Assembly: GCF_014643735.1 (NCBI RefSeq)
Contig: NZ_BMKA01000001.1
Span: 124,001-188,000, forward strand
Origin: Neptunicoccus cionae
GTDB lineage: Bacteria; Pseudomonadota; Alphaproteobacteria; Rhodobacterales; Rhodobacteraceae
Direction of reading: 5' to 3'
DNA length: 64,000 bases
Under the pieces are notes generated by a model. The model was given only the letters and a program-made list of their open reading frames with translations, ran no database searches and was not told where the DNA came from. The position numbers and the translations under genes are program-made. Positions within the stretch are counted from its first letter, which is position 1; each line of letters opens with the position of its first letter. This document shows positions 1-64,000 of the stretch, one piece after another.

Positions 1-451
1 GATCGGCGCTGTATTCGCCTTTTTGCAATTCACCACGTTTGGCATGGTGGTTCGGGCTGGCATGGCCGACCGCGAAACTGTGGGCTTGCTTGGCATCAAC
101 ATCGACCGCCGCTTTACGCTGACCTTTGGTATTGCTGCGGCTGTGGCTGGTCTAGCGGGGGTGATGTACACGCCGATCAACAGTCCGAACTATCACATGG
201 GTATGGACTTTCTGGTGCTGAGCTTTGTGGTTGTGGTCGTCGGCGGCATGGGCAGTCTGCCCGGTGCGGTGCTGGCAGGGTTCCTTCTGGGTATCCTCGA
301 AAGCTTTGCCGCGATGAACGAGGTCAAAAGCTTCTTTGACGCGATCTACCTGCCGTCCATTGACCAGATCATCATCTACCTAGTTGCAATTATCGTTTTG
401 TTGGCCCGCCCGCGCGGTCTGATGGGGCGCAAAGGCGTGATGGAGGAATAA
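1..451 (+). CDS. LivH-type ABC transporter permease, 5' partial
   Basis: C-terminal half of an inner-membrane permease of the branched-chain-amino-acid (HAAT) ABC family. The frame is open from base 2 and stops at 451, giving about 149 residues of a protein normally near 300, so the start is outside the window. Visible are several hydrophobic segments, the conserved GGMGSLPGAVLAG loop and the C-terminal LLARPRGLMG signature. It is followed after 3 bases by livM and then by two ATPase genes, so this is the tail of a LivKHMGF operon. The substrate cannot be told because the binding-protein gene is not here; this family also carries urea, amides and aromatic acids. Confidence 0.9.
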   Translation, partial: IGAVFAFLQFTTFGMVVRAGMADRETVGLLGINIDRRFTLTFGIAAAVAGLAGVMYTPINSPNYHMGMDFLVLSFVVVVVGGMGSLPGAVLAGFLLGILESFAAMNEVKSFFDAIYLPSIDQIIIYLVAIIVLLARPRGLMGRKGVMEE

Positions 452-454
452 CCC

Positions 455-1642
455 ATGCTCGGACTTACCAAAAGAGACACCGGCCTTTTCATCCTTGTGA
501 TCTGCGTTACAGCACTTGCGCCGTTTATCATGAACCCGTTTCCCGCAGACAGTGCGATGGCACAGTTCAACGCGGGCTATCCCGACCTGATGCAACGCTT
601 TGTGATCTTTGGCATCTTTGCCATCGGATTTAACATCCTGTTCGGGTTGACCGGATACCTGTCCTTCGGCCACGCGGCCTTCCTGGGGGCGGGGTCCTAT
701 GCGGCGGTGTGGATGTTCAAACTGCTAAGCTACAATATTCTGCCAGCGATTGTGCTGTCGGTAATCGTGGCGGGGCTGTTCTCGGTCATCATCGGGTTTA
801 TCTCACTGCGCCGTTCGGGGATCTACTTTTCGATCCTCACACTGGCCTTTGCGCAGATGTCCTTTGCGATGGCCTATTCGGTGCTGACACCGCTGACAAA
901 CGGGGAAACCGGTTTGCAGGTCTATAACGACGATCCACAATGGCTGAAGGGCAATGGTCCGGATGCGACCCATTTCTTCGGGCTGGAGATGCGGTCTACC
1001 TTTGATCTGGACATCGGTGCATGGTCCTTTGCCTTTAACGTCGGCTATTATTTCTGTGCGGTGTTGATGCTGGTGGCGTTCTATCTGTCCATGCGCATCT
1101 TCCGTTCGCCTTTCGGGCTGATGCTGCGGGCGATCAAGACGAACCAGACACGGTTGAACTATACCGGATTGAATTCGCGCCCCTATACGCTCGCCGCTTT
1201 TGTGATCTCTGGCATGTATGCCGGTCTGGCGGGCGGGTTGATGGCCTCTATGGACCCTCTGGCCGGTGCTGAACGGATGCAATGGACCGCTTCGGGTGAG
1301 GTTGTGTTGATGACGATCCTTGGCGGAGCAGGCACGTTGCTTGGACCGCTGCTGGGTGCAGGTTTCATCAAGTACTTTGAAAACATCTTCTCCAAGATCA
1401 ACGAGAGCGTGCTGCACGGTTGGTTCGGTTTCCTGCCGGACGGAATAGAAAACGGGCTGATCTGGGTGGCGGAACATTTCGTTGGCTCCGGCTGGCACCT
1501 GACACTCGGTCTGCTGTTCATGCTGATCGTGATCTTCCTGCCCGGTGGCCTGATGGAGGGCGCAACCCGCATCCGGAACCGCTTTGGCGGGGATAAGAAC
1601 AAAAAAGACACCGAGGGCAAATACGCCCCGGCTGGCGAATAG
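455..1642 (+). CDS. LivM-type ABC transporter permease
   Basis: Second inner-membrane permease of the HAAT ABC transporter, 395 residues. It has about ten hydrophobic segments and the LivM signatures [19 protein letters not shown] (around residue 70), [18 protein letters not shown] (around 120) and, near the C-terminus, [13 protein letters not shown]. The length exceeds a typical LivM (about 330) because of an extended N-terminus and a longer periplasmic loop around residues 140-190. The ATG at 455 follows a GGAGG-type ribosome site in the end of livH. It partners with livH upstream and the ATPases downstream. The C-terminus is a polar lysine-rich tail. Confidence 0.93.
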
Positions 1643-1656
1643 GGAGGGGCGGTTTC

Positions 1657-2412
1657 ATGGGAATTCTTGAAATCCAGAATGTGAACAAATCCTTTGGTGG
1701 TCTGAAAGCGTTGCAGAACGTCAATCTGAACATCGAGGAAGGCACAATCCACGCAATCATCGGCCCCAACGGTGCAGGCAAGTCTACGTTGCTGAACTGC
1801 TTTGTCGGCAAGCTGATGCCGGACACGGGCACTGTGACCTTCGACGGCCACTCTCTGCTGGGGAAAAAACCACATGAGATCAATCAGATCGGTGTAAGCC
1901 GTGTATTCCAGACGCCGGAAATCTTTTCTGACCTCAGCGTGTTCGAAAACGTGATGATCCCCTGTTTCGCCAAAAGGGACGGCGCGTTTGAATTGAACGC
2001 CCTGTCCCGCGTGCAAGGGCAAAGCGACATTCGTGACAAGGCTGAACAGATGTTGATCGACGTGAATATGATCGACAAGCGTGATATGATCGCTTCGTCC
2101 ATGTCACGCGGGGACAAACGGCGGCTGGAGATGGCGATGTGTCTGGCGCAGGACCCAAAGCTGCTGCTGCTGGATGAACCCACAGCAGGCATGGCGCGGG
2201 CCGATACCAACAACACGATCGAGTTGCTGGCGCAAATACAGGACAAGCGGCATATCACGATGGCAGTAATTGAACACGACATGCATGTGGTCTTCTCGCT
2301 GGCGCAGAAGATTTCGGTGCTCGCACAGGGGACAGTGATTGTCGAAGACTTGCCCGAAAACATCAAAGGCCATCCGAAAGTTCAGGAAGCCTATCTTGGT
2401 ACGGCGCATTAA
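1657..2412 (+). CDS. LivG-type ABC transporter ATPase
   Basis: Cytoplasmic ATPase subunit of the HAAT transporter, 251 residues. Walker A is GPNGAGKST near residue 37 and Walker B is LLLLDEP near 172. The ABC signature reads SMSRGDKRRLE rather than LSGG/LSHG, a deviation within the range seen in LivG proteins. The switch region AVIEHDMHVVFSLAQKI is typical of LivG. The ATG at 1657 is preceded by GGGAGGGG. It sits between livM and livF and should pair with LivF as a heterodimer energising the two permeases. Confidence 0.92.
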   Translation: MGILEIQNVNKSFGGLKALQNVNLNIEEGTIHAIIGPNGAGKSTLLNCFVGKLMPDTGTVTFDGHSLLGKKPHEINQIGVSRVFQTPEIFSDLSVFENVMIPCFAKRDGAFELNALSRVQGQSDIRDKAEQMLIDVNMIDKRDMIASSMSRGDKRRLEMAMCLAQDPKLLLLDEPTAGMARADTNNTIELLAQIQDKRHITMAVIEHDMHVVFSLAQKISVLAQGTVIVEDLPENIKGHPKVQEAYLGTAH

Positions 2413-2424
2413 GGGGTGCATGGA

Positions 2425-3165
2425 ATGAACGAAAGAAACGCAAATCACGCTGCCACCGCGCCGGCTTATTTCTCGGCCTATGATATTCACGCCTATTACG
2501 GTGAAAGTTACATCGTGCAGGGGGTGTCGCTGAACATCCACGAGGGCGAAATCCTCGCACTTCTGGGGCGCAACGGGGCGGGGAAAACATCAACACTGCG
2601 CGCACTGGCACGGCTTGATGATCCGATGCTGACCCATGGGGAAATCTGGCTCGACCGCCAGCCGCTGCACCAGATGAAAGCATGGCAGGCGGCGCAGGCG
2701 GGGATCGGACTGGTCCCCGAGGACCGGCGGATTATCCAAGGGCTGACGGTGGAAGAGAACATCCAACTGGCCCAGATCGAAAAGCCGATTGGCTGGTCGA
2801 TTGACCGCATCTACGATCTGTTTCCCCGTCTCGGAGAGCGGCGCAAGCAGGAAGGCACGACCCTGTCAGGGGGCGAGCAGCAGATGCTGGCAATCGGACG
2901 GGCGTTGGCGCGCGACATCAAGCTGTTGTTGCTGGATGAGCCCTATGAAGGGCTGGCGCCGGTGATTGTGCAAGAGATTGAAAAGACCCTGCATCACATC
3001 CGTGAACAGGGGATGACCACTGTTATCGTAGAGCAGAACGCGGTAGCCGCCCTCAACCTCGCGGATCGGGCGGTGATCCTTGATACGGGGCAGGTGGTGT
3101 TTGACGGCACCGCGAAAGAGGTGCTCGACAATGAACAACTGCGCCACGAATATCTGGCGATTTAA
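2425..3165 (+). CDS. LivF-type ABC transporter ATPase
   Basis: Second ATPase of the HAAT transporter, 246 residues from ATG 2425. Walker A GRNGAGKT, the signature TLSGGEQQMLAIGRAL and Walker B LLLLDEPYEGLAP are all intact; this last block is diagnostic of LivF. The ATG at 2425 is preferred over an in-frame GTG at 2416 because AAGGGG lies about 8 bases upstream of it. It is the last gene of the operon and is followed by a strong hairpin at 3190-3212. Confidence 0.93.
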   Translation: MNERNANHAATAPAYFSAYDIHAYYGESYIVQGVSLNIHEGEILALLGRNGAGKTSTLRALARLDDPMLTHGEIWLDRQPLHQMKAWQAAQAGIGLVPEDRRIIQGLTVEENIQLAQIEKPIGWSIDRIYDLFPRLGERRKQEGTTLSGGEQQMLAIGRALARDIKLLLLDEPYEGLAPVIVQEIEKTLHHIREQGMTTVIVEQNAVAALNLADRAVILDTGQVVFDGTAKEVLDNEQLRHEYLAI

Positions 3166-3189
3166 GCGGGGTGGTTTGGTTAACTTCAG

Positions 3190-3218
3190 AGGGCGGTCTA
3201 TGTGGCCGCCCTATTTTT
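3190..3218 (+). terminator. Rho-independent terminator of the first Liv operon
   Basis: Inverted repeat AGGGCGG (3190-3196) and CCGCCCT (3206-3212) followed by ATTTTTAT, 25 bases after the livF stop. The geometry fits an intrinsic terminator on the plus strand. Confidence 0.85.
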
Positions 3219-3246
3219 ATGAGTATTTTGGGAACATTGAAGCGGT

Positions 3247-3606
3247 TTAGCGGCGCAATGCTGTGAAGAGAGTAGCACTGGTGAAAGCGCCCGTGGCGAT
3301 CCAGCCGAAATACCATGCGGCCCCCGCAAATGCGTCTTCGCCGTAAGAGTTGGCAAAGGTGATCTGGCCGTATTTTGCAATGGCAAAGCTGAGGGCGAGC
3401 AGGATCAGGAAGGCGAAGATACCTTTGGTGCGCCTGTAGGGCAGCCAGCTTGCGCCGAACCCGAGTACCAGACCGATCGGGGCGCCGATCAGGATGGTTT
3501 GCACATCCCACCAGATGTGGGCTCCAAGCGCACGGGTGCCCCCAAGAAGTGCAAAGCCTACGGGAACGAGCACAGCAACAACAAGTGTAAGGATCAGGTT
3601 TTTCAT
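3247..3606 (-). CDS. Small membrane protein of unknown function
   Basis: Predicted 119-residue inner-membrane protein with about four hydrophobic segments (MKNLILTLVVAVLVPVGFAL at the N-terminus, then segments around residues 35-55, 65-85 and 95-115). I do not recognise a family. The ATG at 3606 was chosen over a TTG nine bases upstream; neither has a strong ribosome site. It lies downstream of uspA on the same strand, separated by a long hairpin at 3617-3653, so it may be transcribed alone. Confidence 0.6.
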   Translation of the reverse strand: MKNLILTLVVAVLVPVGFALLGGTRALGAHIWWDVQTILIGAPIGLVLGFGASWLPYRRTKGIFAFLILLALSFAIAKYGQITFANSYGEDAFAGAAWYFGWIATGAFTSATLFTALRR

Positions 3607-3616
3607 TAGGTACAAT

Positions 3617-3653
3617 TGCCGGAAGCCTGCGATCTGTCAGCAGGTTTCCGGCA
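3617..3653. terminator. Long hairpin between uspA and the membrane-protein gene
   Basis: TGCCGGAAGCCTGC (3617-3630) pairs with GCAGGTTTCCGGCA (3640-3653) over 14 bp with a single G-T wobble and a 9-base loop. There is no clear T-tract on either strand. The most likely role is transcript end or 3' stabilisation for uspA on the minus strand. Confidence 0.55.
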
Positions 3654-3673
3654 TTGTTACCGTGATTTGACAG

Positions 3674-4108
3674 TTATTTGACCGTCAGAACCGCGCAAGT
3701 GGCGTCATGGGTGATCTTGGAGGACGTGCTGCCAAGGAAGATGGCGGCAAGGTTTCCAAGGCCACGGCGGCCGCAGACGATCAGGTCGGCGTCTTTAGCG
3801 GTGGCGACAGACAGGACTTCGTCAGCGGGAATGCCGCTGCCGATATAAGTGCTTTTGGGTTCGGTGCCGTAGCTTTCACAGGCGGTCTTGGCCTCTGCCA
3901 TAACGGTGCGGCCTGCCTCGGCGATCTGTTCGAAAGACGCTTCCAGCACGTAGGTTCCCGCCCCGACAGCAACAGCTGTGGTGTCCACTTGCGGGGTGTG
4001 GACAAGATGCAGTTCTGCGCCGTAGTGGCTGGCAATGTCACAAGCCGCTTTGATTGCGTGTTTGGATGGTTCGGACCCATCTACAGCAGCGACGATTGTG
4101 GTGAACAT
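3674..4108 (-). CDS. Universal stress protein UspA family
   Basis: Cytoplasmic nucleotide-binding stress protein, 144 residues from ATG 4108, a normal length. The N-terminal beta strand and loop TIVAAVDGSEPSKHAIKAA and the C-terminal ATP-binding motif GRRGLGNLAAIFLGSTSSK (G-2x-G-9x-G-S/T) identify the family. The start is supported by GGGAGA just upstream on the minus strand. Its partner process is unknown. The next gene upstream is the RidA gene about 150 bases away. Confidence 0.88.
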   Translation of the reverse strand: MFTTIVAAVDGSEPSKHAIKAACDIASHYGAELHLVHTPQVDTTAVAVGAGTYVLEASFEQIAEAGRTVMAEAKTACESYGTEPKSTYIGSGIPADEVLSVATAKDADLIVCGRRGLGNLAAIFLGSTSSKITHDATCAVLTVK

Positions 4109-4259
4109 GGTTTTCTCCCGTTTTTGCGACGTGTCCATGATGCTATGAACGCGCAAAGGTTGCTTTGATACGGATCAATTTAAGCCGTTTTTTCCGAAAT
4201 TCCACTGGGGCGTATTGACCGGAATTGAAATTAGCAGATGACAGGCGCGCCAGCAGCCG

Positions 4260-4661
4260 CTAGCGCGGCCCGAGATACGCCGTGGCTTCGATTTCCAGCA
4301 GGGCCTCGTCCTCGATCAAACCTGCCACGACCAGCATAGACATGGCCGGAAAATGCCGCCCGAGCACTTTGCGGTAGACCCCGCCGATTTCCGACTGGCG
4401 GGCCATATATTCTGTTTTGTCCAGAATGAACCACGTCAGGCGGGTGATGTCGCTGGACTTGCCGCCAGCTGCTTCGACCACATCAACGATGTTGCGCAGG
4501 GCCTGTTCCATCTGGCCGATAAAATCGTGGGTCTCGAACTTTTGGTCAGCCGTCCAGCCGATCTGGCCACCGATGTAAAGCGTGCCATCATCCCCGAGGA
4601 TACCGTTGGCATACCCTTTGGCGGGGGCCCATCCTTCGGGTTGGATATTTGTCTGTGTCAT
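4260..4661 (-). CDS. RidA (YjgF/YER057c/UK114) family protein
   Basis: 133-residue member of the RidA superfamily; family members hydrolyse reactive enamines/imines or act on related small amides. The N-terminus holds GWAPAKGYANGILGDDGTLYIGGQIGW and the C-terminus a shortened form of the family signature (LLEIEATAYL). I could not align the usual catalytic arginine with certainty, so this may belong to an Rid subfamily. It is the last gene of the anthranilate operon, 28 bases after livF. The context suggests it acts on the amino-substituted product of 2-aminobenzoyl-CoA monooxygenase/reductase; that is inference. Confidence 0.85.
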   Translation of the reverse strand: MTQTNIQPEGWAPAKGYANGILGDDGTLYIGGQIGWTADQKFETHDFIGQMEQALRNIVDVVEAAGGKSSDITRLTWFILDKTEYMARQSEIGGVYRKVLGRHFPAMSMLVVAGLIEDEALLEIEATAYLGPR

Positions 4662-4688
4662 TGTCTCTCTCCCTTCAGTGGGTCGTGT

Positions 4689-5378
4689 TCAGACGCCCAA
4701 GAATTGTTGTGTCACGTCTTCGTTCAGTTCTGCCATAGCGCCGGTCCAGACGGTTCTGCCCCTCTCAAGGATTGTTGCGCGATCAGCGACCTGAGACAGC
4801 TCTTTGAGCGATTTGTCCACCACCAGAATAGACAGGCCCGTGTCCCGCTTGAGGGTGGCGATGGCGTTCCAGATTTCCTGCCGGACCAGCGGGGCGAGCC
4901 CCTCTGTCGCTTCGTCAAGGATCAACAGGCGCGGGTTGGTCATCAGCGCGCGCCCGATCGCCAGCATTTGTTGTTCCCCCCCAGAAAGCGATGCCGCCGA
5001 CTGGTCGCGGCGTTCCTCAAGGCGCGGGAACAGGGCTGCCACGCGGGCAAAGTCCCAGTGACCGGCACGCGCGGCAGCTGTCAGGTTTTCTTCAACGCTA
5101 AGGTTGGGGAAACAGCGGCGCCCTTCGGGGACCAGACCAAGTCCAAGGCGCGCGGCTTTAAACGCGGGCAAGCGGGTCAGGTCCGTTTCGTCAAAGGTGA
5201 TCTGCCCTGCGCTGGTGGGCAGCAGACGGCAGATGGTTTTAACGGTGGTAGATTTCCCCATACCGTTGCGCCCCATCAGGGCCAGCACTTCACCCGGTGC
5301 AATCTCTAGCGAGACATCGAACAGGGCTTGGGTGGCACCATAAGAGGCGGCGATGTTGCGGATTGAAAGCAGGCTCAT
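4689..5378 (-). CDS. LivF-type ATPase of the anthranilate operon
   Basis: 229-residue ABC ATPase with Walker A GRNGMGKST (residue about 36), signature SLSGGEQQMLAIGRALM and Walker B LLILDEATEGLAP, the LivF pattern. The start codon overlaps the stop of the livG gene by 4 bases, showing tight coupling. The operon context (CoA ligase and ring-attacking oxygenase on the same strand) points to uptake of 2-aminobenzoate or a related aromatic acid rather than branched-chain amino acids. Confidence 0.92.
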   Translation of the reverse strand: MSLLSIRNIAASYGATQALFDVSLEIAPGEVLALMGRNGMGKSTTVKTICRLLPTSAGQITFDETDLTRLPAFKAARLGLGLVPEGRRCFPNLSVEENLTAAARAGHWDFARVAALFPRLEERRDQSAASLSGGEQQMLAIGRALMTNPRLLILDEATEGLAPLVRQEIWNAIATLKRDTGLSILVVDKSLKELSQVADRATILERGRTVWTGAMAELNEDVTQQFLGV

Positions 5379-6133
5379 GCGTCTTCCCCCAAATAGGCGC
5401 GGCGGACTTCGGGGTGGGCGCGGATTTCAGCGACTGTTCCGGTGGCGATGATCTGGCCGTAGACCAGCACGCTGATCCGGTCGGCCAGTGCAAACACTGC
5501 GTCCATATCGTGTTCCACCATCAGGATCGGGGCCTGTTCGCGCAGACTGTCGAGAAAACCGGTAAGCGATTTGGACCCGCTCGCCCCGAGCCCCGCCATA
5601 GGTTCGTCCATCACAAAGGCTTTGGGATTAAGCGTGAGCGCCACGGCGACCTCTAGTTGGCGGCGTTGCCCGTGGGACAGTTCCGCCGTGCGGGTGCGGG
5701 CGTGGTCTTGCAGGCCCACACGTTCCAGCGCCTGTTCCGCGCTGTCCCGCAGGCTGGCATTGTTCAAAGCGGATTGGAACAGGCGGAACGGACGCCCCTG
5801 TGCGCCAAGTGCGCCAAGAACGGCGTTTTGCAAAACCGTATCCTCCATCGCAAGGGCAGAGACCTGAAAGGTCCGCCCAAGCCCCAACCGCGCCCGTTTC
5901 GCAGTGGGCAGGGCCGTCACATCTCGACCGTCCATATGGACCGAACCGCTGTCGGGTTTCAGACCTCCGGCGATCTGGGCGATCAGGGTAGATTTTCCCG
6001 CCCCGTTCGGACCGATCAGCGCGTGGATTTCCCCGGCCCGCAGGTTAAGCGTGATGTCCTGACTGGCCTTTAATGCGTTGAAGGATTTGCAGATGTTGCG
6101 TGTTTCCAGAACCGGCGTGTTGGGATCAGTCAT
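5375..6133 (-). CDS. LivG-type ATPase of the anthranilate operon
   Basis: 252-residue ABC ATPase: Walker A GPNGAGKST, signature ELSHGQRRQLEVAVAL, Walker B FVMDEPMAGLG and the LivG-type switch ILMVEHDMDAVFALADRI. It overlaps livM upstream by 8 bases and livF downstream by 4, so the four transport genes are translationally coupled. It would pair with LivF on the cytoplasmic face. Confidence 0.92.
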   Translation of the reverse strand: MTDPNTPVLETRNICKSFNALKASQDITLNLRAGEIHALIGPNGAGKSTLIAQIAGGLKPDSGSVHMDGRDVTALPTAKRARLGLGRTFQVSALAMEDTVLQNAVLGALGAQGRPFRLFQSALNNASLRDSAEQALERVGLQDHARTRTAELSHGQRRQLEVAVALTLNPKAFVMDEPMAGLGASGSKSLTGFLDSLREQAPILMVEHDMDAVFALADRISVLVYGQIIATGTVAEIRAHPEVRRAYLGEDA

Positions 6134-7109
6134 GGGCTTGCTCCCGTCCGGCGAGTGTGCCGATCACTCCGCCCTTGGCGAACAGCACCACCAGTAGCAG
6201 CAGCAGACCGAGGTAGATGTGCCAGAACTCGCTCAGCCCGCCGAGGATGTGTTCAAGTATGATAAACAGCGCGGCCCCCGCGACAGGGCCGAACAGGCGC
6301 GCGGTGCCACCAAGGATGATGAATACCATGATCTCGCCGCTGGTTTGCCAGCTGAACATGGTGGGGCTGACAAAGCGATTCAGGTCGGCGAACAGCGCTC
6401 CGGCCAGTCCGGTAATCATGCCGGAAATCACAAAGGCCAGCAGGCGCAGGCGATAGGGTGACAGGCCGATGGTTTCCACCCGTTGGGGGGATTGTCGTGC
6501 GGCGTTCAGGGCAAGACCGAAGGGGGATTTTGCCAGACGCGCTGAAAACAGCAGGGCGGCGAGTAGCAGGACAAAGGTGATGGCGAAAAACTGGATCGGG
6601 TCGAGTGTATTTAGACCCGGAAACCCGTTGCGGACATAGACGGACAGGCCATCCTCGCCCCCGTAGGCGGCCCAGCTTATGGCAAAGTAATAAAGCATCT
6701 GACCGAATGCGAGTGTGATCATAATGAAGTAAACGCCAGAGGTTCGCAGACTGAGCGCGCCGATCAGCAGAGCGGCGATGCCCGACGCGACGACTGCCAC
6801 CAGCCAGATTACCGGCATGGATTTGGTGCCTTCGATCAGCACGGGCCAGTCAGTGATGGCGGTATAGGTTTGGGCGTGGCTGGCGAGGATGCCCATCGCA
6901 TAGCCGCCGATGCCAAAGAAGGCCGCGTGGCCAAGGCTGACCAACCCGCCAAGACCAAGGGCGATGTTCAGGCCGACCCCAGCCAGTGCAAGGATCGCGA
7001 CTTTGGTGGCCAGTGTAATAATAAACGGCTCGTCCACAGCATAAGCCCACAGCGGTACGCCCAGCAGCGCCAGCGCCAGCGCGGTGTTTATCAGGGTTTC
7101 ACGGCTCAT
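6126..7109 (-). CDS. LivM-type permease of the anthranilate operon
   Basis: 327-residue integral membrane protein of ordinary LivM length. Signatures: LGGLVSLGHAAFFGIGGYAM (about residue 50), LRTSGVYFIMITLAFGQML (about 120) and GGTARLFGPVAGAAL near the C-terminus. It starts 4 bases inside the end of livH. The polar loop around residues 165-180 differs from that of the first LivM in this window, in keeping with a different substrate. Confidence 0.92.
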   Translation of the reverse strand: MSRETLINTALALALLGVPLWAYAVDEPFIITLATKVAILALAGVGLNIALGLGGLVSLGHAAFFGIGGYAMGILASHAQTYTAITDWPVLIEGTKSMPVIWLVAVVASGIAALLIGALSLRTSGVYFIMITLAFGQMLYYFAISWAAYGGEDGLSVYVRNGFPGLNTLDPIQFFAITFVLLLAALLFSARLAKSPFGLALNAARQSPQRVETIGLSPYRLRLLAFVISGMITGLAGALFADLNRFVSPTMFSWQTSGEIMVFIILGGTARLFGPVAGAALFIILEHILGGLSEFWHIYLGLLLLLVVLFAKGGVIGTLAGREQAHD

Positions 7110-8026
7110 GCTTTTGCTCCGTAGAGGCCCGAGGGTTTCACCACCAGAACGATGGCCATCAGGATGTAAATTGACATGGAAGCCAGCGCCGATCCGGTGG
7201 ATGTGGCAGCGGCATTGTCCATGAACAGGCCGAAGAACAGGGGCAGCAGAAGCCCGCCCAACGTGTCTGTCAGCCCCACAAGGATCGCGCCCACCAGCGC
7301 GCCTTTGATGGAACCGATGCCACCGATGACGATGACAACGAAGGCAAGGATCAGGACCGGTTCGCCCATACCCACCTGTACCGATTGTATCGCACCGACC
7401 AGCGCGCCTGCCAGACCGGCAAGGGCAGCACCTAGGGCAAAGACGATGGTGTAAAGTTTGGAAATATCGACGCCAAGGGCGGCAATCATTTCCCGGTCGC
7501 TTTCGCCCGCACGGATCTGGATCCCCAGCCGCGTGCGTGAAATCAGTAGGAACAGGCCGAACGCAACAGCAAGTCCGATAGCGATCAGCGTTAGCCGATA
7601 CAGCGAGTACTGGATTCCACCGGGCAGGGTGACAGGGCCGGAAAGCGCCTCGGGGATGTTCAGAAACAGCGGGAACGACCCAAACAGCCAGCGCGTACTT
7701 TCCGAGAAAATCAGGATCAGCGCGAATGTGGCGAGCACCTGATCCAGATGCTCACGGGCGTAAAGACGGCGGATCACAAGCACTTCGACCAGCGCACCTG
7801 CGGCAGCGGCTGCGGCGAGTGCAGCGATCAACGCCAGCACGAACGACCCGGTGGCGCCTGCCACGGCGGCGGCAGCGAAGGCACCGACCATAAATAACGA
7901 CCCGTGTGCGAGGTTGATCAACCCCATCACGCCGAAGACGAGCGTCAGACCGGCAGCCATCAGGAATAGCATGATCCCGAACTGCAATCCGTTCAGAACC
8001 TGTTCAGCCAATAAAAGGAGGGACAT
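7106..8026 (-). CDS. LivH-type permease of the anthranilate operon
   Basis: 306-residue permease, full length. It carries the LivH landmarks GLTLVFGVMGLINLAHGSL (residue about 26), ALGVDISKLYTIVFALGAAL (about 195), IGGIGSIKGALVGAI and the C-terminal LVVKPSGLYG. The ATG at 8026 has GGAGGG on the minus strand just upstream. A strong hairpin separates it from the binding-protein gene. Confidence 0.92.
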   Translation of the reverse strand: MSLLLLAEQVLNGLQFGIMLFLMAAGLTLVFGVMGLINLAHGSLFMVGAFAAAAVAGATGSFVLALIAALAAAAAAGALVEVLVIRRLYAREHLDQVLATFALILIFSESTRWLFGSFPLFLNIPEALSGPVTLPGGIQYSLYRLTLIAIGLAVAFGLFLLISRTRLGIQIRAGESDREMIAALGVDISKLYTIVFALGAALAGLAGALVGAIQSVQVGMGEPVLILAFVVIVIGGIGSIKGALVGAILVGLTDTLGGLLLPLFFGLFMDNAAATSTGSALASMSIYILMAIVLVVKPSGLYGAKA

Positions 8027-8047
8027 AAAAAACGCCTTGCGCGAAGG

Positions 8048-8075
8048 GGCGGGCGCAGCCGGAACCGCGCCCGCC
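8048..8075 (-). terminator. Attenuator-like hairpin between livK and livH
   Basis: Perfect 9-bp arms GGCGGGCGC (8048-8056) and GCGCCCGCC (8067-8075) with a 10-base loop, just past the livK stop. No clear T-tract follows, so it probably acts as a partial terminator or 3' stabiliser that leaves binding-protein mRNA in excess over permease mRNA. Confidence 0.6.
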
Positions 8076-8083
8076 GGATTGGC

Positions 8084-9220
8084 TTACATTTTGCAGTCTT
8101 GGGCGTAGACGTCGCCGTGACCTTCAAGGGCGACACCAACGATTTTATTGGTGAAAACGTCGCCTTCTTTAATCACTTCACGCACATAGATGTCTTGAAT
8201 CGGGTGGTTGTTGTTCCCGAATTTGAAGTCACCCCGCGTGCTGGCGAAATCAGCCTCTTTCAAGGCAGCGCGGAAGGCATCTGCGTCCTTAACGCTCGCC
8301 TTACCCATTGCGCTTAGCAGCAGGTTTGCGGTGTCAAAACCCTGACTGGCGTAAAGCGATGGCAGGCGGTCGTATTCGGCCTGAAAACTTTCTACGAACG
8401 CCTTGTTGGTGGCGTTGTCGATGTCCTTGCTCCACTGGGAGGTGTTGCGCACGCCGAGGGCGGCGTCGCCTACCGCTTGCAGGATGCCCTGATCAAAGCT
8501 GAAGGCAGGGCCGACCACGGGAAGGTCGATGCCACTGTCGGCGTATTGCTTCAGGAAGGAAATCCCCATGCCGCCCGGCAGAAAGAAGAACACGCTGTCT
8601 GCACCAGAAGCGCGGATTTGCGCAATCTCGGAGGCGTAATCGGTCTGGCCGAGTTTTGTCAGCAACTCACCGGAAAGTTCGCCTTTGTACTGGCCCTTAA
8701 AACCGGTCAGCGCATCGACACCAGCCGGATAGTTCGGCGCGAGGATGAAGGTGTTTTTGTAGCCTTCGGATGTTGCATGTGCGCCCGCAGCCTCGTGCAG
8801 GTTGTCGTTCTGCCATGCGACGTTGAAGTAGTTTTCGTGACAGCCCTTACCGGCCAGCGCGGATGGTCCCGCATTGGGCGACAGGTAAATTTTGCCTTGT
8901 GCGGTCGCGCTCGGGATCACGGCCATGGCGAGGTTGGACCAGATGATGCCAGTCATCACATCGACCTTTTCGGACTGGATCATTTTGTCGGCCAGCTGCA
9001 CCGCAATATCCGGCTTGCGTTGGTCGTCTTCGATCACCACTTCGATGTCGGTGTTGCCGGACTGTTTCACAGCCAGCATAAAGCCGTCGCGCACGTCAAT
9101 CCCGAGCCCTGCGCCGCCGCCGGACAGGGTTGTGATCATACCAACCTTAAGCGGTTCGGCCAGTCCGGCGGTGCCAAGTGCGGCCAGCGCGGTTGCGAGT
9201 GCCAGTGTTTTTATTTTCAT
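8084..9220 (-). CDS. Periplasmic substrate-binding protein (LivK type)
   Basis: 378-residue exported solute-binding protein. The start is set at ATG 9220 because it yields a clean signal peptide (KIKTLALATALAALGTAGLA, cleaved before EPLKVG) and has GGGAG upstream. The mature part begins with the family motif VGMITTLSGGGAGLGIDVRDG and continues with two alpha/beta lobes. As part of the anthranilate operon it is the likely specificity component; aromatic-acid binding proteins of this family exist, but the ligand cannot be read from sequence. Confidence 0.9.
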   Translation of the reverse strand: MKIKTLALATALAALGTAGLAEPLKVGMITTLSGGGAGLGIDVRDGFMLAVKQSGNTDIEVVIEDDQRKPDIAVQLADKMIQSEKVDVMTGIIWSNLAMAVIPSATAQGKIYLSPNAGPSALAGKGCHENYFNVAWQNDNLHEAAGAHATSEGYKNTFILAPNYPAGVDALTGFKGQYKGELSGELLTKLGQTDYASEIAQIRASGADSVFFFLPGGMGISFLKQYADSGIDLPVVGPAFSFDQGILQAVGDAALGVRNTSQWSKDIDNATNKAFVESFQAEYDRLPSLYASQGFDTANLLLSAMGKASVKDADAFRAALKEADFASTRGDFKFGNNNHPIQDIYVREVIKEGDVFTNKIVGVALEGHGDVYAQDCKM

Positions 9221-9266
9221 TATAGTTCTCCCTTGTTGTCGGTTTTTTCTGTTGGTTGTCGATAGG

Positions 9267-10889
9267 TTATGAATCCACATCCTGCTTCAAAAGGAAACGC
9301 TGAATTTTCCCTGTCTGGGTTTTTGGCAAACCTTCTGTGAAGACAATTCGTCTGGGGTATTTGTAGGGCGCGATCTGCGCTTTGACGAAATCCTGTAAGG
9401 CTTTGGCGGTGGCGTCGTCTGCTGTGCCGGACTGCAAGACCACATGGGCCACTACGATTGTGCCCCGTTCGTCGTCCGGCGCGCCGATCACGGCACATTC
9501 CGCAACCTGTTCATGGGCGAGAAGTGCTGCCTCTACCTCGGGGCCGGCAATGTTATAGCCCGATGAAACGATCATGTCGTCGTTGCGGGCGGCAAAGTGT
9601 AATGCGCCGTTTTCATCCATGGAAAACGCATCGCCGGTGATGTTCCAGCCGTCTTTCACATATTTGGCCTGTCGGTCATCCGCGAGGTAACGGCACCCTG
9701 TTGGCCCCCGCACAGCGAGGCGGCCAACAGTGCCACGGGGCGCTTCGGCACCGGTCTCGTCGATGATCTTGGCTTCATAACCGCTGACCGGTTTGCCGGT
9801 GCAGGCGGGGGCGTGATCGTCAAAACGGTTGGTGACAAAAATATGCAGCATCTCCGTTGCGCCGATCCCGTCGAGCATGGGTTTGCCGGTTTTCTCCATC
9901 CACGCCTGATAGACCGGCGCGGGCAGGGTTTCCCCTGCAGATACGGCGGCCCGCAGGCTCGACAGATCGGCACCTTCATCCATCGCGGCCAGCATAGCGC
10001 GGTAAGCTGTCGGCGCGGTGAAACAGACGGTTGCGCGGTATTTCTCGATGATCTCGATCATATTGGGCGGGGAGGCTGTTTCCAGCAGGGTCGCTGCCGC
10101 ACCGAACCGCAGCGGGAAAATCGCCAAACCGCCGAGCCCGAAAGTAAAGGCCAGCGGCGGGGAGCCGATGAACACATCTTCAGGCGTGACGTTCAGGACT
10201 TCTTTTGCATAACCGTCTGCGATGATCAGCAAATCGCGGTGAAAATGCATCGTTGCCTTTGGCGCGCCGGTTGTACCCGATGTGAAGCCAAGCAGCGCCA
10301 CATCGTCCCGTCCGGTTTTCACAGCTTCAAATTGCACCGGTTTTTCCAGCGCCAACCTGTCCAGTTCGGCATCGTGGTTGGATGTGCCGTCAAAGCCGAT
10401 GACATGGGTCAGGGTGGCGTTCCCCTTGGCGCAGGCGACCATTTCATCCATCAACCGCGTGTCGCACAGGGCGTGGGTGATCTCTGCCTTGTCTACGATC
10501 TTGACCAGCTCTGCGCTGCGCAGCATGGGCATGGTGTTAACCACCACCGCACCGGCCTTGGTTGCGGCCAGCCAGCAGGCCACCATCGCAGGATTATTGG
10601 CGGAACGGATCAGCACACGATTCCCCGGTTTGACGCCGAAATCTTCCACCAGAACATGGGCCAGACGGTTGGTCCAGTCGGTCAGTTCCTTATAGGTACG
10701 CCGCCGCCCGTTGCCGATCAGGGCCGTATGATCGCCGAACCCTTTGTCCACCATCGCATCAGTCAGCTCCACTGCGGCATTCAGGTGTTCGGGATAGTCA
10801 AACCCTTGCAGCAGGAAGTCGGGCCAAGTGTTCTTCGGGGGCAGATTGTCCCGTGTGAAACTGTCGGTATGTGCGCTTGGCCCTAGCAT
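9267..10889 (-). CDS. 2-aminobenzoate-CoA ligase (benzoate-CoA ligase family)
   Basis: 540-residue AMP-forming acid-thiol ligase. The ATP/AMP motif LLGFTSGTTGAPKATMHFH is near residue 200, the adenine motif GIGATEMLHIF near 340, and the C-terminal catalytic lysine motif PKTQTGKIQRFLL is present. Sequence style and length fit benzoate/2-aminobenzoate-CoA ligases. It would activate anthranilate with CoA and ATP in the cytoplasm, making the substrate of the monooxygenase/reductase encoded at the head of the same operon. Benzoate or salicylate are alternative substrates; the neighbour enzyme makes anthranilate the best guess. Confidence 0.85.
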   Translation of the reverse strand: MLGPSAHTDSFTRDNLPPKNTWPDFLLQGFDYPEHLNAAVELTDAMVDKGFGDHTALIGNGRRRTYKELTDWTNRLAHVLVEDFGVKPGNRVLIRSANNPAMVACWLAATKAGAVVVNTMPMLRSAELVKIVDKAEITHALCDTRLMDEMVACAKGNATLTHVIGFDGTSNHDAELDRLALEKPVQFEAVKTGRDDVALLGFTSGTTGAPKATMHFHRDLLIIADGYAKEVLNVTPEDVFIGSPPLAFTFGLGGLAIFPLRFGAAATLLETASPPNMIEIIEKYRATVCFTAPTAYRAMLAAMDEGADLSSLRAAVSAGETLPAPVYQAWMEKTGKPMLDGIGATEMLHIFVTNRFDDHAPACTGKPVSGYEAKIIDETGAEAPRGTVGRLAVRGPTGCRYLADDRQAKYVKDGWNITGDAFSMDENGALHFAARNDDMIVSSGYNIAGPEVEAALLAHEQVAECAVIGAPDDERGTIVVAHVVLQSGTADDATAKALQDFVKAQIAPYKYPRRIVFTEGLPKTQTGKIQRFLLKQDVDS

Positions 10890-10903
10890 GTTTCCTGTCT
10901 CTC

Positions 10904-12055
10904 CTATGCGCCCAGAGTCTGGCGGGCGATGATGACTTTTTGAACGTCGGATGCACCTTCGTAGATCCGCAGTGCCCTGATTTCGCGGTAGAGCTTTTCC
11001 ACCGTTTCACCGGAGCGAACCCCGTCGCCGCCATGAAGCTGCACCGCAGCGTCGATGACTTTTTGGGCCTGATCGGTGGAAAACAGCTTGGCCATCGCGG
11101 CTTCACGGGTGATGCGCGGGGCGCCGCTGTCCTTGGTCCATGCGGCGCGGTAGATCAGCAGGGCGCTGGCATCTACATCGACGGCCATATCCGCAATATG
11201 CCCCTGCACCAGTTGCAGATCGAACAGGGGCGCGCCCTGAACGTGTCGGCTGGTCACGCGAGCAAGGGATTCATCAAGCGCTCGGCGGGCAAACCCCAGT
11301 GCCGCCGCCGCCACGGTGGAGCGGAACACATCCAGCACCGACATGGCAATCTTAAAGCCCTCGCCGCTGTTGCCGATCATCGCTGACTTTGGAATCCGGC
11401 AATCGGTAAACCGCAGGGTGGCCAACGGATGGGGTGCGATGGTTTCCAACCGTTCAGCCACTTCAAATCCGGCGGTGTTGGCAGGTACGATGAACGCCGA
11501 AAGCCCCTTAGCACCCGGCGCATCGCCGGTGCGGGCGAACACTGTGTAGACATCCGCAATGCCGCCGTTGGAAATCCACGTTTTCTCGCCGTTCAAGACG
11601 TAGTCATCGCCGTCCAGCGTCGCCGTCATGCTGGAGCTGGCCACATCGGAGCCGGATTGGGGTTCGGTCAGGGCAAAGGCGGAGATCGCTTCGCCCTTGC
11701 GGGTTTTGCTTAGCCATTCGGATTTCTGAGCGTCAGACCCGAACAGGGAAATCGCGCCAGTGCCAAGCCCTTGCATCGCAAAGGCAAAATCCGCCAGCCC
11801 GTCATGGCGGGCAAGGGTTTCGCGGATCAGACAGAGCGTGCGGACGTCCAAAGGCGCATCCGTCTGCGGATCAACAGCCGAATGGGTCAGCCAGCCGCCT
11901 TTGCCCAGTGCCGCGACGATGGAACGACAGGCGTCGTCGGTGTCCGAATGATCAATAGCGGCCAGATGCTCTGTCGCCCATGCGTCCAGGTTGGCGGCCA
12001 AATTACGGTGGCGGTCTTCAAAGAAGGGCCAGTTCAAGAAGGTTTTGTCTGCCAT
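10904..12055 (-). CDS. Acyl-CoA dehydrogenase
   Basis: 383-residue FAD acyl-CoA dehydrogenase. Landmarks: [20 protein letters not shown] (FAD/substrate loop, about residue 130), the C-terminal [20 protein letters not shown] block and a [17 protein letters not shown] ending, where the glutamate of YEG occupies the usual catalytic-base position. Its start overlaps the enoyl-CoA hydratase stop by 1 base. In the CoA-bound anthranilate pathway an alicyclic acyl-CoA must be desaturated and hydrated after ring reduction, which this gene and its neighbour would do. Confidence 0.88.
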
Positions 12056-12861
12056 CAGTTGCCCTCAAACACGGGTTTTTCCTTGGCAACAAAGGCGTTG
12101 AAGGCGCGTTCAAAATCGGCGGTCTGCATGCAGATGGCTTGCGCCTGTGCCTCGGCTTCAATCGCCTGTTCGATGGACATGGACCATTCCTGCGCCAGCA
12201 TTGTTTTGGTCATCATGTTGCCGAAGTTCGGCCCCGCTGCGATCCGGCTCGCCATTTTTTCTGCGGCTGCGTCCAGTTCGTCAGCTGGAACAACCGAATT
12301 GTAAAAGCCCCAGTTGGCCCCTTCTTCCGCATTCATCGACCGCCCCGTGTAAAGCAGTTCTGCCGCTCGGCCCTGTCCAATAATGCGGGGCAGGATCGCA
12401 CAAGCGCCCATGTCACACCCCGCCAGCCCAACACGGGTAAACAGGAAGGCGCATTTGGCTTCCGGTGTGGCAATCCGCAGGTCCGATGCCATGGCGATGA
12501 TCGCACCAGCCCCTACGCAAACCCCGTCAATCGCCGCAATCACCGGCTTGCCGCAGTTCACAATCGCTTTGACCAGATCGCCGGTCATGCGGGTGAAAGC
12601 CAGCAGTTCCTTCATGCTCATCTTTGTCAGCGGGCCGATAATGTCATGCACATCACCACCGGACGAAAAATTACCGCCGTTCGAGGCAAAGACAACCGCG
12701 TTTACGTCATCCGCATAGACCAGATCGCGGAACCAGTCGCGCAGTTCGGCATAGCTGTCAAAGGTTAGCGGGTTCTTGCGTTCGGGCCGGTCCAGCGCGA
12801 TTGTCGCGATACCATCCTCGATCTCGCATTTGAAATGTTTCACGTCAGTGCGCATGGTCAT
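12055..12861 (-). CDS. Enoyl-CoA hydratase/isomerase (crotonase family)
   Basis: 268-residue crotonase-fold protein with the oxyanion-hole segments [17 protein letters not shown] (about residue 65) and [20 protein letters not shown] (about 115), where GAGA carries the usual glycine, followed by ARVGLAG-like [13 protein letters not shown]. It may hydrate or hydrolytically open the ring-derived enoyl-CoA. ATGA-type overlap with marR upstream and a 1-base overlap with the dehydrogenase downstream show one translationally coupled unit. An in-frame ATG two codons later is an alternative start. Confidence 0.87.
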
Positions 12862-13334
12862 TGTTTCTTCTCCCGAAGGCTTGTTTCCAGTTGTTCCAGC
12901 CGGTTCCCGATATTGGCTGCGTCCTGCGCGCCAAATTCGCCAAGCATCTCGTTGATCCAGCTTTCATGAGCAGCGGCCTGTGCCGCAAATTCTTTTTCGC
13001 CGCGTTCTGTCAGGCGCACCTGCCACGCGCGGCGGTCGTTCGGTACGGCGACCCGCACCAGAAACCCGTCTTCTACCAGTCGATCCACGATGCCAGTGAC
13101 GTTGCCGTTAGACACCCGCAAAACCTCGGAAAGCTGGCTCATCTTCAGCCCGTCGGAATAGCGCGACAGGGCGGCCATCACATCGAAACGGGGCAGGGTA
13201 GAGGCGAACTCTCGTCGCAGGTTGTCCCTGATCTGGCTTTCTATCGCGCGGCTGGCCTTAAGAAAGCGCAACCACAGGCGCAACCGTTCCTTAGAGGCCG
13301 GATCATCCGGTAAAATGGGGGAAGGCGCGCTCAT
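12858..13334 (-). CDS. MarR-family regulator of the anthranilate operon
   Basis: 158-residue MarR regulator: a winged helix at about residues 50-110 ([20 protein letters not shown] as recognition region, then [20 protein letters not shown] as wing) between dimerisation helices. The start at 13334 overlaps the SDR stop (ATGA) and gives the usual length; a longer upstream reading is possible but overlaps the SDR. MarR regulators of aromatic CoA pathways are typically released by the acyl-CoA intermediate. Being inside the operon implies autoregulation, probably at the dyad at 16434-16460. Confidence 0.9.
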
Positions 13335-14068
13335 ATCTCGCCCCCCGACAGGCTGAGCGTGTGGCCATTTACGGAACGCGCCCCGTCCGAGCACAACCAA
13401 AGCGCCGTGCTCGCCACCTCATCGGTTTGGATAAAACGGCGTTGCGGATTGGTCTTTTGCAGAGATTTTATTGCTTGCTCGCGGGGCATTCCGGTTGTCT
13501 CCACGATGTTCTCTACGGAACGCTCCAGCAGCGGGGTTTCCACGAAACCGGGGCAGATCGCATTCACCGTGATCCCCGTTGCTGCCAGTTCCAGCGAAAG
13601 CGCGCGGGTCAGCCCCACCACCGCGTGTTTTGCAGCACAATAGCCCGCCACATAAGGATAGCCTTTCAACCCCGCCGTCGATGCAATGGCGATCATGCGC
13701 CCTTCGCCCGCGGCTTTCATATCGGGCAGAACCGCCTGCCACAGGTGAAACACGCCTGCCAGATTAACATCGGTCATGGCGTGTAAATCTGCGCTGGTCA
13801 TCTTTGCAAAGGGTTTGCTGAGCGCGGCACCCGCATTGGCAATCGCAACCGTAACGGGGCCGTTTTCTTTGCGGGCGGCATTGATAGCGTCTTCTACCGA
13901 AGCAACGTCGGTCACATCGCAAATCTGATAGGGCAGGCCTTGCGCTTTTAACGGCGCTTCGCTGCGCCCGAGGATGGTGACTTTTGCACCCTTACTGGCA
14001 AAGGCTTGCGCGATTTCCGCGCCAACGCCCGTGCCGCCACCGGATATAACAACGTGCTGCTGGGTCAT
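13331..14068 (-). CDS. Short-chain dehydrogenase/reductase, probable 3-hydroxyacyl-CoA dehydrogenase
   Basis: 245-residue classical SDR. Rossmann motif [13 protein letters not shown] at residue 8, NAG motif (AIANAGAA) near 82, catalytic Ser in [11 protein letters not shown] and the YCAAKHA (Y-x3-K) pair near 152. The C-terminus [21 protein letters not shown] is normal for the family. Its position between the ring-reducing flavoenzyme and beta-oxidation-type genes suggests oxidation of a hydroxyacyl-CoA intermediate with NAD. It overlaps the upstream gene by 4 bases (ATGA). Confidence 0.88.
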
Positions 14069-16359
14069 ACCTTGCCCACCATTTCCGCCTGCCGGTCCGC
14101 CAGACGCCAGTGCTGGTCACGTCCTGCGTCATAGGGCTGTGGCCAGTTTTCCTGACGATCACCGATGTCTGTCGCAGCATGTAGCGTCCAGTAAGGGTCC
14201 GCGAGATGGGGCCGCGCGAGGCACACCAGATCGGCCCGTCCTGCCATCAGGATGGAATTGACGTGGTCGGGTTCATAAATGTTGCCCACGGCCATCGTTT
14301 TGATCCCCGCTTCGTTGCGGATGCGATCGGAAAACGGGGTCTGGAACATACGGCCATAGACCGGTTGCGCCTCGGTCGAGGTCTGACCGGCGGAGACGTC
14401 AATAATATCGGCGCCAGCGCCTTCAAACATCTGCGCGATCTGCACAGCCTCGTCAGGGGTGACGCCATCATCGCCTGCCCAATCGTTCGCCGAAATCCGC
14501 ACCGCCATCGGTTTTTCCGCAGGCCAGACGGCCCGCATCGCCGCAAACACCTCAAGCGGGTAGCGCATCCGGTTTTCCAGCGACCCGCCGTATTCATCGG
14601 TTCGGATGTTGGACAGGGGCGAGATATAGGAAGAGATCAGATACCCGTGGGCCGCGTGCAGTTCGATCATGTCAAACCCCGCAGCCTGCGCCATTTCTGC
14701 CGCGGCAACGAACTGGTCCCGCACCATATCCATGTCTGCGCGGGTCATCGCCTGCGGCGTTGCATTTCCATCGGACCACGGAATGTCTGACGCGGACAGG
14801 ACCGGCCAGTTGTCGCTTTCAAGCGGCTGATCCATGCCTTCCCAGCCCACGCGGGTCGATCCCTTGCGCCCCGAATGGCCGATCTGACAGCAGGTCTTCG
14901 CATCGGTCTCGCCGTGGATGAAATCATTCAGCCGTTGCCACGCGGCCTGATGCTCCGGCGCATAAAGACCTGGACAGCCCGGTGTAATCCGGCCCTCGGG
15001 CGACACGCAGGTCATCTCCGTATAAACCAGCCCCGCGCCGCCCTTGGCGCGTTCGCTGTAATGGATCAGGTGCCAGTCGGTCGGGCAGCCGTCCACGGCC
15101 TTATATTGCGCCATCGGTGACACAACGATGCGGTTTTTCAAGTGCATATCGCGCAGTTGGAACGGCGCGAACATCGGTGCACGGGGCGGGGTGGTCTCTG
15201 CGCCGCCTGCCTGTTTTTGGAACCATGCCTCGGCAGAGGCCAGCCAGTTTGGGTCCCGCTCGCGCAGGTTTTCATGGCTGATCCGTTGGGATCGGGTCAG
15301 CAAGGAATAGTTCAGCTGCACAGGGTCCAGATGCAGATAACGTTCCACATCCTCAAACCACTCAACCGAATTGCGGGCCGCAGATTGCAGGCGCAGCACT
15401 TCCAGCCTGCGCTGATCCTGATATTTATCAAAAGCGGCGTCGAGATCAAGTTCTCCGGTGATATATTCCGCCAGTTCTATCGCGCTTTCCAAGGCCAGCT
15501 TGGTGCCCGACCCGATGGAAAAATGCGCCGTGGCAGAGGCATCGCCCAGCAGGACGACATTCTCATGGCTCCAGTTTTCGCAGAGCACGCGGGGGAAGCG
15601 TATCCACGCCGAGCCGCGAATGTGGTTGGCGTTGGTCATCAACGCATGGCCGCCCAGATGGTCCTTGAAAATGTCCTCGCAGATTTTGATGCTGGCCTGC
15701 TGGTCGATGTCGCCAAACCCGTAGGCATCAAAAGTGTCCTGAGAACATTCAACGATAAAAGTCGCGGTGTCGTCGTTGAATTGATAGGCATGGGCCCAGA
15801 CCCAGCCTTTGTCCGTTTCCTCAAAAATAAAGGTAAAGGCATCATCGAATTTCTGGTGAGTGCCGAGCCAGACAAACTGGCAGGTGCGCAGGTCGATATC
15901 TGGCTTGAACGTATCGGCAAACTCCATCCGCGTTTTGGAATTCAGCCCGTCAGCAGCCACAACCACATCATATTCGGACTGATAGGCGGCGGCGGATTTC
16001 ACCTCGGTTTCAAATCGCAGGTCAACGCCAAGTGCGCGAGCCCGTTCCTGAAGGATCAGCAGCAGCCGCTGCCGCCCGATGCCGCAAAACCCGTGGCCGG
16101 TGGACAGCATCTTCTGCCCCTGATGGTGCACTGCGATATCGTCCCAATAGGCGAAATGCTTGCGAATTTCAGCGGCGGAATCCGGATCGTTCGCGTGCAG
16201 ATTGTCGAGCGTTTCGTCCGACAAAACCACGCCCCAGCCGAAAGTGTCATCCAGCTTGTTGCGCTCCATCAGCACCACCTCTGCCAAAGGCTGGCGCAGC
16301 TTCATGGAAATCGCAAAATAGAGACCGGCGGGTCCACCACCCAAAACAGCTATACGCAT
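14065..16359 (-). CDS. Bifunctional 2-aminobenzoyl-CoA (salicylyl-CoA) monooxygenase/reductase
   Basis: 764-residue two-domain flavoprotein. Residues 1-about 385 form a group A flavin monooxygenase ([17 protein letters not shown] at the start, [20 protein letters not shown] near 290). Residues about 395-764 form an Old Yellow Enzyme-type reductase ([20 protein letters not shown]; the H-x2-H-like pair in [23 protein letters not shown]). This fusion is known from aerobic 2-aminobenzoyl-CoA monooxygenase/reductase, which hydroxylates and then reduces the ring without cleaving it by a dioxygenase. It is the first gene of a 12-gene operon with its own ligase and transporter. Salicylyl-CoA 5-hydroxylase is the alternative name for close relatives. 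Confidence 0.9.
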
Positions 16360-16433
16360 CCGATATGTCGTCCTCTCTGAGGGTCAGCACCGAGGCGCTG
16401 GATACAGGAAGGCTAGGATGAGTCGCGATTTCG

Positions 16434-16460
16434 TTCAAGTAAAAATATTTTAAGGTTGAA
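16434..16460. promoter_or_regulatory. Candidate MarR operator upstream of the anthranilate operon
   Basis: TTCAA (16434-16438) and TTGAA (16456-16460) flank the AT palindrome AAAATATTTT (16442-16451), all centred near 16447. It lies about 75-100 bases upstream of the first operon gene, in the only non-coding stretch at that end. Dyads of this size are typical for MarR binding; assignment is inferred from position. Confidence 0.45.
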
Positions 16461-16506
16461 GTAAGTGGGTGATAGGATGTTAACCATTTTGCGGTTTTGT
16501 ATTCGC

Positions 16507-17025
16507 ATGGTGAACTACCGAAGGCCTAAAATTGCCGGTGCGACTGTGTTTGTAACCGTTGTGCTCGCTCATCGTGGCGAGGATATTCTGGTGCGATACA
16601 TTGATGTTTTGCGCGGTGCGGTTCGGCAGACACTCAGAGCGCAACCTTTTGGTATGGATGCCTTTGTTGTGCTACCGGATCACTTCCACTGTGTGATAAC
16701 CCTGCCTGACGGAGATGCGGATTATGCGCGGCGGATTGGTGCGATTAAGGCGCGGTTTGTTATGGGGATTCGCAAGGTTGGGTATGTTCCGCCGCTGGAT
16801 GTGCCGGTTGTATCGCGGGGGCGGTTTGCCGGGCTGAAGCCCGGTCTACGGCTTGAAAAGCGGGAGGTTGGGGTTTGGCAGCGGCGATTTTGGGAACATC
16901 ACATCCGCGACGAGCGGGATTATCGTAACCACTTGCGGTATTGCTGGAACAATCCGGTCAAGCACGGGTACGTTACGCGGGCCAAGGATTGGCCGTCTTC
17001 GTCATACCACCGCGACAATGGGTAG
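16507..17025 (+). CDS. REP-associated tyrosine transposase (RAYT, IS200/Y1-HUH family)
   Basis: 172 residues from ATG 16507 (VNYRRPKIAGATVFVTVVLA, the common RAYT start). The HUH metal motif is in VVLPDHFHCVITLPDGDADY and the tyrosine region is RDERDYRNHLRYCWNNPVKHG, preceded by GVWQRRFWEHH. RAYTs are single-copy, domesticated relatives of IS200 transposases linked to REP palindromes. Here a REP pair follows directly and supplies the stop codon. A REP-like palindrome also lies inside the gene (16829-16844), where it encodes an unusual GLKPGLR insertion. No IS ends or target duplication were seen. Confidence 0.92.
   Translation: MVNYRRPKIAGATVFVTVVLAHRGEDILVRYIDVLRGAVRQTLRAQPFGMDAFVVLPDHFHCVITLPDGDADYARRIGAIKARFVMGIRKVGYVPPLDVPVVSRGRFAGLKPGLRLEKREVGVWQRRFWEHHIRDERDYRNHLRYCWNNPVKHGYVTRAKDWPSSSYHRDNG
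16829..16844. repeat. REP-like palindrome inside the RAYT coding sequence
   Basis: CCGGGCT-GA-AGCCCGG, a perfect 7-bp stem with a 2-base loop, followed by TCTAC. It matches the stem and loop of the two REPs after the gene (CGGGCT..AGCCCG) apart from the base pairs at the foot. It stays in frame. Confidence 0.75.
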
Positions 17026-17083
17026 GTCGGGCTTCAGCCCGACCAATAAACGCAAAATAGTGTCGGGCTGAAGCCCGACCTAC
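17022..17083. repeat. Inverted pair of REP elements (BIME-like)
   Basis: Two near-identical hairpins in opposite orientation: the first begins with GTAG at 17022 and ends at 17044, the second runs 17062-17083 and ends with CTAC. Each has a stem with GTCGGGCT/AGCCCGAC pairing around TC or GA. They are separated by 17 AT-rich bases. The 5' GTAG tetranucleotide at the hairpin foot is the hallmark of REPs recognised by RAYT enzymes. The pair also lies between the convergent RAYT and ettA genes and may act as a transcript terminator for both. Confidence 0.88.
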
Positions 17084-17087
17084 GGTA

Positions 17088-18743
17088 TTACCGTGTGAAC
17101 TTCTTGTATTTCACGCGGGTTGGTTCCAGCGCATTTGGTCCCAAGCGGCGGATTTTGTCTTCTTCGTAATCCGCAAAGTTGCCTTCAAACCATTCCACGT
17201 GGGCCTCGCCCTCGAATGCCAGAATATGCGTACAGATCCGGTCAAGGAAGAAACGGTCGTGGGAAATCACCACCGCGCAGCCTGCGAAATCCACCAGCGC
17301 GTCTTCAAGGGCGCGCAGGGTTTCCACGTCAAGGTCGTTGGTCGGTTCGTCAAGCAGCAGCACGTTGCCGCCTTCGCGTAGCAGTTTGGCCAGATGCACG
17401 CGGTTGCGTTCCCCGCCTGACAGCAGGTTCATGGTCTTTTGCTGGTCGCCGCCTTTGAAGTTGAATGCCGAGCAATAGGCCCGCGCGTTCATTTCCGCGT
17501 CACCCAGTTTGATGATGTCCTGAGAATCCGAAATCTCGGCCCAGACGGTTTTTGTGTCGTCCAGATTGTCGCGGGACTGGTCAACGTAGGACAGTTTCAC
17601 GGTGTCGCCGTAAGTGACCTCGCCGCTGTCGGGTTGTTCCTGACCAGTCAACATTTTGAACAGTGTGGATTTACCTGCACCGTTGGGGCCGATCACGCCC
17701 ACAATGCCACCCGGTGGCAGGGAGAACGACAGGTTCTCTACAAGGAGTTTATCGCCGTAGGCTTTGGAGAGGTTCTCCACCTCGATCACTTTGCCACCCA
17801 AGCGCGGGCCGTTTGGAATGACAATCTGTGCGCGGCTGATTTTTTCGCGTTCTGACTGGTTCGCCAGATCGTTATAGGCGTTGATCCGTGCTTTTTGTTT
17901 GGCCTGACGCGCCTTGGCGCCTTGGCGAATCCACTCAAGTTCCCGCTCCAGTGTTTTCTGGCGGGTCTTGTCGTCTTTTGCTTCATGGGCCAGACGTTTG
18001 GCTTTTTGTTCCAACCAAGAGGAATAGTTGCCCTCATAGGGGATGCCGCGACCACGGTCGAGTTCGAGAATCCAGGAGGTAATATCGTCGAGGAAGTAGC
18101 GGTCGTGGGTGACGATCAGGATGGTGCCCTTGTAATCCATCAGGTGCTTTTGCAGCCAAGCGATTGTTTCGGCATCAAGGTGGTTGGTCGGTTCGTCAAG
18201 CAGCAGCATGTCTGGCGCTTCGAGCAGCAGTTTACACAAGGCCACGCGACGGGCTTCACCACCGGACAGGGAAGACACAGCAGCGTCATCAGGCGGACAG
18301 CGCAAGGCCTCCATCGCGATGTCGATGCTGGCGTCCAGATTCCACAGGTCCTGGGCGTCGATCTGGTCTTGCAACTCGCCCATACGCTCGGCTGTTTCAT
18401 CCGAGTAGTTCATCGCCAGATCGTTGTATTCGTCCAGAATGGCCTTTTTGTCGGCCACTGCCAGCATCACGTTTTCACGCACGTTCAGGCTCTCGTCCAG
18501 CTTGGGTTCCTGTGGCAGATAGCCGACTTTGGCGCCTTCTGCGGACCAAGCCTCGCCGGTGAAATCCTTGTCGAGTCCGGCCATGATCTTCATCAGCGTG
18601 GATTTACCCGAGCCGTTGACGCCAACCACACCGATTTTTACACCGGGGAGGAAGGACAGGCGGATGTTCTCAAAGCATTTCTTGCCGCCCGGATAGGTTT
18701 TGGACACGCCGTCCATGTGGTAAACGTATTGGTAAGAAGCCAT
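17088..18743 (-). CDS. ettA: Energy-dependent translational throttle protein EttA (ABC-F)
   Basis: 551-residue cytoplasmic ABC-F ATPase from ATG 18743 (ASYQYVYHMDGVSKTYPGGK). Two ABC cassettes with Walker A GVNGSGKST and GPNGAGKST, signatures SLSGGEARRVALC and LLSGGERNRVHLAKLL, and LLLDEPTNHLD / LLLDEPTNDLD Walker B blocks. The inter-domain arm and linker (RLAHEAKDDKTRQKTLER onward) fit EttA. ABC-F proteins bind the ribosomal E site and gate translation by energy status. The start was placed where an AAGGGCG ribosome site precedes the conserved N-terminus. It ends 4 bases from the REP pair. Confidence 0.95.
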   Translation of the reverse strand: MASYQYVYHMDGVSKTYPGGKKCFENIRLSFLPGVKIGVVGVNGSGKSTLMKIMAGLDKDFTGEAWSAEGAKVGYLPQEPKLDESLNVRENVMLAVADKKAILDEYNDLAMNYSDETAERMGELQDQIDAQDLWNLDASIDIAMEALRCPPDDAAVSSLSGGEARRVALCKLLLEAPDMLLLDEPTNHLDAETIAWLQKHLMDYKGTILIVTHDRYFLDDITSWILELDRGRGIPYEGNYSSWLEQKAKRLAHEAKDDKTRQKTLERELEWIRQGAKARQAKQKARINAYNDLANQSEREKISRAQIVIPNGPRLGGKVIEVENLSKAYGDKLLVENLSFSLPPGGIVGVIGPNGAGKSTLFKMLTGQEQPDSGEVTYGDTVKLSYVDQSRDNLDDTKTVWAEISDSQDIIKLGDAEMNARAYCSAFNFKGGDQQKTMNLLSGGERNRVHLAKLLREGGNVLLLDEPTNDLDVETLRALEDALVDFAGCAVVISHDRFFLDRICTHILAFEGEAHVEWFEGNFADYEEDKIRRLGPNALEPTRVKYKKFTR

Positions 18744-18817
18744 CTGATCGCCCTTGCTACTGGTATCTGTCGTTTCGGTGTTCTTATCGAAGCGGGGCTT
18801 AGGGGGCAATGGGCGGG

Positions 18818-18849
18818 GTCGTGCTTTGTGGGTGTCGTGCTTTGTGGTT
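18818..18849. repeat. Short tandem repeat in the ettA upstream region
   Basis: Two adjacent 16-base units, GTCGTGCTTTGTGGGT and GTCGTGCTTTGTGGTT, differing at one position, about 75-105 bases upstream of ettA. A third unit begins (GTCG) and stops. No function is apparent. Confidence 0.6.
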
Positions 18850-18933
18850 GTCGCGTTTAAAGGGGGCGGCTTTGTCCGGCTTGCGTGCAGTTTCGCTGGA
18901 AACGGGCGGCGTTATCCCGTAACCACGCGGGCA

Positions 18934-19356
18934 ATGTATATATTACAGCATCATATCGCGCGATCTGCGCTGGTTCTATTGGCGCTTTGTCTGTTGTCAG
19001 CGGCGGCGCAGGCACAAGAGCCGCGCCGCGTGGAAACGGCGATTTGGGATCGGGTGAACACAAAGGCAATTACGGGGGGCCGGATATTGTTTAAAGGGCA
19101 GGAGATGCTGTTGGAAAACCTGACGTGTCCGGATGTGGATAAAACCGCCGGTCGGGATGCCAAGGCTTTGATGAACACCTTCCTGCGCCGCGCGGGACAT
19201 TTTGAATGCGACGTTGTGGAGTTGCCGGACAGCCGCCTGCGGGGGCGCTGCACGGTGGCAGAACGGCGCGGGCTGAAGGGCAGGAACCTTTCAACCGGTA
19301 TGGTGCAAAGCGGGTTATGTCACGCAGGCGACCGCACGAAAGGTCAGAACACGTGA
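18934..19356 (+). CDS. Exported staphylococcal-nuclease-like protein
   Basis: 140 residues from ATG 18934, chosen because it gives a signal peptide (hydrophobic SALVLLALCLLSAAAQAQ, cleavage near AQA-QEP). The mature part resembles an SNase/thermonuclease fold: GGRILFKGQEMLLENLTCPD, GRDAKALMNTFLRR, RLRGRCTVAERRG and GMVQSGLCHAGD align with the strand, helix and GR segments of that family. The usual DGDT aspartate is not visible, so catalytic activity is doubtful. Its stop overlaps the nadD start (GTGA), so the two are coupled. Confidence 0.6.
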   Translation: MYILQHHIARSALVLLALCLLSAAAQAQEPRRVETAIWDRVNTKAITGGRILFKGQEMLLENLTCPDVDKTAGRDAKALMNTFLRRAGHFECDVVELPDSRLRGRCTVAERRGLKGRNLSTGMVQSGLCHAGDRTKGQNT

Positions 19357-20006
19357 CGAAACAGGCGCATTTTCCTTTGGCGACTGCTGGCCAGCGTATC
19401 GGGCTTCTTGGCGGTTCCTTTGATCCGCCCCATCAGGGACATTTGCACATCTCGCGCTGGGCGCTGAAGTCTTTCGGGCTGGACCGGGTGTGGTGGATGG
19501 TCAGTCCGGGCAATCCGTTAAAGGCGCGCGGCCCTGCGTCAATGGGGCGGCGGCTGGAAGCCTGTCGCGCCCTCGCGGATGATCCGCGCATGGTTGTCAC
19601 GGATATAGAATCGCACCTTGGGACCCGCTACACGGCGGCCACGTTGCAAGCCCTGCTGCCCCGCTATCGCGGTGCGCGGTTTGTCTGGTTGATGGGCGCG
19701 GATAATCTGGCAGAGTTTCATCGCTGGAAGGATTGGGACTGGATCATGGAGGCCCTGCCCATTGGTGTGTTGGGTCGTCCCGGAGAGCAACTGGCCGCGG
19801 GGTGTTCTCCGGCTGCAAGGCGCTATCGCAATTACCGCCTGCAGGCCCGCCGCGCCGAAGCACTGCCGTTTCGGGAGGCGCCGTGTTGGTCCTTGCTGAC
19901 CGGACCAATGGTGCGCCTGTCGAGCACGCAGATCCGTGCGCAGGGGGACTGGCCCACATCTGCAGGGGGCGTGCCAAGCTCTGGCAAAACATCGCCGGAA
20001 ACCTAG
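19353..20006 (+). CDS. nadD: Nicotinate-nucleotide adenylyltransferase NadD
   Basis: 217-residue cytoplasmic enzyme that adenylylates nicotinate mononucleotide in NAD synthesis. The nucleotidyltransferase motif GGSFDPPHQGHLHIS starts near residue 20 and the C-terminal SSTQIRAQG (S-x-T-x2-R) is intact; WLMGADNLAEFHRW is typical of NadD. The GTG at 19353 overlaps the upstream stop and gives the normal length. Orientation and neighbours (nuclease-like, then dacB) suggest a small housekeeping operon. Confidence 0.94.
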   Translation: MTKQAHFPLATAGQRIGLLGGSFDPPHQGHLHISRWALKSFGLDRVWWMVSPGNPLKARGPASMGRRLEACRALADDPRMVVTDIESHLGTRYTAATLQALLPRYRGARFVWLMGADNLAEFHRWKDWDWIMEALPIGVLGRPGEQLAAGCSPAARRYRNYRLQARRAEALPFREAPCWSLLTGPMVRLSSTQIRAQGDWPTSAGGVPSSGKTSPET

Positions 20007-20081
20007 GCCTCCACCTTGTCGGGGCGTGCCTGACGCCCTAAGCTTTGGGGTGAACAAGCCCAGATTAATGTGACCCCTTAT

Positions 20082-21581
20082 ATGTTGACCCGTCGTTTCT
20101 TTATTACTGCCATGCTGGCCTCCGCTGCGGTTCCTGCACTGGCCTCCGCTCCGCTGACATCTCCGCGTCCCCACCATCGCCCTTTGCGCGGTGCGCAAAA
20201 GGTTAAGGCGGCCAGCCCACGCGCTTCGATCGCCGATATTGTGCAAGGGGCCGGTCTGTCTGGCGAAGTCAGCATTTTAGTGTCTGACAGTCAGGGGCGG
20301 GTGCTCGAATCCTATACACCGGACAGGGACTTGCCACCGGCCAGTGTTACCAAATCTGTCACCGCCCTTTACGCCCTGCAACATCTGGGAGCAAACCACC
20401 GCTTTGCCACCAGCCTGATCACCACCGGTCCGGTGTCCGGTGGTATCGTTCAAGGGGATGTGATCCTTGCAGGGGGCGGTGATCCTCATCTTGATACGGA
20501 CGGGCTGGCCAGTCTTGCGGACAAGTTGCGTGCGGCGGGTATTACCGGCGTGACGGGGCGCTTTCGCGTTTACAGTGGTGCTTTGCCCTATCAGCAGAGC
20601 ATCGATCCACAGCAGCCCGATCACGTGGGATATAATCCGGCCGTGTCGGGGCTGAACCTGAACTTCAATCGCGTGTATTTCGAATGGAAACGGCAGGGCA
20701 ACGGTTATGCCACCACGATGGATGCGCGCACCAACAAGTACCGCCCTGCGGTGCGCGGCATCCGTGTTGGGATTGTGAACCGGCAGGGGCCACTGTTTAC
20801 CTATAAGAAGTCCACCAAGAACGAGGATTGGACCGTCATGCGCGGTGCTCTTGGCAAAGGCGGCGGGCGCTGGCTGCCTGTGCGGGAGATCGACGCCTAT
20901 GTGGGTGAAGTGTTCCGCGGTCTGGCGGCGCAAAAAGGCGTGCGCCTTCCCGAAGCCACCTCGACCAACCGGCTGCAAAACGGCACTGTTGTCGCACAGG
21001 AAGTCAGCGCGCCGTTGCAGGCTCAGGTAAAGGGGATGCTGAAATATTCCACCAACCTCACCGCCGAGGTCACAGGTCTGGCCACCACACGCAAACGGGG
21101 GAGTGCCGTGCGCAATCTGGCCGGTTCCGCGCGGGAGATGAGTAGTTGGGTTGAGAAGGCCTACGGGGTGAATGGGGTGAAGTTTGTGGATCACTCCGGT
21201 TTGGGGGATGATTCACGGGTGAACGCACAACAGATGGTGCAAATTTTGGCTCGGTCGGGCTGGAACGGGCCGCTGCGTCCGTTGCTTAAGGAAATAAAAC
21301 TGGTGAACTCCAAAGGTCGTTCCGCGCCGATTGACGGGGTCACGGTGCTGGCCAAAACCGGTACGCTGAACTTCGCCAGTGCGCTAGCTGGTTTCATTGA
21401 TGCCCCCAACGGTCAAAAGCTGACCTTTGCGATCTTTACGGCGGATATGAAGCGGCGGTCCCAGATCAGCCGCGCCAATCGGGAACGGCCGGAGGGCGGA
21501 CGGGCATGGCGTAAGCGGTCTAAGGGGATGCAGCAGAAACTGCTGCGGCACTGGGCGCTGGAATACGGGGTCGGATCGTAG
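20082..21581 (+). CDS. dacB: D-alanyl-D-alanine carboxypeptidase/endopeptidase (PBP4, DacB family)
   Basis: 499-residue exported penicillin-binding protein of the S13 family. The N-terminus LTRRFFITAMLASAAVPALA has an RR pair and may be a Tat signal. Active-site motifs: Ser88-Val-Thr-Lys91 (in PPASVTKSV), SGLN near residue 190, and KTG in LAKTGTLNFASALAGF near 425. It trims peptidoglycan stem peptides in the periplasm. A GTG at 20070 is an in-frame alternative start; neither start has a strong ribosome site. It follows nadD after 75 bases. Confidence 0.93.
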   Translation: MLTRRFFITAMLASAAVPALASAPLTSPRPHHRPLRGAQKVKAASPRASIADIVQGAGLSGEVSILVSDSQGRVLESYTPDRDLPPASVTKSVTALYALQHLGANHRFATSLITTGPVSGGIVQGDVILAGGGDPHLDTDGLASLADKLRAAGITGVTGRFRVYSGALPYQQSIDPQQPDHVGYNPAVSGLNLNFNRVYFEWKRQGNGYATTMDARTNKYRPAVRGIRVGIVNRQGPLFTYKKSTKNEDWTVMRGALGKGGGRWLPVREIDAYVGEVFRGLAAQKGVRLPEATSTNRLQNGTVVAQEVSAPLQAQVKGMLKYSTNLTAEVTGLATTRKRGSAVRNLAGSAREMSSWVEKAYGVNGVKFVDHSGLGDDSRVNAQQMVQILARSGWNGPLRPLLKEIKLVNSKGRSAPIDGVTVLAKTGTLNFASALAGFIDAPNGQKLTFAIFTADMKRRSQISRANRERPEGGRAWRKRSKGMQQKLLRHWALEYGVGS

Positions 21582-21596
21582 GGGCAGGCGCGCGCG

Positions 21597-22649
21597 CTAC
21601 TTGCGCTGTTTTTTCAGTTTTTTGGCCTGACGGATCACTTTGGCGAGTGCCTTGTCCGACGCATTGCGCTGGGCGAGCGCGGCCGTGTTGATCTGATCTT
21701 CTGTATGTAGCTTGCGCCAGCGGTCCAGTCGCGGGGCGTCGATTTCGCCGGTTTCAAGGGCGGCGCGAATGGCGCACCCCGGTTCGGTTTCATGGGCACA
21801 ATCGCGGAATTTGCATTGCTGGGTCAGCGCGTGGATATCCGCAAATAAATCTGCGACACCCGAAGCAGCCTCGGTCAGTTGCAGCTCTCTCATGCCGGGC
21901 GTATCCAGCACCGCGCAGCCGTTGGGGATAAAATGTAGCTGCCGCTTGGTGGTGGTGTGACGTCCCTTCGCATCGTCTTCGCGGATCTCTTGCGTCTCAA
22001 TGCGTAGCGTGCTCGACAGGGCATTCGTCAGGGTGGATTTTCCCACACCGGAAGAACCCAGAAACGCCACCGTTTGTCCCGCCTTACACCACGGCGCCAG
22101 CAATTGCGCCGGTTCTTCGCCCCGCGCATCAAGGGTCAGGACCGGCACCAGATCAGAAATGGCCCTGGCGCTGTCCACATATGTTTCCGGCGTGTCGCAC
22201 AGGTCTGCTTTGGTCAGCACCAGCACCGGCGCAACCCCCGCTTCAAGGGTCAGCGCGATATAGCGTTCCAGCCGCGCCACGTTGAAATCCTGATTGCAAG
22301 ACGTGACGATAAACGCCGTATCCAGATTGGCCGCAATCAACTGGGCAGAGCGGTCGTGCCCCGCTGCACGGCGCTTCACAAGGCTTTTACGGTCGAGAAC
22401 CACGCTCGCGGTGGGCAGTTCGCTGTCAAACAACAGCCAGTCCCCGACGGTGGCTTCCGGTCCGGGCGGGATCAGCGCATCGATAGTTTCACCGCGCACC
22501 CGCAGCCCGTTGCGGTGGACTTCTGTGACGCGCACCGGCGGCGTCTTTTCCATTTCGTCGGTGTCGGTCTGCTGGGCAAAAAAGTTCTGCCAGCCGAGCC
22601 TCGTCAGGGTTAGGGTATCTAAAGTGTTCAGGGGATTATCCGGTGTCAT
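21597..22649 (-). CDS. rsgA: Ribosome small-subunit GTPase RsgA
   Basis: 350-residue circularly permuted GTPase that assists late 30S maturation. Order of motifs G4 (LTKADL, about 155), G1 (GSSGVGKST, about 208) and G3 (DTPGMREL, about 255), followed by the zinc cluster CKFRDCAHETEPGC and a basic C-terminal tail, identifies RsgA (YjeQ). An OB-fold precedes the GTPase. It is convergent with dacB, 15 bases apart. Confidence 0.95.
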   Translation of the reverse strand: MTPDNPLNTLDTLTLTRLGWQNFFAQQTDTDEMEKTPPVRVTEVHRNGLRVRGETIDALIPPGPEATVGDWLLFDSELPTASVVLDRKSLVKRRAAGHDRSAQLIAANLDTAFIVTSCNQDFNVARLERYIALTLEAGVAPVLVLTKADLCDTPETYVDSARAISDLVPVLTLDARGEEPAQLLAPWCKAGQTVAFLGSSGVGKSTLTNALSSTLRIETQEIREDDAKGRHTTTKRQLHFIPNGCAVLDTPGMRELQLTEAASGVADLFADIHALTQQCKFRDCAHETEPGCAIRAALETGEIDAPRLDRWRKLHTEDQINTAALAQRNASDKALAKVIRQAKKLKKQRK

Positions 22650-22759
22650 TGGATGTGTTTCATGGTCTGGACCTGTTCGGAACTGCGCGGCAGCAGGGGC
22701 GGCGTCAGGTTCCCCATCTGGCAGAACATGAAATCTCCGTTGTTTGCTGGCTGGATTTT

Positions 22760-22805
22760 AGAAGGCCGCCACAGTTTAGGCAAGCCTGTTACAGTGGGGC
22801 CTTCT
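22760..22805. repeat. Nested inverted repeat upstream of rsgA and the hpsN paralogue
   Basis: AGAAGGCC (22760-22767) pairs with GGCCTTCT (22798-22805), extendable by CCAC/GTGG with one bulged base. Inside the loop a second small hairpin AGGC-AA-GCCT (22778-22787) can form. It lies between divergently transcribed rsgA and hpsN-like genes and could be a regulatory structure or the 3' end of a short transcript. Confidence 0.45.
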
Positions 22806-22895
22806 ATGGAGGGATTGTGATGCGCCAAGGGAGGGGAAAGCCAGTTTCGGATTTCCCCAAACTCCGGCAAATTTCTTGATTTAATGTGGTGACTT

Positions 22896-22904
22896 GGTCA
22901 GACC
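22896..22904. promoter_or_regulatory. GntR-type half-site palindrome upstream of the hpsN paralogue
   Basis: GGTCAGACC, within TTGGTCAGACCT, resembles GntR/FadR-family operators (GGT-N3-ACC). It lies 29 bases before the ATG at 22933. No GntR gene is in the window, so the match is suggestive only. Confidence 0.3.
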
Positions 22905-22932
22905 TCTTAAAAAACATCAAGGGAGCCGGAAC

Positions 22933-24240
22933 ATGGCGCGTGTTTATTTGAAGAAAGCCGAAAAGACTGCTAAAACGGACAGTGCCTCTGTGCAGCACAC
23001 GGTGCAAACGATCCTTGATGATATTGAACAGGGCGGCGAGGCAGCGGCCAAAAGCTATGCGCTGAAGTTCGACAAATATGACGGCCCGATGGTTCTGGAT
23101 GCAGCGGCCATTGCCGCAGCGGCGGATAAAGTTCCGCAAAAGCTGAAAGCCGACATCGCCTTCGCCCATGAAAACATCCGCAAGTTTGCCGAAGCGCAAA
23201 GAGGTTCGATGCAGGATTTCGAAATGGAAGTGCGTCCCGGCCTGATCGAAGGCCAGCGGACGATTCCGGTTCGTGCGGCAGGCTGCTATGTGCCGGGCGG
23301 GCGTTACTCTCATATTGCCAGCGCGATGATGACTGTGACCACCGCCAAAGTGGCAGGGGTGCAGAATATTAGCGTGTGTTCGCCACCGCAGGGGGATGCA
23401 GGGATCGCGCCGGCGATTATCTATGCGGCCCATTTGTGCGGCGCTGATAATATCCTGTCTATGGGCGGCGTGCAGGGTGTTGCCGCCATGACCTTTGGTC
23501 TGTTCGATTTGCCCAAGGCGGATATTATCGTCGGGCCGGGGAACCAGTTCGTAGCCGAGGCAAAGCGCATTTTGTTCGGGCGTGTGGGCATCGACATGAT
23601 CGCAGGACCAACGGACAGCCTAATCCTTGCTGATGGTGCGGCGGATGCGGAAATCGTGGCGGTGGATTTGGTCAGTCAGGCGGAGCACGGCTATAACTCT
23701 CCGGTCTGGCTGGTGACGGATGATGAAACACTGGCGAAAACCGTGATGGACCGCGTTCCAGAGCTGATCGCGAATTTGCCGGAACTCAACCGCGAAAACG
23801 CAACCGCTGCGTGGCGCGACTATGCCGAGGTGATCATCTGCGCCGACCGTGAAGAAATGGCGGCCACGTCGGATGACTATGCGCCGGAACATCTGACCGT
23901 GCAGGCGGCGGATCTTGATTGGTGGCTGGAGCGGTTGCAGTGTTATGGATCGCTGTTTCTGGGGGAGGAGACAACCGTGTCTTACGGGGATAAAGCGTCC
24001 GGTACAAACCACGTGCTGCCCACTTCGGGATCGGCGCGCTATACCGGCGGGCTTAGCGTCCACAAGTATATGAAAGTGGTCACATGGCAGCGCGCCACGC
24101 GGGACGGGGCCAAGCAGGTCGCCGAGGCCACAGCACGGATTTCACGGTTGGAAGGTATGGAAGGCCACGCCCGCGCCGCCGATGTGCGGTTGCACAAATA
24201 CTACCCCGACGAGTCCTTTGATCTGAGCGGAACTGCCTGA
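22933..24240 (+). CDS. HpsN paralogue: sulfopropanediol 3-dehydrogenase-like (HisD family)
   Basis: 435-residue zinc-dependent NAD dehydrogenase of the histidinol dehydrogenase family. It is co-linear, without gaps, with the HpsN at 39658-40965 and most positions match by eye. HisD-type zinc and catalytic residues are all present: Gln249, His252 (SQAEHG), Glu319-His320 (PEHL), Asp353 (GDKASGTNH) and His412 (EGHARAADV). It should oxidise a primary alcohol to a carboxylate with two NAD, DHPS being the known substrate of HpsN. No histidine genes are near, which argues against HisD. ATG 22933 has GGGAG upstream. Whether the substrate is DHPS or an analogue is open. Confidence 0.88.
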   Translation: MARVYLKKAEKTAKTDSASVQHTVQTILDDIEQGGEAAAKSYALKFDKYDGPMVLDAAAIAAAADKVPQKLKADIAFAHENIRKFAEAQRGSMQDFEMEVRPGLIEGQRTIPVRAAGCYVPGGRYSHIASAMMTVTTAKVAGVQNISVCSPPQGDAGIAPAIIYAAHLCGADNILSMGGVQGVAAMTFGLFDLPKADIIVGPGNQFVAEAKRILFGRVGIDMIAGPTDSLILADGAADAEIVAVDLVSQAEHGYNSPVWLVTDDETLAKTVMDRVPELIANLPELNRENATAAWRDYAEVIICADREEMAATSDDYAPEHLTVQAADLDWWLERLQCYGSLFLGEETTVSYGDKASGTNHVLPTSGSARYTGGLSVHKYMKVVTWQRATRDGAKQVAEATARISRLEGMEGHARAADVRLHKYYPDESFDLSGTA

Positions 24241-24242
24241 TC

Positions 24243-25229
24243 ATGCGCGCCCTTGTCTATACCGGTCCTCAAACGCTGGAAATGCAGGACAGGACGGATT
24301 TGACTGCTACGGGCGATGACAACCTGATCCGCGTGGATGCGGTGGGGATTTGCGGCTCTGACATGCACGCCTATCTTGGCCACGATGAACGCCGTCCCGC
24401 GCCGCTGATCCTTGGGCATGAGGCCGCTGGATTGGTGCTTGAAGGGCCAATGGCCGGGCAAAGGGTTACAGTGAATCCGCTGGTCACTTGTGGGACCTGC
24501 GGGTTGTGCCAACAGCAGCGCGAGAACCTTTGCACCCACCGACAGATCATTTCTATGGCGCCGCGACAGGGGGCCTTTGCCCAGCAGCTTGTGATGCCGA
24601 GCCGGAACCTTGTGCCCGTGCCGGATGCCGTGTCCATCGATTACGCCGCCTTGGCGGAACCGCTGGCGGTGTGCTGGCACGGGGCGCGTTTGGGACAGGA
24701 GGCGCTGTTTGGCCCGCTTGATCAGGCACGCTGTCTCGTGCAGGGCGGCGGGGCAATCGGTGTCGGAACTGCCCTTGCGCTGCGGGCGATGGGCGCGAAG
24801 GACGTTACCATTGTCGAACCGAACCTGAAGCGCCACACTGTGTTGCAAAGTATCGGGGACTTCGCCGTGCTTGATCCTGCCGGTGTTTCTGGCGCGTTCG
24901 ATCTGGTGGTGGATTGCGTCGGGATCAGCCACACCCGCCGCGCGGCCAGTGCACTGGTGCAGGCTGGAGGGGTGATCGTGCATATCGGTCTTGGCGATTC
25001 AGAACAGGGGCTCGACACCCGCCGCCTGACCTTGCAGGAGATTACCTTTATCGGCACCTACACCTATACCGCGCAGGATTTTCGCGACACGGCGCAGGGG
25101 ATATACGACGGTATATTCGGTGCGTTGGACTGGGCCGAGCATCGCGCCTTGAAAGATGGCGCTGCGGCCTTTGCAGAGATACTGGACGGCAAGGTCGCCG
25201 CCCCCAAAGTCATCCTGCATCCCTATTAA
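24243..25229 (+). CDS. HpsP paralogue: zinc-dependent alcohol dehydrogenase
   Basis: 328-residue medium-chain dehydrogenase. Catalytic-zinc region GICGSDMHAYLGHD and GHEAAG, structural-zinc lobe CGTCGLCQQQRENLC (four Cys), Rossmann GGGAIGVG near residue 168. It matches the HpsP at 41728-42708 closely, including HAYLGHDERRPAPLILGHE and TLQEITFIGTYTYTA. HpsP oxidises one enantiomer of DHPS at C2. It starts 2 bases after the HpsN-like gene. An HpsO (SDR) partner is missing from this copy of the module. Confidence 0.87.
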   Translation: MRALVYTGPQTLEMQDRTDLTATGDDNLIRVDAVGICGSDMHAYLGHDERRPAPLILGHEAAGLVLEGPMAGQRVTVNPLVTCGTCGLCQQQRENLCTHRQIISMAPRQGAFAQQLVMPSRNLVPVPDAVSIDYAALAEPLAVCWHGARLGQEALFGPLDQARCLVQGGGAIGVGTALALRAMGAKDVTIVEPNLKRHTVLQSIGDFAVLDPAGVSGAFDLVVDCVGISHTRRAASALVQAGGVIVHIGLGDSEQGLDTRRLTLQEITFIGTYTYTAQDFRDTAQGIYDGIFGALDWAEHRALKDGAAAFAEILDGKVAAPKVILHPY

Positions 25230-25293
25230 TATTGCGCAGCAGGAGCCTGACGGTTAAGCCTGCGGGTCTGACCGCAACCACAGGACATCCGCG

Positions 25294-25527
25294 ATGAGCA
25301 AGCAACACTGGATCACGATTTTTGAAGTTGGCGGTTCGGTTCTGGCGATGGTTTATGCGCTGCTGATCGCCTCCAACACCGGAAACGAACTGCTCGGCTT
25401 TTCGCTTTTGCTGGTCTCGGCGCTGTTGTTTGCGGCGTGGGGCTATATTGATCGGCGCTGGGCGTTCTTTGCCTTGCAGTTCTTCTACGCCGCTTCGGCA
25501 ATCATCGGTTTGGTCCGCTGGGCGTGA
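25294..25527 (+). CDS. Small membrane protein
   Basis: 77 residues with three hydrophobic segments (about 10-28, 33-50, 57-75) and a short charged loop YIDRRW between the last two. It resembles the small CBU_0592-type membrane proteins in size and layout, but I cannot assign a function. It follows the HpsP paralogue after 64 bases on the same strand and converges with the IclR gene. Confidence 0.65.
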   Translation: MSKQHWITIFEVGGSVLAMVYALLIASNTGNELLGFSLLLVSALLFAAWGYIDRRWAFFALQFFYAASAIIGLVRWA

Positions 25528-25539
25528 CGCGCGGTTCGG

Positions 25540-26301
25540 TCATTCAAACAGGCTGTCGCGCAGTTTTTCCGCCCCGTCTTGAATAATCGTTTTCTGCGCA
25601 ATCGCCTGTGCCACGGTCAACCGCTGGGACGGGCCGTGAAACGCCAGAGACGCAAGGTAACGCCCGGACGGGTCTGTCACGGGAACGGCCAGTGCGACCA
25701 TGCCTTCCATGAATTCTCCATTGTCGATGGCAAAGCCCTGTTTGCGGATCTGGGCAAGCTCTTCCAGCAGGGCGGCGGGAGTCAAAATGGTCGCTTCGGT
25801 CAGGGGCTTCAGGTCCAGCGCCGCCACAAAGGCCCGCCGCGCAGCCGGAGCCATCGAGGCCATATAAGCCTTACCACTGGCAGTGCAGTGGAACGGCACA
25901 TGAGAGCCGACAGGAAGCTGGATGCGAAGAGGCCAGTCAGTATCGACGCGGTCGAGATAATGCATCCCGCTTTCTTGTGGCACCACATAATTAACCGCTT
26001 CGTTTACCCGCTGCGCAATCTGTTCCAAAATCTGGTGACGGCTGTGAAAGTCTCGCGCCGAATGAATTAAACCTGCGCCAAGGTCCATCAGTCGCCGCGC
26101 CGGTTTCATCCGTTTGCCATCTGCGCATCGGGTAAGGAACCCTTCCTGTTCAAGCGTAGTGCACAACCGGTGCACTGTCTGTTTTGGCAGGTCAAGATGT
26201 TCGTTAATCTGGGTCGGTGTAAGTGGTTCGTCCGCGCGGCCGAGGATCTCTAGGATCAACAAGGTGCGCAAATTTGTGGGGATGCGATCTGCGTCGGTCA
26301 T
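25540..26301 (-). CDS. IclR-family transcriptional regulator
   Basis: 253 residues from ATG 26301 (AAGGAA ribosome site). N-terminal winged helix (LRTLLILEILGRADEPLTPT, LPKQTVHRLCTTLEQEGFL) and C-terminal effector domain with the IclR signature (FHCTASGKAYMASM ... EILEEL-like LLEELAQIRKQGFAIDNGEF). It is divergent from the GMC gene with 93 bases between and most likely controls it. IclR regulators often govern catabolism of small acids and aromatics. The intergenic dyads at 26332-26370 are candidate operators. Confidence 0.9.
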   Translation of the reverse strand: MTDADRIPTNLRTLLILEILGRADEPLTPTQINEHLDLPKQTVHRLCTTLEQEGFLTRCADGKRMKPARRLMDLGAGLIHSARDFHSRHQILEQIAQRVNEAVNYVVPQESGMHYLDRVDTDWPLRIQLPVGSHVPFHCTASGKAYMASMAPAARRAFVAALDLKPLTEATILTPAALLEELAQIRKQGFAIDNGEFMEGMVALAVPVTDPSGRYLASLAFHGPSQRLTVAQAIAQKTIIQDGAEKLRDSLFE

Positions 26302-26331
26302 GTTTTTCCTTTGCAATAGCTTTTGATCTCT

Positions 26332-26370
26332 GTTTAGCTCATTTTTGAGTTGAAACAAGACTATAAGTCT
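26332..26370. promoter_or_regulatory. Candidate IclR operators between iclR and the GMC gene
   Basis: Two adjacent dyads: GTTTAGCTCA (26332-26341) with TGAGTTGAAAC (26346-26356), imperfect but with matching GTTT/AAAC ends and CTCA/TGAG centre, and the perfect AGACT-ATA-AGTCT (26358-26370). They occupy most of the divergent promoter region. Assignment to IclR is by position. Confidence 0.45.
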
Positions 26371-26394
26371 CATTTTTTGCAAATTGGAGTGCTT

Positions 26395-27996
26395 TTGGAG
26401 TTTGACTACCTTGTCATAGGGGCTGGTTCCGCAGGATGTGCTGCCGCAGCGCGTCTGTCCGAAGATGGACGGCATTCGGTTGCGCTGGTCGAGGCTGGTG
26501 GCAAGGACACCAACCCGTGGATTCATATTCCGGTGGGCTATTTCAAGACGATGGGCAATCCGGCGACCGACTGGATGTATCGCACCGCCCCTGATCCGGG
26601 GTTGAACGGACGGGATATTCCGTGGCCACGGGGTAAGGTTTTGGGTGGATCATCTTCTATCAATGGATTGTTGTATGTTCGCGGACAGGCCGAGGACTTT
26701 GACGGCTGGCGCCAGCTTGGCAACGAGGGCTGGGGCTGGGATGATGTTCTGCCCTATTTCACCAAGGCCGAAACTTGGAAAGGTGAGCCGAAATCGCAGG
26801 ATCGCGGGACGGCTGGTCCGCTGTCCGTTTCGCCCACACGTCTGAAGCGGGATGTGGTGGATTACTGGATGGATGCGGCAGAGGCAGCGGGCTACAGGCG
26901 CAATTCCGATTACAACAGCGGCGATCAGGAAGGTGTTGGCTATTTCCAGTTAACGCTGGATGGCGGACGGCGGTGCTCCTCGGCGCGTGCCTATCTGAAA
27001 CCGGCGCGGGGTCGCAAAAACCTGCACATTCTGACTCATGCACAGACCGAACGTGTTGTGATCGCTGATGGTCGGGCAACCGGTGTGGTGGTGAACCGCA
27101 ACGGCCAGAGCGAAACCCTGAAGGCGCGGCGTGAAGTGATCTTGTGTGCAGGGGCAATCGGCTCGCCGCAGATCCTGATGCTGTCAGGGGTCGGCAACGG
27201 CGCGGATCTGGCGGAGCAGGGGATCGAAACCGTTTGCCATCTGCCCGGTGTGGGCCGGAACTTGCAAGACCACTTGCAAGCGCGCCCTGTGTTCAAAACC
27301 TCGCTCGGGACCATCAACGTCGAAATTAACAACCTGTTCAAGCAGGGGCTTATCGGGCTGCGCTATTTGCTGACCCAGTCCGGTCCGATGACAATGGCAG
27401 CCAGTCTTGGGACCGGATTTCTGAAAACCGATCCGCGCATGGCGACGCCCGATATCCAGTTTCACATTCAACCGTGGAGCGCGGATAAACCGGCGGACGG
27501 ACCGCATAAGTTTTCCGGTTTCACCGCGTCCGTGCTGCAAATGCGCCCAGAAAGCACGGGGCATCTTAAACTGGCCAGCAAGGATTTCCGCGACCATCCC
27601 GAAATCCATCCGAACTATCTGGCGACAGAAACGGACCAGCGCACGTTGGTCGCTGGGATCGAGATTGCCCGCAAAATCGCGCGGACCAGTCCGCTGGCGG
27701 ATTATATTTCAGAGGAACACGCGCCGGGGGCGGGGGTAGCCTTGGGCGATTACGCAGCGACGCTGGATTGGGCGCGGGACACGTCTGTGACGATCTATCA
27801 CCCGACCGGCACCTGCAAAATGGGCCGCGACAGTCAGGCGGTCGTCGATCCGCAACTGCGGGTTCACGGGGTGGACGGATTGCGGGTGGCAGATGCCTCT
27901 ATCATGCCTGTGATCACAAGCGGCAACACCAATGCCCCGTGCATCATGATCGGGGAAAAACTGGCGGCAATGGTTCTGGAGGATGCAGGCAAATGA
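26395..27996 (+). CDS. GMC-family FAD-dependent alcohol dehydrogenase (choline dehydrogenase-like)
   Basis: About 533-residue flavoprotein. N-terminal FAD motif FDYLVIGAGSAGCAAAARL, GMC signature 1 (PRGKVLGGSSSINGLLYVRG, about residue 85), signature 2 (GAIGSPQILMLSGVG, about 260) and the C-terminal active-site block YHPTGTCKMG with NTNAPCIMIGEK. It oxidises an alcohol and passes electrons to quinone or a carrier. The start is uncertain: TTG 26395 has GGAG 5 bases upstream; GTG 26389 is the alternative. Its last codons overlap the terC start, so the two are coupled. Confidence 0.9.
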   Translation: MEFDYLVIGAGSAGCAAAARLSEDGRHSVALVEAGGKDTNPWIHIPVGYFKTMGNPATDWMYRTAPDPGLNGRDIPWPRGKVLGGSSSINGLLYVRGQAEDFDGWRQLGNEGWGWDDVLPYFTKAETWKGEPKSQDRGTAGPLSVSPTRLKRDVVDYWMDAAEAAGYRRNSDYNSGDQEGVGYFQLTLDGGRRCSSARAYLKPARGRKNLHILTHAQTERVVIADGRATGVVVNRNGQSETLKARREVILCAGAIGSPQILMLSGVGNGADLAEQGIETVCHLPGVGRNLQDHLQARPVFKTSLGTINVEINNLFKQGLIGLRYLLTQSGPMTMAASLGTGFLKTDPRMATPDIQFHIQPWSADKPADGPHKFSGFTASVLQMRPESTGHLKLASKDFRDHPEIHPNYLATETDQRTLVAGIEIARKIARTSPLADYISEEHAPGAGVALGDYAATLDWARDTSVTIYHPTGTCKMGRDSQAVVDPQLRVHGVDGLRVADASIMPVITSGNTNAPCIMIGEKLAAMVLEDAGK

Positions 27997-28661
27997 TGGA
28001 TATGGTGCTTGATTTTGGCAAGATTATCATCGCGGATTTGATCCTATCCGGTGACAATGCGCTGATCATCGGTATGGCGGCGGCGGGGCTGGCGCCGGAG
28101 TTGCGCAAGAAGGCAATTCTGTATGGGATGGTCATCGCGGCGGTGTTGCGGATTGTTTTTGCGGTGGTAGCGACCAAACTTCTGGGAATTCCGGGCATTT
28201 TGTTTGTCGGCTCGCTGCTGCTGGTCTGGGTGTGTTGGCGGCTTTATCAGGAAATCCGCGAGAATGTGGACGAACAGGCGGAACATGCCCTGATGGATGC
28301 CGAGGACCCGACCAAGGGCTACACCGGCGCACCCACGCGCACGCTGTTTTCCGCGCTGGTGTCGATCACGATAGCTGACGTGTCTATGTCGCTCGACAAT
28401 GTTTTGGCGGTGGCAGCGATTGCTGACGGGGATACCAATATGTTGATCTTCGGTCTGGCGCTGGCGATCATCCTGATGGCCTTTGCCGCAACGATGATCA
28501 TGCACCTGTTAACGATGTACCCGTGGATTTCATGGCTCGGCCTGATCGTGCTGGTCTATGTGGCCGGTGAAATGATGTATCGCGGATTTTTTGATGCCAG
28601 CAGTGGCGTGGGGCCGATGCTGGGGCTGATAGAAGGGTATAATTTAAGCAAGGGGCACTAG
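27993..28661 (+). CDS. TerC-family integral membrane protein
   Basis: 222 residues with about seven membrane segments. Two acidic motifs of the family are visible: ILSGDNALIIGMAA (about residue 18) and MSLDNVLAVAAIAD (about 130), each with an Asp in a membrane helix. TerC proteins are linked to metal (manganese, tellurite) export. The start ATGATG at 27993 overlaps the GMC stop, which places a metal- or ion-exporter-like protein in translational coupling with a flavoprotein. An exporter role for the pathway is speculation. Confidence 0.9.
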   Translation: MMDMVLDFGKIIIADLILSGDNALIIGMAAAGLAPELRKKAILYGMVIAAVLRIVFAVVATKLLGIPGILFVGSLLLVWVCWRLYQEIRENVDEQAEHALMDAEDPTKGYTGAPTRTLFSALVSITIADVSMSLDNVLAVAAIADGDTNMLIFGLALAIILMAFAATMIMHLLTMYPWISWLGLIVLVYVAGEMMYRGFFDASSGVGPMLGLIEGYNLSKGH

Positions 28662-28788
28662 CCCCCTCTGCCACAGATAATTCAGCGGATTGGGGAGGAT
28701 CGAGCGATCGTATCCGTATGAATAAGCCGAACCAAACGCCTTCGTGGTTTGGCAATATACTAAGAAGGCTACATTTTGGGAGGACGTA

Positions 28789-29895
28789 ATGTTCAATTTG
28801 AAGACGATTGCCAAGGGGGCCGCAGCATCCGTTGTCGGCGCATCCTTGTTTGTATCTTCTGCATTTGGGGAAACAGTGATCCGCATTCAGACGGTGATCT
28901 CGGCCAAGGCAGATGAAGTTGTCATGCTTAAGGACTTCGGGGAAGATGTGACCGCTTTGACCAATGGCGAGGTGCGTTTTGAAATCCTGCCTGCCGGTTC
29001 TGTGGTCGGCGTTGCCGAAACGCTGGATGCTGTGGATGCGGGTCTGATTGACGGTGGCTTTGCCTGGACACACTATTGGTCCGGTAAGCACCCTGCGGCC
29101 ATGCTGTTCGGGTCTCCGGTGGCGGGCGCGGGTGTTGGAATCGACAACATCGCCTTTGTGTCGTGGTTTCAGTTCGGTGGCGGCAAGGAACTCTATGACC
29201 AGCTTTGGGACGAGATGGGTATGAACGTGAAGGGTTTCATGCTGCAACCTGTCGGACCCGAAGCGCTCGGCTGGTTCAAAGAGCCGATCACTTCTATGGA
29301 TGATTTCCGCAAATACCGCTTCCGCACGCCTCCGGGTATTCCAGGCCAGACCTATAAAGACATCGGCGTGGCCTCTGTCGCGATGGGCGGCGGGGATATT
29401 CTGCCTGCGCTTGAAAAGGGGACGATTGATGCGGCTGAATGGTGCTGCCCCAAGCCTGACTCTGTCTTCGGCTTTCAGAAAGTCCTGAAGCATTACTACC
29501 TGCAAGGGTTGCATCAGGTTGTTGTGAACGCGGATCTTTACCTTAACAAGGATGTCTATGACAGCCTGACACCGCTGCAACAAAAAGCCATCGAAGTGGC
29601 GGCGAATGCGTCCCTGTCCAAAGCCATGTCCTACCGGATTTACGAAAACGGCAAGGCGCTGAAGGATCTGACGGAAAACCACGGCGTGATCCTGCACGAC
29701 ACGCCTGCGGATTATTTCCCGGCCTATATGAACGCGGCCAAAGCCTCGCTCGAAAAGAATGCGGCAGAGAACGAGTTCTTTGCCAAGGTCTGGCAGTCTC
29801 AAAAGGATTTCGCAGCGATTGCTGTGCCGTACTGGGCTGGTTCGCAAGCCTCTAATGCGGCGCTCGGCAAGGCGTTTGCTGACTCTGTAAAATAA
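28789..29895 (+). CDS. TRAP transporter substrate-binding protein (DctP family)
   Basis: 368-residue periplasmic binding protein. Start ATG 28789 has GGGAGGA upstream and gives a signal peptide (KGAAASVVGASLFVSSAFG, cleavage before ETVIRIQT). Family landmarks include KYRFRTPPGIPGQTYKDIG and IDAAEWCCPKPDS, the latter the ligand-contact region around Trp typical of the TakP/alpha-keto-acid branch; the double Cys is unusual. It is followed by a hairpin and the fused DctQM gene. The ligand is unknown, likely an organic anion. Confidence 0.9.
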   Translation: MFNLKTIAKGAAASVVGASLFVSSAFGETVIRIQTVISAKADEVVMLKDFGEDVTALTNGEVRFEILPAGSVVGVAETLDAVDAGLIDGGFAWTHYWSGKHPAAMLFGSPVAGAGVGIDNIAFVSWFQFGGGKELYDQLWDEMGMNVKGFMLQPVGPEALGWFKEPITSMDDFRKYRFRTPPGIPGQTYKDIGVASVAMGGGDILPALEKGTIDAAEWCCPKPDSVFGFQKVLKHYYLQGLHQVVVNADLYLNKDVYDSLTPLQQKAIEVAANASLSKAMSYRIYENGKALKDLTENHGVILHDTPADYFPAYMNAAKASLEKNAAENEFFAKVWQSQKDFAAIAVPYWAGSQASNAALGKAFADSVK

Positions 29896-29901
29896 ACTGC
29901 G

Positions 29902-29927
29902 CGGGGCGCGGCTGCGGCTGCGCCCCG
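29902..29927 (+). terminator. Hairpin between dctP and dctQM
   Basis: CGGGGCGC (29902-29909) pairs with GCGCCCCG (29920-29927) around a 10-base loop, just after the dctP stop. A weaker AAGCGCC/GGCGTTTT hairpin follows near 29941-29965. The likely effect is partial termination so that binding protein exceeds membrane subunit. Confidence 0.6.
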
Positions 29928-29991
29928 AACCGTCTATTTGCAAGCGCCTTTCTGAGGGGGCGTTTTCATATAAACACGGGGAGAGTGTCGC

Positions 29992-32247
29992 ATGGCAGAA
30001 GAAGTGGAACCGGGCAAACTGGAAATCACGGACGAGCTGATCGCAGAGCGGAATGATTTTATTCCGGGCCAGACGCCAGCGGATATGACGCCCTGGATGC
30101 GCCCGATTGTTGCGGTCATCGATGTGCTGAACCTCTGGGTCGGGCGGTTGGCCTGCCTGCTGGTTATTCCGATCATCGCGGTGATGGTGATAGAGGTGGT
30201 CAGCCGCAAGTTGTTCCTTGCGCCCACCGATTATTCCTTTGAATACAGCCGGATGCTGGCGGGGGCCATGTTCATGCTTGGCGCCGGATACGCCCTGATG
30301 CGCGGGGTGCACATCCGTGCCGATTTCATTTACCGGAACTGGAGCAAGGAAACCCAGATGACGGTGGACGGGCTGTTGTATCTGGCCTTCTACTTTCCGG
30401 CGATGGTGTTCTTTCTCTGGGTGTCGTTTGAATATACCTCAAAGGCCTGGGTGACGTGGGAGCGCAGCATGGACACGGCGATGATGGCGCCCCTTGCGCC
30501 TGCGCGTACGGCCATGCCGCTCTGTGCGTTATTGCTGCTGTTGCAGGGCATTTCAGAGCTGCTGAAAACCCTTTACGAGATGAGCGCCGCGCGCCGCCGT
30601 CTGTTTCTGATTGCCTTGCCGTTCTATCTGGTAGGGCTGACGATCGTCTTTCTGGCGACGGTTTATCCAAATATGATCCCGCTGGGCGACTGGTGGCGCA
30701 GCCTTGTTGGCGGACTTGGTGGCAGTGGTGTGTCGCAGGAAACCATCGGCCTGATCATGATCGCAGTGATGCTGTTCTCGATCTTCGTCGGCTTTCCGAT
30801 TTCCTTTACCCTGATCTTCCTTGCCTTCGTTTTCGGGGCTTGGGGGTTCAAGGCGAAGATGGCGTTCTATCTACAAACCTTTCAGTTCAATTCGACCATG
30901 CTGGATGAACAACTGGTGGCGGTTCCGCTGTTTGTGTTCATGGGTATCCTGATGGAAAAGGCCGGTCTGATGGAACGGCTGTTTACGGCGATCCAATTGA
31001 TGTTTTCGCGCACCCGCGGGGCGTTGTTCGTGGCGGTCCTGTTCGTGTCGATGATCTTTGCCGCCGCGACAGGCATTGTGGGCGCATCGGTGACGATCCT
31101 TGGCATTATGGCAGCCCGCACGATGAATAAATCGGGCTATGACGTACGTCTTGCAGCGGGCACGATCACGGCGGGGGGGACGCTGGGTATTCTGATCCCG
31201 CCCTCGATCATGCTGGTGGTGATGGGGCCGGTGCTGGAGGTTCCGGTGACAGAGCTGTTTCAGGCCGCGATCATTCCGGGGATCATGCTGGCGGTGCTTT
31301 ATATGGTCTACGCGCTTGTGCGGTGCTGGATCAATCCCGACCTTGGCCCGATCCTGCCTGTGGATGAACAGCCTGAAACCTCGCCCTATTACGCGCTGGA
31401 GTTCACGTCGGTTTTTGCCTCCCTTGTGGTGATGATCTGGCTGATTACGCTGGGCATCAACGGCAGCCTTTCGGGCCTGTTTCCGTTCGCTGGCCTGATC
31501 GTGCCGCTGGCTTGGGTCGCGGTGATGTGGGCCGTTTACACTTGGGCGCGCAAAGTCCGGCCGGGCGGATTTTATTATTCCGATCTGTGGTATGAATTCT
31601 TCATGGGGCTGGTGCCACCCACAACGCTTATCGCCTTTGCACTCGGCTCTATTCTTGCAGGCTGGGCCACACCGGCCGAGGCTGCGGCCTGCGGGGCCTT
31701 TGGCGCGTTGCTGCTGTCGCTCGCCTACAACAAACTGACTTGGGCGAGTTTTTATGATGCGATGATCAAGACGCTGGAAATCACCGTTCTGATCATGTTC
31801 CTCGTAGCCGCCTCCAACTTCTTTGGCGCAGTGTTCAGCCGCCTTGGCACACCGACCATGCTGACCGAACTGCTGCTGGCATGGGAGCTGGCGCCGACCA
31901 TGATCCTGATCATCATCATGGCGCTGATCTTCCTGTTGGGCTGGCCGCTAGAATGGGTGCCGATCGTCCTGATCATCGTGCCGATCCTTGTGCCAACGCT
32001 AGAGGCTTTGCAGATCAATCTGACGTGGTTTGCCATTCTGGTGGCGGTGAACCTGCAAACGGCGTGGCTGTCGCCGCCCGTGGCGCTGTCGGCCTACTTC
32101 CTCAAAGGCGTGGTGCCTGAGTGGGACCTGAAGGACATTTACCTTGGTATGATGCAGTTCATGCTGATCCAGTTGCTCGGGCTGATCCTGATCTTTTCCT
32201 TCCCGCAAATCGCGCTTTGGTTGCCGGCTTATTTCGCAGGGCAGTAG
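29992..32247 (+). CDS. Fused TRAP transporter permease DctQM
   Basis: 751-residue membrane protein. Residues about 35-200 form the small 4-TM DctQ part (RMLAGAMFMLGAGYALMRGV, HIRADFIYR) and residues about 215-751 the large DctM part (VPLFVFMGILMEKAGLMERL, AATGIVGASVTILGIMAART, GTLGILIPPSIMLVVMGPV, LGWPLEWVPIVLIIVPILVP). The fusion arrangement is known in the TRAP family but differs from the two other TRAP systems here, which have separate subunits. It uses a sodium gradient to import the anion captured by DctP. Confidence 0.93.
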   Translation: MAEEVEPGKLEITDELIAERNDFIPGQTPADMTPWMRPIVAVIDVLNLWVGRLACLLVIPIIAVMVIEVVSRKLFLAPTDYSFEYSRMLAGAMFMLGAGYALMRGVHIRADFIYRNWSKETQMTVDGLLYLAFYFPAMVFFLWVSFEYTSKAWVTWERSMDTAMMAPLAPARTAMPLCALLLLLQGISELLKTLYEMSAARRRLFLIALPFYLVGLTIVFLATVYPNMIPLGDWWRSLVGGLGGSGVSQETIGLIMIAVMLFSIFVGFPISFTLIFLAFVFGAWGFKAKMAFYLQTFQFNSTMLDEQLVAVPLFVFMGILMEKAGLMERLFTAIQLMFSRTRGALFVAVLFVSMIFAAATGIVGASVTILGIMAARTMNKSGYDVRLAAGTITAGGTLGILIPPSIMLVVMGPVLEVPVTELFQAAIIPGIMLAVLYMVYALVRCWINPDLGPILPVDEQPETSPYYALEFTSVFASLVVMIWLITLGINGSLSGLFPFAGLIVPLAWVAVMWAVYTWARKVRPGGFYYSDLWYEFFMGLVPPTTLIAFALGSILAGWATPAEAAACGAFGALLLSLAYNKLTWASFYDAMIKTLEITVLIMFLVAASNFFGAVFSRLGTPTMLTELLLAWELAPTMILIIIMALIFLLGWPLEWVPIVLIIVPILVPTLEALQINLTWFAILVAVNLQTAWLSPPVALSAYFLKGVVPEWDLKDIYLGMMQFMLIQLLGLILIFSFPQIALWLPAYFAGQ

Positions 32248-32318
32248 CCGGGAGAAACCGCTTGCACATGGTCGGCTGATCCGGTTTGAAATGGCCGACC
32301 ATAAAAAGGAGCGGCGCA

Positions 32319-33578
32319 ATGTTTGCCAAAGAAGGTTTGATTGACGAAATCCGTGGACGGTTCGCCCATGTGGACAACTGCCCGTTTCAGGGGCCGCGGG
32401 TGTTCTTTGAAAACGCGGGCGGCGCGTTGACGCTGAAGTCGGCGGTAGAGACGACAACCTTTTACGCCTCCATCCCAGATAATCAGGGCCGCGATAACGT
32501 GGCCAGCGCCGAATTGATGCGGGTCATCGCCAAGGCCAAAGACGACATGCGCGTGTTCTTCAACGCGCCAAAGGGTCAGTTCTTTGTGGGCGAAAGCGGC
32601 ACCGAATTGTTGTTCCGCATGATCCGCACGGCGGTGATCGAAAGTGGTGCGGGCAAGGTTCTGGGCAGCACGCTGGAACATCCCGCCAGCCGCTCTGCCG
32701 CGCTGCGCTGGGCGGGGATTGCGGGCAAGGACTATATTTCGGTGCCCCACGACGATGAAACCGGCTCTGTCAGTGCGGATGACTATGCGCCTCATGTGAC
32801 GTCTGATACGGTTGTGGCCACCATCCTGCACACCTCTCCGGTCACGGGGATGGCCGTGGATGTGGAGGGGATCGTCAAGGTGATCCGCGCCACCGCACCT
32901 GACTGTCTGATCATTGTGGACGGTATCCAGCACGCAGCCCACGGGCGGCTCGATATTGCTGCTTACGGCGTGGACGGTTATGCAGTGTCCCCTTACAAAG
33001 TGTTCTCCCGTCACGGCTATGGTGTTGCTTGGGTCTCGGACCGTTTGGGCGCGATGAACCACGATATGCTGATCAACGGACCTGCTGACAATTGGGAGTT
33101 TGGCACACGGGACACAGGCGCTTATGCGACGTTTTCCGATGTGGTGGAGTACTTTGACTGGCTCGGCGGGCAGCTTACAGACAGCTCCGACCGGCGTGAA
33201 CGGATAGAGGCAGCAGGCGCAGCGATCCATGCCCATGAGAAAAACCTCACCGATGCGATGCTGCACGGGGTTGGCAACCTCAAGGGCGTTGCCGAACTGG
33301 ATGGCGTGTCCGTGATCGGCGGCATCGACAATCCCCTGCGCGAAGGTCTGGTGTCCCTGACAGTTGAAGGCATGACAGCGGCGGACGTAGTGACTGCGCT
33401 GAACGCCCAGAACATCCGCACCCACCTGCGCAAGGCGGACCATTACTCGGGCAACGTACTTGATCCGCTCGGACTCGACAGTTGCGTGCGCGTATCCATG
33501 TGCCACTACAACACCGAACAGGAAGTTTCGCAGTTTCTGACAGCCATGCAGGGGATTGTGGACAGCCGTTCCACTTAA
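32319..33578 (+). CDS. Class V PLP-dependent aminotransferase (cysteine desulfurase/isopenicillin-N-epimerase-like)
   Basis: 419-residue fold-type I PLP enzyme. Landmarks: FFENAGGALTLKSAV at the N-terminus, FVGESGTELLFRMIR (cofactor phosphate), LHTSPVTGMAVDVEGI, VDGIQHAAHGRLDI (PLP-binding Asp and Gln-His) and the Schiff-base Lys227 in SPYKVFSRHG. The desulfurase active-site Cys region is not evident, so a transaminase, epimerase or lyase role is possible. ATG 32319 follows AAGGAG. It is 71 bases after the DctQM gene on the same strand and probably acts on the imported compound or its product. Confidence 0.85.
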   Translation: MFAKEGLIDEIRGRFAHVDNCPFQGPRVFFENAGGALTLKSAVETTTFYASIPDNQGRDNVASAELMRVIAKAKDDMRVFFNAPKGQFFVGESGTELLFRMIRTAVIESGAGKVLGSTLEHPASRSAALRWAGIAGKDYISVPHDDETGSVSADDYAPHVTSDTVVATILHTSPVTGMAVDVEGIVKVIRATAPDCLIIVDGIQHAAHGRLDIAAYGVDGYAVSPYKVFSRHGYGVAWVSDRLGAMNHDMLINGPADNWEFGTRDTGAYATFSDVVEYFDWLGGQLTDSSDRRERIEAAGAAIHAHEKNLTDAMLHGVGNLKGVAELDGVSVIGGIDNPLREGLVSLTVEGMTAADVVTALNAQNIRTHLRKADHYSGNVLDPLGLDSCVRVSMCHYNTEQEVSQFLTAMQGIVDSRST

Positions 33579-33657
33579 ACGAACAGTGAAATTCGTTACT
33601 GCCAGATGACACATCGGGTGCCCCGTTCTACATTCAGGTAACAGAACGGAGGCACCC

Positions 33658-34200
33658 ATGACCCACGTACCAGTCCAAGTCCAAGGCATTCACCACATCA
33701 CCCTGAACGGCGCAGACCGCCAGACCTCGGTCGATTTCTGGGAAGGCGTGCTGGGCATGCCGCTGATTTTCGAGCAACCCAATCTGGACGCGCCAGAGAT
33801 CAACCACCTGTATTTTGACACCGGCGACGGGCGCACCCTGACCGTTTTCACCGAAGAGGGCCGCCAACCGCCGAGCCAGAAGCTCGCCCAGCAACCCGGC
33901 TCCCTGCACCACATCGCCTTTTGGGTGTCCCAAGCCACCATACGGCTGGCCGAGGACCGTCTCAAGGCGCAAGGATACGGGTCCAGCGGGATCAAGGATC
34001 GGGGCTTCATGGATAGCCTCTACTTTCGTGATCCGATGGGCCTGCTGGTGGAACTGGCCAGCTACAAATTCGATCCGCCCCAAGGCAAAACCCACGGGGA
34101 TGTCCTGAACCTCGCCCATAAAATCCGGCTGGAACGGGATGGTCTGGCGATAGAAACAGCGGATGTCGCAGATGCGCTGGCACGGCTGTCAGAGCGGTGA
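33658..34200 (+). CDS. VOC-superfamily (glyoxalase/extradiol dioxygenase-like) protein
   Basis: 180 residues with two vicinal-oxygen-chelate modules: GIHHITLNGADRQTSVDFWE at the N-terminus and LHHIAFWVSQATIRLAEDRL in the second half, then YFRDPMGLLVELASY. The His/Glu metal ligand pattern (His in GIHHIT, His in LHHIAF, Glu in LVELAS) is complete, so it is probably an active metalloenzyme. The substrate is unknown. It follows the PLP gene after 79 bases and has GGAGG before the ATG. Confidence 0.85.
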   Translation: MTHVPVQVQGIHHITLNGADRQTSVDFWEGVLGMPLIFEQPNLDAPEINHLYFDTGDGRTLTVFTEEGRQPPSQKLAQQPGSLHHIAFWVSQATIRLAEDRLKAQGYGSSGIKDRGFMDSLYFRDPMGLLVELASYKFDPPQGKTHGDVLNLAHKIRLERDGLAIETADVADALARLSER

Positions 34201-34315
34201 AGCCCGCGTGGGCCGTGGAGCTTCCCAACCCTTCGCGGCGAAGAAAACCCACTTTATCCCGTAAGGATTGAACCATTCCTTCTGCGAGGCGTTGGGCCTG
34301 CAAAGGAGATTTACC

Positions 34316-34600
34316 ATGGCCGATAAAACCACCGACAGCACACAACCTGAATCGACAGCTGAAACAGAAGGTCTGACAGTTGTAACCCCCGGCGAAGAGC
34401 GCAACATCCGCAAGGAAGCCGTAGACCGCGACGACACACCAGTCGCAGACCTCGCCCGCGAACTGCCCCCCGAAATAAAAGAGGCCGTACGCAGCGAAGG
34501 CACCTGGGACGGCGACGCAGGCCGCCACGACGGCGACGACGCACAAGAAACGTCCGGTGCACTTAGCGGCATTAGGTCTGATCGCAGTAGGGAGGAATGA
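34316..34600 (+). CDS. Small acidic hydrophilic protein of unknown function
   Basis: 94 residues rich in Asp, Glu, Thr and Arg, with no hydrophobic segment and little predicted order. The ATG at 34316 has a strong AAAGGAG site 6-7 bases upstream, which is the main reason to accept it. I recognise no family. It follows the VOC gene by 115 bases. Confidence 0.55.
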   Translation: MADKTTDSTQPESTAETEGLTVVTPGEERNIRKEAVDRDDTPVADLARELPPEIKEAVRSEGTWDGDAGRHDGDDAQETSGALSGIRSDRSREE

Positions 34601-35167
34601 AGGGGGGATCGCGGCCCCGTGGGAACCTCGTGGGGTGCGGGTGGCCGAGCAGTGAGGGGGTAGAGCCGCTGTCAGGGAGGAGTGGATGTGAAAATTCGCC
34701 ATGTTGGGCGGGAAGCGGACGTTGGCTGCGGTCTGAACAGATAGCCGCGATGCGGACTTTTCAGACCTTGGATATTCAGCCCTCGCTGGTGCAGCATCGC
34801 TTCGCATCTTCATCACGCTTGTTTTTGCATTGCGGCACAAATCGCCAATCCGGTCATTCAAGGGAATCGATTTCGCCCGCACATAAACCACACTTTCGTT
34901 GTAATCCGGTCAGACCAGTCTGGCGCGGGACAAGCGCCGCCTTGCGCCGCCGTGGCTACGGTTGGCGCTCCATTTCCTCGCATGTGCAGCAGGTCCATTG
35001 GGGTGATCCGGCTTTGCCGCCCCAGGGGATGTTAAAAAACCTTTTCAAAGGCCGCACCGCATTCGACTTATCCGCCGAGGGCTTCCAAGCCGTGGAAATT
35101 TTCCGTTAAGTCCGCGAAAGGAACGACCCAGTGGACTTTTTCCATCTTTTTGCAGTTTTGTACTTTC
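34601..35167. other. Intergenic stretch without a convincing gene
   Basis: About 570 bases between the small acidic protein and the LacI gene. A plus-strand frame is open from 34597 to 35109, but its translation is Arg/Ser/Pro/Cys-rich without domain signs and has no ribosome site at its start. The segment from about 34740 to 34870 may be a decayed repeat. No promoter or RNA structure stands out. Confidence 0.5.
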
Positions 35168-36184
35168 TTATAACCTTTGCAAAGAAGCGCGCATCTCAAT
35201 AGATATGTCCAGCTGATGAGACACTTTTTCCACTCGGTTTTCGATCAAGTCGATCAAACTTTCAGCGGCAACGCGACCCATTTGGCGGTGCGGAACATGC
35301 ACTGTGGTGAGGGCTGGAAAAACGTGCTTGGCCAGCTCAATATCGTCAAATCCGGTGACTGAAATATCATCTGGAACATTGAAACCCAAGTCGCGTGCCT
35401 TTGAGATTACCCCAGCTGCGAGAACATCGTTTCCGCACATGATTACTGTCGGTTTAACGTCAGCCTGAACCAGCTGTTCAAAGGCCGCAGCGCCGCTTTC
35501 TGTTTCATAGGGTGTCTGAATGATGGGGAGGTCATTTAGATGAAAGCCATGTGCCTGCCAGCTGTCCTGAATGCCAGCCAGTCGTTCCGCTGCGCGATCA
35601 TTGCCGTCAAGAATGCCGGAAATGACAGCAATCTGTCTGTGACCCATATCGATGACCTTGTCCGCTAACAGCCGCATTGCGGCACGGTTGTCAAATCCCA
35701 CAGAGGCGTGTTCCGAATCTGGTATCGAGGCCCATGCCAACACTGTTGGAATCCCACGTCGGGCCAGATACTCATACACCGCTTCGTCTCGTTCATAGCC
35801 GATCAGCAGCAGGCCATCTGCGCCACGCGCCACAAGTTCGCGAATTTGCTGAGCTTCCAGTTTCGGCTGATAGGCGCTGCTTGAGACCAGCAAATTGTAT
35901 CCTTTTTCAAGAAGTTTTTCCTGAAAAGCCTGCAAGCCGCGGGCAAAAATAGCGTTCTCCATCGTGGGAATTATCGCGCCGATTGTATGGGATTGTTTGG
36001 CCGCCATCGCCCGCGCGTTGAAATTCGGCGTGTAGCCAAGTGATTCTACCGCTTCCATCACTTTCGCCAGCGTTTTGGGCGACACTTTTTGTTTTTCGTT
36101 CAGGCAACGCGACACCGTAGCCGTCGAAACACCAGCGGCGTTTGCGACATCATCCAATGTAGGAATGCTAGGTGAAACATGCAT
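35168..36184 (-). CDS. LacI/GalR-family transcriptional regulator of the DHPS operon
   Basis: 338 residues. N-terminal LacI HTH (TLDDVANAAGVSTATVSRCL, with the hinge segment NFNARAMAAKQSHTIG near residue 55) and a periplasmic-binding-protein-like effector domain (GADGLLLIGYERDE, ISVTGFDDIELAKHVFPALT). It is divergent from the DHPS/TRAP operon and two LacI-type operators lie between, so it is almost certainly the local repressor, with DHPS or a downstream metabolite as inducer. Confidence 0.93.
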   Translation of the reverse strand: MHVSPSIPTLDDVANAAGVSTATVSRCLNEKQKVSPKTLAKVMEAVESLGYTPNFNARAMAAKQSHTIGAIIPTMENAIFARGLQAFQEKLLEKGYNLLVSSSAYQPKLEAQQIRELVARGADGLLLIGYERDEAVYEYLARRGIPTVLAWASIPDSEHASVGFDNRAAMRLLADKVIDMGHRQIAVISGILDGNDRAAERLAGIQDSWQAHGFHLNDLPIIQTPYETESGAAAFEQLVQADVKPTVIMCGNDVLAAGVISKARDLGFNVPDDISVTGFDDIELAKHVFPALTTVHVPHRQMGRVAAESLIDLIENRVEKVSHQLDISIEMRASLQRL

Positions 36185-36250
36185 TTGCGGGCAGATCCTC
36201 GGCCGTTCTGTGTTGGTCTAACGTAAAATAAATAATTTGCAGATTAAAGA

Positions 36251-36287
36251 TGTAAGCGCTTGCAATTTTTTTATGTAAGCGTTTACA
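36251..36287. promoter_or_regulatory. Two LacI-type operator boxes
   Basis: TGTAAGCGCTTGCA (36251-36264) and TGTAAGCGTTTACA (36274-36287), both close to the LacI-family consensus TGTAA-N-CG-N-TTACA with the central CG. Their centres are 23 bp apart, about two helical turns. They sit between the divergent lacI-type gene and the TRAP/hps operon. Confidence 0.85.
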
Positions 36288-36320
36288 CTGGGCTCGAACC
36301 AGACAGCAGGGAGGCTCGTC

Positions 36321-36509
36321 ATGTTTCTCATCGGTGCAGCTATTGTATTTACAGCGTTCTTTTTGAACGTAGCGTTGGGCGCTTTTGCCGACGCTGCGGT
36401 CCTCGGGGACGTCGGTGAAATGTTGGTTCTGTCTTGTGCGTCGGTTTTGTTTGTCGTCGCCATTTTAAGAAAAGAAGCTGATCGCTCGGAGAACGACGAC
36501 AGCAGATAA
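36321..36509 (+). CDS. Small two-segment membrane protein leading the DHPS operon
   Basis: 62 residues: hydrophobic segments at about 2-20 and 30-48, then a charged tail KEADRSENDDSR. GGGAGG precedes the ATG at 36321, and the gene begins 34 bases after the operator, so it is the first gene of the operon. It ends 22 bases before the TRAP binding-protein gene. I know no family for it; a transporter accessory role is possible. Confidence 0.7.
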   Translation: MFLIGAAIVFTAFFLNVALGAFADAAVLGDVGEMLVLSCASVLFVVAILRKEADRSENDDSR

Positions 36510-36530
36510 GCCTAATGGGAGGAGATCCAG

Positions 36531-37682
36531 ATGGATCAGCAAGATCGTAAAGAGATTGCGTCAGTAGAACGCCGGAATTTTCTAAAAGTAGCATCAAGCG
36601 CAGGTTTCACGGCCGCACTTGTGGCAGGTGCCGCAGGCACGCTTTGGTCGACTGAGGCCGCAGCGCAATCTGCCACTGAAGAGCGCGATCGCGAAGCCGC
36701 GGCCGAGCACACGATGACAGTCGCCACAGCCTATGTTCTGGGTGCATCGCGCAGCTATCCTATCATGCAGCTGGACCTCAAAGAGAACATCCAGAACGCC
36801 ACAAACGGCAAGGTCTACGTCAAGCTGGCCCCGGGTGGTCAGTTGGGTGCAGGCGGTGCGTTGGTGCAGGCCGTTCAGGGTGGCACAATCCAGGCCGCGC
36901 AGCATTCGCTGTCCAACTTTGCGCCTTTCGCCTCCACTGTTGACCTGATCAACATGCCTTACTTGTGTGGTTCCAACCAGCGTTTCACAAACCTTGTGAA
37001 CTCCGATTTTTGGAACACCAACGTCACGCCCAAAATCGAACAAAACGGCTTTAAGCCTTTGTTCTACGTCAACATCGACCCGCGGGTTGTTGCGGTTCGT
37101 AAGGGCGGCAACGGTGCTGTTCTGACGCCGGGCGATTTGGACGGGGTGAAATTCCGCGTGCCGGGGTCTGCGATGTTGCAGCAGTATTACCGCATGGTTG
37201 GCGCCAACCCGACGCCTGTTGCATGGGGTGAAACGCCTTCCGCGATCCAGCAGGGTGTGGCTGATGCGCTTGACCCGTCGGTCGGCGCGCTCTTCGTGTT
37301 CGGCTTCAAGGACATGCTGTCCCACGTGACGTTCACGCAAGCGGTACCAGACTCACAGGTCTATTCGTGTAACCTCGAATGGTTCAACTCCATGCCTGCC
37401 GACATCCAAGAAGGCATCATGTGGGCCTCCGAGATGACTGGGCACCAGAATCTTGCCAAAGTGCCATCCGCACGTGCGCATGCCATGGCCGAGCTGGCCA
37501 AAGCCGGCGTTGAATTCCACAGCCTCAGCGATGACCAGCTGGCCGAGTGGAAAGACGCAGGCGGTTATCAGCGTTCCGAGTGGGACGAGTTCAAGGTCGA
37601 GCTTGCTGGTTCCATGGATGCCTTTGCGCAGATGGAAGAAGCGGCCTCGACACAAGGTAAGTACTACGTGCACGACGCGTAA
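36531..37682 (+). CDS. TRAP transporter substrate-binding protein, DHPS operon (HpsKLM-type), Tat exported
   Basis: 383-residue DctP-family binding protein. The N-terminus has a twin-arginine motif, VERRNFLKVASSAG, followed by a hydrophobic stretch ending TEAAAQS, so export is likely by Tat in folded form. Further landmarks: LAPGGQLGAGGALVQAVQGG, LDGVKFRVPGSAMLQQYY and VADALDPSVGALFVFGFKD. It should bind DHPS given the downstream hpsN-O-P genes. GGGAGG precedes the ATG. A perfect hairpin follows the stop. Confidence 0.9.
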   Translation: MDQQDRKEIASVERRNFLKVASSAGFTAALVAGAAGTLWSTEAAAQSATEERDREAAAEHTMTVATAYVLGASRSYPIMQLDLKENIQNATNGKVYVKLAPGGQLGAGGALVQAVQGGTIQAAQHSLSNFAPFASTVDLINMPYLCGSNQRFTNLVNSDFWNTNVTPKIEQNGFKPLFYVNIDPRVVAVRKGGNGAVLTPGDLDGVKFRVPGSAMLQQYYRMVGANPTPVAWGETPSAIQQGVADALDPSVGALFVFGFKDMLSHVTFTQAVPDSQVYSCNLEWFNSMPADIQEGIMWASEMTGHQNLAKVPSARAHAMAELAKAGVEFHSLSDDQLAEWKDAGGYQRSEWDEFKVELAGSMDAFAQMEEAASTQGKYYVHDA

Positions 37683-37691
37683 ACGAACCCG

Positions 37692-37725
37692 TCGGACGCC
37701 GCCACGGCGTCCGACACTCTTTTTC
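37692..37725 (+). terminator. Intrinsic terminator/attenuator after the TRAP binding-protein gene
   Basis: Perfect 10-bp arms GTCGGACGCC (37692-37701) and GGCGTCCGAC (37707-37716) with a 5-base loop, followed by ACTCTTTTTCTTC. It has full terminator geometry yet lies inside an operon, so partial read-through into the permease and hps genes is expected. Confidence 0.8.
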
Positions 37726-37792
37726 TTCTACATGCAAACGGTTCGCGCACAGGATGTGCGGTCTGTTTGCATGGCAACCGAAGGGACGCATT

Positions 37793-38305
37793 GTGGAATT
37801 CCTGCGCAAATTTGATCAAAATGCGGAGCGCTGGCTACTTTTGATCTTCTACGTGATGCTGGTCATCACCATGGCCGTTGAAGTGCTGCGCCGCGAAATA
37901 TTCGCCTATTCGTCCATCTGGGGCGAAGAAATTGTGCGGTATTCCTTTATTTATCTCGCGTGGATCGGGGCCTCGGCGGCCATAAGAGAACGCGCGCACA
38001 TCCGCATTGATGTGGTCATGCACTATCTCGGTCAACGGCCCAAAGCGCTCCTGTATATGTTTGGTGATATCGTCATGATGGTTGTCGCTTTGATCGCGCT
38101 TTATTGGTCGTTTGAAGCTGTACACGTGTCATGGAAGTTCGGTTCTGTGACGGACGGTTTGCGGATCTCCAAGGTGTGGTTCCTCATGGCTGTTCCCACA
38201 GGTTTTGGCCTGATGATCTGGCGTCTGCTGCAATCGCTGCGCCGCGACTTCATTTCCCTCAAGACTGGCAAGCCGGTCTATGAGGGCGACACTCTGTTTG
38301 ATTGA
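37793..38305 (+). CDS. TRAP transporter small permease (DctQ), DHPS operon
   Basis: About 170 residues with four membrane segments and the DctQ landmarks IWGEEIVRYSFIYLAWIGAS and RERAHIRIDVVMHYL. The GTG at 37793 is preferred for its AAGGGA site and family-like length; an ATG at 37754 would add 13 residues. It pairs with the DctM 11 bases downstream. Confidence 0.9.
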   Translation: MEFLRKFDQNAERWLLLIFYVMLVITMAVEVLRREIFAYSSIWGEEIVRYSFIYLAWIGASAAIRERAHIRIDVVMHYLGQRPKALLYMFGDIVMMVVALIALYWSFEAVHVSWKFGSVTDGLRISKVWFLMAVPTGFGLMIWRLLQSLRRDFISLKTGKPVYEGDTLFD

Positions 38306-38316
38306 GGAGCAGCGCT

Positions 38317-39645
38317 ATGCTTTGGAACACTGTCGCGCAGACTGTTGAGCTTGGCTGGGACTTTTATGTGCCTGTCATCTTATTCGTAGCTCTTATCGCA
38401 ATGGCCGTGCCCGTGTGGGCGGCGATTGGATCCTCTGCCATTTTGATGTTGCTCATGTCAGGCGACCTGCCGCTCAGCCTTGTGGGCGAGCGGTTGTTCA
38501 CCGGCATTGACGCCTTTGCACTGACCGCGATCCCGCTGTTCATCCTGACCGGCGACGTGTTGGTCCGAACGGGGCTCAGTCGTAAGTTCCTCGACGTGGC
38601 CGAAGCACTCACCTGCTTCACCAAAGGCGGTTTCGGCTCTGCCACGGTGCTGGTCTGCGGCATGTTTGCTGCGATCTCAGGCTCAGACGCGGCTGGTGCT
38701 GCTGCGGTGGGTCGTATGACGATCGCTCGTCTGGTCGAGGCTGGATACCCCCGCCCCTATGCCTGCGCTCTGGTGGCCGCGGGTGCTTGTACAGGTATCC
38801 TGATCCCACCTTCTATCGCTTACATCATCATCGGCCTTGTGCTGGGTGTTTCCGCCTCCACCTTGTTCCTCGCGGCCTTGATCCCCGGTCTGTGCATCCT
38901 GTTTGCGATCCTGATCACCAACCTCGTTGTGAACCGGGTCTATGCCTATGAGGGCGGCGGCAATCTGACATTCTCCGAATGGCTGGCTAATCTGGGCCGT
39001 GCGCTCAAATCTGGCTGGTATGCGTTCATCGTGCCCGGCATCATCTTTTATGGCATCTTTTCTGGGCGTCTGACGCCAACAGAAGCCGGTGCAACTGCTG
39101 TTGTTGTTACGATCTTGATGGGGTTTCTCCTCAGAACACTTAGCTTTGCTGATTTCCCTGCGATGTTGGTCAGCTCGGCCAAGGTCAACGGCGTGATCCT
39201 TCCTATCATCGCCTTTTCTGCCCCACTGGCCGAAGCCCTTGCGATCATGGGTGTGCCACAAGGCTTTGTCACCTCAGCCACAAGCCTTACCAATGAGCCG
39301 TGGATCCTGATCCTGTTGATGATCGGCATCCTGATCGCGGCGGGCTGTGTGATGGAAACCACGCCCAATATCGTGATCTTGGCCCCGATCCTTCAGCCTT
39401 TGGCCGAAAACATCGGCATGAACGAGATCCAGTTTTGCATCATGATGATCACCGCGCTTGGTGTGGGATTCATCACGCCACCGCTGGGCCTTAACCTCTT
39501 TGTTGTCTCTGGCATCACGGGTGAATCAATCCTGAAGATCGCCGCGCGCGCCGTGCCATTTGTATTGTGCATGTTTGTCGTGGTCTTGTTCATCGCCTAT
39601 GTGCCAGCCGTTTCAACAACTTTGCTTCCAGATATCTACAAGTAG
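38317..39645 (+). CDS. TRAP transporter large permease (DctM), DHPS operon
   Basis: 442-residue transport subunit with about 12 membrane segments. Typical blocks: LTAIPLFILTGDVLVRTGLS, AISGSDAAGAAAVGRMTIAR, GACTGILIPPSIAYIIIGLV and GVGFITPPLGLNLFVVSGI. ATG 38317 follows GAGGAGC; a TTG 15 bases upstream is less likely. It ends 12 bases before hpsN. Confidence 0.93.
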   Translation: MLWNTVAQTVELGWDFYVPVILFVALIAMAVPVWAAIGSSAILMLLMSGDLPLSLVGERLFTGIDAFALTAIPLFILTGDVLVRTGLSRKFLDVAEALTCFTKGGFGSATVLVCGMFAAISGSDAAGAAAVGRMTIARLVEAGYPRPYACALVAAGACTGILIPPSIAYIIIGLVLGVSASTLFLAALIPGLCILFAILITNLVVNRVYAYEGGGNLTFSEWLANLGRALKSGWYAFIVPGIIFYGIFSGRLTPTEAGATAVVVTILMGFLLRTLSFADFPAMLVSSAKVNGVILPIIAFSAPLAEALAIMGVPQGFVTSATSLTNEPWILILLMIGILIAAGCVMETTPNIVILAPILQPLAENIGMNEIQFCIMMITALGVGFITPPLGLNLFVVSGITGESILKIAARAVPFVLCMFVVVLFIAYVPAVSTTLLPDIYK

Positions 39646-39657
39646 GACCCCAAAACA

Positions 39658-40965
39658 ATGACACGCGAATACCTCAAGAAAGCGACCCTCACATCGGCGT
39701 CTGGCGCATCGGACGTCCACGATACGGTTGTCACTATTCTGGATGACATCAAGGCAGGCGGCGACGCCAAAGCGATGGAATATGCTGCCAGATTCGACCA
39801 GTACGAAGGCAATGTTCTGTTGACCCAGGCCGAGATTGAAGCCGCCAGCGCCTTGGTTCCCGAAAAGCTCAAGGCGGATATCCAGTTCGCCCACGACAAC
39901 GTCAAACGCTTTGCCGAGCTGCAGAAGAGCACTGTCGCCGACGTCGAGATGGAGATCGAGCCGGGCTATGTGGCCGGTCAGAAGGCGATCCCTGTGGATG
40001 CCGCAGGCTGCTACGTGCCCGGCGGCCGCTACAGCCACATCGCCAGCGCCATCATGACCGTCACCACTGCTAAAGTGGCGGGTTGCAAGCACATCACCGC
40101 CTGTTCACCACCGCGCCCCGGCGTCGGTGTGGCCCCCGCCATCATCTATGCCGCGCACATTTGTGGCGCTGACAAAATCTTGGCCATGGGCGGCGTGCAG
40201 GGCGTGGCCGCAATGACCTACGGCCTGTTCGGGTTGCCCAAGGCCAACATTCTCGTCGGTCCGGGCAACCAGTTTGTTGCCGAAGCCAAGCGCATCTTGT
40301 TCGGCAGTGTCGGCATCGACATGATCGCTGGCCCCACCGACAGCTTGGTCCTTGCAGACAAGCACGCCGACCCGCACATCGTTGCGACCGACTTGGTCAG
40401 CCAAGCCGAACATGGCTACAACTCTCCGGTGTGGCTGGTCACTGACGACCGCGCATTGGCCGAAGACGTCATGGCGCGCGTGCCGGGCTTGATCGAGGAC
40501 CTGCCACAGCTGAACCGCGACAACGCATTTGCCGCATGGCGCGACTATGCCGAAGTCATCGTGTGTGCCGACCGCGTCGATATGGCCAAATGCAGCGACG
40601 AATACGCACCCGAGCATTTGACTGTGATGGCCGAAGACCTCGATTGGTGGCTGGAAAACCTGACCTGCTACGGGTCGCTGTTCTTGGGTGAAGAAACGAC
40701 AGTTTCCTACGGCGACAAAGCGTCGGGCACCAACCACGTTCTGCCGACTTCTGGCGCGGCGGGCTACACGGGCGGTCTGTCGGTGCACAAGTACATGAAG
40801 ATCGTCACATGGCAGCGCGCAACGCAAGAAGCCTCCAAGGATGTGGCGATTGCAACTGCCCGTATCTCGCGGCTTGAGGGGATGGAAGGGCACGCGCGCG
40901 CCGCAGATGTGCGCCTTGCCAAATACTTCCCCGGCGAAAATTTTGACCTGACAGCCGAAGGTTGA
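39658..40965 (+). CDS. hpsN: Sulfopropanediol 3-dehydrogenase HpsN
   Basis: 435-residue HisD-family zinc enzyme. HpsN oxidises (R)-DHPS at C3 to (R)-sulfolactate with two NAD. Zinc/catalytic residues by comparison with HisD: Gln249, His252, Glu319-His320, Asp353, His412, all present. The identification rests on family plus context: TRAP genes upstream, hpsO and hpsP immediately downstream, sulfopyruvate decarboxylase further on, and no histidine genes. A second, gap-free paralogue lies at 22933-24240. Confidence 0.93.
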   Translation: MTREYLKKATLTSASGASDVHDTVVTILDDIKAGGDAKAMEYAARFDQYEGNVLLTQAEIEAASALVPEKLKADIQFAHDNVKRFAELQKSTVADVEMEIEPGYVAGQKAIPVDAAGCYVPGGRYSHIASAIMTVTTAKVAGCKHITACSPPRPGVGVAPAIIYAAHICGADKILAMGGVQGVAAMTYGLFGLPKANILVGPGNQFVAEAKRILFGSVGIDMIAGPTDSLVLADKHADPHIVATDLVSQAEHGYNSPVWLVTDDRALAEDVMARVPGLIEDLPQLNRDNAFAAWRDYAEVIVCADRVDMAKCSDEYAPEHLTVMAEDLDWWLENLTCYGSLFLGEETTVSYGDKASGTNHVLPTSGAAGYTGGLSVHKYMKIVTWQRATQEASKDVAIATARISRLEGMEGHARAADVRLAKYFPGENFDLTAEG

Positions 40966-40969
40966 ACAC

Positions 40970-41731
40970 GTGACCCACACTGCCCCCCTTTTTGACCTGT
41001 CTGGCAAGGTTGCTTGTATCACAGGTGCCAGTTCCGGCCTTGGCCGTCGCGCAGCGATCACGCTCGCCGCGGCGGGGGCGTCGGTTGTGGTTATTGCAAG
41101 ACGTGCGGAGGCTTTGGATAGCCTTTGCGCTGAAATCGGCCCTAAGGCTGCGCGGGTCGTGGCCGATGTGGCAGACCGCGAAAGCCATGCGCAATTGGTC
41201 AGCGATGTTTCTGCCCCGTTTGGCGCGCCGGACATTCTGATCCATGCGGCGGGCGTCAACACGCGGCAAGTGGCGGATGACGTGACGCCGGAGGGATGGG
41301 ATCAAACGATTGCCCTGAACCTGAATGCGCCATTCTTTTTGTCTCAGGCCTTTGTGCCTGCCATGCGTGACAAGGGCTGGGGGCGCATCGTGAACTTTGC
41401 CTCATTGCAAAGCAAACGGGCCTTCCCCGGCGGCATTGCATATGGCGCGACCAAAGGCGGCATCAGCCAGTTGACCCGCGCCATGGCTGAGGCTTGGTCC
41501 CCCCACGGGATCAACACCAATTCCATCGGGCCGGGGTTTTTCCCCACGGAATTGACCGCGGCGGTTTTTGACGACCCAGCGCGTGCCGACCGCAATGCCG
41601 CGCAAACCTGTGTCGGTCGCAACGGGACATTGGAAGATATAGACGGCCCGATTTTGTTTTTGTGCTCGGATGCGTCTGCATTTGTCACAGGTCAGGTTCT
41701 GATGGTTGACGGAGGGTTCACTGCAAAATGA
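40970..41731 (+). CDS. hpsO: HpsO: DHPS 2-dehydrogenase (SDR family)
   Basis: 253-residue classical SDR: TGASSGLGRRAA at residue 18, HAAGVN (NAG-like) near 90, catalytic Ser in NFASLQSK and YGATKGG (Y-x3-K) near 158. With HpsP it interconverts the two DHPS enantiomers through the C2 ketone so that both reach HpsN. The start is GTG 40970, 4 bases after hpsN; its stop overlaps the hpsP start (ATGA). Confidence 0.9.
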   Translation: MTHTAPLFDLSGKVACITGASSGLGRRAAITLAAAGASVVVIARRAEALDSLCAEIGPKAARVVADVADRESHAQLVSDVSAPFGAPDILIHAAGVNTRQVADDVTPEGWDQTIALNLNAPFFLSQAFVPAMRDKGWGRIVNFASLQSKRAFPGGIAYGATKGGISQLTRAMAEAWSPHGINTNSIGPGFFPTELTAAVFDDPARADRNAAQTCVGRNGTLEDIDGPILFLCSDASAFVTGQVLMVDGGFTAK

Positions 41732-42708
41732 AAGCACTGGTTTATCAAGGCGTTGAGACATTGGATTTTACCGATGTGCCGGATGCGACCCCGCAAGCCG
41801 GAGAGCACCTGATTAAGGTTGAGGCCGTTGGCATCTGCGGATCTGACATGCATGCTTATCTTGGCCATGACGAACGCCGTCCTGCGCCGCTTATTTTGGG
41901 ACACGAGGCGGCTGGCAAGATCGTGGGCGGCACACATGATGGGATGCGCGTCACTGTAAACCCGCTGGTGACTTGCGGTGTCTGCCCTGCTTGCAAGGCA
42001 GGCCGCGAGAACCTGTGCCCTGAGCGGCAGATCATCTCAATGATGCCACGCGAAGGCGCGTTTGCGCAATATGTGGCGATGCCGATGTCCAATCTGGTCG
42101 AAGTGCCGGATCATGTGCCACTGGAAAAGGCCGCATTGGCGGAACCATTGGCCGTCAGTTGGCACGCCGCGCGACTGGTGCTTGAGGCGCTGCACCCCGC
42201 GATGGATCGTCGTGCGTTAGTGATCGGTGGTGGGGCCATCGGTTTGGCCGCGTCGCTTGCGCTGAAAGCGATGGGGCTGGACGACGTGACTATCGTGGAA
42301 CCTGATCCCGCCAGATGTGCCTTTTTGTGTGACCAAACGGGTCAAACTGCGGTTGCGGAGACTGACCAAAGTTATCCTGTGGTGATCGACGCGGTCGGGT
42401 TCGGGGTGACGCGCGCCTCTGCCACTCGCCTTGTGCAGCCGGGCGGTGTCATCGCGCACGTGGGTTTGGGCGATGATGGCCTCGGCCTAGACGTGCGCCG
42501 CATTACCCTGCAAGAGATCGCGTTTATCGGTACCTACACCTACACTGCCGTCGATTTTCGCGAAACGGCCGCTGCTCTGTTCGATGGGCGTCTCGGCCCG
42601 TTGGACTGGACCCAAACCCGCGCCTTGGCCGAAGGGGCAAATGCCTTTGCCGAACTGCGTGCAGGCGAGGTTGCGACACCGAAAATCATTCTTGCCCCCT
42701 GGTCTTAA
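41728..42708 (+). CDS. hpsP: HpsP: DHPS 2-dehydrogenase (zinc MDR family)
   Basis: 326-residue zinc-dependent dehydrogenase with catalytic region GICGSDMHAYLGHD/GHEAAG, structural-zinc lobe CGVCPACKAGRENLC and Rossmann GGGAIGLA near 168. HpsP acts on the DHPS enantiomer opposite to that used by HpsO, so the pair acts as a racemase. It overlaps hpsO by 4 bases. Close paralogue at 24243-25229. Confidence 0.9.
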   Translation: MKALVYQGVETLDFTDVPDATPQAGEHLIKVEAVGICGSDMHAYLGHDERRPAPLILGHEAAGKIVGGTHDGMRVTVNPLVTCGVCPACKAGRENLCPERQIISMMPREGAFAQYVAMPMSNLVEVPDHVPLEKAALAEPLAVSWHAARLVLEALHPAMDRRALVIGGGAIGLAASLALKAMGLDDVTIVEPDPARCAFLCDQTGQTAVAETDQSYPVVIDAVGFGVTRASATRLVQPGGVIAHVGLGDDGLGLDVRRITLQEIAFIGTYTYTAVDFRETAAALFDGRLGPLDWTQTRALAEGANAFAELRAGEVATPKIILAPWS

Positions 42709-42736
42709 CAACGACGGCCCAACCGGAGATCTACCC

Positions 42737-43147
42737 GTGTATCAAAAAATCCTTGTTCCCATGGCGCTTGACCACGGTGTGTCCAAAGGCACCCTGGAGA
42801 TTGCCAAAGCTCTGACCGGCGGCACCGGTGAGATTATCGCCCTGCATGTCTATGAAGCGCCACAAGGGTCTATTCAGTCGTATGTAGATGATGCAGCCAA
42901 AGAAGAAGGGCTTGCGCGGGCGCGGGCCGAACTACAGGCAAAAACCGAACACCTGAGCGGCGTGAAGGCCAAGATGGTGATTGGACATACCTACCGCTCC
43001 ATCATTGACTATGCCGTGACGCACAGCATTGATTGCATCGTCATGGGATCACACAAACCGGGGTTCAGCGACTATTTTCTGGGCTCGACTGCTGCGCGTG
43101 TTGTGCGGCATGCGCCCTGCGCTGTGCACGTTTATCGCAGCACATAA
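42737..43147 (+). CDS. Universal stress protein UspA family, in the DHPS operon
   Basis: 136 residues from GTG 42737 (GGAG 8 bases upstream): KILVPMALDHGVSKGTLEIA at the N-terminus and the ATP motif MGSHKPGFSDYFLGSTAARV at the C-terminus. Usp genes are often found next to TRAP transporters, where some bind the transporter or ATP. It sits between hpsP and comD, 28 and 48 bases from its neighbours. Confidence 0.88.
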   Translation: MYQKILVPMALDHGVSKGTLEIAKALTGGTGEIIALHVYEAPQGSIQSYVDDAAKEEGLARARAELQAKTEHLSGVKAKMVIGHTYRSIIDYAVTHSIDCIVMGSHKPGFSDYFLGSTAARVVRHAPCAVHVYRST

Positions 43148-43195
43148 CGCTGACTTGCTCAAAAGAATTCTATCCAATCAGAAAGGCTTTTTCTT

Positions 43196-43702
43196 ATGAA
43201 TATCGACAAGAAGATCGTGGATGATCTTGTCGCAAACGACGTCTCTTTCGTCACCACCGTGCCGTGCAAACAGCTCGCTGGTGTGATCGAAGAGGTCGAC
43301 GTACGCGAAGACATTTTCCATATCCCGTCAAACAAAGAAGACGAAGGCATGGGGCTGTGCGCCGGTGCCTTTATGGGCGGCAAACGCCCCGCCATCATCA
43401 TGCAGAACACCGCGATTGGTGTGACGATCAATACGTTGGCAACGCTGACGCAATTCTACCGCATGCCGCTGCCGATGATTATCTCCTACCGGGGTGAATT
43501 GCGCGAGCCTGTGGCCTGTCAGGTCGAAATGGCAGTACACACCAAAGCGCTGCTGGCACAGTTGAACATCCCGACCTACCACTTCCACTGGAAGGACGAT
43601 GTCAAGGAATTCGACAACATCCTGAAATACACCTTCATGTGCAACAAACCCGTGGCGATCCTGACCGACGCCAACTTCTGGGGAGGCTATGGCGACCAAT
43701 GA
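43196..43702 (+). CDS. comD: Sulfopyruvate decarboxylase alpha subunit
   Basis: 168-residue alpha subunit, matching the pyrimidine-binding half of thiamine diphosphate decarboxylases. IPSNKEDEGMGLCAGAFMGG carries the Glu that activates the cofactor; IIMQNTAIGVTINTLATL and MIISYRGELRE are ComD-like. With ComE it decarboxylates sulfopyruvate to sulfoacetaldehyde. The small split-subunit size distinguishes it from full-length TPP enzymes. It overlaps comE by 4 bases. Confidence 0.93.
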   Translation: MNIDKKIVDDLVANDVSFVTTVPCKQLAGVIEEVDVREDIFHIPSNKEDEGMGLCAGAFMGGKRPAIIMQNTAIGVTINTLATLTQFYRMPLPMIISYRGELREPVACQVEMAVHTKALLAQLNIPTYHFHWKDDVKEFDNILKYTFMCNKPVAILTDANFWGGYGDQ

Positions 43703-44253
43703 TCCGTTCTGAAATTCTCAAAGAAATCGCCCCGATCCTTAATCCGCACCTTGTTGTTTGCAACATCGGTCTGCCCAGCCAAGAGCTGCACATGATCGAT
43801 GACAACGAGCGTAACTTTTATATGCTTGGTACAATGGGTCTGTCGTCTTCCATCGGCTTTGGTCTGGCACTTGCGCAAGACAAGCCAGTGATCTCCATCG
43901 ACGGGGACGGCTCGGTTTTGACCAACCTTGGCACATTGCCCACCATCGCCAACAATGCGACGGGCAACTTCACGCTGTTGATCATCGACAACGGGTCCTA
44001 TGGCTCCACCGGGGATCAGCCGACATACGCAGGCATGAAAACCAACCTGACGAATGTGGCGCGTGCATGTGGTTGCGAAAACGTCGTGGAAGTGCAAGAC
44101 AAGGACCTTGGCACCGTCTTGCAAGCCGCCATCGACAGCGAAGAGATGACCATAATCGTATGCAAGTGTGACAGCGGGAACATCAAACTGCCTGTCATCA
44201 CGATGGACCCGGTTGTGATCCGTCACCGCTTTATGGAAGCTGTGAAAGGCTGA
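43699..44253 (+). CDS. comE: Sulfopyruvate decarboxylase beta subunit
   Basis: 184-residue beta subunit with the ThDP-diphosphate/Mg motif GDGSVLTNLGTLPTIANN and FYMLGTMGLSSSIGFGLALA. It completes the active site with ComD. Phosphonopyruvate decarboxylase is the nearest alternative, but no phosphonate genes are near and sulfonate genes are. Its TGA overlaps the ATG of the next gene. Confidence 0.93.
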   Translation: MIRSEILKEIAPILNPHLVVCNIGLPSQELHMIDDNERNFYMLGTMGLSSSIGFGLALAQDKPVISIDGDGSVLTNLGTLPTIANNATGNFTLLIIDNGSYGSTGDQPTYAGMKTNLTNVARACGCENVVEVQDKDLGTVLQAAIDSEEMTIIVCKCDSGNIKLPVITMDPVVIRHRFMEAVKG

Positions 44254-45380
44254 TGTCCGTCAATGCCATCCATAGTGCCGAGGATGCACGACGTGTTGCA
44301 AAGCGGCGCCTTCCATGGATGGTGTTTGACTACATTGACGGCGCCGCAGGGTGCGAAACAGGGGCGGCGCGCAATCGGGCCACCCTTGATGCCGTTACAT
44401 TACGGCCACGTATTCTGCGCGACGTTGCTACCCGCGATCTAAGAGTGCCTCTGTTCGGTACACAAGCCGCGCGCCCGTTTGGCATTGCACCGATGGGCAT
44501 GTGCAATCTTAGCGCGCCGGGGGCGGACCTGATGCTGGCCCGTTTGGCCGCGCAATACAAAGTGCCCCATGGTGTGTCGACCGTGGCCTCGACACCGCTT
44601 GAGAAGATTATCGAAGTCGCCGAAGGGCACGCTTGGTTTCAACTGTATTTCACCGGAGACGGGACCGGCACGTTCCAACTGGTCGAACGAGCCAAGGCAG
44701 CGGGTTATACGACCCTCGTGTTGACAGTCGATGTGCCAGAGGTTGGTCGCCGCCCTCGCGAATTGCGGCACGGTTTCAAAATGCCGTTCTCGATCGGGCC
44801 GCGCCAATTTATTGATTTTGCTCTGCACCCTCGTTGGTCACTGACGCAGCTTGCAGCCGGCAAACCCCAAATGGCCAACTTTGAGATGGACGGCTATGAT
44901 TTTGATCGCACGGAAAGCCGCGCCAAAGCCACATGGGACACGTTGGCCAGATTGCGTGACATGTGGCGCGGGAAATTGGTGGTCAAGGGGGTGCTAGACG
45001 TAGTTGACGCGGCAGACCTAAAGAAAGCTGGCGTTGATGCCATCCAAGTCTCCAGCCACGGTGCGCGCCAATTGGAAAGTGCGCCAGCCCCGATTGAAGT
45101 ACTGCCGCGCATACGTGCCGAAGTCGGCCCCGATTATCCATTGTTTTTTGATAGTGGCATAAGGTCTGGCGAAGATGTTATGCGTGCCATGCAGCAAGGC
45201 GCAGATTTTGTGTTTCTTGGGCGTATTTTGCAGTTCGCTATCGCAGCTGGAGGGGAGGCCGGACTACATCGGCTTTGGGATGTCATCAGCGACGAAATGA
45301 GCATCGCTATGGCGCAGACTGGGCAAGCGCTGCTTTCTACCAATCCTGAGCCTTCTTCGAGTCAAGCAATCAACCTATGA
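44253..45380 (+). CDS. FMN-dependent L-2-hydroxyacid dehydrogenase, candidate (R)-sulfolactate dehydrogenase
   Basis: 375-residue member of the LldD/glycolate-oxidase family (TIM barrel with FMN). The family residues are present: Tyr in MVFDYIDG, Tyr in WFQLYFTGD, Asp in LTVDVPEVG, Lys245 (VVKGVLD), His269 and Arg272 (SSHGARQLE, where family members usually read SNHGGRQLD). It overlaps comE (TGATG) and ends the operon. The missing step between HpsN and ComDE is oxidation of (R)-sulfolactate to sulfopyruvate; this is the only candidate here and L-specificity fits. L-lactate dehydrogenase is the alternative. Confidence 0.88.
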   Translation: MSVNAIHSAEDARRVAKRRLPWMVFDYIDGAAGCETGAARNRATLDAVTLRPRILRDVATRDLRVPLFGTQAARPFGIAPMGMCNLSAPGADLMLARLAAQYKVPHGVSTVASTPLEKIIEVAEGHAWFQLYFTGDGTGTFQLVERAKAAGYTTLVLTVDVPEVGRRPRELRHGFKMPFSIGPRQFIDFALHPRWSLTQLAAGKPQMANFEMDGYDFDRTESRAKATWDTLARLRDMWRGKLVVKGVLDVVDAADLKKAGVDAIQVSSHGARQLESAPAPIEVLPRIRAEVGPDYPLFFDSGIRSGEDVMRAMQQGADFVFLGRILQFAIAAGGEAGLHRLWDVISDEMSIAMAQTGQALLSTNPEPSSSQAINL

Positions 45381-45596
45381 CTAAGTTTCACAGACGTCCG
45401 CGGTCTCAAAAAAAGAGACATAAATTCACGGAAATCCCTTAGTGTGCAAACGTTTGGCTTGCGTTTGATAGCAGAGCGGGAAAACTCCTTGAGGTCAGCT
45501 GCAGGTATCAAATGGGCCACCCATTTAAACGGCTTGTACTTCTGGCATCCGATGCCCTTAAGCCGTGCAAAACCGTCAATCACAAAGGGCTTTGTC

Positions 45597-47013
45597 GTGA
45601 CTTCAGAAGGCACGCATCTGGATCCGGAAGACTGGGACGATTTTGGCCGCGACATGCACAAGTTGATGGATCAATGCCTTGCTCGATTGAAGAATGCTAG
45701 GGACTTGCCCTGGCAACCTAAGCCCGATGACCTTGTGGATAGGGTGTCCCTCACGCACGGGACCATTGGCGTTGGCGCAGAACAGGTGTTTGCTCGGTAG
45801 GCCGATGACATTATGCCTTACGCGACCGGCAATACGCATCCACGGTTTTTTGGTTGGGTTCATGGGGCGGGGCTCCCGGTTTCTGTTGGGGCTGAATTGG
45901 TTGCCGCGACGATGAATAGCAACTGCGGCGGCCGCGACCATGGTGCTATCGAAGTCGAACGGGCCGTTCTGGATTGGCTGCTTGCTGTTTCGGGGTTGCC
46001 CGATAGTGCATCTGCCATTCTGACTACTGGCACATCGCAAGCCACAATTCTGGCGTTGACCGCTGCGCGCAACAAGCAATTTGGTTGTGACGTTAGAGAG
46101 ACAGGTATCCAAGCGCTGCCACGCATCGCCGTTTATGTGCGCCGTGGTACGCATTCGTGCATCGGTAAGGCCCTTGAAGCGATGGGCTACGGGACCGAGG
46201 CAATCCACGTCGTCGAGACGGACGATGAAATGAGGATGGTGTCGCGTCATTGAAGCGCGCTGTTATAGAAGACCAAGCTGCTGATCGCCTTCCTTTGGCT
46301 GTGGTTAGCACCGTGGGTTCGGTTAACACTGGTTCGTTCGACAATCTAAACGAGTTGGCTGATTTCTGTCAGGGTCAAGATATCTAGCTCCATGTGGATG
46401 CCGCCTTTGGGTTTTGGGCCCGCCTCGCGGATGATCCATGGGCGCGGCTTGTTGACGGGATGGAACGGGTAAACTCGATTTCCTGCGATTTTCACAAATG
46501 GATGTCTATCCCTTATGATTGCGGTGGCTGCATGATCTACGATCGCAGCTTGCATCTTGACACGTTCACATCGCGCCCAAACTATCTTGAACAACAACAA
46601 GAAGGGCTTGGCGGAGGCGATTTATGGTTTTGTGACTATGGGCTGGAACTGTCGCGTGGATTTCGCGCCCTTAAAGTCTGGACCGCGATAAAATCGATCG
46701 GAACCCAAGCCTTCTCTGCGTCCATTACTGACAACTGCAAGCAGACTGCTTTGATGGCTATGTTGGTCGAAGCATCCGATGTTTTGGACCTTTCCTTTCC
46801 AGTTTCTTCTAATATTTGCTGCTTCTACGCGCATACGGCAACGTGAACGAAATCGCGGCCGAGTTTCAGCTCTCCAGCGATGCCGTATTCTCGACGACTG
46901 TTATCAAAGGCAAGGCGTGTCTACGAGCAGCCTTAGTCAATCACCGCACGACATCCGAGGATATCCGTCAGTCGATCCGTGCCGTTGAGGCTGCGGTTAG
47001 ACGTCACATGTAG
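45597..47013 (+). pseudogene. Decayed group II PLP-dependent amino acid decarboxylase
   Basis: Near full-length remnant in at least three pieces. Frame 1 runs from a GTG at 45597 (TSEGTHLDPEDWDDFGRDMH), through an in-frame TAG at 45798-45800, to 46253. The reading continues one frame over from 46250, crosses a TAG at 46385-46387 (between QGQDI and LHVDAAFGF), and reaches 46846. A further shift leads into NEIAAEFQLSSDAVFSTTV and the end at 47013. The PLP-lysine block SCDFHKWMSIPYDCGG and HVDAAFGFWAR identify a glutamate/aromatic/cysteine-sulfinate-decarboxylase relative. Decay looks recent because the pieces join without gaps. Confidence 0.9.
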
Positions 47014-47313
47014 CCTGTGGCACCGTTCAGTGGAGTTTCAAGTGTTGATCTATGCTGCGACCTGCACGAATGACCGCATCGCCCGCTAAGAGGCAGCAAC
47101 AAATCTTATGCTGATGAAGCATTTTCCACGCTGCGAACGCACGCAGCGCGAAATTCGAATGCACAGGTTGGGCTCGTTGTCACCGTTCGCTGCAATCTGC
47201 GTCAAGTTCCGCTCTGGCCCGGTCGCGTGACTTCGCAAAGCTCACTCCCCCCCATTCCCCCGCTTTTCATTCCTTACCTTTCCGCGTAGCGTCCCGTCAG
47301 AAAGGGGCCTTTT
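47014..47313. other. Intergenic stretch after the pseudogene
   Basis: 300 bases with no credible gene. It contains no terminator with a T-tract and no clear repeat. A weak purine-rich ribosome site (AAAGGGG) before 47314 belongs to the next gene. Confidence 0.5.
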
Positions 47314-48468
47314 ATGGAACGCATGGACAAGACATTGGAGATACTGGAGCGGCTGATTGCTTTTCCAAGTATTTCAAGCGAGAGCAACCGTGATCTGATT
47401 GACTGGATTGCGGCCTATCTGGAACCTTATGGTGCGCGGTGTCAGATCACCTCGGACACGGACGGCAAGGCCAATATCTTTGCGACAATCGGGCCGGATG
47501 TGGATGGCGGGTTAATCCTGTCGGGGCATACGGATGTGGTTCCGGTGGCGGGGCAGGACTGGTCTGCCGATCCGTTTACCATGCGCGAGGAGGGCGGTTT
47601 GCTTTACGGGCGCGGCACCTGTGACATGAAGGGGTTTATTGCGGCGGCGCTGGCGCTGGCGCCGGAATTTGCCGCCGCCGATCTTGCGCGGCCTGTGCAT
47701 TACGCCTTTACCTATGACGAGGAAATTGGCTGTCTCGGCGCGCGCGTATTGGTGGATGAAATGGTGAAGGCGGGGCTGAAACCTTCGGCTGCGATCATCG
47801 GGGAGCCGACCTCTATGCGGATCATCGAAGGGCATAAGGGCTGCTGCGAATACACCACGGAATTTACCGGCGTTGAGGGCCATTCGAGCCTGCCGGATCT
47901 GGGTGTTAACGCGCTGGAATACGCCACGCGGTATGTCAGCAAGCTGATGGAAATCCGGCAGGACCTGCCCGCCCGCGCGCCCGAAGGCTCCCGTTTTGAC
48001 CCGCCTCATACGACCTTGCAAATTTGCGAGCTGCATTCAGGTGTGGCCCATAACGTGATCCCGAACAAGGCGGCGGTGGGCTGGGAAATGCGCCCGATCC
48101 AGCAAAGCGACCGCGATTATGTGCGTGAGCGGATTGAGAGCTTTACCCGCGATGTGCTGCTGCCAGAGATGAAGGCGAAGAACCCCGTGGCTAACATCGA
48201 GGAAATCTTTGCAAGCGAAGTGGCAGGGCTGGAACCGGACCCTGACAGCGAGGCGGTGGCCATCGTGCGTGCCCTAACAGGGGGAAACGAGACCGAAGTG
48301 GTGTCCTTTGGAACCGAGGCAGGATTGTTCCAACAGGGCGGCGTCAGCGCGGTGATCTGCGGGCCGGGTTCGATTGAACAGGCCCATAAACCGGACGAAT
48401 ACGTCAGCCGCGACCAGCTTGCCGCTTGTCTGGAAATGCTGGGGCGGGTTGCAGGGCAGCTTCATTAA
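47314..48468 (+). CDS. argE: Acetylornithine deacetylase (ArgE, M20 peptidase family)
   Basis: 384-residue di-zinc amidohydrolase. Metal ligands by motif: LSGHTDVVP, RGTCDMKGF, YDEEIGCLG (general base Glu), GEPTSMRI and the C-terminal AHKPDEYVS His. Length and motif spacing fit ArgE, which removes acetyl from N-acetylornithine; a deacylase for another N-acyl amino acid is possible since roseobacters carry several M20 copies. ATG 47314 has AAAGGGG upstream. It is convergent with the gamma-glutamyltransferase, 10 bases apart. Confidence 0.88.
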   Translation: MERMDKTLEILERLIAFPSISSESNRDLIDWIAAYLEPYGARCQITSDTDGKANIFATIGPDVDGGLILSGHTDVVPVAGQDWSADPFTMREEGGLLYGRGTCDMKGFIAAALALAPEFAAADLARPVHYAFTYDEEIGCLGARVLVDEMVKAGLKPSAAIIGEPTSMRIIEGHKGCCEYTTEFTGVEGHSSLPDLGVNALEYATRYVSKLMEIRQDLPARAPEGSRFDPPHTTLQICELHSGVAHNVIPNKAAVGWEMRPIQQSDRDYVRERIESFTRDVLLPEMKAKNPVANIEEIFASEVAGLEPDPDSEAVAIVRALTGGNETEVVSFGTEAGLFQQGGVSAVICGPGSIEQAHKPDEYVSRDQLAACLEMLGRVAGQLH

Positions 48469-48478
48469 AAAGGCTCGT

Positions 48479-50215
48479 TCATTCCCCGATTGCGATGCCT
48501 TCGCGTCGGGGGTCGGCCCCACCTGCGAGCGTTTCCGCAATGCTGATCCCGTGCAGGCCGGAGGTGATCGCCCCGCGTTTCACCTCGAACCCCATGTCTT
48601 GCAGCGGTTGGGTCAGCGCCTCGGTGTCGGTGCGGTCCTCTATTTCATAGGTGCCAAAGCGGTTCACAAGGCGGGGCATGGAAATCGCGCTTTGAATGTC
48701 CATGCCCCAGTCCAGCACCGCGATGATGGTTTGCGCGGTAAAGCCGATGATCCGGCTGCCTCCGGGGGAGCCGATCACCAGAACGGGTGCCCCGTCTTTC
48801 AGGACTATGGTCGGGGACATAGAGGAACGTGGCCGCTTGCCGGGCGCCACACGGTTGGCTATCGGAACGCCGTCTTTGTGGGTGGCGAAGGAAAAATCCG
48901 TCAGCTCGTTATTCAGGATAAACCCGCCCGCCATCAACCGCGATCCAAAGCGGTTTTCCACTGTCGTCGTCATGGACAGCGCGTTGCCATAGCTGTCCAC
49001 GATGGAAAAATGGCTGGTAGAGGGAAGTTCAATAGATTGGTCGTCCGCACGGTTCAGTCCGTGATCAAAAGCAGGGTCGCCTGCTGTGATTTCGCCCAGC
49101 GCTGTGTCGCGGTCCAGCAGTTTAGCGCGGGCGGATGTGTAGGCCGGATCAAGCAGACCCTTCACCGGAACTGGCACAAAATCGCTGTCAGCCATATATC
49201 GGCCACGATCCGCAAAGGCCAGACGGGAGGCATCCCCGATCAACCGCCAGCTTTCCGGCGCATCAGCTCCAAGCGCGGACAGGTCATAAGGTTCCAGCAG
49301 TTGCAGGATTTGCCCGACCGTCAGCCCGCCGGATGAGGGCGGACCCATGCCGCAGACCTCATACTCGCGGTAAGTAGCACAGACGGGGGCGCGTTCCTTC
49401 ACGCGGTAAATCGCCAGATCCACTAGAGACAACACGCCCGGATTGCCCGTGGCCCCTTGCACCGCTGTTACGATTTCCTGCGCCAGCGGTCCGGTGTAAA
49501 ACACATCTGCCCCATGCTGTGCCATAGCGTCCAGCGTCTTGGCATAGGCGGGGTTTTTCAGGGTGTCGCCCGCGATTAATGGTTGTCCGTCAGGCAGGAA
49601 GTAATTGCGGGTTCTCTCCCATCTTCCCAACCTTTCGGGATCGGCCGCAACGGATTCTGCCAGTCTGGGGGAAACCGTGAAGCCTTCAGAGGCGAGCTTT
49701 CCGGCAGGGGCCAGCAGCTCTGCCCAAGGGCTGTTGCCCCAGCGTTTGTGGGCGGCTTCCATCAGGGCTGGGGTGGCGGGAACCCCGACCGAACGTCCGC
49801 CAACGACTGCATCGAAGAACTTCAGTGGCGTGCCGGAGTCGTCCTGAAACAGGGTGGGCGTAGCGGCAAGGGGGGCCGCTTCGCGTCCGTCGAGCGTGGT
49901 GACTTTGCCGCTGGCATTATCGTACCAGATCAAGAATGCCCCACCGCCGAGCCCCGAGGATTGCGGTTCTGCCAGACCCAACACCGCCTGAACCGCGACC
50001 ATTGCATCGGCGGCAGTGCCACCGGCGCGCAGCACGGCGGCTCCGGCCTGTGCGGCGTGGGGATTGGCGGCGCTGATCATCCAGTTTTCAGCGGTGATGG
50101 AATGTCCGGCGTCCCGTTGTTCTAATGCGTTGCGGGAAGCTTCGGACCAGTCCTGTGCCAGCACGGGTGCTGCGCAGAAGAAGAAAGCTGTCGTTAATCT
50201 GGTGAGAAGGGTCAT
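48479..50215 (-). CDS. ggt: Gamma-glutamyltransferase
   Basis: 578 residues from ATG 50215, chosen for its signal peptide (TLLTRLTTAFFFCAAPVLAQ). It is an Ntn-hydrolase proenzyme: SSGLGGGAFLIWYD near residue 85, GPPSSGGLTVGQILQLL near 290 and the autocleavage/nucleophile Thr in LPSTSHFSIVDSYGNA. GSPGGSRIIGFTAQTI closes the small subunit. It acts in the periplasm on glutathione and gamma-glutamyl compounds. Confidence 0.93.
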   Translation of the reverse strand: MTLLTRLTTAFFFCAAPVLAQDWSEASRNALEQRDAGHSITAENWMISAANPHAAQAGAAVLRAGGTAADAMVAVQAVLGLAEPQSSGLGGGAFLIWYDNASGKVTTLDGREAAPLAATPTLFQDDSGTPLKFFDAVVGGRSVGVPATPALMEAAHKRWGNSPWAELLAPAGKLASEGFTVSPRLAESVAADPERLGRWERTRNYFLPDGQPLIAGDTLKNPAYAKTLDAMAQHGADVFYTGPLAQEIVTAVQGATGNPGVLSLVDLAIYRVKERAPVCATYREYEVCGMGPPSSGGLTVGQILQLLEPYDLSALGADAPESWRLIGDASRLAFADRGRYMADSDFVPVPVKGLLDPAYTSARAKLLDRDTALGEITAGDPAFDHGLNRADDQSIELPSTSHFSIVDSYGNALSMTTTVENRFGSRLMAGGFILNNELTDFSFATHKDGVPIANRVAPGKRPRSSMSPTIVLKDGAPVLVIGSPGGSRIIGFTAQTIIAVLDWGMDIQSAISMPRLVNRFGTYEIEDRTDTEALTQPLQDMGFEVKRGAITSGLHGISIAETLAGGADPRREGIAIGE

Positions 50216-50273
50216 GGCAGGGCTCCGTCCGTTTACCCCACGATACGCGGCCAATGTATCCGTGCAACCCCCA

Positions 50274-50305
50274 TAAAAAAGCAGCGCCGGACGGACCGGC
50301 GCTGC
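50274..50305 (-). terminator. Rho-independent terminator of the BCCT gene
   Basis: GCAGCGCCGG (50281-50290) and CCGGCGCTGC (50296-50305), perfect 10-bp arms with loop ACGGA. On the minus strand the stem is followed by TTTTTT (A run at 50275-50280), 28 bases after the BCCT stop. Confidence 0.92.
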
Positions 50306-50332
50306 CTGATGTTTATTCAAGTCGCGGGGGGG

Positions 50333-52069
50333 TTATTCCGCCGGATTGATCTGGTTCTTGATCGCCTTACGCTCGGAGCGCAGACCCATGAAGATACACA
50401 CGCACAAGAGCAGAAGTACTGCTGCAAACGGCAGGCCGGTCGAGATCACCATAGACTGCAGTGACGACAGGCCGCCCACAGAGAGCAACAGCACGATGGC
50501 AACCGCACCTTCGAACGTGCACCAGAACACACGCTGTGGCAGCGGTGCATCCACCTTGCCGCCAGCCGTAATCGTGTCGATCACGAGCGAGCCGGAGTCA
50601 GAGGAGGTAACGAAGAAGACGATGACCAACAGGATGCCCACGAAAGAGGTGATGGACGCCAGTGGCAGCGCATCAAGCATGCCGAACAGTTTCAGCTCCA
50701 GTGGTGCATTCACAACAGCCTGATAGCCGTCCTGAACGAATTGCTGGATCGCGGTGCCGCCAAAGACGCTCATCCACAGGACGCAGACCAGCGACGGGAT
50801 CAGCAGTACGCAGATCATGAATTCGCGCACGGTACGGCCACGGGAAACGCGGGCGATGAACATGCCAACGAAAGGCGACCAGCTGATCCACCATGCCCAG
50901 TAAAAGGCGGTCCAGCCTTGAACAAAGTTGGTGTCTTCGCGGCCAAAGGGCATCGCCAGTCTCGGCAGATACTCAAAATACGCACCAAGGGCGCTAACGA
51001 AGCCCTTGAAGATGTCCAGTGTCGGGCCGACGATCAGCACAAACAGAACCAGCAGGATCGCCAGAACCATGTTGAGTTCGGACAGAACTTTGACGCCGCC
51101 GTCCAGACCACGGATCACCGAAACAAGCGCAACTGCTGTGATCGCGACGATCAGCAGAACAAGCAGGCCGCCGGAGTTTTCCACGCCGCTGTCAGCTGTA
51201 TTGCCAAAGGGCATACCCAGCAGGCTGCGTGTACCTTCTTCTGCAACACCGCTACCAAACAGCAGGGTCAGACCGTTTGCTGCCTGCGTCGCGCCAAGCC
51301 CGAGCGAGGTCGCAAGACCGAACAGTGTGGCAAACACTGCGAGGATGTCGATGACGTGGCCGGTCCAGCCCCAAACCCGTTCCCCGAAGATCGGGTAGAA
51401 CGCAGAGCGGATCGAAAGTGGCAGGCCTTTGTTGTAGGAAAACAACGCCAGTGCCAGCGCAACAACAGCATACATCGCCCAAGGGTGCAGACCCCAGTGA
51501 TATATCGTTGCGGCCATCCCAAGACGGATCGCCTCGGCCTGATCGCCTTCAGCGCCGTTCAGCGGTGCCCAGTCGGTGCGCAGTCCGTTCTCCATTGATG
51601 TACCGCCAAAGGAACTGGAGAAGTGGCTCATCGGTTCGGACACGCCGTAGAACATCAGGCCAATGCCCATACCAGCGGCAAACAGCATGGCAAACCAGCC
51701 GAGATAGCCGTAATCCGGCTTCGCATCCGCGCCCCCGAGCCGGACGGAGCCGACAGGCAGAACAATAAGCGCCAGACTGAACAGCACAAAAATGTTCCCC
51801 GCTGAGAGGAAGAACCAGTCAAAGTTCTTAGTCACAACATTGAACATAGCTTTGAACATCACTTCGGCCTGTGCAGGCAGGGCCAGAGTAAAGATAACAA
51901 AAGCAATCACAGCAATACCGGAGATCGCAAAAACGGGGTTGTGGATGTCAAACCCAAACCGTCCAATGCTTCCGTCTACGTTGTTTTCACCGATTTCATG
52001 GTCGGTATCTATGGGAAGGTGGTACCCGTCCGGGTCCGGTATCCCCTGATCGTTATTTACGTCCGTCAT
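50333..52069 (-). CDS. BCCT-family betaine/carnitine/choline transporter
   Basis: 578 residues from ATG 52069, which has AGGAG just upstream and yields a normal BCCT N-terminus with a polar tail rich in Asp/Asn before the first helix. About 12 membrane segments; landmarks LMFYGVSEPMSHF, HWGLHPWAMYAVVALALALF, and the Trp-rich substrate helix FYWAWWISWSPFVGMFIARV. It imports a compatible solute (glycine betaine, DMSP or similar) with sodium or protons. The precise substrate cannot be read. Confidence 0.93.
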   Translation of the reverse strand: MTDVNNDQGIPDPDGYHLPIDTDHEIGENNVDGSIGRFGFDIHNPVFAISGIAVIAFVIFTLALPAQAEVMFKAMFNVVTKNFDWFFLSAGNIFVLFSLALIVLPVGSVRLGGADAKPDYGYLGWFAMLFAAGMGIGLMFYGVSEPMSHFSSSFGGTSMENGLRTDWAPLNGAEGDQAEAIRLGMAATIYHWGLHPWAMYAVVALALALFSYNKGLPLSIRSAFYPIFGERVWGWTGHVIDILAVFATLFGLATSLGLGATQAANGLTLLFGSGVAEEGTRSLLGMPFGNTADSGVENSGGLLVLLIVAITAVALVSVIRGLDGGVKVLSELNMVLAILLVLFVLIVGPTLDIFKGFVSALGAYFEYLPRLAMPFGREDTNFVQGWTAFYWAWWISWSPFVGMFIARVSRGRTVREFMICVLLIPSLVCVLWMSVFGGTAIQQFVQDGYQAVVNAPLELKLFGMLDALPLASITSFVGILLVIVFFVTSSDSGSLVIDTITAGGKVDAPLPQRVFWCTFEGAVAIVLLLSVGGLSSLQSMVISTGLPFAAVLLLLCVCIFMGLRSERKAIKNQINPAE

Positions 52070-52371
52070 CGGAGTCTCCTTGGTGATTGTTATCGTATCA
52101 GAAGCGAAAAACCGCCGCAGCTCTGACAAGGAACCGCAGCGAAAACGCCAAAAAACGACTAAACATGAGCTACTAGTGACTATCAAAAGGGCAGAACAGG
52201 TACAACCGCCAGTCCGACTCGTGCCGTTGGGCGGTATGGCGCACTGTTGCGGATTTGTACTATTGCATTTGGGATGCCCTGCATATGCGGACTTGTACAG
52301 CGGCGCGGTGGGGCTATGTTCTGGCCTAGGTCTTCGCCGCCTTGGCCGGATCGTACTAATAAAGGCACGCA
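52070..52371. other. Divergent promoter region between BCCT and type III PKS genes
   Basis: 302 bases. Near BCCT the only clear signal is the AGGAG ribosome site. Towards the PKS gene no strong promoter or dyad is evident. No small gene was accepted here. Confidence 0.5.
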
Positions 52372-53439
52372 ATGACCGTTTACCTTCATGGAATATCCAC
52401 TGCTTTGCCGGAATTTTGTCTGGACCAGACGGAAGTAGAGCAGCGGGCCGGTCTTATTTTCGGCGATAAATACCCCCAGTTTCACCGGCTTTCGCGTAGT
52501 TTCCGCAGTGCGGGGATCAAGACCCGTCACAGTGTCGTGCCGCTTGACTGGTTTTCTGAAAGCCACGGTTGGGCCGACCGGAATGCCGCTTTTATTCAAG
52601 GAGCAACTGCGCTGTTTTGCGATGCGGCCCGTTCAGCGTTGAAGGCTTCGGGCTGGAGCGCGCAAAGCGTGGATTGTGTGGTGACAGTGTGTTCGACCGG
52701 TATCGCGACACCCTCGCTAGAGGCACAGGTCCACAAAGATATGGGGTTTCGCGACGACATTATGCGCGTTCCGGTTTTTGGACTTGGCTGCGCTGGCGGG
52801 GTCAGCGGGCTGTCCCTCGCGCAGTCTATCGCGGCGGGGCGTGCGGGCTTTAGGGTGTTACTGGTGGTGGTAGAAACCTGTTCCCTGTCGTTTCGCGCCG
52901 ACCGTTTGCAAAAAGCCGACATTATCGCCGCTGTCTTGTTCGGGGATGGTGCTGCGGCGGCTTGCCTGTGTGATCAAGCGCCCGACGCAGGGCCAATGGT
53001 GCAGCTTGGGCAGGGGTATCAAAAACTCTGGCCGGATACGTTGCAGATCATGGGGTGGGATATTGACGAAACCGGTTTTGGCGTGGTGTTTGACCGCTCC
53101 ATCCCGGATTTCGTCAACGCCGAATTTGCGCAAGCCACCACTGCTGCACTTGCGGCGAGCGGATTGCAGCACAGCCAGATTGATCGTTATATCTGCCACC
53201 CCGGTGGCGCAAAAGTTGTCGCTGCCATTGAAACAGCGTTGGAACTGGAGGCGGATACTCTGGACAAGGAACGGGATATTCTGCGAGAGGCCGGAAATAT
53301 GTCTGCGCCTACTGTGATGTTTGTTCTCAAATCCGTGTTGGAAGCGGGGCGCACAGGGCAGTTTATGGCTTGCGCGCTTGGGCCGGGGTTCACGGCGTCC
53401 TACCTGCCGGTTCATGTGTCTGCGGGGCAGGGGGCATGA
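52372..53439 (+). CDS. Type III polyketide synthase (chalcone/stilbene synthase family)
   Basis: 355-residue homodimeric ketosynthase. The catalytic triad is Cys140 (GLGCAGG), His276 (ICHPGGAK) and Asn309 (EAGNMSAPT). Bacterial relatives condense acyl-CoA starters with malonyl-CoA to alkylresorcinols or alkylpyrones. It overlaps the ICMT-family gene (ATGA), the pair seen in alkylresorcinol methylation systems. The nearby acyl-CoA carboxylase could in principle supply extender units, but it is separated by a TetR gene on the other strand. Confidence 0.92.
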   Translation: MTVYLHGISTALPEFCLDQTEVEQRAGLIFGDKYPQFHRLSRSFRSAGIKTRHSVVPLDWFSESHGWADRNAAFIQGATALFCDAARSALKASGWSAQSVDCVVTVCSTGIATPSLEAQVHKDMGFRDDIMRVPVFGLGCAGGVSGLSLAQSIAAGRAGFRVLLVVVETCSLSFRADRLQKADIIAAVLFGDGAAAACLCDQAPDAGPMVQLGQGYQKLWPDTLQIMGWDIDETGFGVVFDRSIPDFVNAEFAQATTAALAASGLQHSQIDRYICHPGGAKVVAAIETALELEADTLDKERDILREAGNMSAPTVMFVLKSVLEAGRTGQFMACALGPGFTASYLPVHVSAGQGA

Positions 53440-53951
53440 CGCTTGGCGCAGGTCTGTTCTTAGGGTTCATCATCCTTCAAAGGCTCAGCGAACTGGTGAT
53501 TGCCAAACGCAATACCGCACGTCTGCTGGCGCGGGGGGCTTATGAGGTTGGAGCTTCGCATTATCCGGTGATGGTTGCCATGCACAGCGCGTGGATCGCC
53601 TGTCTGGTATTTGCCGGATATGATGAAACGGTTTCGCTTGGCTGGCTAGTTTTGTTTGCTGTGCTGCAAATCCTGCGGGTCTGGATACTCACCACGCTTG
53701 GGCCGCGCTGGACCACGCGGATCATCGTGCTGGAGGAGCCGCTGGTGGTGCGTGGGCCGTTCAAATATTTGTCCCACCCGAACTATACGCTGGTGGTGGC
53801 CGAGATCATCGTCGCACCGATGGTGTTGGGACTGGTCTGGGTGGCAGTTCTGTTTACTGTCCTGAACGCGGCAATGCTGTGGGTGCGGATCGGTGTGGAA
53901 GGTAAGGCGCTGGCGGGATTGCGCGATGGTGCCATAGGGGCGAACAGTTAG
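53436..53951 (+). CDS. ICMT-family membrane methyltransferase, partner of the type III PKS
   Basis: 171 residues, three to four membrane segments, with the isoprenylcysteine carboxyl methyltransferase-like block VVRGPFKYLSHPNYTLVVAE, where the His-Pro-Asn-Tyr motif contacts SAM. Translationally coupled to the PKS (ATGA). Enzymes of this family next to type III PKS genes O-methylate the phenolic or pyrone lipid; that role is inferred here. Confidence 0.88.
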   Translation: MTLGAGLFLGFIILQRLSELVIAKRNTARLLARGAYEVGASHYPVMVAMHSAWIACLVFAGYDETVSLGWLVLFAVLQILRVWILTTLGPRWTTRIIVLEEPLVVRGPFKYLSHPNYTLVVAEIIVAPMVLGLVWVAVLFTVLNAAMLWVRIGVEGKALAGLRDGAIGANS

Positions 53952-54553
53952 GAGAGATACCCTAGCAGGGCTTCCCGCGTGACTTCGGCGGCGATGGCAG
54001 CAGGGGATTGCCCGCCCCCTTCGCGAAACCAGATGCCGACCCAGTTGACTGCGCCCAGAATGATCAGACTGGCCAGTTTCGGGTCCAGATCCGCGCGCAG
54101 GGACCCATCCGCGATCCCGGCATCCAGCATCTCCCGAAACATCATATCCAGCTTGTCACGGCTGGTCTGCACACTGCGTTTGTCACCGGACGTGACCATC
54201 GGGCGGGTGTAGCTCCATAGATATTGCATATCGGGGCGCAACATGGTGACGATATAGGCCTGCAATCCGGCGTCCAATCGCGCTGCTGCGTTGCCGTCCC
54301 GCCCCAAAGCCGTCTTCACCGCGTCCACAAGCCGGTCCATTCCCATTTCATAGCACTGCATCAGCAGGTCGTTCTTGCTGCTGCAATAATTATACAGCGC
54401 CGCTTTGGTAACACCGAGTTCGGCTGCAATCGCTTCGAGAGTCACATGCTCGTAGCCTTCCGTGCCGAACTTGACGGTCGCGCAGCGCACGATTTCTCGG
54501 CGCTTTAAATCTCGGAGCTGTTTGCGGGTCGGAAAACCGGTCAATTCTGTCAT
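53948..54553 (-). CDS. TetR-family transcriptional regulator
   Basis: 201 residues from ATG 54553. N-terminal HTH (KRREIVRCATVKFGTEGYEH, TLEAIAAELGVTKAALYNYC) followed by a helical ligand domain; the C-terminal AINWVGIWF-like segment (AVNWVGIWFREGG) recalls TetR regulators of fatty-acid and acyl-CoA genes. Its stop overlaps that of the ICMT gene by convergence. It is divergent from the acyl-CoA carboxylase gene and likely controls it through the dyad at 54631-54650. Confidence 0.9.
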   Translation of the reverse strand: MTELTGFPTRKQLRDLKRREIVRCATVKFGTEGYEHVTLEAIAAELGVTKAALYNYCSSKNDLLMQCYEMGMDRLVDAVKTALGRDGNAAARLDAGLQAYIVTMLRPDMQYLWSYTRPMVTSGDKRSVQTSRDKLDMMFREMLDAGIADGSLRADLDPKLASLIILGAVNWVGIWFREGGGQSPAAIAAEVTREALLGYLS

Positions 54554-54607
54554 TGGATGAGTATCCAGTAGCCTTATCTTCCGGTCAATAGAGTGAACAG
54601 GTAATAG

Positions 54608-54650
54608 TTGACTTCCCACTGGCCATATTCCTAAACTTTAGAAAGTTCAG
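54608..54650 (+). promoter_or_regulatory. Candidate promoter with overlapping TetR operator
   Basis: TTGACT (54608-54613) as a -35 box, TAAACT (54632-54637) as a -10 box with an 18-base spacer, and a dyad AACTTT-AG-AAAGTT (54634-54647), flanked by CT and AG, that overlaps the -10. It lies in the divergent region between tetR and the carboxylase gene. Confidence 0.5.
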
Positions 54651-54712
54651 TGACCCTCGGTTATCAAAGTGCCAGGAAGTCAGTGCAGTTTGGTTAAAGG
54701 GAGGATTGTTAC

Positions 54713-57700
54713 ATGATCAGAAAGTTGCTGATTGCGAATCGCGGGGAGATTGCCATCCGTGTTGCGCGCACCGCAGCGGCCGCAGGGTTGGAAACTGTGG
54801 CGGTTCACACGGCAGATGACGCTACGTCTTTGCATACCAAACACATGGACGCGGTGCGTGCGCTGCCTAAGGCTGGTGTGGCGGGCTATCTCGACATCGA
54901 AGCGCTGATCGCAATTGCCAAGGAAACCGGCTGCGATGCAGTGCATCCGGGCTATGGATTGCTCAGCGAACGCGCCGATTTTGCAGATGCCTGTGCGCAG
55001 GCGGGGATCATCTTTGTCGGACCGGATGGAGACACGCTGCGCCGTCAGGGGGACAAAGTGTCCGCCCGCGCACTGGCCGAAGATGCGAATGTTCCGGTGC
55101 TGCGCGGGTCAGATCCGTTAGAGAATGCTGCGCAAGCCAAGGCGTTCTTTGAAGCCCAAGACGGCGCGCCGCTGATGATCAAGGCTGTGAACGGCGGCGG
55201 CGGGCGCGGTATGCGGATCGTGCAAAATGCTGACGAAATTGAAACCGCGTTTCATCAGGCCAGCACCGAAGCGGCAGCTGCCTTTGGAGATGGCACGCTT
55301 TATGCCGAACGCTTTCTGCCTTCCGTGCGTCATATCGAAGTGCAGATCGTAGGCGATGGCACAAATGTCACCCACTTGTGGGAGCGGGATTGCTCTGTGC
55401 AGCGGCGTCATCAGAAGATTATCGAACTGGCCCCCGCGCCGAACCTGACCGAAGACACCCGCCGCGCCCTTCTGGATGCGGCTGTGGCGATCGGGCAGGC
55501 GTGCGGCTATCGCGGTTTGGGCACGGTGGAGTTTTTGGTGGAGGACACAGGTGCGTTCCACTTCATCGAAACCAATCCGCGTATTCAAGTGGAACATACG
55601 ATCACCGAAGAGATCACGGGGCTTGATCTGGTGGAAATCCAGCTTGCTATCGCAGCCGGTGCGACCCTGTCCGATATCGGGCTTGATCAACCACCTGCCG
55701 CACCTGTCGGCTACAGCGTGCAGACGCGGATCAATACCGAAGTGTTGGATCAAGACGGTGTGTTCACGCCCACCGGCGGGCGGCTGACAGCCTACACGCC
55801 GCCCACGGGGCCGGGGGTGCGGATCGACGGTTATGCTTATGCCGGTTACAGCACGAACCCGAATTTTGACTCTTTGCTGGCCAAGCTGGTGGTTCACGAA
55901 AAGACCGGCGATCTGGCGCGGTTGTTTGCGAAAACGGAACGGGCGCTTTCGGAATTCCAGATCGGGGGTATTGAGACGAACATCGGGTTCCTGCGCGGCC
56001 TCTTGCGGCTGCCGGTGGTGACGGACTGGACGGTGGATGTGCGTACGCTCGATACGCAAATGTCGGCGCTGATCGGTCAGTCGGGCGGCGCGGATCGTTT
56101 CTTTGAAGCCGAAGCCGAAACCGCTGTTGTCGAAGAGGTGAAGCTACCCCAAGGCAGCGAGGCACTGCGCGCGCCAATGCAGGCGATGATCCAGCAGGTT
56201 CACGTGGCCGTGGGCGACCAGATCGCCAAAGGACAGGAAATCGCCGTGATCGAGGCGATGAAAATGCAGCATGTCGTGACCGCCGAAGCGGGCGGTGTAG
56301 TGGTCGCGGTGTTTGCCAGCGAAGGGCAAACCGTTGCCGCTGGCACACCGATGCTGGCCTTTACGCGGGATGATACGCTGGAAGAAATCAGCGCCGAGGA
56401 CAGCGCTCCGGAACCTGACCATATCCGCGAGGATCTGGCCACACTGGAAAGCCGCCTTGCACGGACACTGGATGAAAACCGCCCTCGTGCGGTCGCGCGG
56501 CGGCGGGATCGCAGCCAGCGCACCACGCGAGAGATCATCAGCGGCCTGTGTGAAGGCGGCGATTTCCACGAATACGGGCAGCTGGTTCTGGCGGGGCAGC
56601 GGCGCAAGCTGGGGCTGGAAACCCTGATTGACGTATCTCCGGCGGACGGGATTGTCACGGGCGTTGGGGCGATGAATGCGGACCTTTTCGCCAGCGACAG
56701 ATCACAGGTGGCTTTGCTGGCCTATGACTCTACCGTGATGGCAGGGACGCAGGGGTATTTTGGCCACCTGAAAACCGACCGGATGATCGAAGTTGCACAT
56801 AAACAGGGTCTTCCCTCAGTTTTCTTCACAGAAGGGGGTGGCGGGCGTCCCAATGATGATGATTTTGCCCAAACCGTGCAATCCGGCCTGAAGGTCACGA
56901 CTTTTGCGGAATTCTGTCGGTTGAAGGGGTGGGGTCCACGGATCACTGTGAATTCCGGATTTTGTTTTGCCGGTAACGCGGCCATTTTCGGGGCGGGGGA
57001 TATCCGGATTGCCACCCGAAACAGCTGGATTGGGTTGGCGGGTCCTGCGATGATCGAGGCAGGGGGTATCGGCAGCTTCCATCCCAAAGAAATCGGCCCT
57101 GCGCCGATGCATGCGCAAAACGGTCTACTGGATGTTCTGGTGGAAGACGATGAAGCTGCGATTGCAGCGACCCGTCAGGTCTTGTCATATTTTCAGGGCG
57201 ATGTGGCGGATTGGGAAGCCGCGGACCAGCGGATGTTGCGCCATTCCATCCCCGAAAACCGCAAGAAATCCTATCTGGTCCGCCCGCTGATCGAAGGACT
57301 GGTCGATAAGGACAGTTTCCTCGAACTTGGCGCAGAACACGCGGCAGGAATGGTGACCGGTTTCGTGCGGATCGAGGGCCGCCCGATGGGGCTGATCGCC
57401 AACAACCCGCAACATCTGGGCGGGGCGCTCGACGCGGCGGCTTCGGCAAAAGGGGCGCGGTTCCTGAACCTTTGTGCGAAGTTCAACCTGCCTGTGTTGT
57501 CCCTGTGTGACACGCCCGGCTTTATGGTTGGACCCGACAGTGAAGAAGAAGGCGCGGTTGCTGCCGCTTGCGAGTTGATCTCCGCAGGGGCCAATCTTGG
57601 TGCGCCGATGTTCTTTGTTTGCCTGCGCAAAGCCTATGGCATTGGCGCGCAGGCGATGGCGGCAGGCAGCCTTGGGGAACCTGCCTTTTCGATCTCTTGG

Positions 57701-57943
57701 CCCACGGGGGAGTTCGGGCCGATGGGGTTGGAGGGCGCAATCCAGCTTGGCTATCGCAAAGAGCTGGAGGCCGAAACAGACCCCGCCGCGCGGGAGGCTT
57801 TGTACACCCGACTGGTGGATGAATTGTACGAACGGGGCGGCGCGATGAACGTCGCGTCTACCCATGAAATCGACGCGGTGATTGATCCCGCGGACACACG
57901 GGGCTGGATCGCCAAGGGGCTGCGGATGGCCGAAGGCCGCTAA
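54713..57943 (+). CDS. Single-chain acyl-CoA carboxylase (BC-BCCP-CT fusion)
   Basis: 1076 residues. Biotin carboxylase at 1-about 445 (KLLIANRGEIAIRVARTA, VNGGGGRGMRIV, ETNPRIQVEHTITEEITG), biotin carrier at about 480-550 with the biotin Lys517 in EAMKM, and a carboxyltransferase at about 590-1070 (EGGGGRPNDDD, GPAMIEAGGIGSF, NNPQHLGGALDAAAS, LCDTPGFMVGPDSEEEG). The three activities are usually on two or three chains; this layout matches single-chain long-chain/broad-range acyl-CoA carboxylases. It begins 66 bases after the TetR operator with GGGAGG upstream. Acyl substrate unknown. Confidence 0.93.
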   Translation: MIRKLLIANRGEIAIRVARTAAAAGLETVAVHTADDATSLHTKHMDAVRALPKAGVAGYLDIEALIAIAKETGCDAVHPGYGLLSERADFADACAQAGIIFVGPDGDTLRRQGDKVSARALAEDANVPVLRGSDPLENAAQAKAFFEAQDGAPLMIKAVNGGGGRGMRIVQNADEIETAFHQASTEAAAAFGDGTLYAERFLPSVRHIEVQIVGDGTNVTHLWERDCSVQRRHQKIIELAPAPNLTEDTRRALLDAAVAIGQACGYRGLGTVEFLVEDTGAFHFIETNPRIQVEHTITEEITGLDLVEIQLAIAAGATLSDIGLDQPPAAPVGYSVQTRINTEVLDQDGVFTPTGGRLTAYTPPTGPGVRIDGYAYAGYSTNPNFDSLLAKLVVHEKTGDLARLFAKTERALSEFQIGGIETNIGFLRGLLRLPVVTDWTVDVRTLDTQMSALIGQSGGADRFFEAEAETAVVEEVKLPQGSEALRAPMQAMIQQVHVAVGDQIAKGQEIAVIEAMKMQHVVTAEAGGVVVAVFASEGQTVAAGTPMLAFTRDDTLEEISAEDSAPEPDHIREDLATLESRLARTLDENRPRAVARRRDRSQRTTREIISGLCEGGDFHEYGQLVLAGQRRKLGLETLIDVSPADGIVTGVGAMNADLFASDRSQVALLAYDSTVMAGTQGYFGHLKTDRMIEVAHKQGLPSVFFTEGGGGRPNDDDFAQTVQSGLKVTTFAEFCRLKGWGPRITVNSGFCFAGNAAIFGAGDIRIATRNSWIGLAGPAMIEAGGIGSFHPKEIGPAPMHAQNGLLDVLVEDDEAAIAATRQVLSYFQGDVADWEAADQRMLRHSIPENRKKSYLVRPLIEGLVDKDSFLELGAEHAAGMVTGFVRIEGRPMGLIANNPQHLGGALDAAASAKGARFLNLCAKFNLPVLSLCDTPGFMVGPDSEEEGAVAAACELISAGANLGAPMFFVCLRKAYGIGAQAMAAGSLGEPAFSISWPTGEFGPMGLEGAIQLGYRKELEAETDPAAREALYTRLVDELYERGGAMNVASTHEIDAVIDPADTRGWIAKGLRMAEGR

Positions 57944-57979
57944 GCCGGACAGAACGAAATTTAAGGGGAGGACAGGATT

Positions 57980-59689
57980 TTGACAGACACGAAAGCGATT
58001 GAACAACAGGTGAGCGAAATACGGGCGTTGCAAGCCAAGAGCTGGCCCGCCGGTATCCCGCGCGAGATAAACTACCGACTAGGGAAAAAACCGCTTAGTC
58101 AGTATGTACGAGAAGAGGCCAGCGCCCGCCCCGATGAAGCGATGGTGCATTTTTATGGTCGCAGCCTAAGCTGGGGCGAGGTGGACAATCTGTCAGATAA
58201 ATTCGCCGGTCTGTTGCAGTCCAAAGGTGTTGGTGCGGGCGATCGTGTTGCGCTGATGATGGGGAACTGCCCGCAGTTCCTGATCTGCTTCTGGGGCATC
58301 ATGAAGCTTGGCGCGGTGCTGGTTCCGGTGAACCCGATGTTCAAGGCCGTGGAGCTGTCTTATCAGTTGAATGACAGCGGCGCGGAAACGCTGGTGTTTC
58401 AGGACGATCTGGCGCCGCTGGTGGCACAGGTTCTTGACAAAACGCCTGTGAAAACCCTGTTTGCAACGGGTGCGGCAGAGATGGCCGGAGAGTCGAGCCC
58501 TGTTCCCCGTCCCGAAGGAATGGGCGCGGCACCCCAAGCACAAGGCATTGCCCGATTGCTGGAAGCTATGGAACAAGCGGCGCCGTTTGAGGGACCGGAT
58601 TGCACCGATTTGGATGCGGTTGCTGCACTGAACTACACCGGCGGCACCACTGGGATGCCCAAGGGCTGTGTGCACACCCACGGGGATATGCTGTTCACCG
58701 TAGCGGCTTATTGCGGGCCTGCTATGCCGGACGCCGGGGCCGAAGATGTGGTGGTGAACTTCTTCCCCATGTTCTGGATCGCGGGGGAAGATCTTGGCAT
58801 TCTTGCACCGGTCTACACTGGGGCTGCCGTGTGCATTCTGCACCGCTGGGATGCGGTGGGCTGGATGGCGGCTGTTTCCCATTACCGCGCTTCTATCGTC
58901 ACTTTACTGGTGGATAACGCGGTTGAGGTGATGCGCCACAAGGATGCGGGGCAATACGATCTCGGCTCGCTTGGGACGACGTCGGTTTGTTCGTTCGTGA
59001 AGAAGCTGAACCCCGCGTTTCGCGACGAATGGCGTGCGTTGACAGGCAGCACGATGGTTGAAGCGGCTTATGGCATGACTGAAACCAACACCTGTGACAC
59101 GTTCACAGTCGGCTTTCAGGACGGGGATTACGATCTGTCGCAACAGCCCGTGTTTGTCGGGCTTCCAGTGGCCGAAACAGATATTATCATCCGCGATTTT
59201 GAGACAGGTGCTTTGAAACCGATCGGTGACAACGGCGAGATCTGCGTGCGCTCCCCTTCAGTGCTGAAATCCTATTGGAACAAACCCGAAGAAACCGCCC
59301 ATGCGATCCGTGACGGTTGGTTGCACACGGGTGACATCGGGATGTTGAACGAGAAGGGATGTGTTCACTATCTGGGGCGGCGCAAGGAAATGCTGAAAGT
59401 CAGCGGTATGCCCGTGTTCCCGGCGGAACTGGAAATGCTGCTGGGGCGGCACCCCGCAGTGCTCGGCTCCGGTGTGATTGGGCGCAAGGACGACAAGAAG
59501 GGCGAGGTGCCGGTGGCGTTTATCCATCTCGACCCTGCGCAAGCGCAAGATCTGGACGCGGACACTTTGCAAGCTTGGTGTCGCGAGCAAATGGCGACCT
59601 TCAAAGTGCCGGAAGTCCGGTTGGTTGACGGCTTGCCGATGACCGCCACCGGCAAGGTCAAGAAAGAGGAATTGGCAGCCCTGCTCTAG
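57980..59689 (+). CDS. AMP-forming acyl-CoA synthetase
   Basis: 569-residue adenylate-forming ligase. Motifs: NYTGGTTGMPKGCVHTHGDM (about residue 218), YGMTETNTCDTF (about 360), WLHTGDIGM (about 450) and TATGKVKKEELAAL with the catalytic Lys. It resembles crotonobetaine/carnitine- or medium-chain acid-CoA ligases. The start is TTG 57980 with GGGGAGGA upstream. It lies 36 bases after the carboxylase, so the CoA ester it makes may be the carboxylase substrate. Confidence 0.9.
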   Translation: MTDTKAIEQQVSEIRALQAKSWPAGIPREINYRLGKKPLSQYVREEASARPDEAMVHFYGRSLSWGEVDNLSDKFAGLLQSKGVGAGDRVALMMGNCPQFLICFWGIMKLGAVLVPVNPMFKAVELSYQLNDSGAETLVFQDDLAPLVAQVLDKTPVKTLFATGAAEMAGESSPVPRPEGMGAAPQAQGIARLLEAMEQAAPFEGPDCTDLDAVAALNYTGGTTGMPKGCVHTHGDMLFTVAAYCGPAMPDAGAEDVVVNFFPMFWIAGEDLGILAPVYTGAAVCILHRWDAVGWMAAVSHYRASIVTLLVDNAVEVMRHKDAGQYDLGSLGTTSVCSFVKKLNPAFRDEWRALTGSTMVEAAYGMTETNTCDTFTVGFQDGDYDLSQQPVFVGLPVAETDIIIRDFETGALKPIGDNGEICVRSPSVLKSYWNKPEETAHAIRDGWLHTGDIGMLNEKGCVHYLGRRKEMLKVSGMPVFPAELEMLLGRHPAVLGSGVIGRKDDKKGEVPVAFIHLDPAQAQDLDADTLQAWCREQMATFKVPEVRLVDGLPMTATGKVKKEELAALL

Positions 59690-59705
59690 GGGTGATCAAG
59701 GCGGG

Positions 59706-59730
59706 GACGCAGGCCGTGAGGGGCTGCGTC
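59706..59730 (+). terminator. Hairpin between the acyl-CoA synthetase and TRAP genes
   Basis: GACGCAG (59706-59712) pairs with CTGCGTC (59724-59730). No T-tract follows, so it is at most a weak terminator or mRNA-processing signal before the TRAP genes. Confidence 0.35.
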
Positions 59731-59785
59731 TGGCCGTAAAACGGGGCGTTTGGCCCTGCGTATGTTAGTTAATCGGGAGGATTAC

Positions 59786-60898
59786 ATGAGACATTTAAAT
59801 CTGGCAGCACTGACAGCTTCGCTGGGTCTGGCACTGGCACCGGCAGCACAGGCAGACACATTGCGCCACGTGATCGGGGCAGCCGCGCTGAGCGGGTTGA
59901 CCGACGGTACACAGTATTGGGCGGATTACATCAAGGAACAAACCGGCGGCGAGACAGAGGTCAAAATCTACGCCGGTTCCCTGCTGAACTTTGCTGAAAC
60001 CTTCACTGGCCTGCGGGATGGTATTGCGGACAGTGGCTTTGTGGTGCCTGCCTATCACCGCGCGGAACTGCCCTATGCAAACCTTTTGTCCGACATGGGC
60101 ACAGCGGGTGTCGATCCGGTGGCTATGGCCGGTGCTGCGAATGAATTCATGTTCAATTGCAAACCCTGTCTGGCAGAGTTCAACGATGCGGGGCAAATCT
60201 TCCTCGGGAACACTGTGACCGGCCCGTACTATATGTATAACCAGAAGCCAGTGAAGGCGCTGGAGGACTTTCAGGGCAAGAAAATCCGCGGCTTTGGACC
60301 TTTTGCCCGTTGGCTGGACGCGATGGGTGGCTCTGCGATCAGCATGGGCGCGACCGATATCTATGAAAGCATGAGTCAGGGCCATATTGACGGCAACATC
60401 CACACGCTGGAAACGCTTGATACCCTGTCCACCGGTGAAGTTGCGAACTATGCGCTGAACCAGCCGATTGCGGTGTTCATGGGGAATACCATGTTCAACG
60501 TAAGCGGCATCACTTGGGGGACGCTCGACGAGAAGACCAAACGGGCGATGATCGACGGCGCGGCCAAGGGCCATGCGATTGCCACCATCGACAGTGTCAA
60601 TCAGGCGACGTCTATTCTGAATGATCCACAGGCACACGGCGTCGAACTGCTGGAGCCGGAAGCCGACGTTAAGGAAAAAGCCGAAGCCTTCCGCAAATCC
60701 GATATGGAGACCGTCGGCACTCTGAACCGTGACACCTACAACATTGCAGATGCGCCCGAGCAAGTGGCTGCGTTTCTGCAACTGGTGAAGAAATGGGAAG
60801 CGCTGGTTAAGGACATCGACACATCCGATGTGGACGCTGTAGGGGATCTTTACCTCAAAGAAATCTTCTCAAAAATTGATCCGGCCACATTGGGTTGA
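59786..60898 (+). CDS. TRAP transporter substrate-binding protein (DctP family)
   Basis: 370 residues from ATG 59786 (GGGAGG upstream), with a signal peptide (AALTASLGLALAPAAQA before DTLRHVIG). The mature domain has EVKIYAGSLLNFAETFTGLR, GKKIRGFGPFARWLDAMGG and IYESMSQGHIDGNIHTLET. Two Cys in FNCKPCLAEF may form a disulfide. Context (CoA ligase and carboxylase upstream) suggests a monocarboxylate ligand. Confidence 0.9.
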   Translation: MRHLNLAALTASLGLALAPAAQADTLRHVIGAAALSGLTDGTQYWADYIKEQTGGETEVKIYAGSLLNFAETFTGLRDGIADSGFVVPAYHRAELPYANLLSDMGTAGVDPVAMAGAANEFMFNCKPCLAEFNDAGQIFLGNTVTGPYYMYNQKPVKALEDFQGKKIRGFGPFARWLDAMGGSAISMGATDIYESMSQGHIDGNIHTLETLDTLSTGEVANYALNQPIAVFMGNTMFNVSGITWGTLDEKTKRAMIDGAAKGHAIATIDSVNQATSILNDPQAHGVELLEPEADVKEKAEAFRKSDMETVGTLNRDTYNIADAPEQVAAFLQLVKKWEALVKDIDTSDVDAVGDLYLKEIFSKIDPATLG

Positions 60899-60906
60899 TG
60901 ACTCTG

Positions 60907-60941
60907 CGGCCCGTCCTGCACATCAGGGCGGGCCGTTTTTT
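60907..60941 (+). terminator. Intrinsic terminator/attenuator after the third dctP
   Basis: CGGCCCG-T-CCTG (60907-60918) pairs with CAGG-G-CGGGCCG (60924-60935) and is followed by TTTTTT. Full terminator geometry within an operon, so it should reduce expression of the permease genes relative to the binding protein. Confidence 0.88.
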
Positions 60942-60963
60942 ATGCTTAACGGGGGAGGCGCCC

Positions 60964-61509
60964 ATGGAAAACCTGATCCGACTAGATTTGATACTCACCC
61001 GCTTTATGGCGTTTTTCGCTGCAGTGGCGGTGATTGGTATGATGCTGCTTGTGGCCTCTGACGCGATAGCGCGGCAGGTATTCAGTGCCCGTATCCCCTT
61101 TGTTTCTGTCATCGTTGCAAATTACTTTATGGTCGCAATTTCCTTCCTGCCGCTGGCATTGGCCGAAGCGCAGGACCGTCATATTTCGGTCGATCTGGTC
61201 TACGGCCATTTGCGAGCCGGGGCGCAGCGGGTCGTGACCTTGCTGATCCACGTGCTGGCCGCGCTGACTTCTGCGGGATTGTGCTGGACCATGTGGGACG
61301 AGGCCATGCGCCGGTTCAACAGCGGCTCTGTCGCGGTCGAGGACGGTGTGTCTATGGCGATCTGGCAGGGGTATTTCCTGCTGCCGGCCGGATTTGGCAT
61401 GCTCGCACTGACGTATATCCTGCGCATCATTCTCGGCATTGCAGGCGCGGATGAAGCCCGCGCGCCGCTGATCGTGGATGCAGAAGACCTTCCCTCGGAG
61501 ACGAATTAA
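60964..61509 (+). CDS. TRAP transporter small permease (DctQ)
   Basis: 181 residues from ATG 60964 (GGGGGAGG upstream). Four membrane segments and DctQ features: VASDAIARQVFSARIPFVSV, FLPLALAEAQDRHISVDLVY and the C-terminal WQGYFLLPAGFGMLAL. Its stop overlaps the dctM start (TAATG). Confidence 0.9.
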   Translation: MENLIRLDLILTRFMAFFAAVAVIGMMLLVASDAIARQVFSARIPFVSVIVANYFMVAISFLPLALAEAQDRHISVDLVYGHLRAGAQRVVTLLIHVLAALTSAGLCWTMWDEAMRRFNSGSVAVEDGVSMAIWQGYFLLPAGFGMLALTYILRIILGIAGADEARAPLIVDAEDLPSETN

Positions 61510-62813
61510 TGACACCGGAACTTATCGGGCTGGCTGGACTGGCCATCCTTGCGCTCTTGCTGCTTTTGCGAATGCCTGTGGGCCTGTCGCTGATCCTTGT
61601 CAGCTTTAGTGGAATTTACATCCTGCTCGGTGCGCGTCCGGCTTGGGGTATCCTGACCAGTGTGCCTTACCAGTTTGCCGCGAAATGGACCCTGTCATCG
61701 GTGCCAATGTTCCTGTTGATGGGCTACGTCTGTTATCACGGCGGCATGACGCGGTCGCTGTTTGCAGCAGCGCGATCGTGGCTTGGCGCGTTGCCCGGCG
61801 GTCTGGCGATTGCCTCTGTCTTTGGTGCAGGAGGCTTTGCGGCGGTCACGGGGTCCTCTGTGGCGTGTTCTGCTGCAATGGGCCGGATTGCCGTGCCGGA
61901 GATGACCCGCGCTGGCTATGACCCCGGACTGGCAACGGGGTCTATTGCGGCGGCCGGAACACTGGGGGCGTTGATCCCGCCCTCAATCCTTTTGATCCTG
62001 TTTGGCATCTTTGCCCAAGTGCCGATTGGCCAGTTGTTTTTGGCTGGTATCGGTGCGGGCGTGCTGACCGCGATAAGCTATGCGCTGATGATCTATATCC
62101 GCGTCAGGATAAATCCCGCCCTCGCCCCCACACGAGAAGAGCCCGTAAGCTGGGGCGAACGCTTTACCCATTTGCGCGGTATCTGGCCTGTCATCACCCT
62201 GTTTGTGGTTGTGATCGGGGGTATGTTTGCCGGCCTGTTCACCGCGACCGAGGCCGGAGCGGTCGGGGCACTGGCCTCCTGCATCATTGCGTGGCTGAAC
62301 GGGGGGCTGACGCTTGCGACCCTGCGACAGTCGGTGAATGAAACCATCGTGACCACGGCCGCACTGTTCCTGATTGCGATTGGTGCCAACCTGCTGACGC
62401 GGTTTCTGGCGCTGTCGGGTTCGGGAGAGCTGATCACCCAGACCATTCTGGCGTTCGGTGCATCCGAGCTGGCGCTGATCCTTGGTATTGCGCTGGTTTA
62501 TATCATTCTTGGCATGTTCCTTGATCCGATTGGCGCGATGCTACTGACCTTGCCGGTGCTTCTGCCTGTGGTGGACGAGGCAGGGCTATCGCTGATCTGG
62601 TTTGGTGTTTTCGTCGCAAAGTTTTTGGAAATCGGCATGATTACCCCACCCGTCGGACTGAATGTGTTCGTGATTAAAGGGGTGGTGGACCGATCCATAT
62701 CGCTTGGCACCATCTTTAAGGGCGTGATCTGGTTTCTGGTCGCGGATGCCGTGGTCGTTGCGATTATGATCGCCTTTCCACAAACGGTCCTGTGGTTGCC
62801 CGGATTAAGTTAA
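61509..62813 (+). CDS. TRAP transporter large permease (DctM)
   Basis: 434 residues, about 12 membrane segments. Blocks: SVPMFLLMGYVCYHGGMTRS, FAAVTGSSVACSAAMGRIAV, GTLGALIPPSILLILFGIFA, GMFLDPIGAMLLTLPVLLPV and ITPPVGLNVFVIKGV. It forms the transport core with the DctQ upstream. A hairpin follows at 62819. Confidence 0.93.
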   Translation: MTPELIGLAGLAILALLLLLRMPVGLSLILVSFSGIYILLGARPAWGILTSVPYQFAAKWTLSSVPMFLLMGYVCYHGGMTRSLFAAARSWLGALPGGLAIASVFGAGGFAAVTGSSVACSAAMGRIAVPEMTRAGYDPGLATGSIAAAGTLGALIPPSILLILFGIFAQVPIGQLFLAGIGAGVLTAISYALMIYIRVRINPALAPTREEPVSWGERFTHLRGIWPVITLFVVVIGGMFAGLFTATEAGAVGALASCIIAWLNGGLTLATLRQSVNETIVTTAALFLIAIGANLLTRFLALSGSGELITQTILAFGASELALILGIALVYIILGMFLDPIGAMLLTLPVLLPVVDEAGLSLIWFGVFVAKFLEIGMITPPVGLNVFVIKGVVDRSISLGTIFKGVIWFLVADAVVVAIMIAFPQTVLWLPGLS

Positions 62814-62818
62814 CCATC

Positions 62819-62853
62819 GGACCACCGGAATTGTTGAGCCCGCGTGGTCCTTT
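62819..62853 (+). terminator. Probable terminator after the third TRAP operon
   Basis: GGACCAC (62819-62825) and GTGGTCC (62844-62850) with an 18-base loop, followed by TTTC, 6 bases past the dctM stop. The long loop and short T-run make it moderate. Confidence 0.55.
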
Positions 62854-63216
62854 CAAATCATCCTCCATACCCTGACCGCGCGATGCGGTTGGGGAAGCCG
62901 CTGCACCTGTGTAGCCGTTTCAAGCCCGCATCACCCCTTGTTTGCAATCCAGTTGTCGCCGCCTGTTCCTATGAGCTGGCGGCTTCGCTGTGAGGTCTCA
63001 ACCTAACCGGAGTAATCTTAACACTTCCTGAAGAATCCCCGTTTATAGCTTCATTCCTATCCTAAAGAGAGCAGCTTCTATTCTTCCGCAAGAATTCAAA
63101 AGGCGAAAGATCAGATACTAAAGGAGTGTCGGAGCGCTATTCGAACACCTGCAGGTTGGCTGAGCCGAAGATTGTTAGAAAAATGATAAGCGCGATTAAT
63201 ATTCGGAGAACAAGAC
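62854..63216. other. Long leader region upstream of the exported-protein gene
   Basis: About 360 bases, less GC-rich than the surroundings in its second half. No gene was accepted. It probably holds the promoter and 5' leader for the genes at 63217 onward; no clear -35/-10 pair or riboswitch-like fold was identified. Confidence 0.4.
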
Positions 63217-63360
63217 ATGATGATCTACGGCAACGGTACACGCGTAATGGCTTGGCGTGTTATTCCCGAACAGTGGCTTTCTTCGATTTTCCCTGATGAT
63301 ACGTCCTTCAAAGCCGTTCGCTTATGTCTATTTCTTTGCATGGAAAGGGCTGCGACGTGA
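63217..63360 (+). CDS. Short ORF overlapping the exported-protein gene
   Basis: 47 residues beginning MMIYGNGTRVMAWRVIPEQW. The ATG at 63217 has GGAGAA 7-8 bases upstream, better than the ribosome site of the following gene. Its TGA (63358-63360) overlaps an in-frame GTG (63357) of the next gene as GTGA. It may be a leader peptide that couples translation or a small protein; no family is recognised. Confidence 0.45.
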   Translation: MMIYGNGTRVMAWRVIPEQWLSSIFPDDTSFKAVRLCLFLCMERAAT

Positions 63361-64000
63361 ACCGTATTACAGTCCAATTAAAACGTCTTTCAACACACCG
63401 TCTGGCCGCCGCTTTCTGCGCGTGGTTCGGACTGACAGTCATTGCGCTGGCGCATGGCGCGTGGCTTGGAACCGGTGTGATCGATCTTACACCGGCCACA
63501 CGAACCGAAATCAAGGCGCGGGTGCTGGCAGGGGAACCGGCCGTTCAAAATGGCGATATTATACAGGTGTTTTCCAGCTTTCCGACAATCGTGGACGGAA
63601 CGCTCGACGGGCCGGGGGGCTATGCCACCATGTATGTCCCCGAAGGCACAGAGGTCGTTGGCGCCTTTATGACGGACGCTGCCGGAAACGAACTTCCTGC
63701 GCGCCCAGCACAAGCGACGACAGGCAGTGGTGTGTCCAAAGGCTGGGGGCCAAAGGGTCAACAGGCTTTTGATGTCTCGGCAAATGGATGGAATCCTGAA
63801 TCCAACACAGCATGCCTTGTAGCCGGTTTCACCGTCACCACTGAAGATTGTAATGCCGGTCTCGCCTATATCTATGGCGACACGGGCATTTTCTATTCCT
63901 CTCGGTCAGATACGCAATTGTTTGCAAACGGGTCACTGGTGGCCGATTTGACAAACGGATATTTGGTTAACCCGACCAACGGCACCCCTTGGACCACCGT
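63324..64000 (+). CDS. Large exported/surface protein, 3' partial
   Basis: The frame is open from ATG 63324 to the window end (225 codons) with no stop. The N-terminus has a basic stretch (NRITVQLKRLSTHRLA) followed by the hydrophobic AAAFCAWFGLTVIALAHGAWLG, a long signal peptide or anchor. The rest is Thr/Gly/Asn-rich, beta-strand-like (DGPGGYATMYVPEGTEVVGA, FYSSRSDTQLFANGSLV), as in cell-surface or repeat-containing proteins. The start may instead be GTG 63357, coupled to the short ORF. No family is recognised; the C-terminal part is needed. Confidence 0.65.
   Translation, partial: MSISLHGKGCDVNRITVQLKRLSTHRLAAAFCAWFGLTVIALAHGAWLGTGVIDLTPATRTEIKARVLAGEPAVQNGDIIQVFSSFPTIVDGTLDGPGGYATMYVPEGTEVVGAFMTDAAGNELPARPAQATTGSGVSKGWGPKGQQAFDVSANGWNPESNTACLVAGFTVTTEDCNAGLAYIYGDTGIFYSSRSDTQLFANGSLVADLTNGYLVNPTNGTPWTT

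Follow-up and report, generated by a model that had tools for sequence, protein, structure and literature searches.

The gene at positions 44253..45380 (+ strand) of the window, that is, of the entire 64-kb stretch of DNA analyzed here, is very probably slcD and encodes a 375 aa FMN enzyme that belongs to the (S)-2-hydroxyacid dehydrogenase family, is probably associated with the membrane and is predicted to oxidize (R)-/L-3-sulfolactate to 3-sulfopyruvate, an assignment based on the PF01070 domain, orthology to slcD of R. pomeroyi and a clade support of 99. An earlier note on this DNA had proposed this gene as the "missing" (R)-sulfolactate dehydrogenase; the observation was right and so, as far as the sequence can tell, was the function, but the enzyme had already been named. 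Given that the gene is orthologous to slcD of related bacteria, the sulfolactate step is not missing: the consulted part of the 2014 re-annotation of R. pomeroyi lists SPO0598 as slcD, "Membrane-bound sulfolactate dehydrogenase", and refers to Denger et al., 2009 on the degradation of sulfolactate. If the gene is slcD, the organism has the genes for the ordinary route from DHPS to sulfoacetaldehyde, one oxidation of which probably delivers its electrons straight to the membrane. DHPS is abundant and serves algae and bacteria as a currency of carbon and sulfur, and sulfolactate is a sulfur compound from algae. What is added here are the linkage counts, the separate clade, a residue signature that includes the His loop, and 6bfg as the closest fold match; given the generic names under which slcD genes appear in public records ("alpha-hydroxy acid oxidase" or "alpha-hydroxy-acid oxidizing protein"), what is gained is an improved annotation and a clean target for assays of enantiomer choice.

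The reading frame is intact from its ATG start and shares one base with the stop codon of comE; slcD forms the 3' end of the DHPS operon. The product matches FMN_dh (PF01070) with E = 1.4e-117 and 393 bits against a Pfam cut-off of 24.9, and Tyr132, Asp160, Arg167, Lys245, His269 and Arg272, which we take to be the catalytic residues, are kept in all 160 aligned proteins; domain and residues together place it in the FMN-dependent 2-hydroxyacid dehydrogenase family. The description in the earlier note of an enzyme of this family whose gene overlaps comE and carries all catalytic residues is thus borne out. Tyr27, presumably a further active-site residue, is conserved in 121 of 122 linked proteins (defined below), the remaining one having a gap, and is replaced by Phe in 8 of 10 intermediate proteins.

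The locus is the published hps operon with the addition of comDE. It begins with the divergent LacI-family regulator hpsR (35168..36184, - strand; an ORF with 56% identity to R. pomeroyi hpsR), followed on the + strand by the TRAP transporter hpsKLM (36531..39645; 83, 74 and 87% to R. pomeroyi), which consists of the binding protein (36531-37682, above the NF037995 cut-off), the small permease (37754-38305) and the large permease (38302-39645), both permeases being identified by synteny only. Next on the same strand are hpsN, a DHPS 3-dehydrogenase of the histidinol dehydrogenase family (39658..40965; PF00815, E = 1.3e-133; 81% to R. pomeroyi hpsN in tblastn), the SDR-type DHPS dehydrogenase hpsO (40970..41731; PF13561, synteny with R. 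pomeroyi hpsO, 68% in tblastn), the zinc-type DHPS dehydrogenase hpsP (41728..42708; PF08240/PF00107, synteny with R. pomeroyi hpsP, 66%) and an hpsQ-like universal stress protein gene (42737..43147, with an inferred GTG start), which occupies the position of SPO0597 hpsQ (46% in tblastn) and has weak UspF/UspG matches below the cut-offs. The alpha and beta subunits of sulfopyruvate decarboxylase, comD (43196..43702) and comE (43696..44253), likewise on the + strand, both exceed their family cut-offs, the former barely (TIGR03845, 148.5 vs 147.95 bits) and the latter clearly (TIGR03846, 242.5 vs 221.5 bits). The presence of HpsN and ComDE in the operon, as originally described, is accordingly confirmed, by family and synteny for HpsN, whose DHPS oxidation is a predicted activity, and by the TIGRFAM cut-offs for ComDE. 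Within the operon, no NAD-type SlcC or ComC was seen.

Other genes of the window are noted here for completeness. Just 3' of slcD, at 45444-46846, pieces of a PLP-dependent decarboxylase lie in separate frames and by appearance represent a decayed gene, with PF00282 matches at 45813-46253 and 46394-46846 and no NCBIfam match for 45444-45800 (searched in pieces only). At 22894-25229 there is a second hpsN-like gene (73% to the operon copy) with a further hpsP-like gene (60%) after it; in the ORF listing, no hpsO, comDE or slcD was recognized beside this pair. The cluster at 4689-16359 was taken from the ORF listing to resemble one for aromatic acyl-CoA degradation, with what we take to be an ABC transporter, an acyl-CoA ligase-like protein, an acyl-CoA dehydrogenase, an enoyl-CoA hydratase and a flavoprotein of 764 aa similar to 2-aminobenzoyl-CoA monooxygenase/reductase.

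The R. pomeroyi DSS-3 genome, recognized by 3001 bases at 100% to megaplasmid NC_006569.1, has the order hpsR, K, L, M, N, O, P, Usp and then the slcD homologue, the product of which is 68-69% identical to the window protein; orthology to an annotated slcD and the matching operon position identify the latter as SlcD. Denger et al. in 2009 reportedly described SlcD of Roseovarius nubinhibens as a sulfolactate dehydrogenase that is inducible and membrane-bound and precedes ComDE and Xsc in the pathway. In the consulted part of the 2014 re-annotation, SPO0590-SPO0598 stand in exactly the order found here, and the sulfolactate dehydrogenase role is likewise given to SlcD in the parts seen of PMC12330013 and PMC6278857. 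In the consulted part of PMC11382572, the introduction gives SlcC or ComC for the sulfolactate step, and SlcD appears only in a later section, where it is placed between HpsNOP and ComDE-Xsc in three organisms. The portions of the literature consulted contain no statement that calls SlcD an FMN enzyme, two papers in which sulfolactate and the term "FMN-dependent" both occur do not apply that term to SlcD, and we do not claim the family assignment as unpublished.

The gene neighborhoods of slcD were compared in relatives, defined as the best 80 of 317 confirmed in a genome-contig scan, at 75-90% identity; most of these records are titled Rhodobacteraceae or roseobacter genera, and two (L066, L079) only "Alphaproteobacteria bacterium". 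Among the 68 of these best 80 of 317 loci that could be evaluated (at least 1.3 kb upstream of slcD), comD and comE are directly upstream of slcD in 60, with 3-35 bases (mean 8.65) between the end of the comE match and slcD; a gap of 3 equals the one-base overlap of the window, given that the stop codon lies outside the comE match. Six more of the 68 have hps genes without comDE directly upstream, either the Usp gene as in R. pomeroyi (L052, L066, L081, L085) or an adjoining hpsP (L061 and L067, the former also with a partial comE-like match at 54%), so that linkage to comDE or hps genes is kept in 66 of 68, and the remaining two (L054, L056) show no hps, comDE or xsc matches. From the same best 80 of 317, hpsN lies no more than 8 kb from slcD in 57 of the 61 loci for which 6.5 kb or more of upstream sequence is present.

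In a family sample drawn around R. pomeroyi, matches at E <= 1e-100 occur in 54 of 295 genomes, with identities of 60% or more in 44 and of 47-56% in the other 10; in a Ruegeria genus sample, SlcD is present in four of five genomes, and the fifth, with a best match of 42%, lacks it. Relatives at 64-80% identity are also found in 13 plasmid records of PLSDB, five of which were inspected and carry the full operon in the same order (in L004, hpsR falls beyond the stretch covered), and the four inspected among the many plasmid records with relatives below 47% contain no hpsN, hpsO, hpsP or comDE. Three further loci (L187, L188, L189) have comD-comE-slcD without hps genes. Given these three loci with comDE only, together with L054 and L056, which have neither hps nor comDE, slcD travels with different partners.

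For comparison of the proteins, 180 loci were reduced to 159 proteins plus that of the window, after the fragments L125 and L126 were dropped and identical proteins were counted once. The tree included 87 of these 160 (every protein below 75% identity, one in five of those above, plus L010-L012 and that of the window) and was built by a quick method without bootstrap; in it the linked homologues (49 rows, including the window protein and R. pomeroyi SlcD) form one side of a branch with an SH-aLRT of 99. Together with ten intermediate proteins (47-56% identity to the window SlcD) they are joined at an SH-aLRT of 100, and the other FMN dehydrogenases fall outside. The intermediate proteins are not one clade: eight group together at 86, and L198 and L199 join the linked group at 96, a position that the program flagged as a possible long-branch effect. 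In each of eight SlcD-bearing genomes, a single SlcD is accompanied by one to three further FMN dehydrogenases (31-45% identity). The earlier note had suggested a phylogeny to see whether comDE-linked homologues form a clade apart from LldD; the linked homologues do form a clade of their own, with the SH-aLRT of 99.

These data also bear on the possibility that the product is a standard LldD, acting on L-lactate or glycolate, whose gene is in the operon by chance. The best NCBIfam matches of the window SlcD are indeed L-lactate dehydrogenase models, but both scores are below the cut-offs (NF008398, 269.6 vs 376 bits; NF033901, 239.7 vs 550 bits), the relatives possess separate FMN dehydrogenases that group apart, and the neighborhood is conserved to the extent described above. 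Given the scores under both cut-offs and the separate clade, we reject a plain LldD function, which appears extremely unlikely. The function originally proposed, in which an FMN enzyme acts between HpsN and ComDE and turns sulfolactate into sulfopyruvate, is the one that orthology and synteny with slcD, the published schemes, the comDE linkage in 60 of 68 loci (from the best 80 of 317) and the separate clade all point to.

For the analysis of residues, groups were cut by identity to the window protein and not by linkage (at least 60%, n = 122; 47-60%, n = 10; below 47%, n = 28), and the 122-protein group called linked here includes members with neighbors hidden by contig ends. The deviation of the active-site His loop reported earlier is correct and can be sharpened to Ser268, a residue shared by 114 of the 122 linked proteins (Asn in 6, Thr in 2) and by none of the 10 intermediate or the 28 other proteins, all 28 of which have Asn; the whole loop SSHGARQLE occurs in 77 of the 122. 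Trp22 has a similar distribution (120/122, 0/10 and 0/28 in linked, intermediate and other proteins, respectively), and Met81 (122/122, 10/10, 1/28), Cys84 (122/122, 9/10, 0/28) and Arg219 (122/122, 10/10, 0/28) extend to the intermediate group. All five serve as sequence markers of groups that separate the linked clade from other FMN dehydrogenases. Met81, Cys84 and Arg219 are no proof of a sulfolactate substrate, given that they are common to the intermediate proteins, nine of ten of which are encoded in a cassette with a DmdA-family gene. We considered Arg219 as a sulfonate-binding residue and claim no such role, given its presence in the intermediate group and the gapped alignment with 6bfg nearby.

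The intermediate proteins are the nearest relatives outside the linked clade. Nine of the ten loci (L190-L197, L199) contain a three-gene cassette that consists of an SlcD-like protein, a ThDP-dependent decarboxylase-like protein and a DmdA-family demethylase; the tenth, L198, adjoins hpsN, hpsO and hpsP. In the two loci tested, the cassette DmdA is above the cut-off of the DMSP demethylase model NF009133 (544 and 506 vs 410 bits), and the matches of the ThDP protein all stay below the cut-offs shown for them. In L190, the cassette DmdA shares 52% identity with its closest R. pomeroyi homologue, and in three of five cassette genomes searched, a further DmdA copy is encoded elsewhere (57-58%). 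The SlcD-like protein of L190 has matches at E <= 1e-100 in five of 289 genomes of a class-wide sample, namely its own genome, two in which the match is the SlcD gene (G305, G066), G464 and G516. A literature search conducted partly at overview level found no description of the cassette. Its logic is like that of slcD-comDE, with conversion of a 2-hydroxyacid to a 2-oxoacid followed by ThDP-dependent decarboxylation, except that the cassette ends in a demethylase. It is conceivable, if rather doubtful, that SlcD is one branch of a wider membrane FMN dehydrogenase subfamily for organosulfur 2-hydroxyacids, with a dimethylsulfonio-hydroxyacid such as DMSHB as the candidate substrate in the cassette; the corresponding pathway is a guess which, if true, would make the cassette an unrecognized route into DMSP-type catabolism. 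The cassette of this neighboring group is more novel than the SlcD assignment.

An AF2 model of the window SlcD (pLDDT 88.9) has as its closest fold match 6bfg, a membrane-bound (S)-mandelate dehydrogenase. One loop aligns gap-free, and 6bfg carries 3 and 4 additional residues directly behind it; loop and fold resemble those of this monotopic protein, and SlcD may likewise be membrane-bound. That the product is instead an oxygen-using oxidase, not a respiratory dehydrogenase, appears very unlikely, since both the best fold match and the gap-free loop alignment point to a membrane-bound dehydrogenase and the slcD annotation itself reads membrane-bound.

The choice of enantiomer can be approached through chemistry. 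By the CIP rules CH2SO3H ranks above COOH, and L-configured sulfolactate is therefore R; oxidation of R-DHPS at C3 keeps the configuration and yields R-sulfolactate. The structure-solved relatives act, by molecule name, on L-type acids, (S)-mandelate and (S)-2-hydroxyacid, so that the argument made earlier for the R form is sound chemistry and holds on the CIP order, the L-type relatives and the retained configuration. A figure legend in PMC11131964 also labels SlcD as R-sulfolactate dehydrogenase, and in the consulted part of the same paper HpsN of R. pomeroyi is selective for R-DHPS. These points stand against the view that the slcD product oxidizes (S)-sulfolactate or both enantiomers, which we consider unlikely. 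In favor of this view, the consulted part of PMC11131964 has HpsP acting on S-DHPS and GabD-2 of R. pomeroyi carrying the oxidation of either form through to sulfolactate, such that S-sulfolactate may arise; the literature, in the parts consulted, yielded no enantiomer assay of SlcD.

Under the R-specific reading, HpsKLM would import DHPS, HpsO and HpsP would handle its two enantiomers, and HpsN would convert R-DHPS to sulfolactate. SlcD, with bound FMN and His269 as the probable catalytic base, would then oxidize (R)-3-sulfolactate to 3-sulfopyruvate, and the quinone pool, not NAD or oxygen, would receive the electrons; ComDE would produce sulfoacetaldehyde, from which Xsc, encoded elsewhere, would release sulfite. 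A tblastn search with the Xsc protein of Sulfitobacter mediterraneus DSM 12244 found no xsc in the window. Xsc is above the cut-off in all eight SlcD-bearing genomes and in none of 14 control genomes, and only in one of the loci taken around slcD (L003) is xsc present, two genes from hpsR. A different sulfolactate dehydrogenase next to xsc was named in the earlier note as a finding that would speak against its proposal; in 18 kb around xsc of one genome, S. mediterraneus DSM 12244, nine ORFs were scanned and include no 2-hydroxyacid dehydrogenase, the neighbors being two aminotransferase-type proteins, a phosphotransacetylase, a molybdopterin oxidoreductase and a ferredoxin-type protein.

ComC, which presumably belongs to the Ldh_2 family (PF02615), was considered as a hidden enzyme for the same step. 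The model for L-sulfolactate dehydrogenase (NF040650) is above its cut-off in none of nine genomes, a weak result, given that one of 14 control genomes passes and R. pomeroyi fails despite its annotated comC, which suggests that the threshold is possibly too strict for bacteria. Ldh_2 proteins are encoded in seven of eight SlcD-bearing relatives (all except G008). A close relative (68-94%) of L215, the Ldh_2 protein encoded at 3.40 Mb in R. pomeroyi, is present in three of the eight genomes (G002, 94%; G004, 81%; G006, 68%), the other figures being 42% (G005), 40% (G001), 39% (G007) and 29% (G003, first of two Ldh_2 matches). L215 may be comC, annotated as SPO3187 in the consulted part of the 2014 re-annotation, by position alone, given that NCBIfam does not confirm it (180 of 500 bits for ComC) and the adjoining gene encodes a BCCT transporter. 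Given the comC annotation and Ldh_2 in seven of eight relatives, SlcD need not be the sole enzyme for the sulfolactate step in some relatives, where a second one may exist.

Compared with known systems, the predicted SlcD differs from 6bfg in its substrate, which is aromatic in the mandelate dehydrogenase. ComC, described in the consulted part of PMC5695019 as an NAD(P)H-dependent (R)-sulfolactate dehydrogenase, has the overall reaction predicted for SlcD but belongs to an unrelated family and uses a different cofactor. SPO0598 of R. pomeroyi DSS-3 is the orthologue, and in both loci slcD follows hpsR-KLMNOP-Usp; however, in R. pomeroyi, which PMC11382572 in the part seen assigns to the CuyA route, slcD comes after the Usp gene without an intervening comDE, whereas comDE is present in the window. 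The HpsNOP-SlcD-ComDE-Xsc set given in the same part of PMC11382572 for Jannaschia sp. CCS1, Ruegeria sp. ANG-S4 and Granulosicoccus is, by description, the gene set of the window, Xsc excepted.
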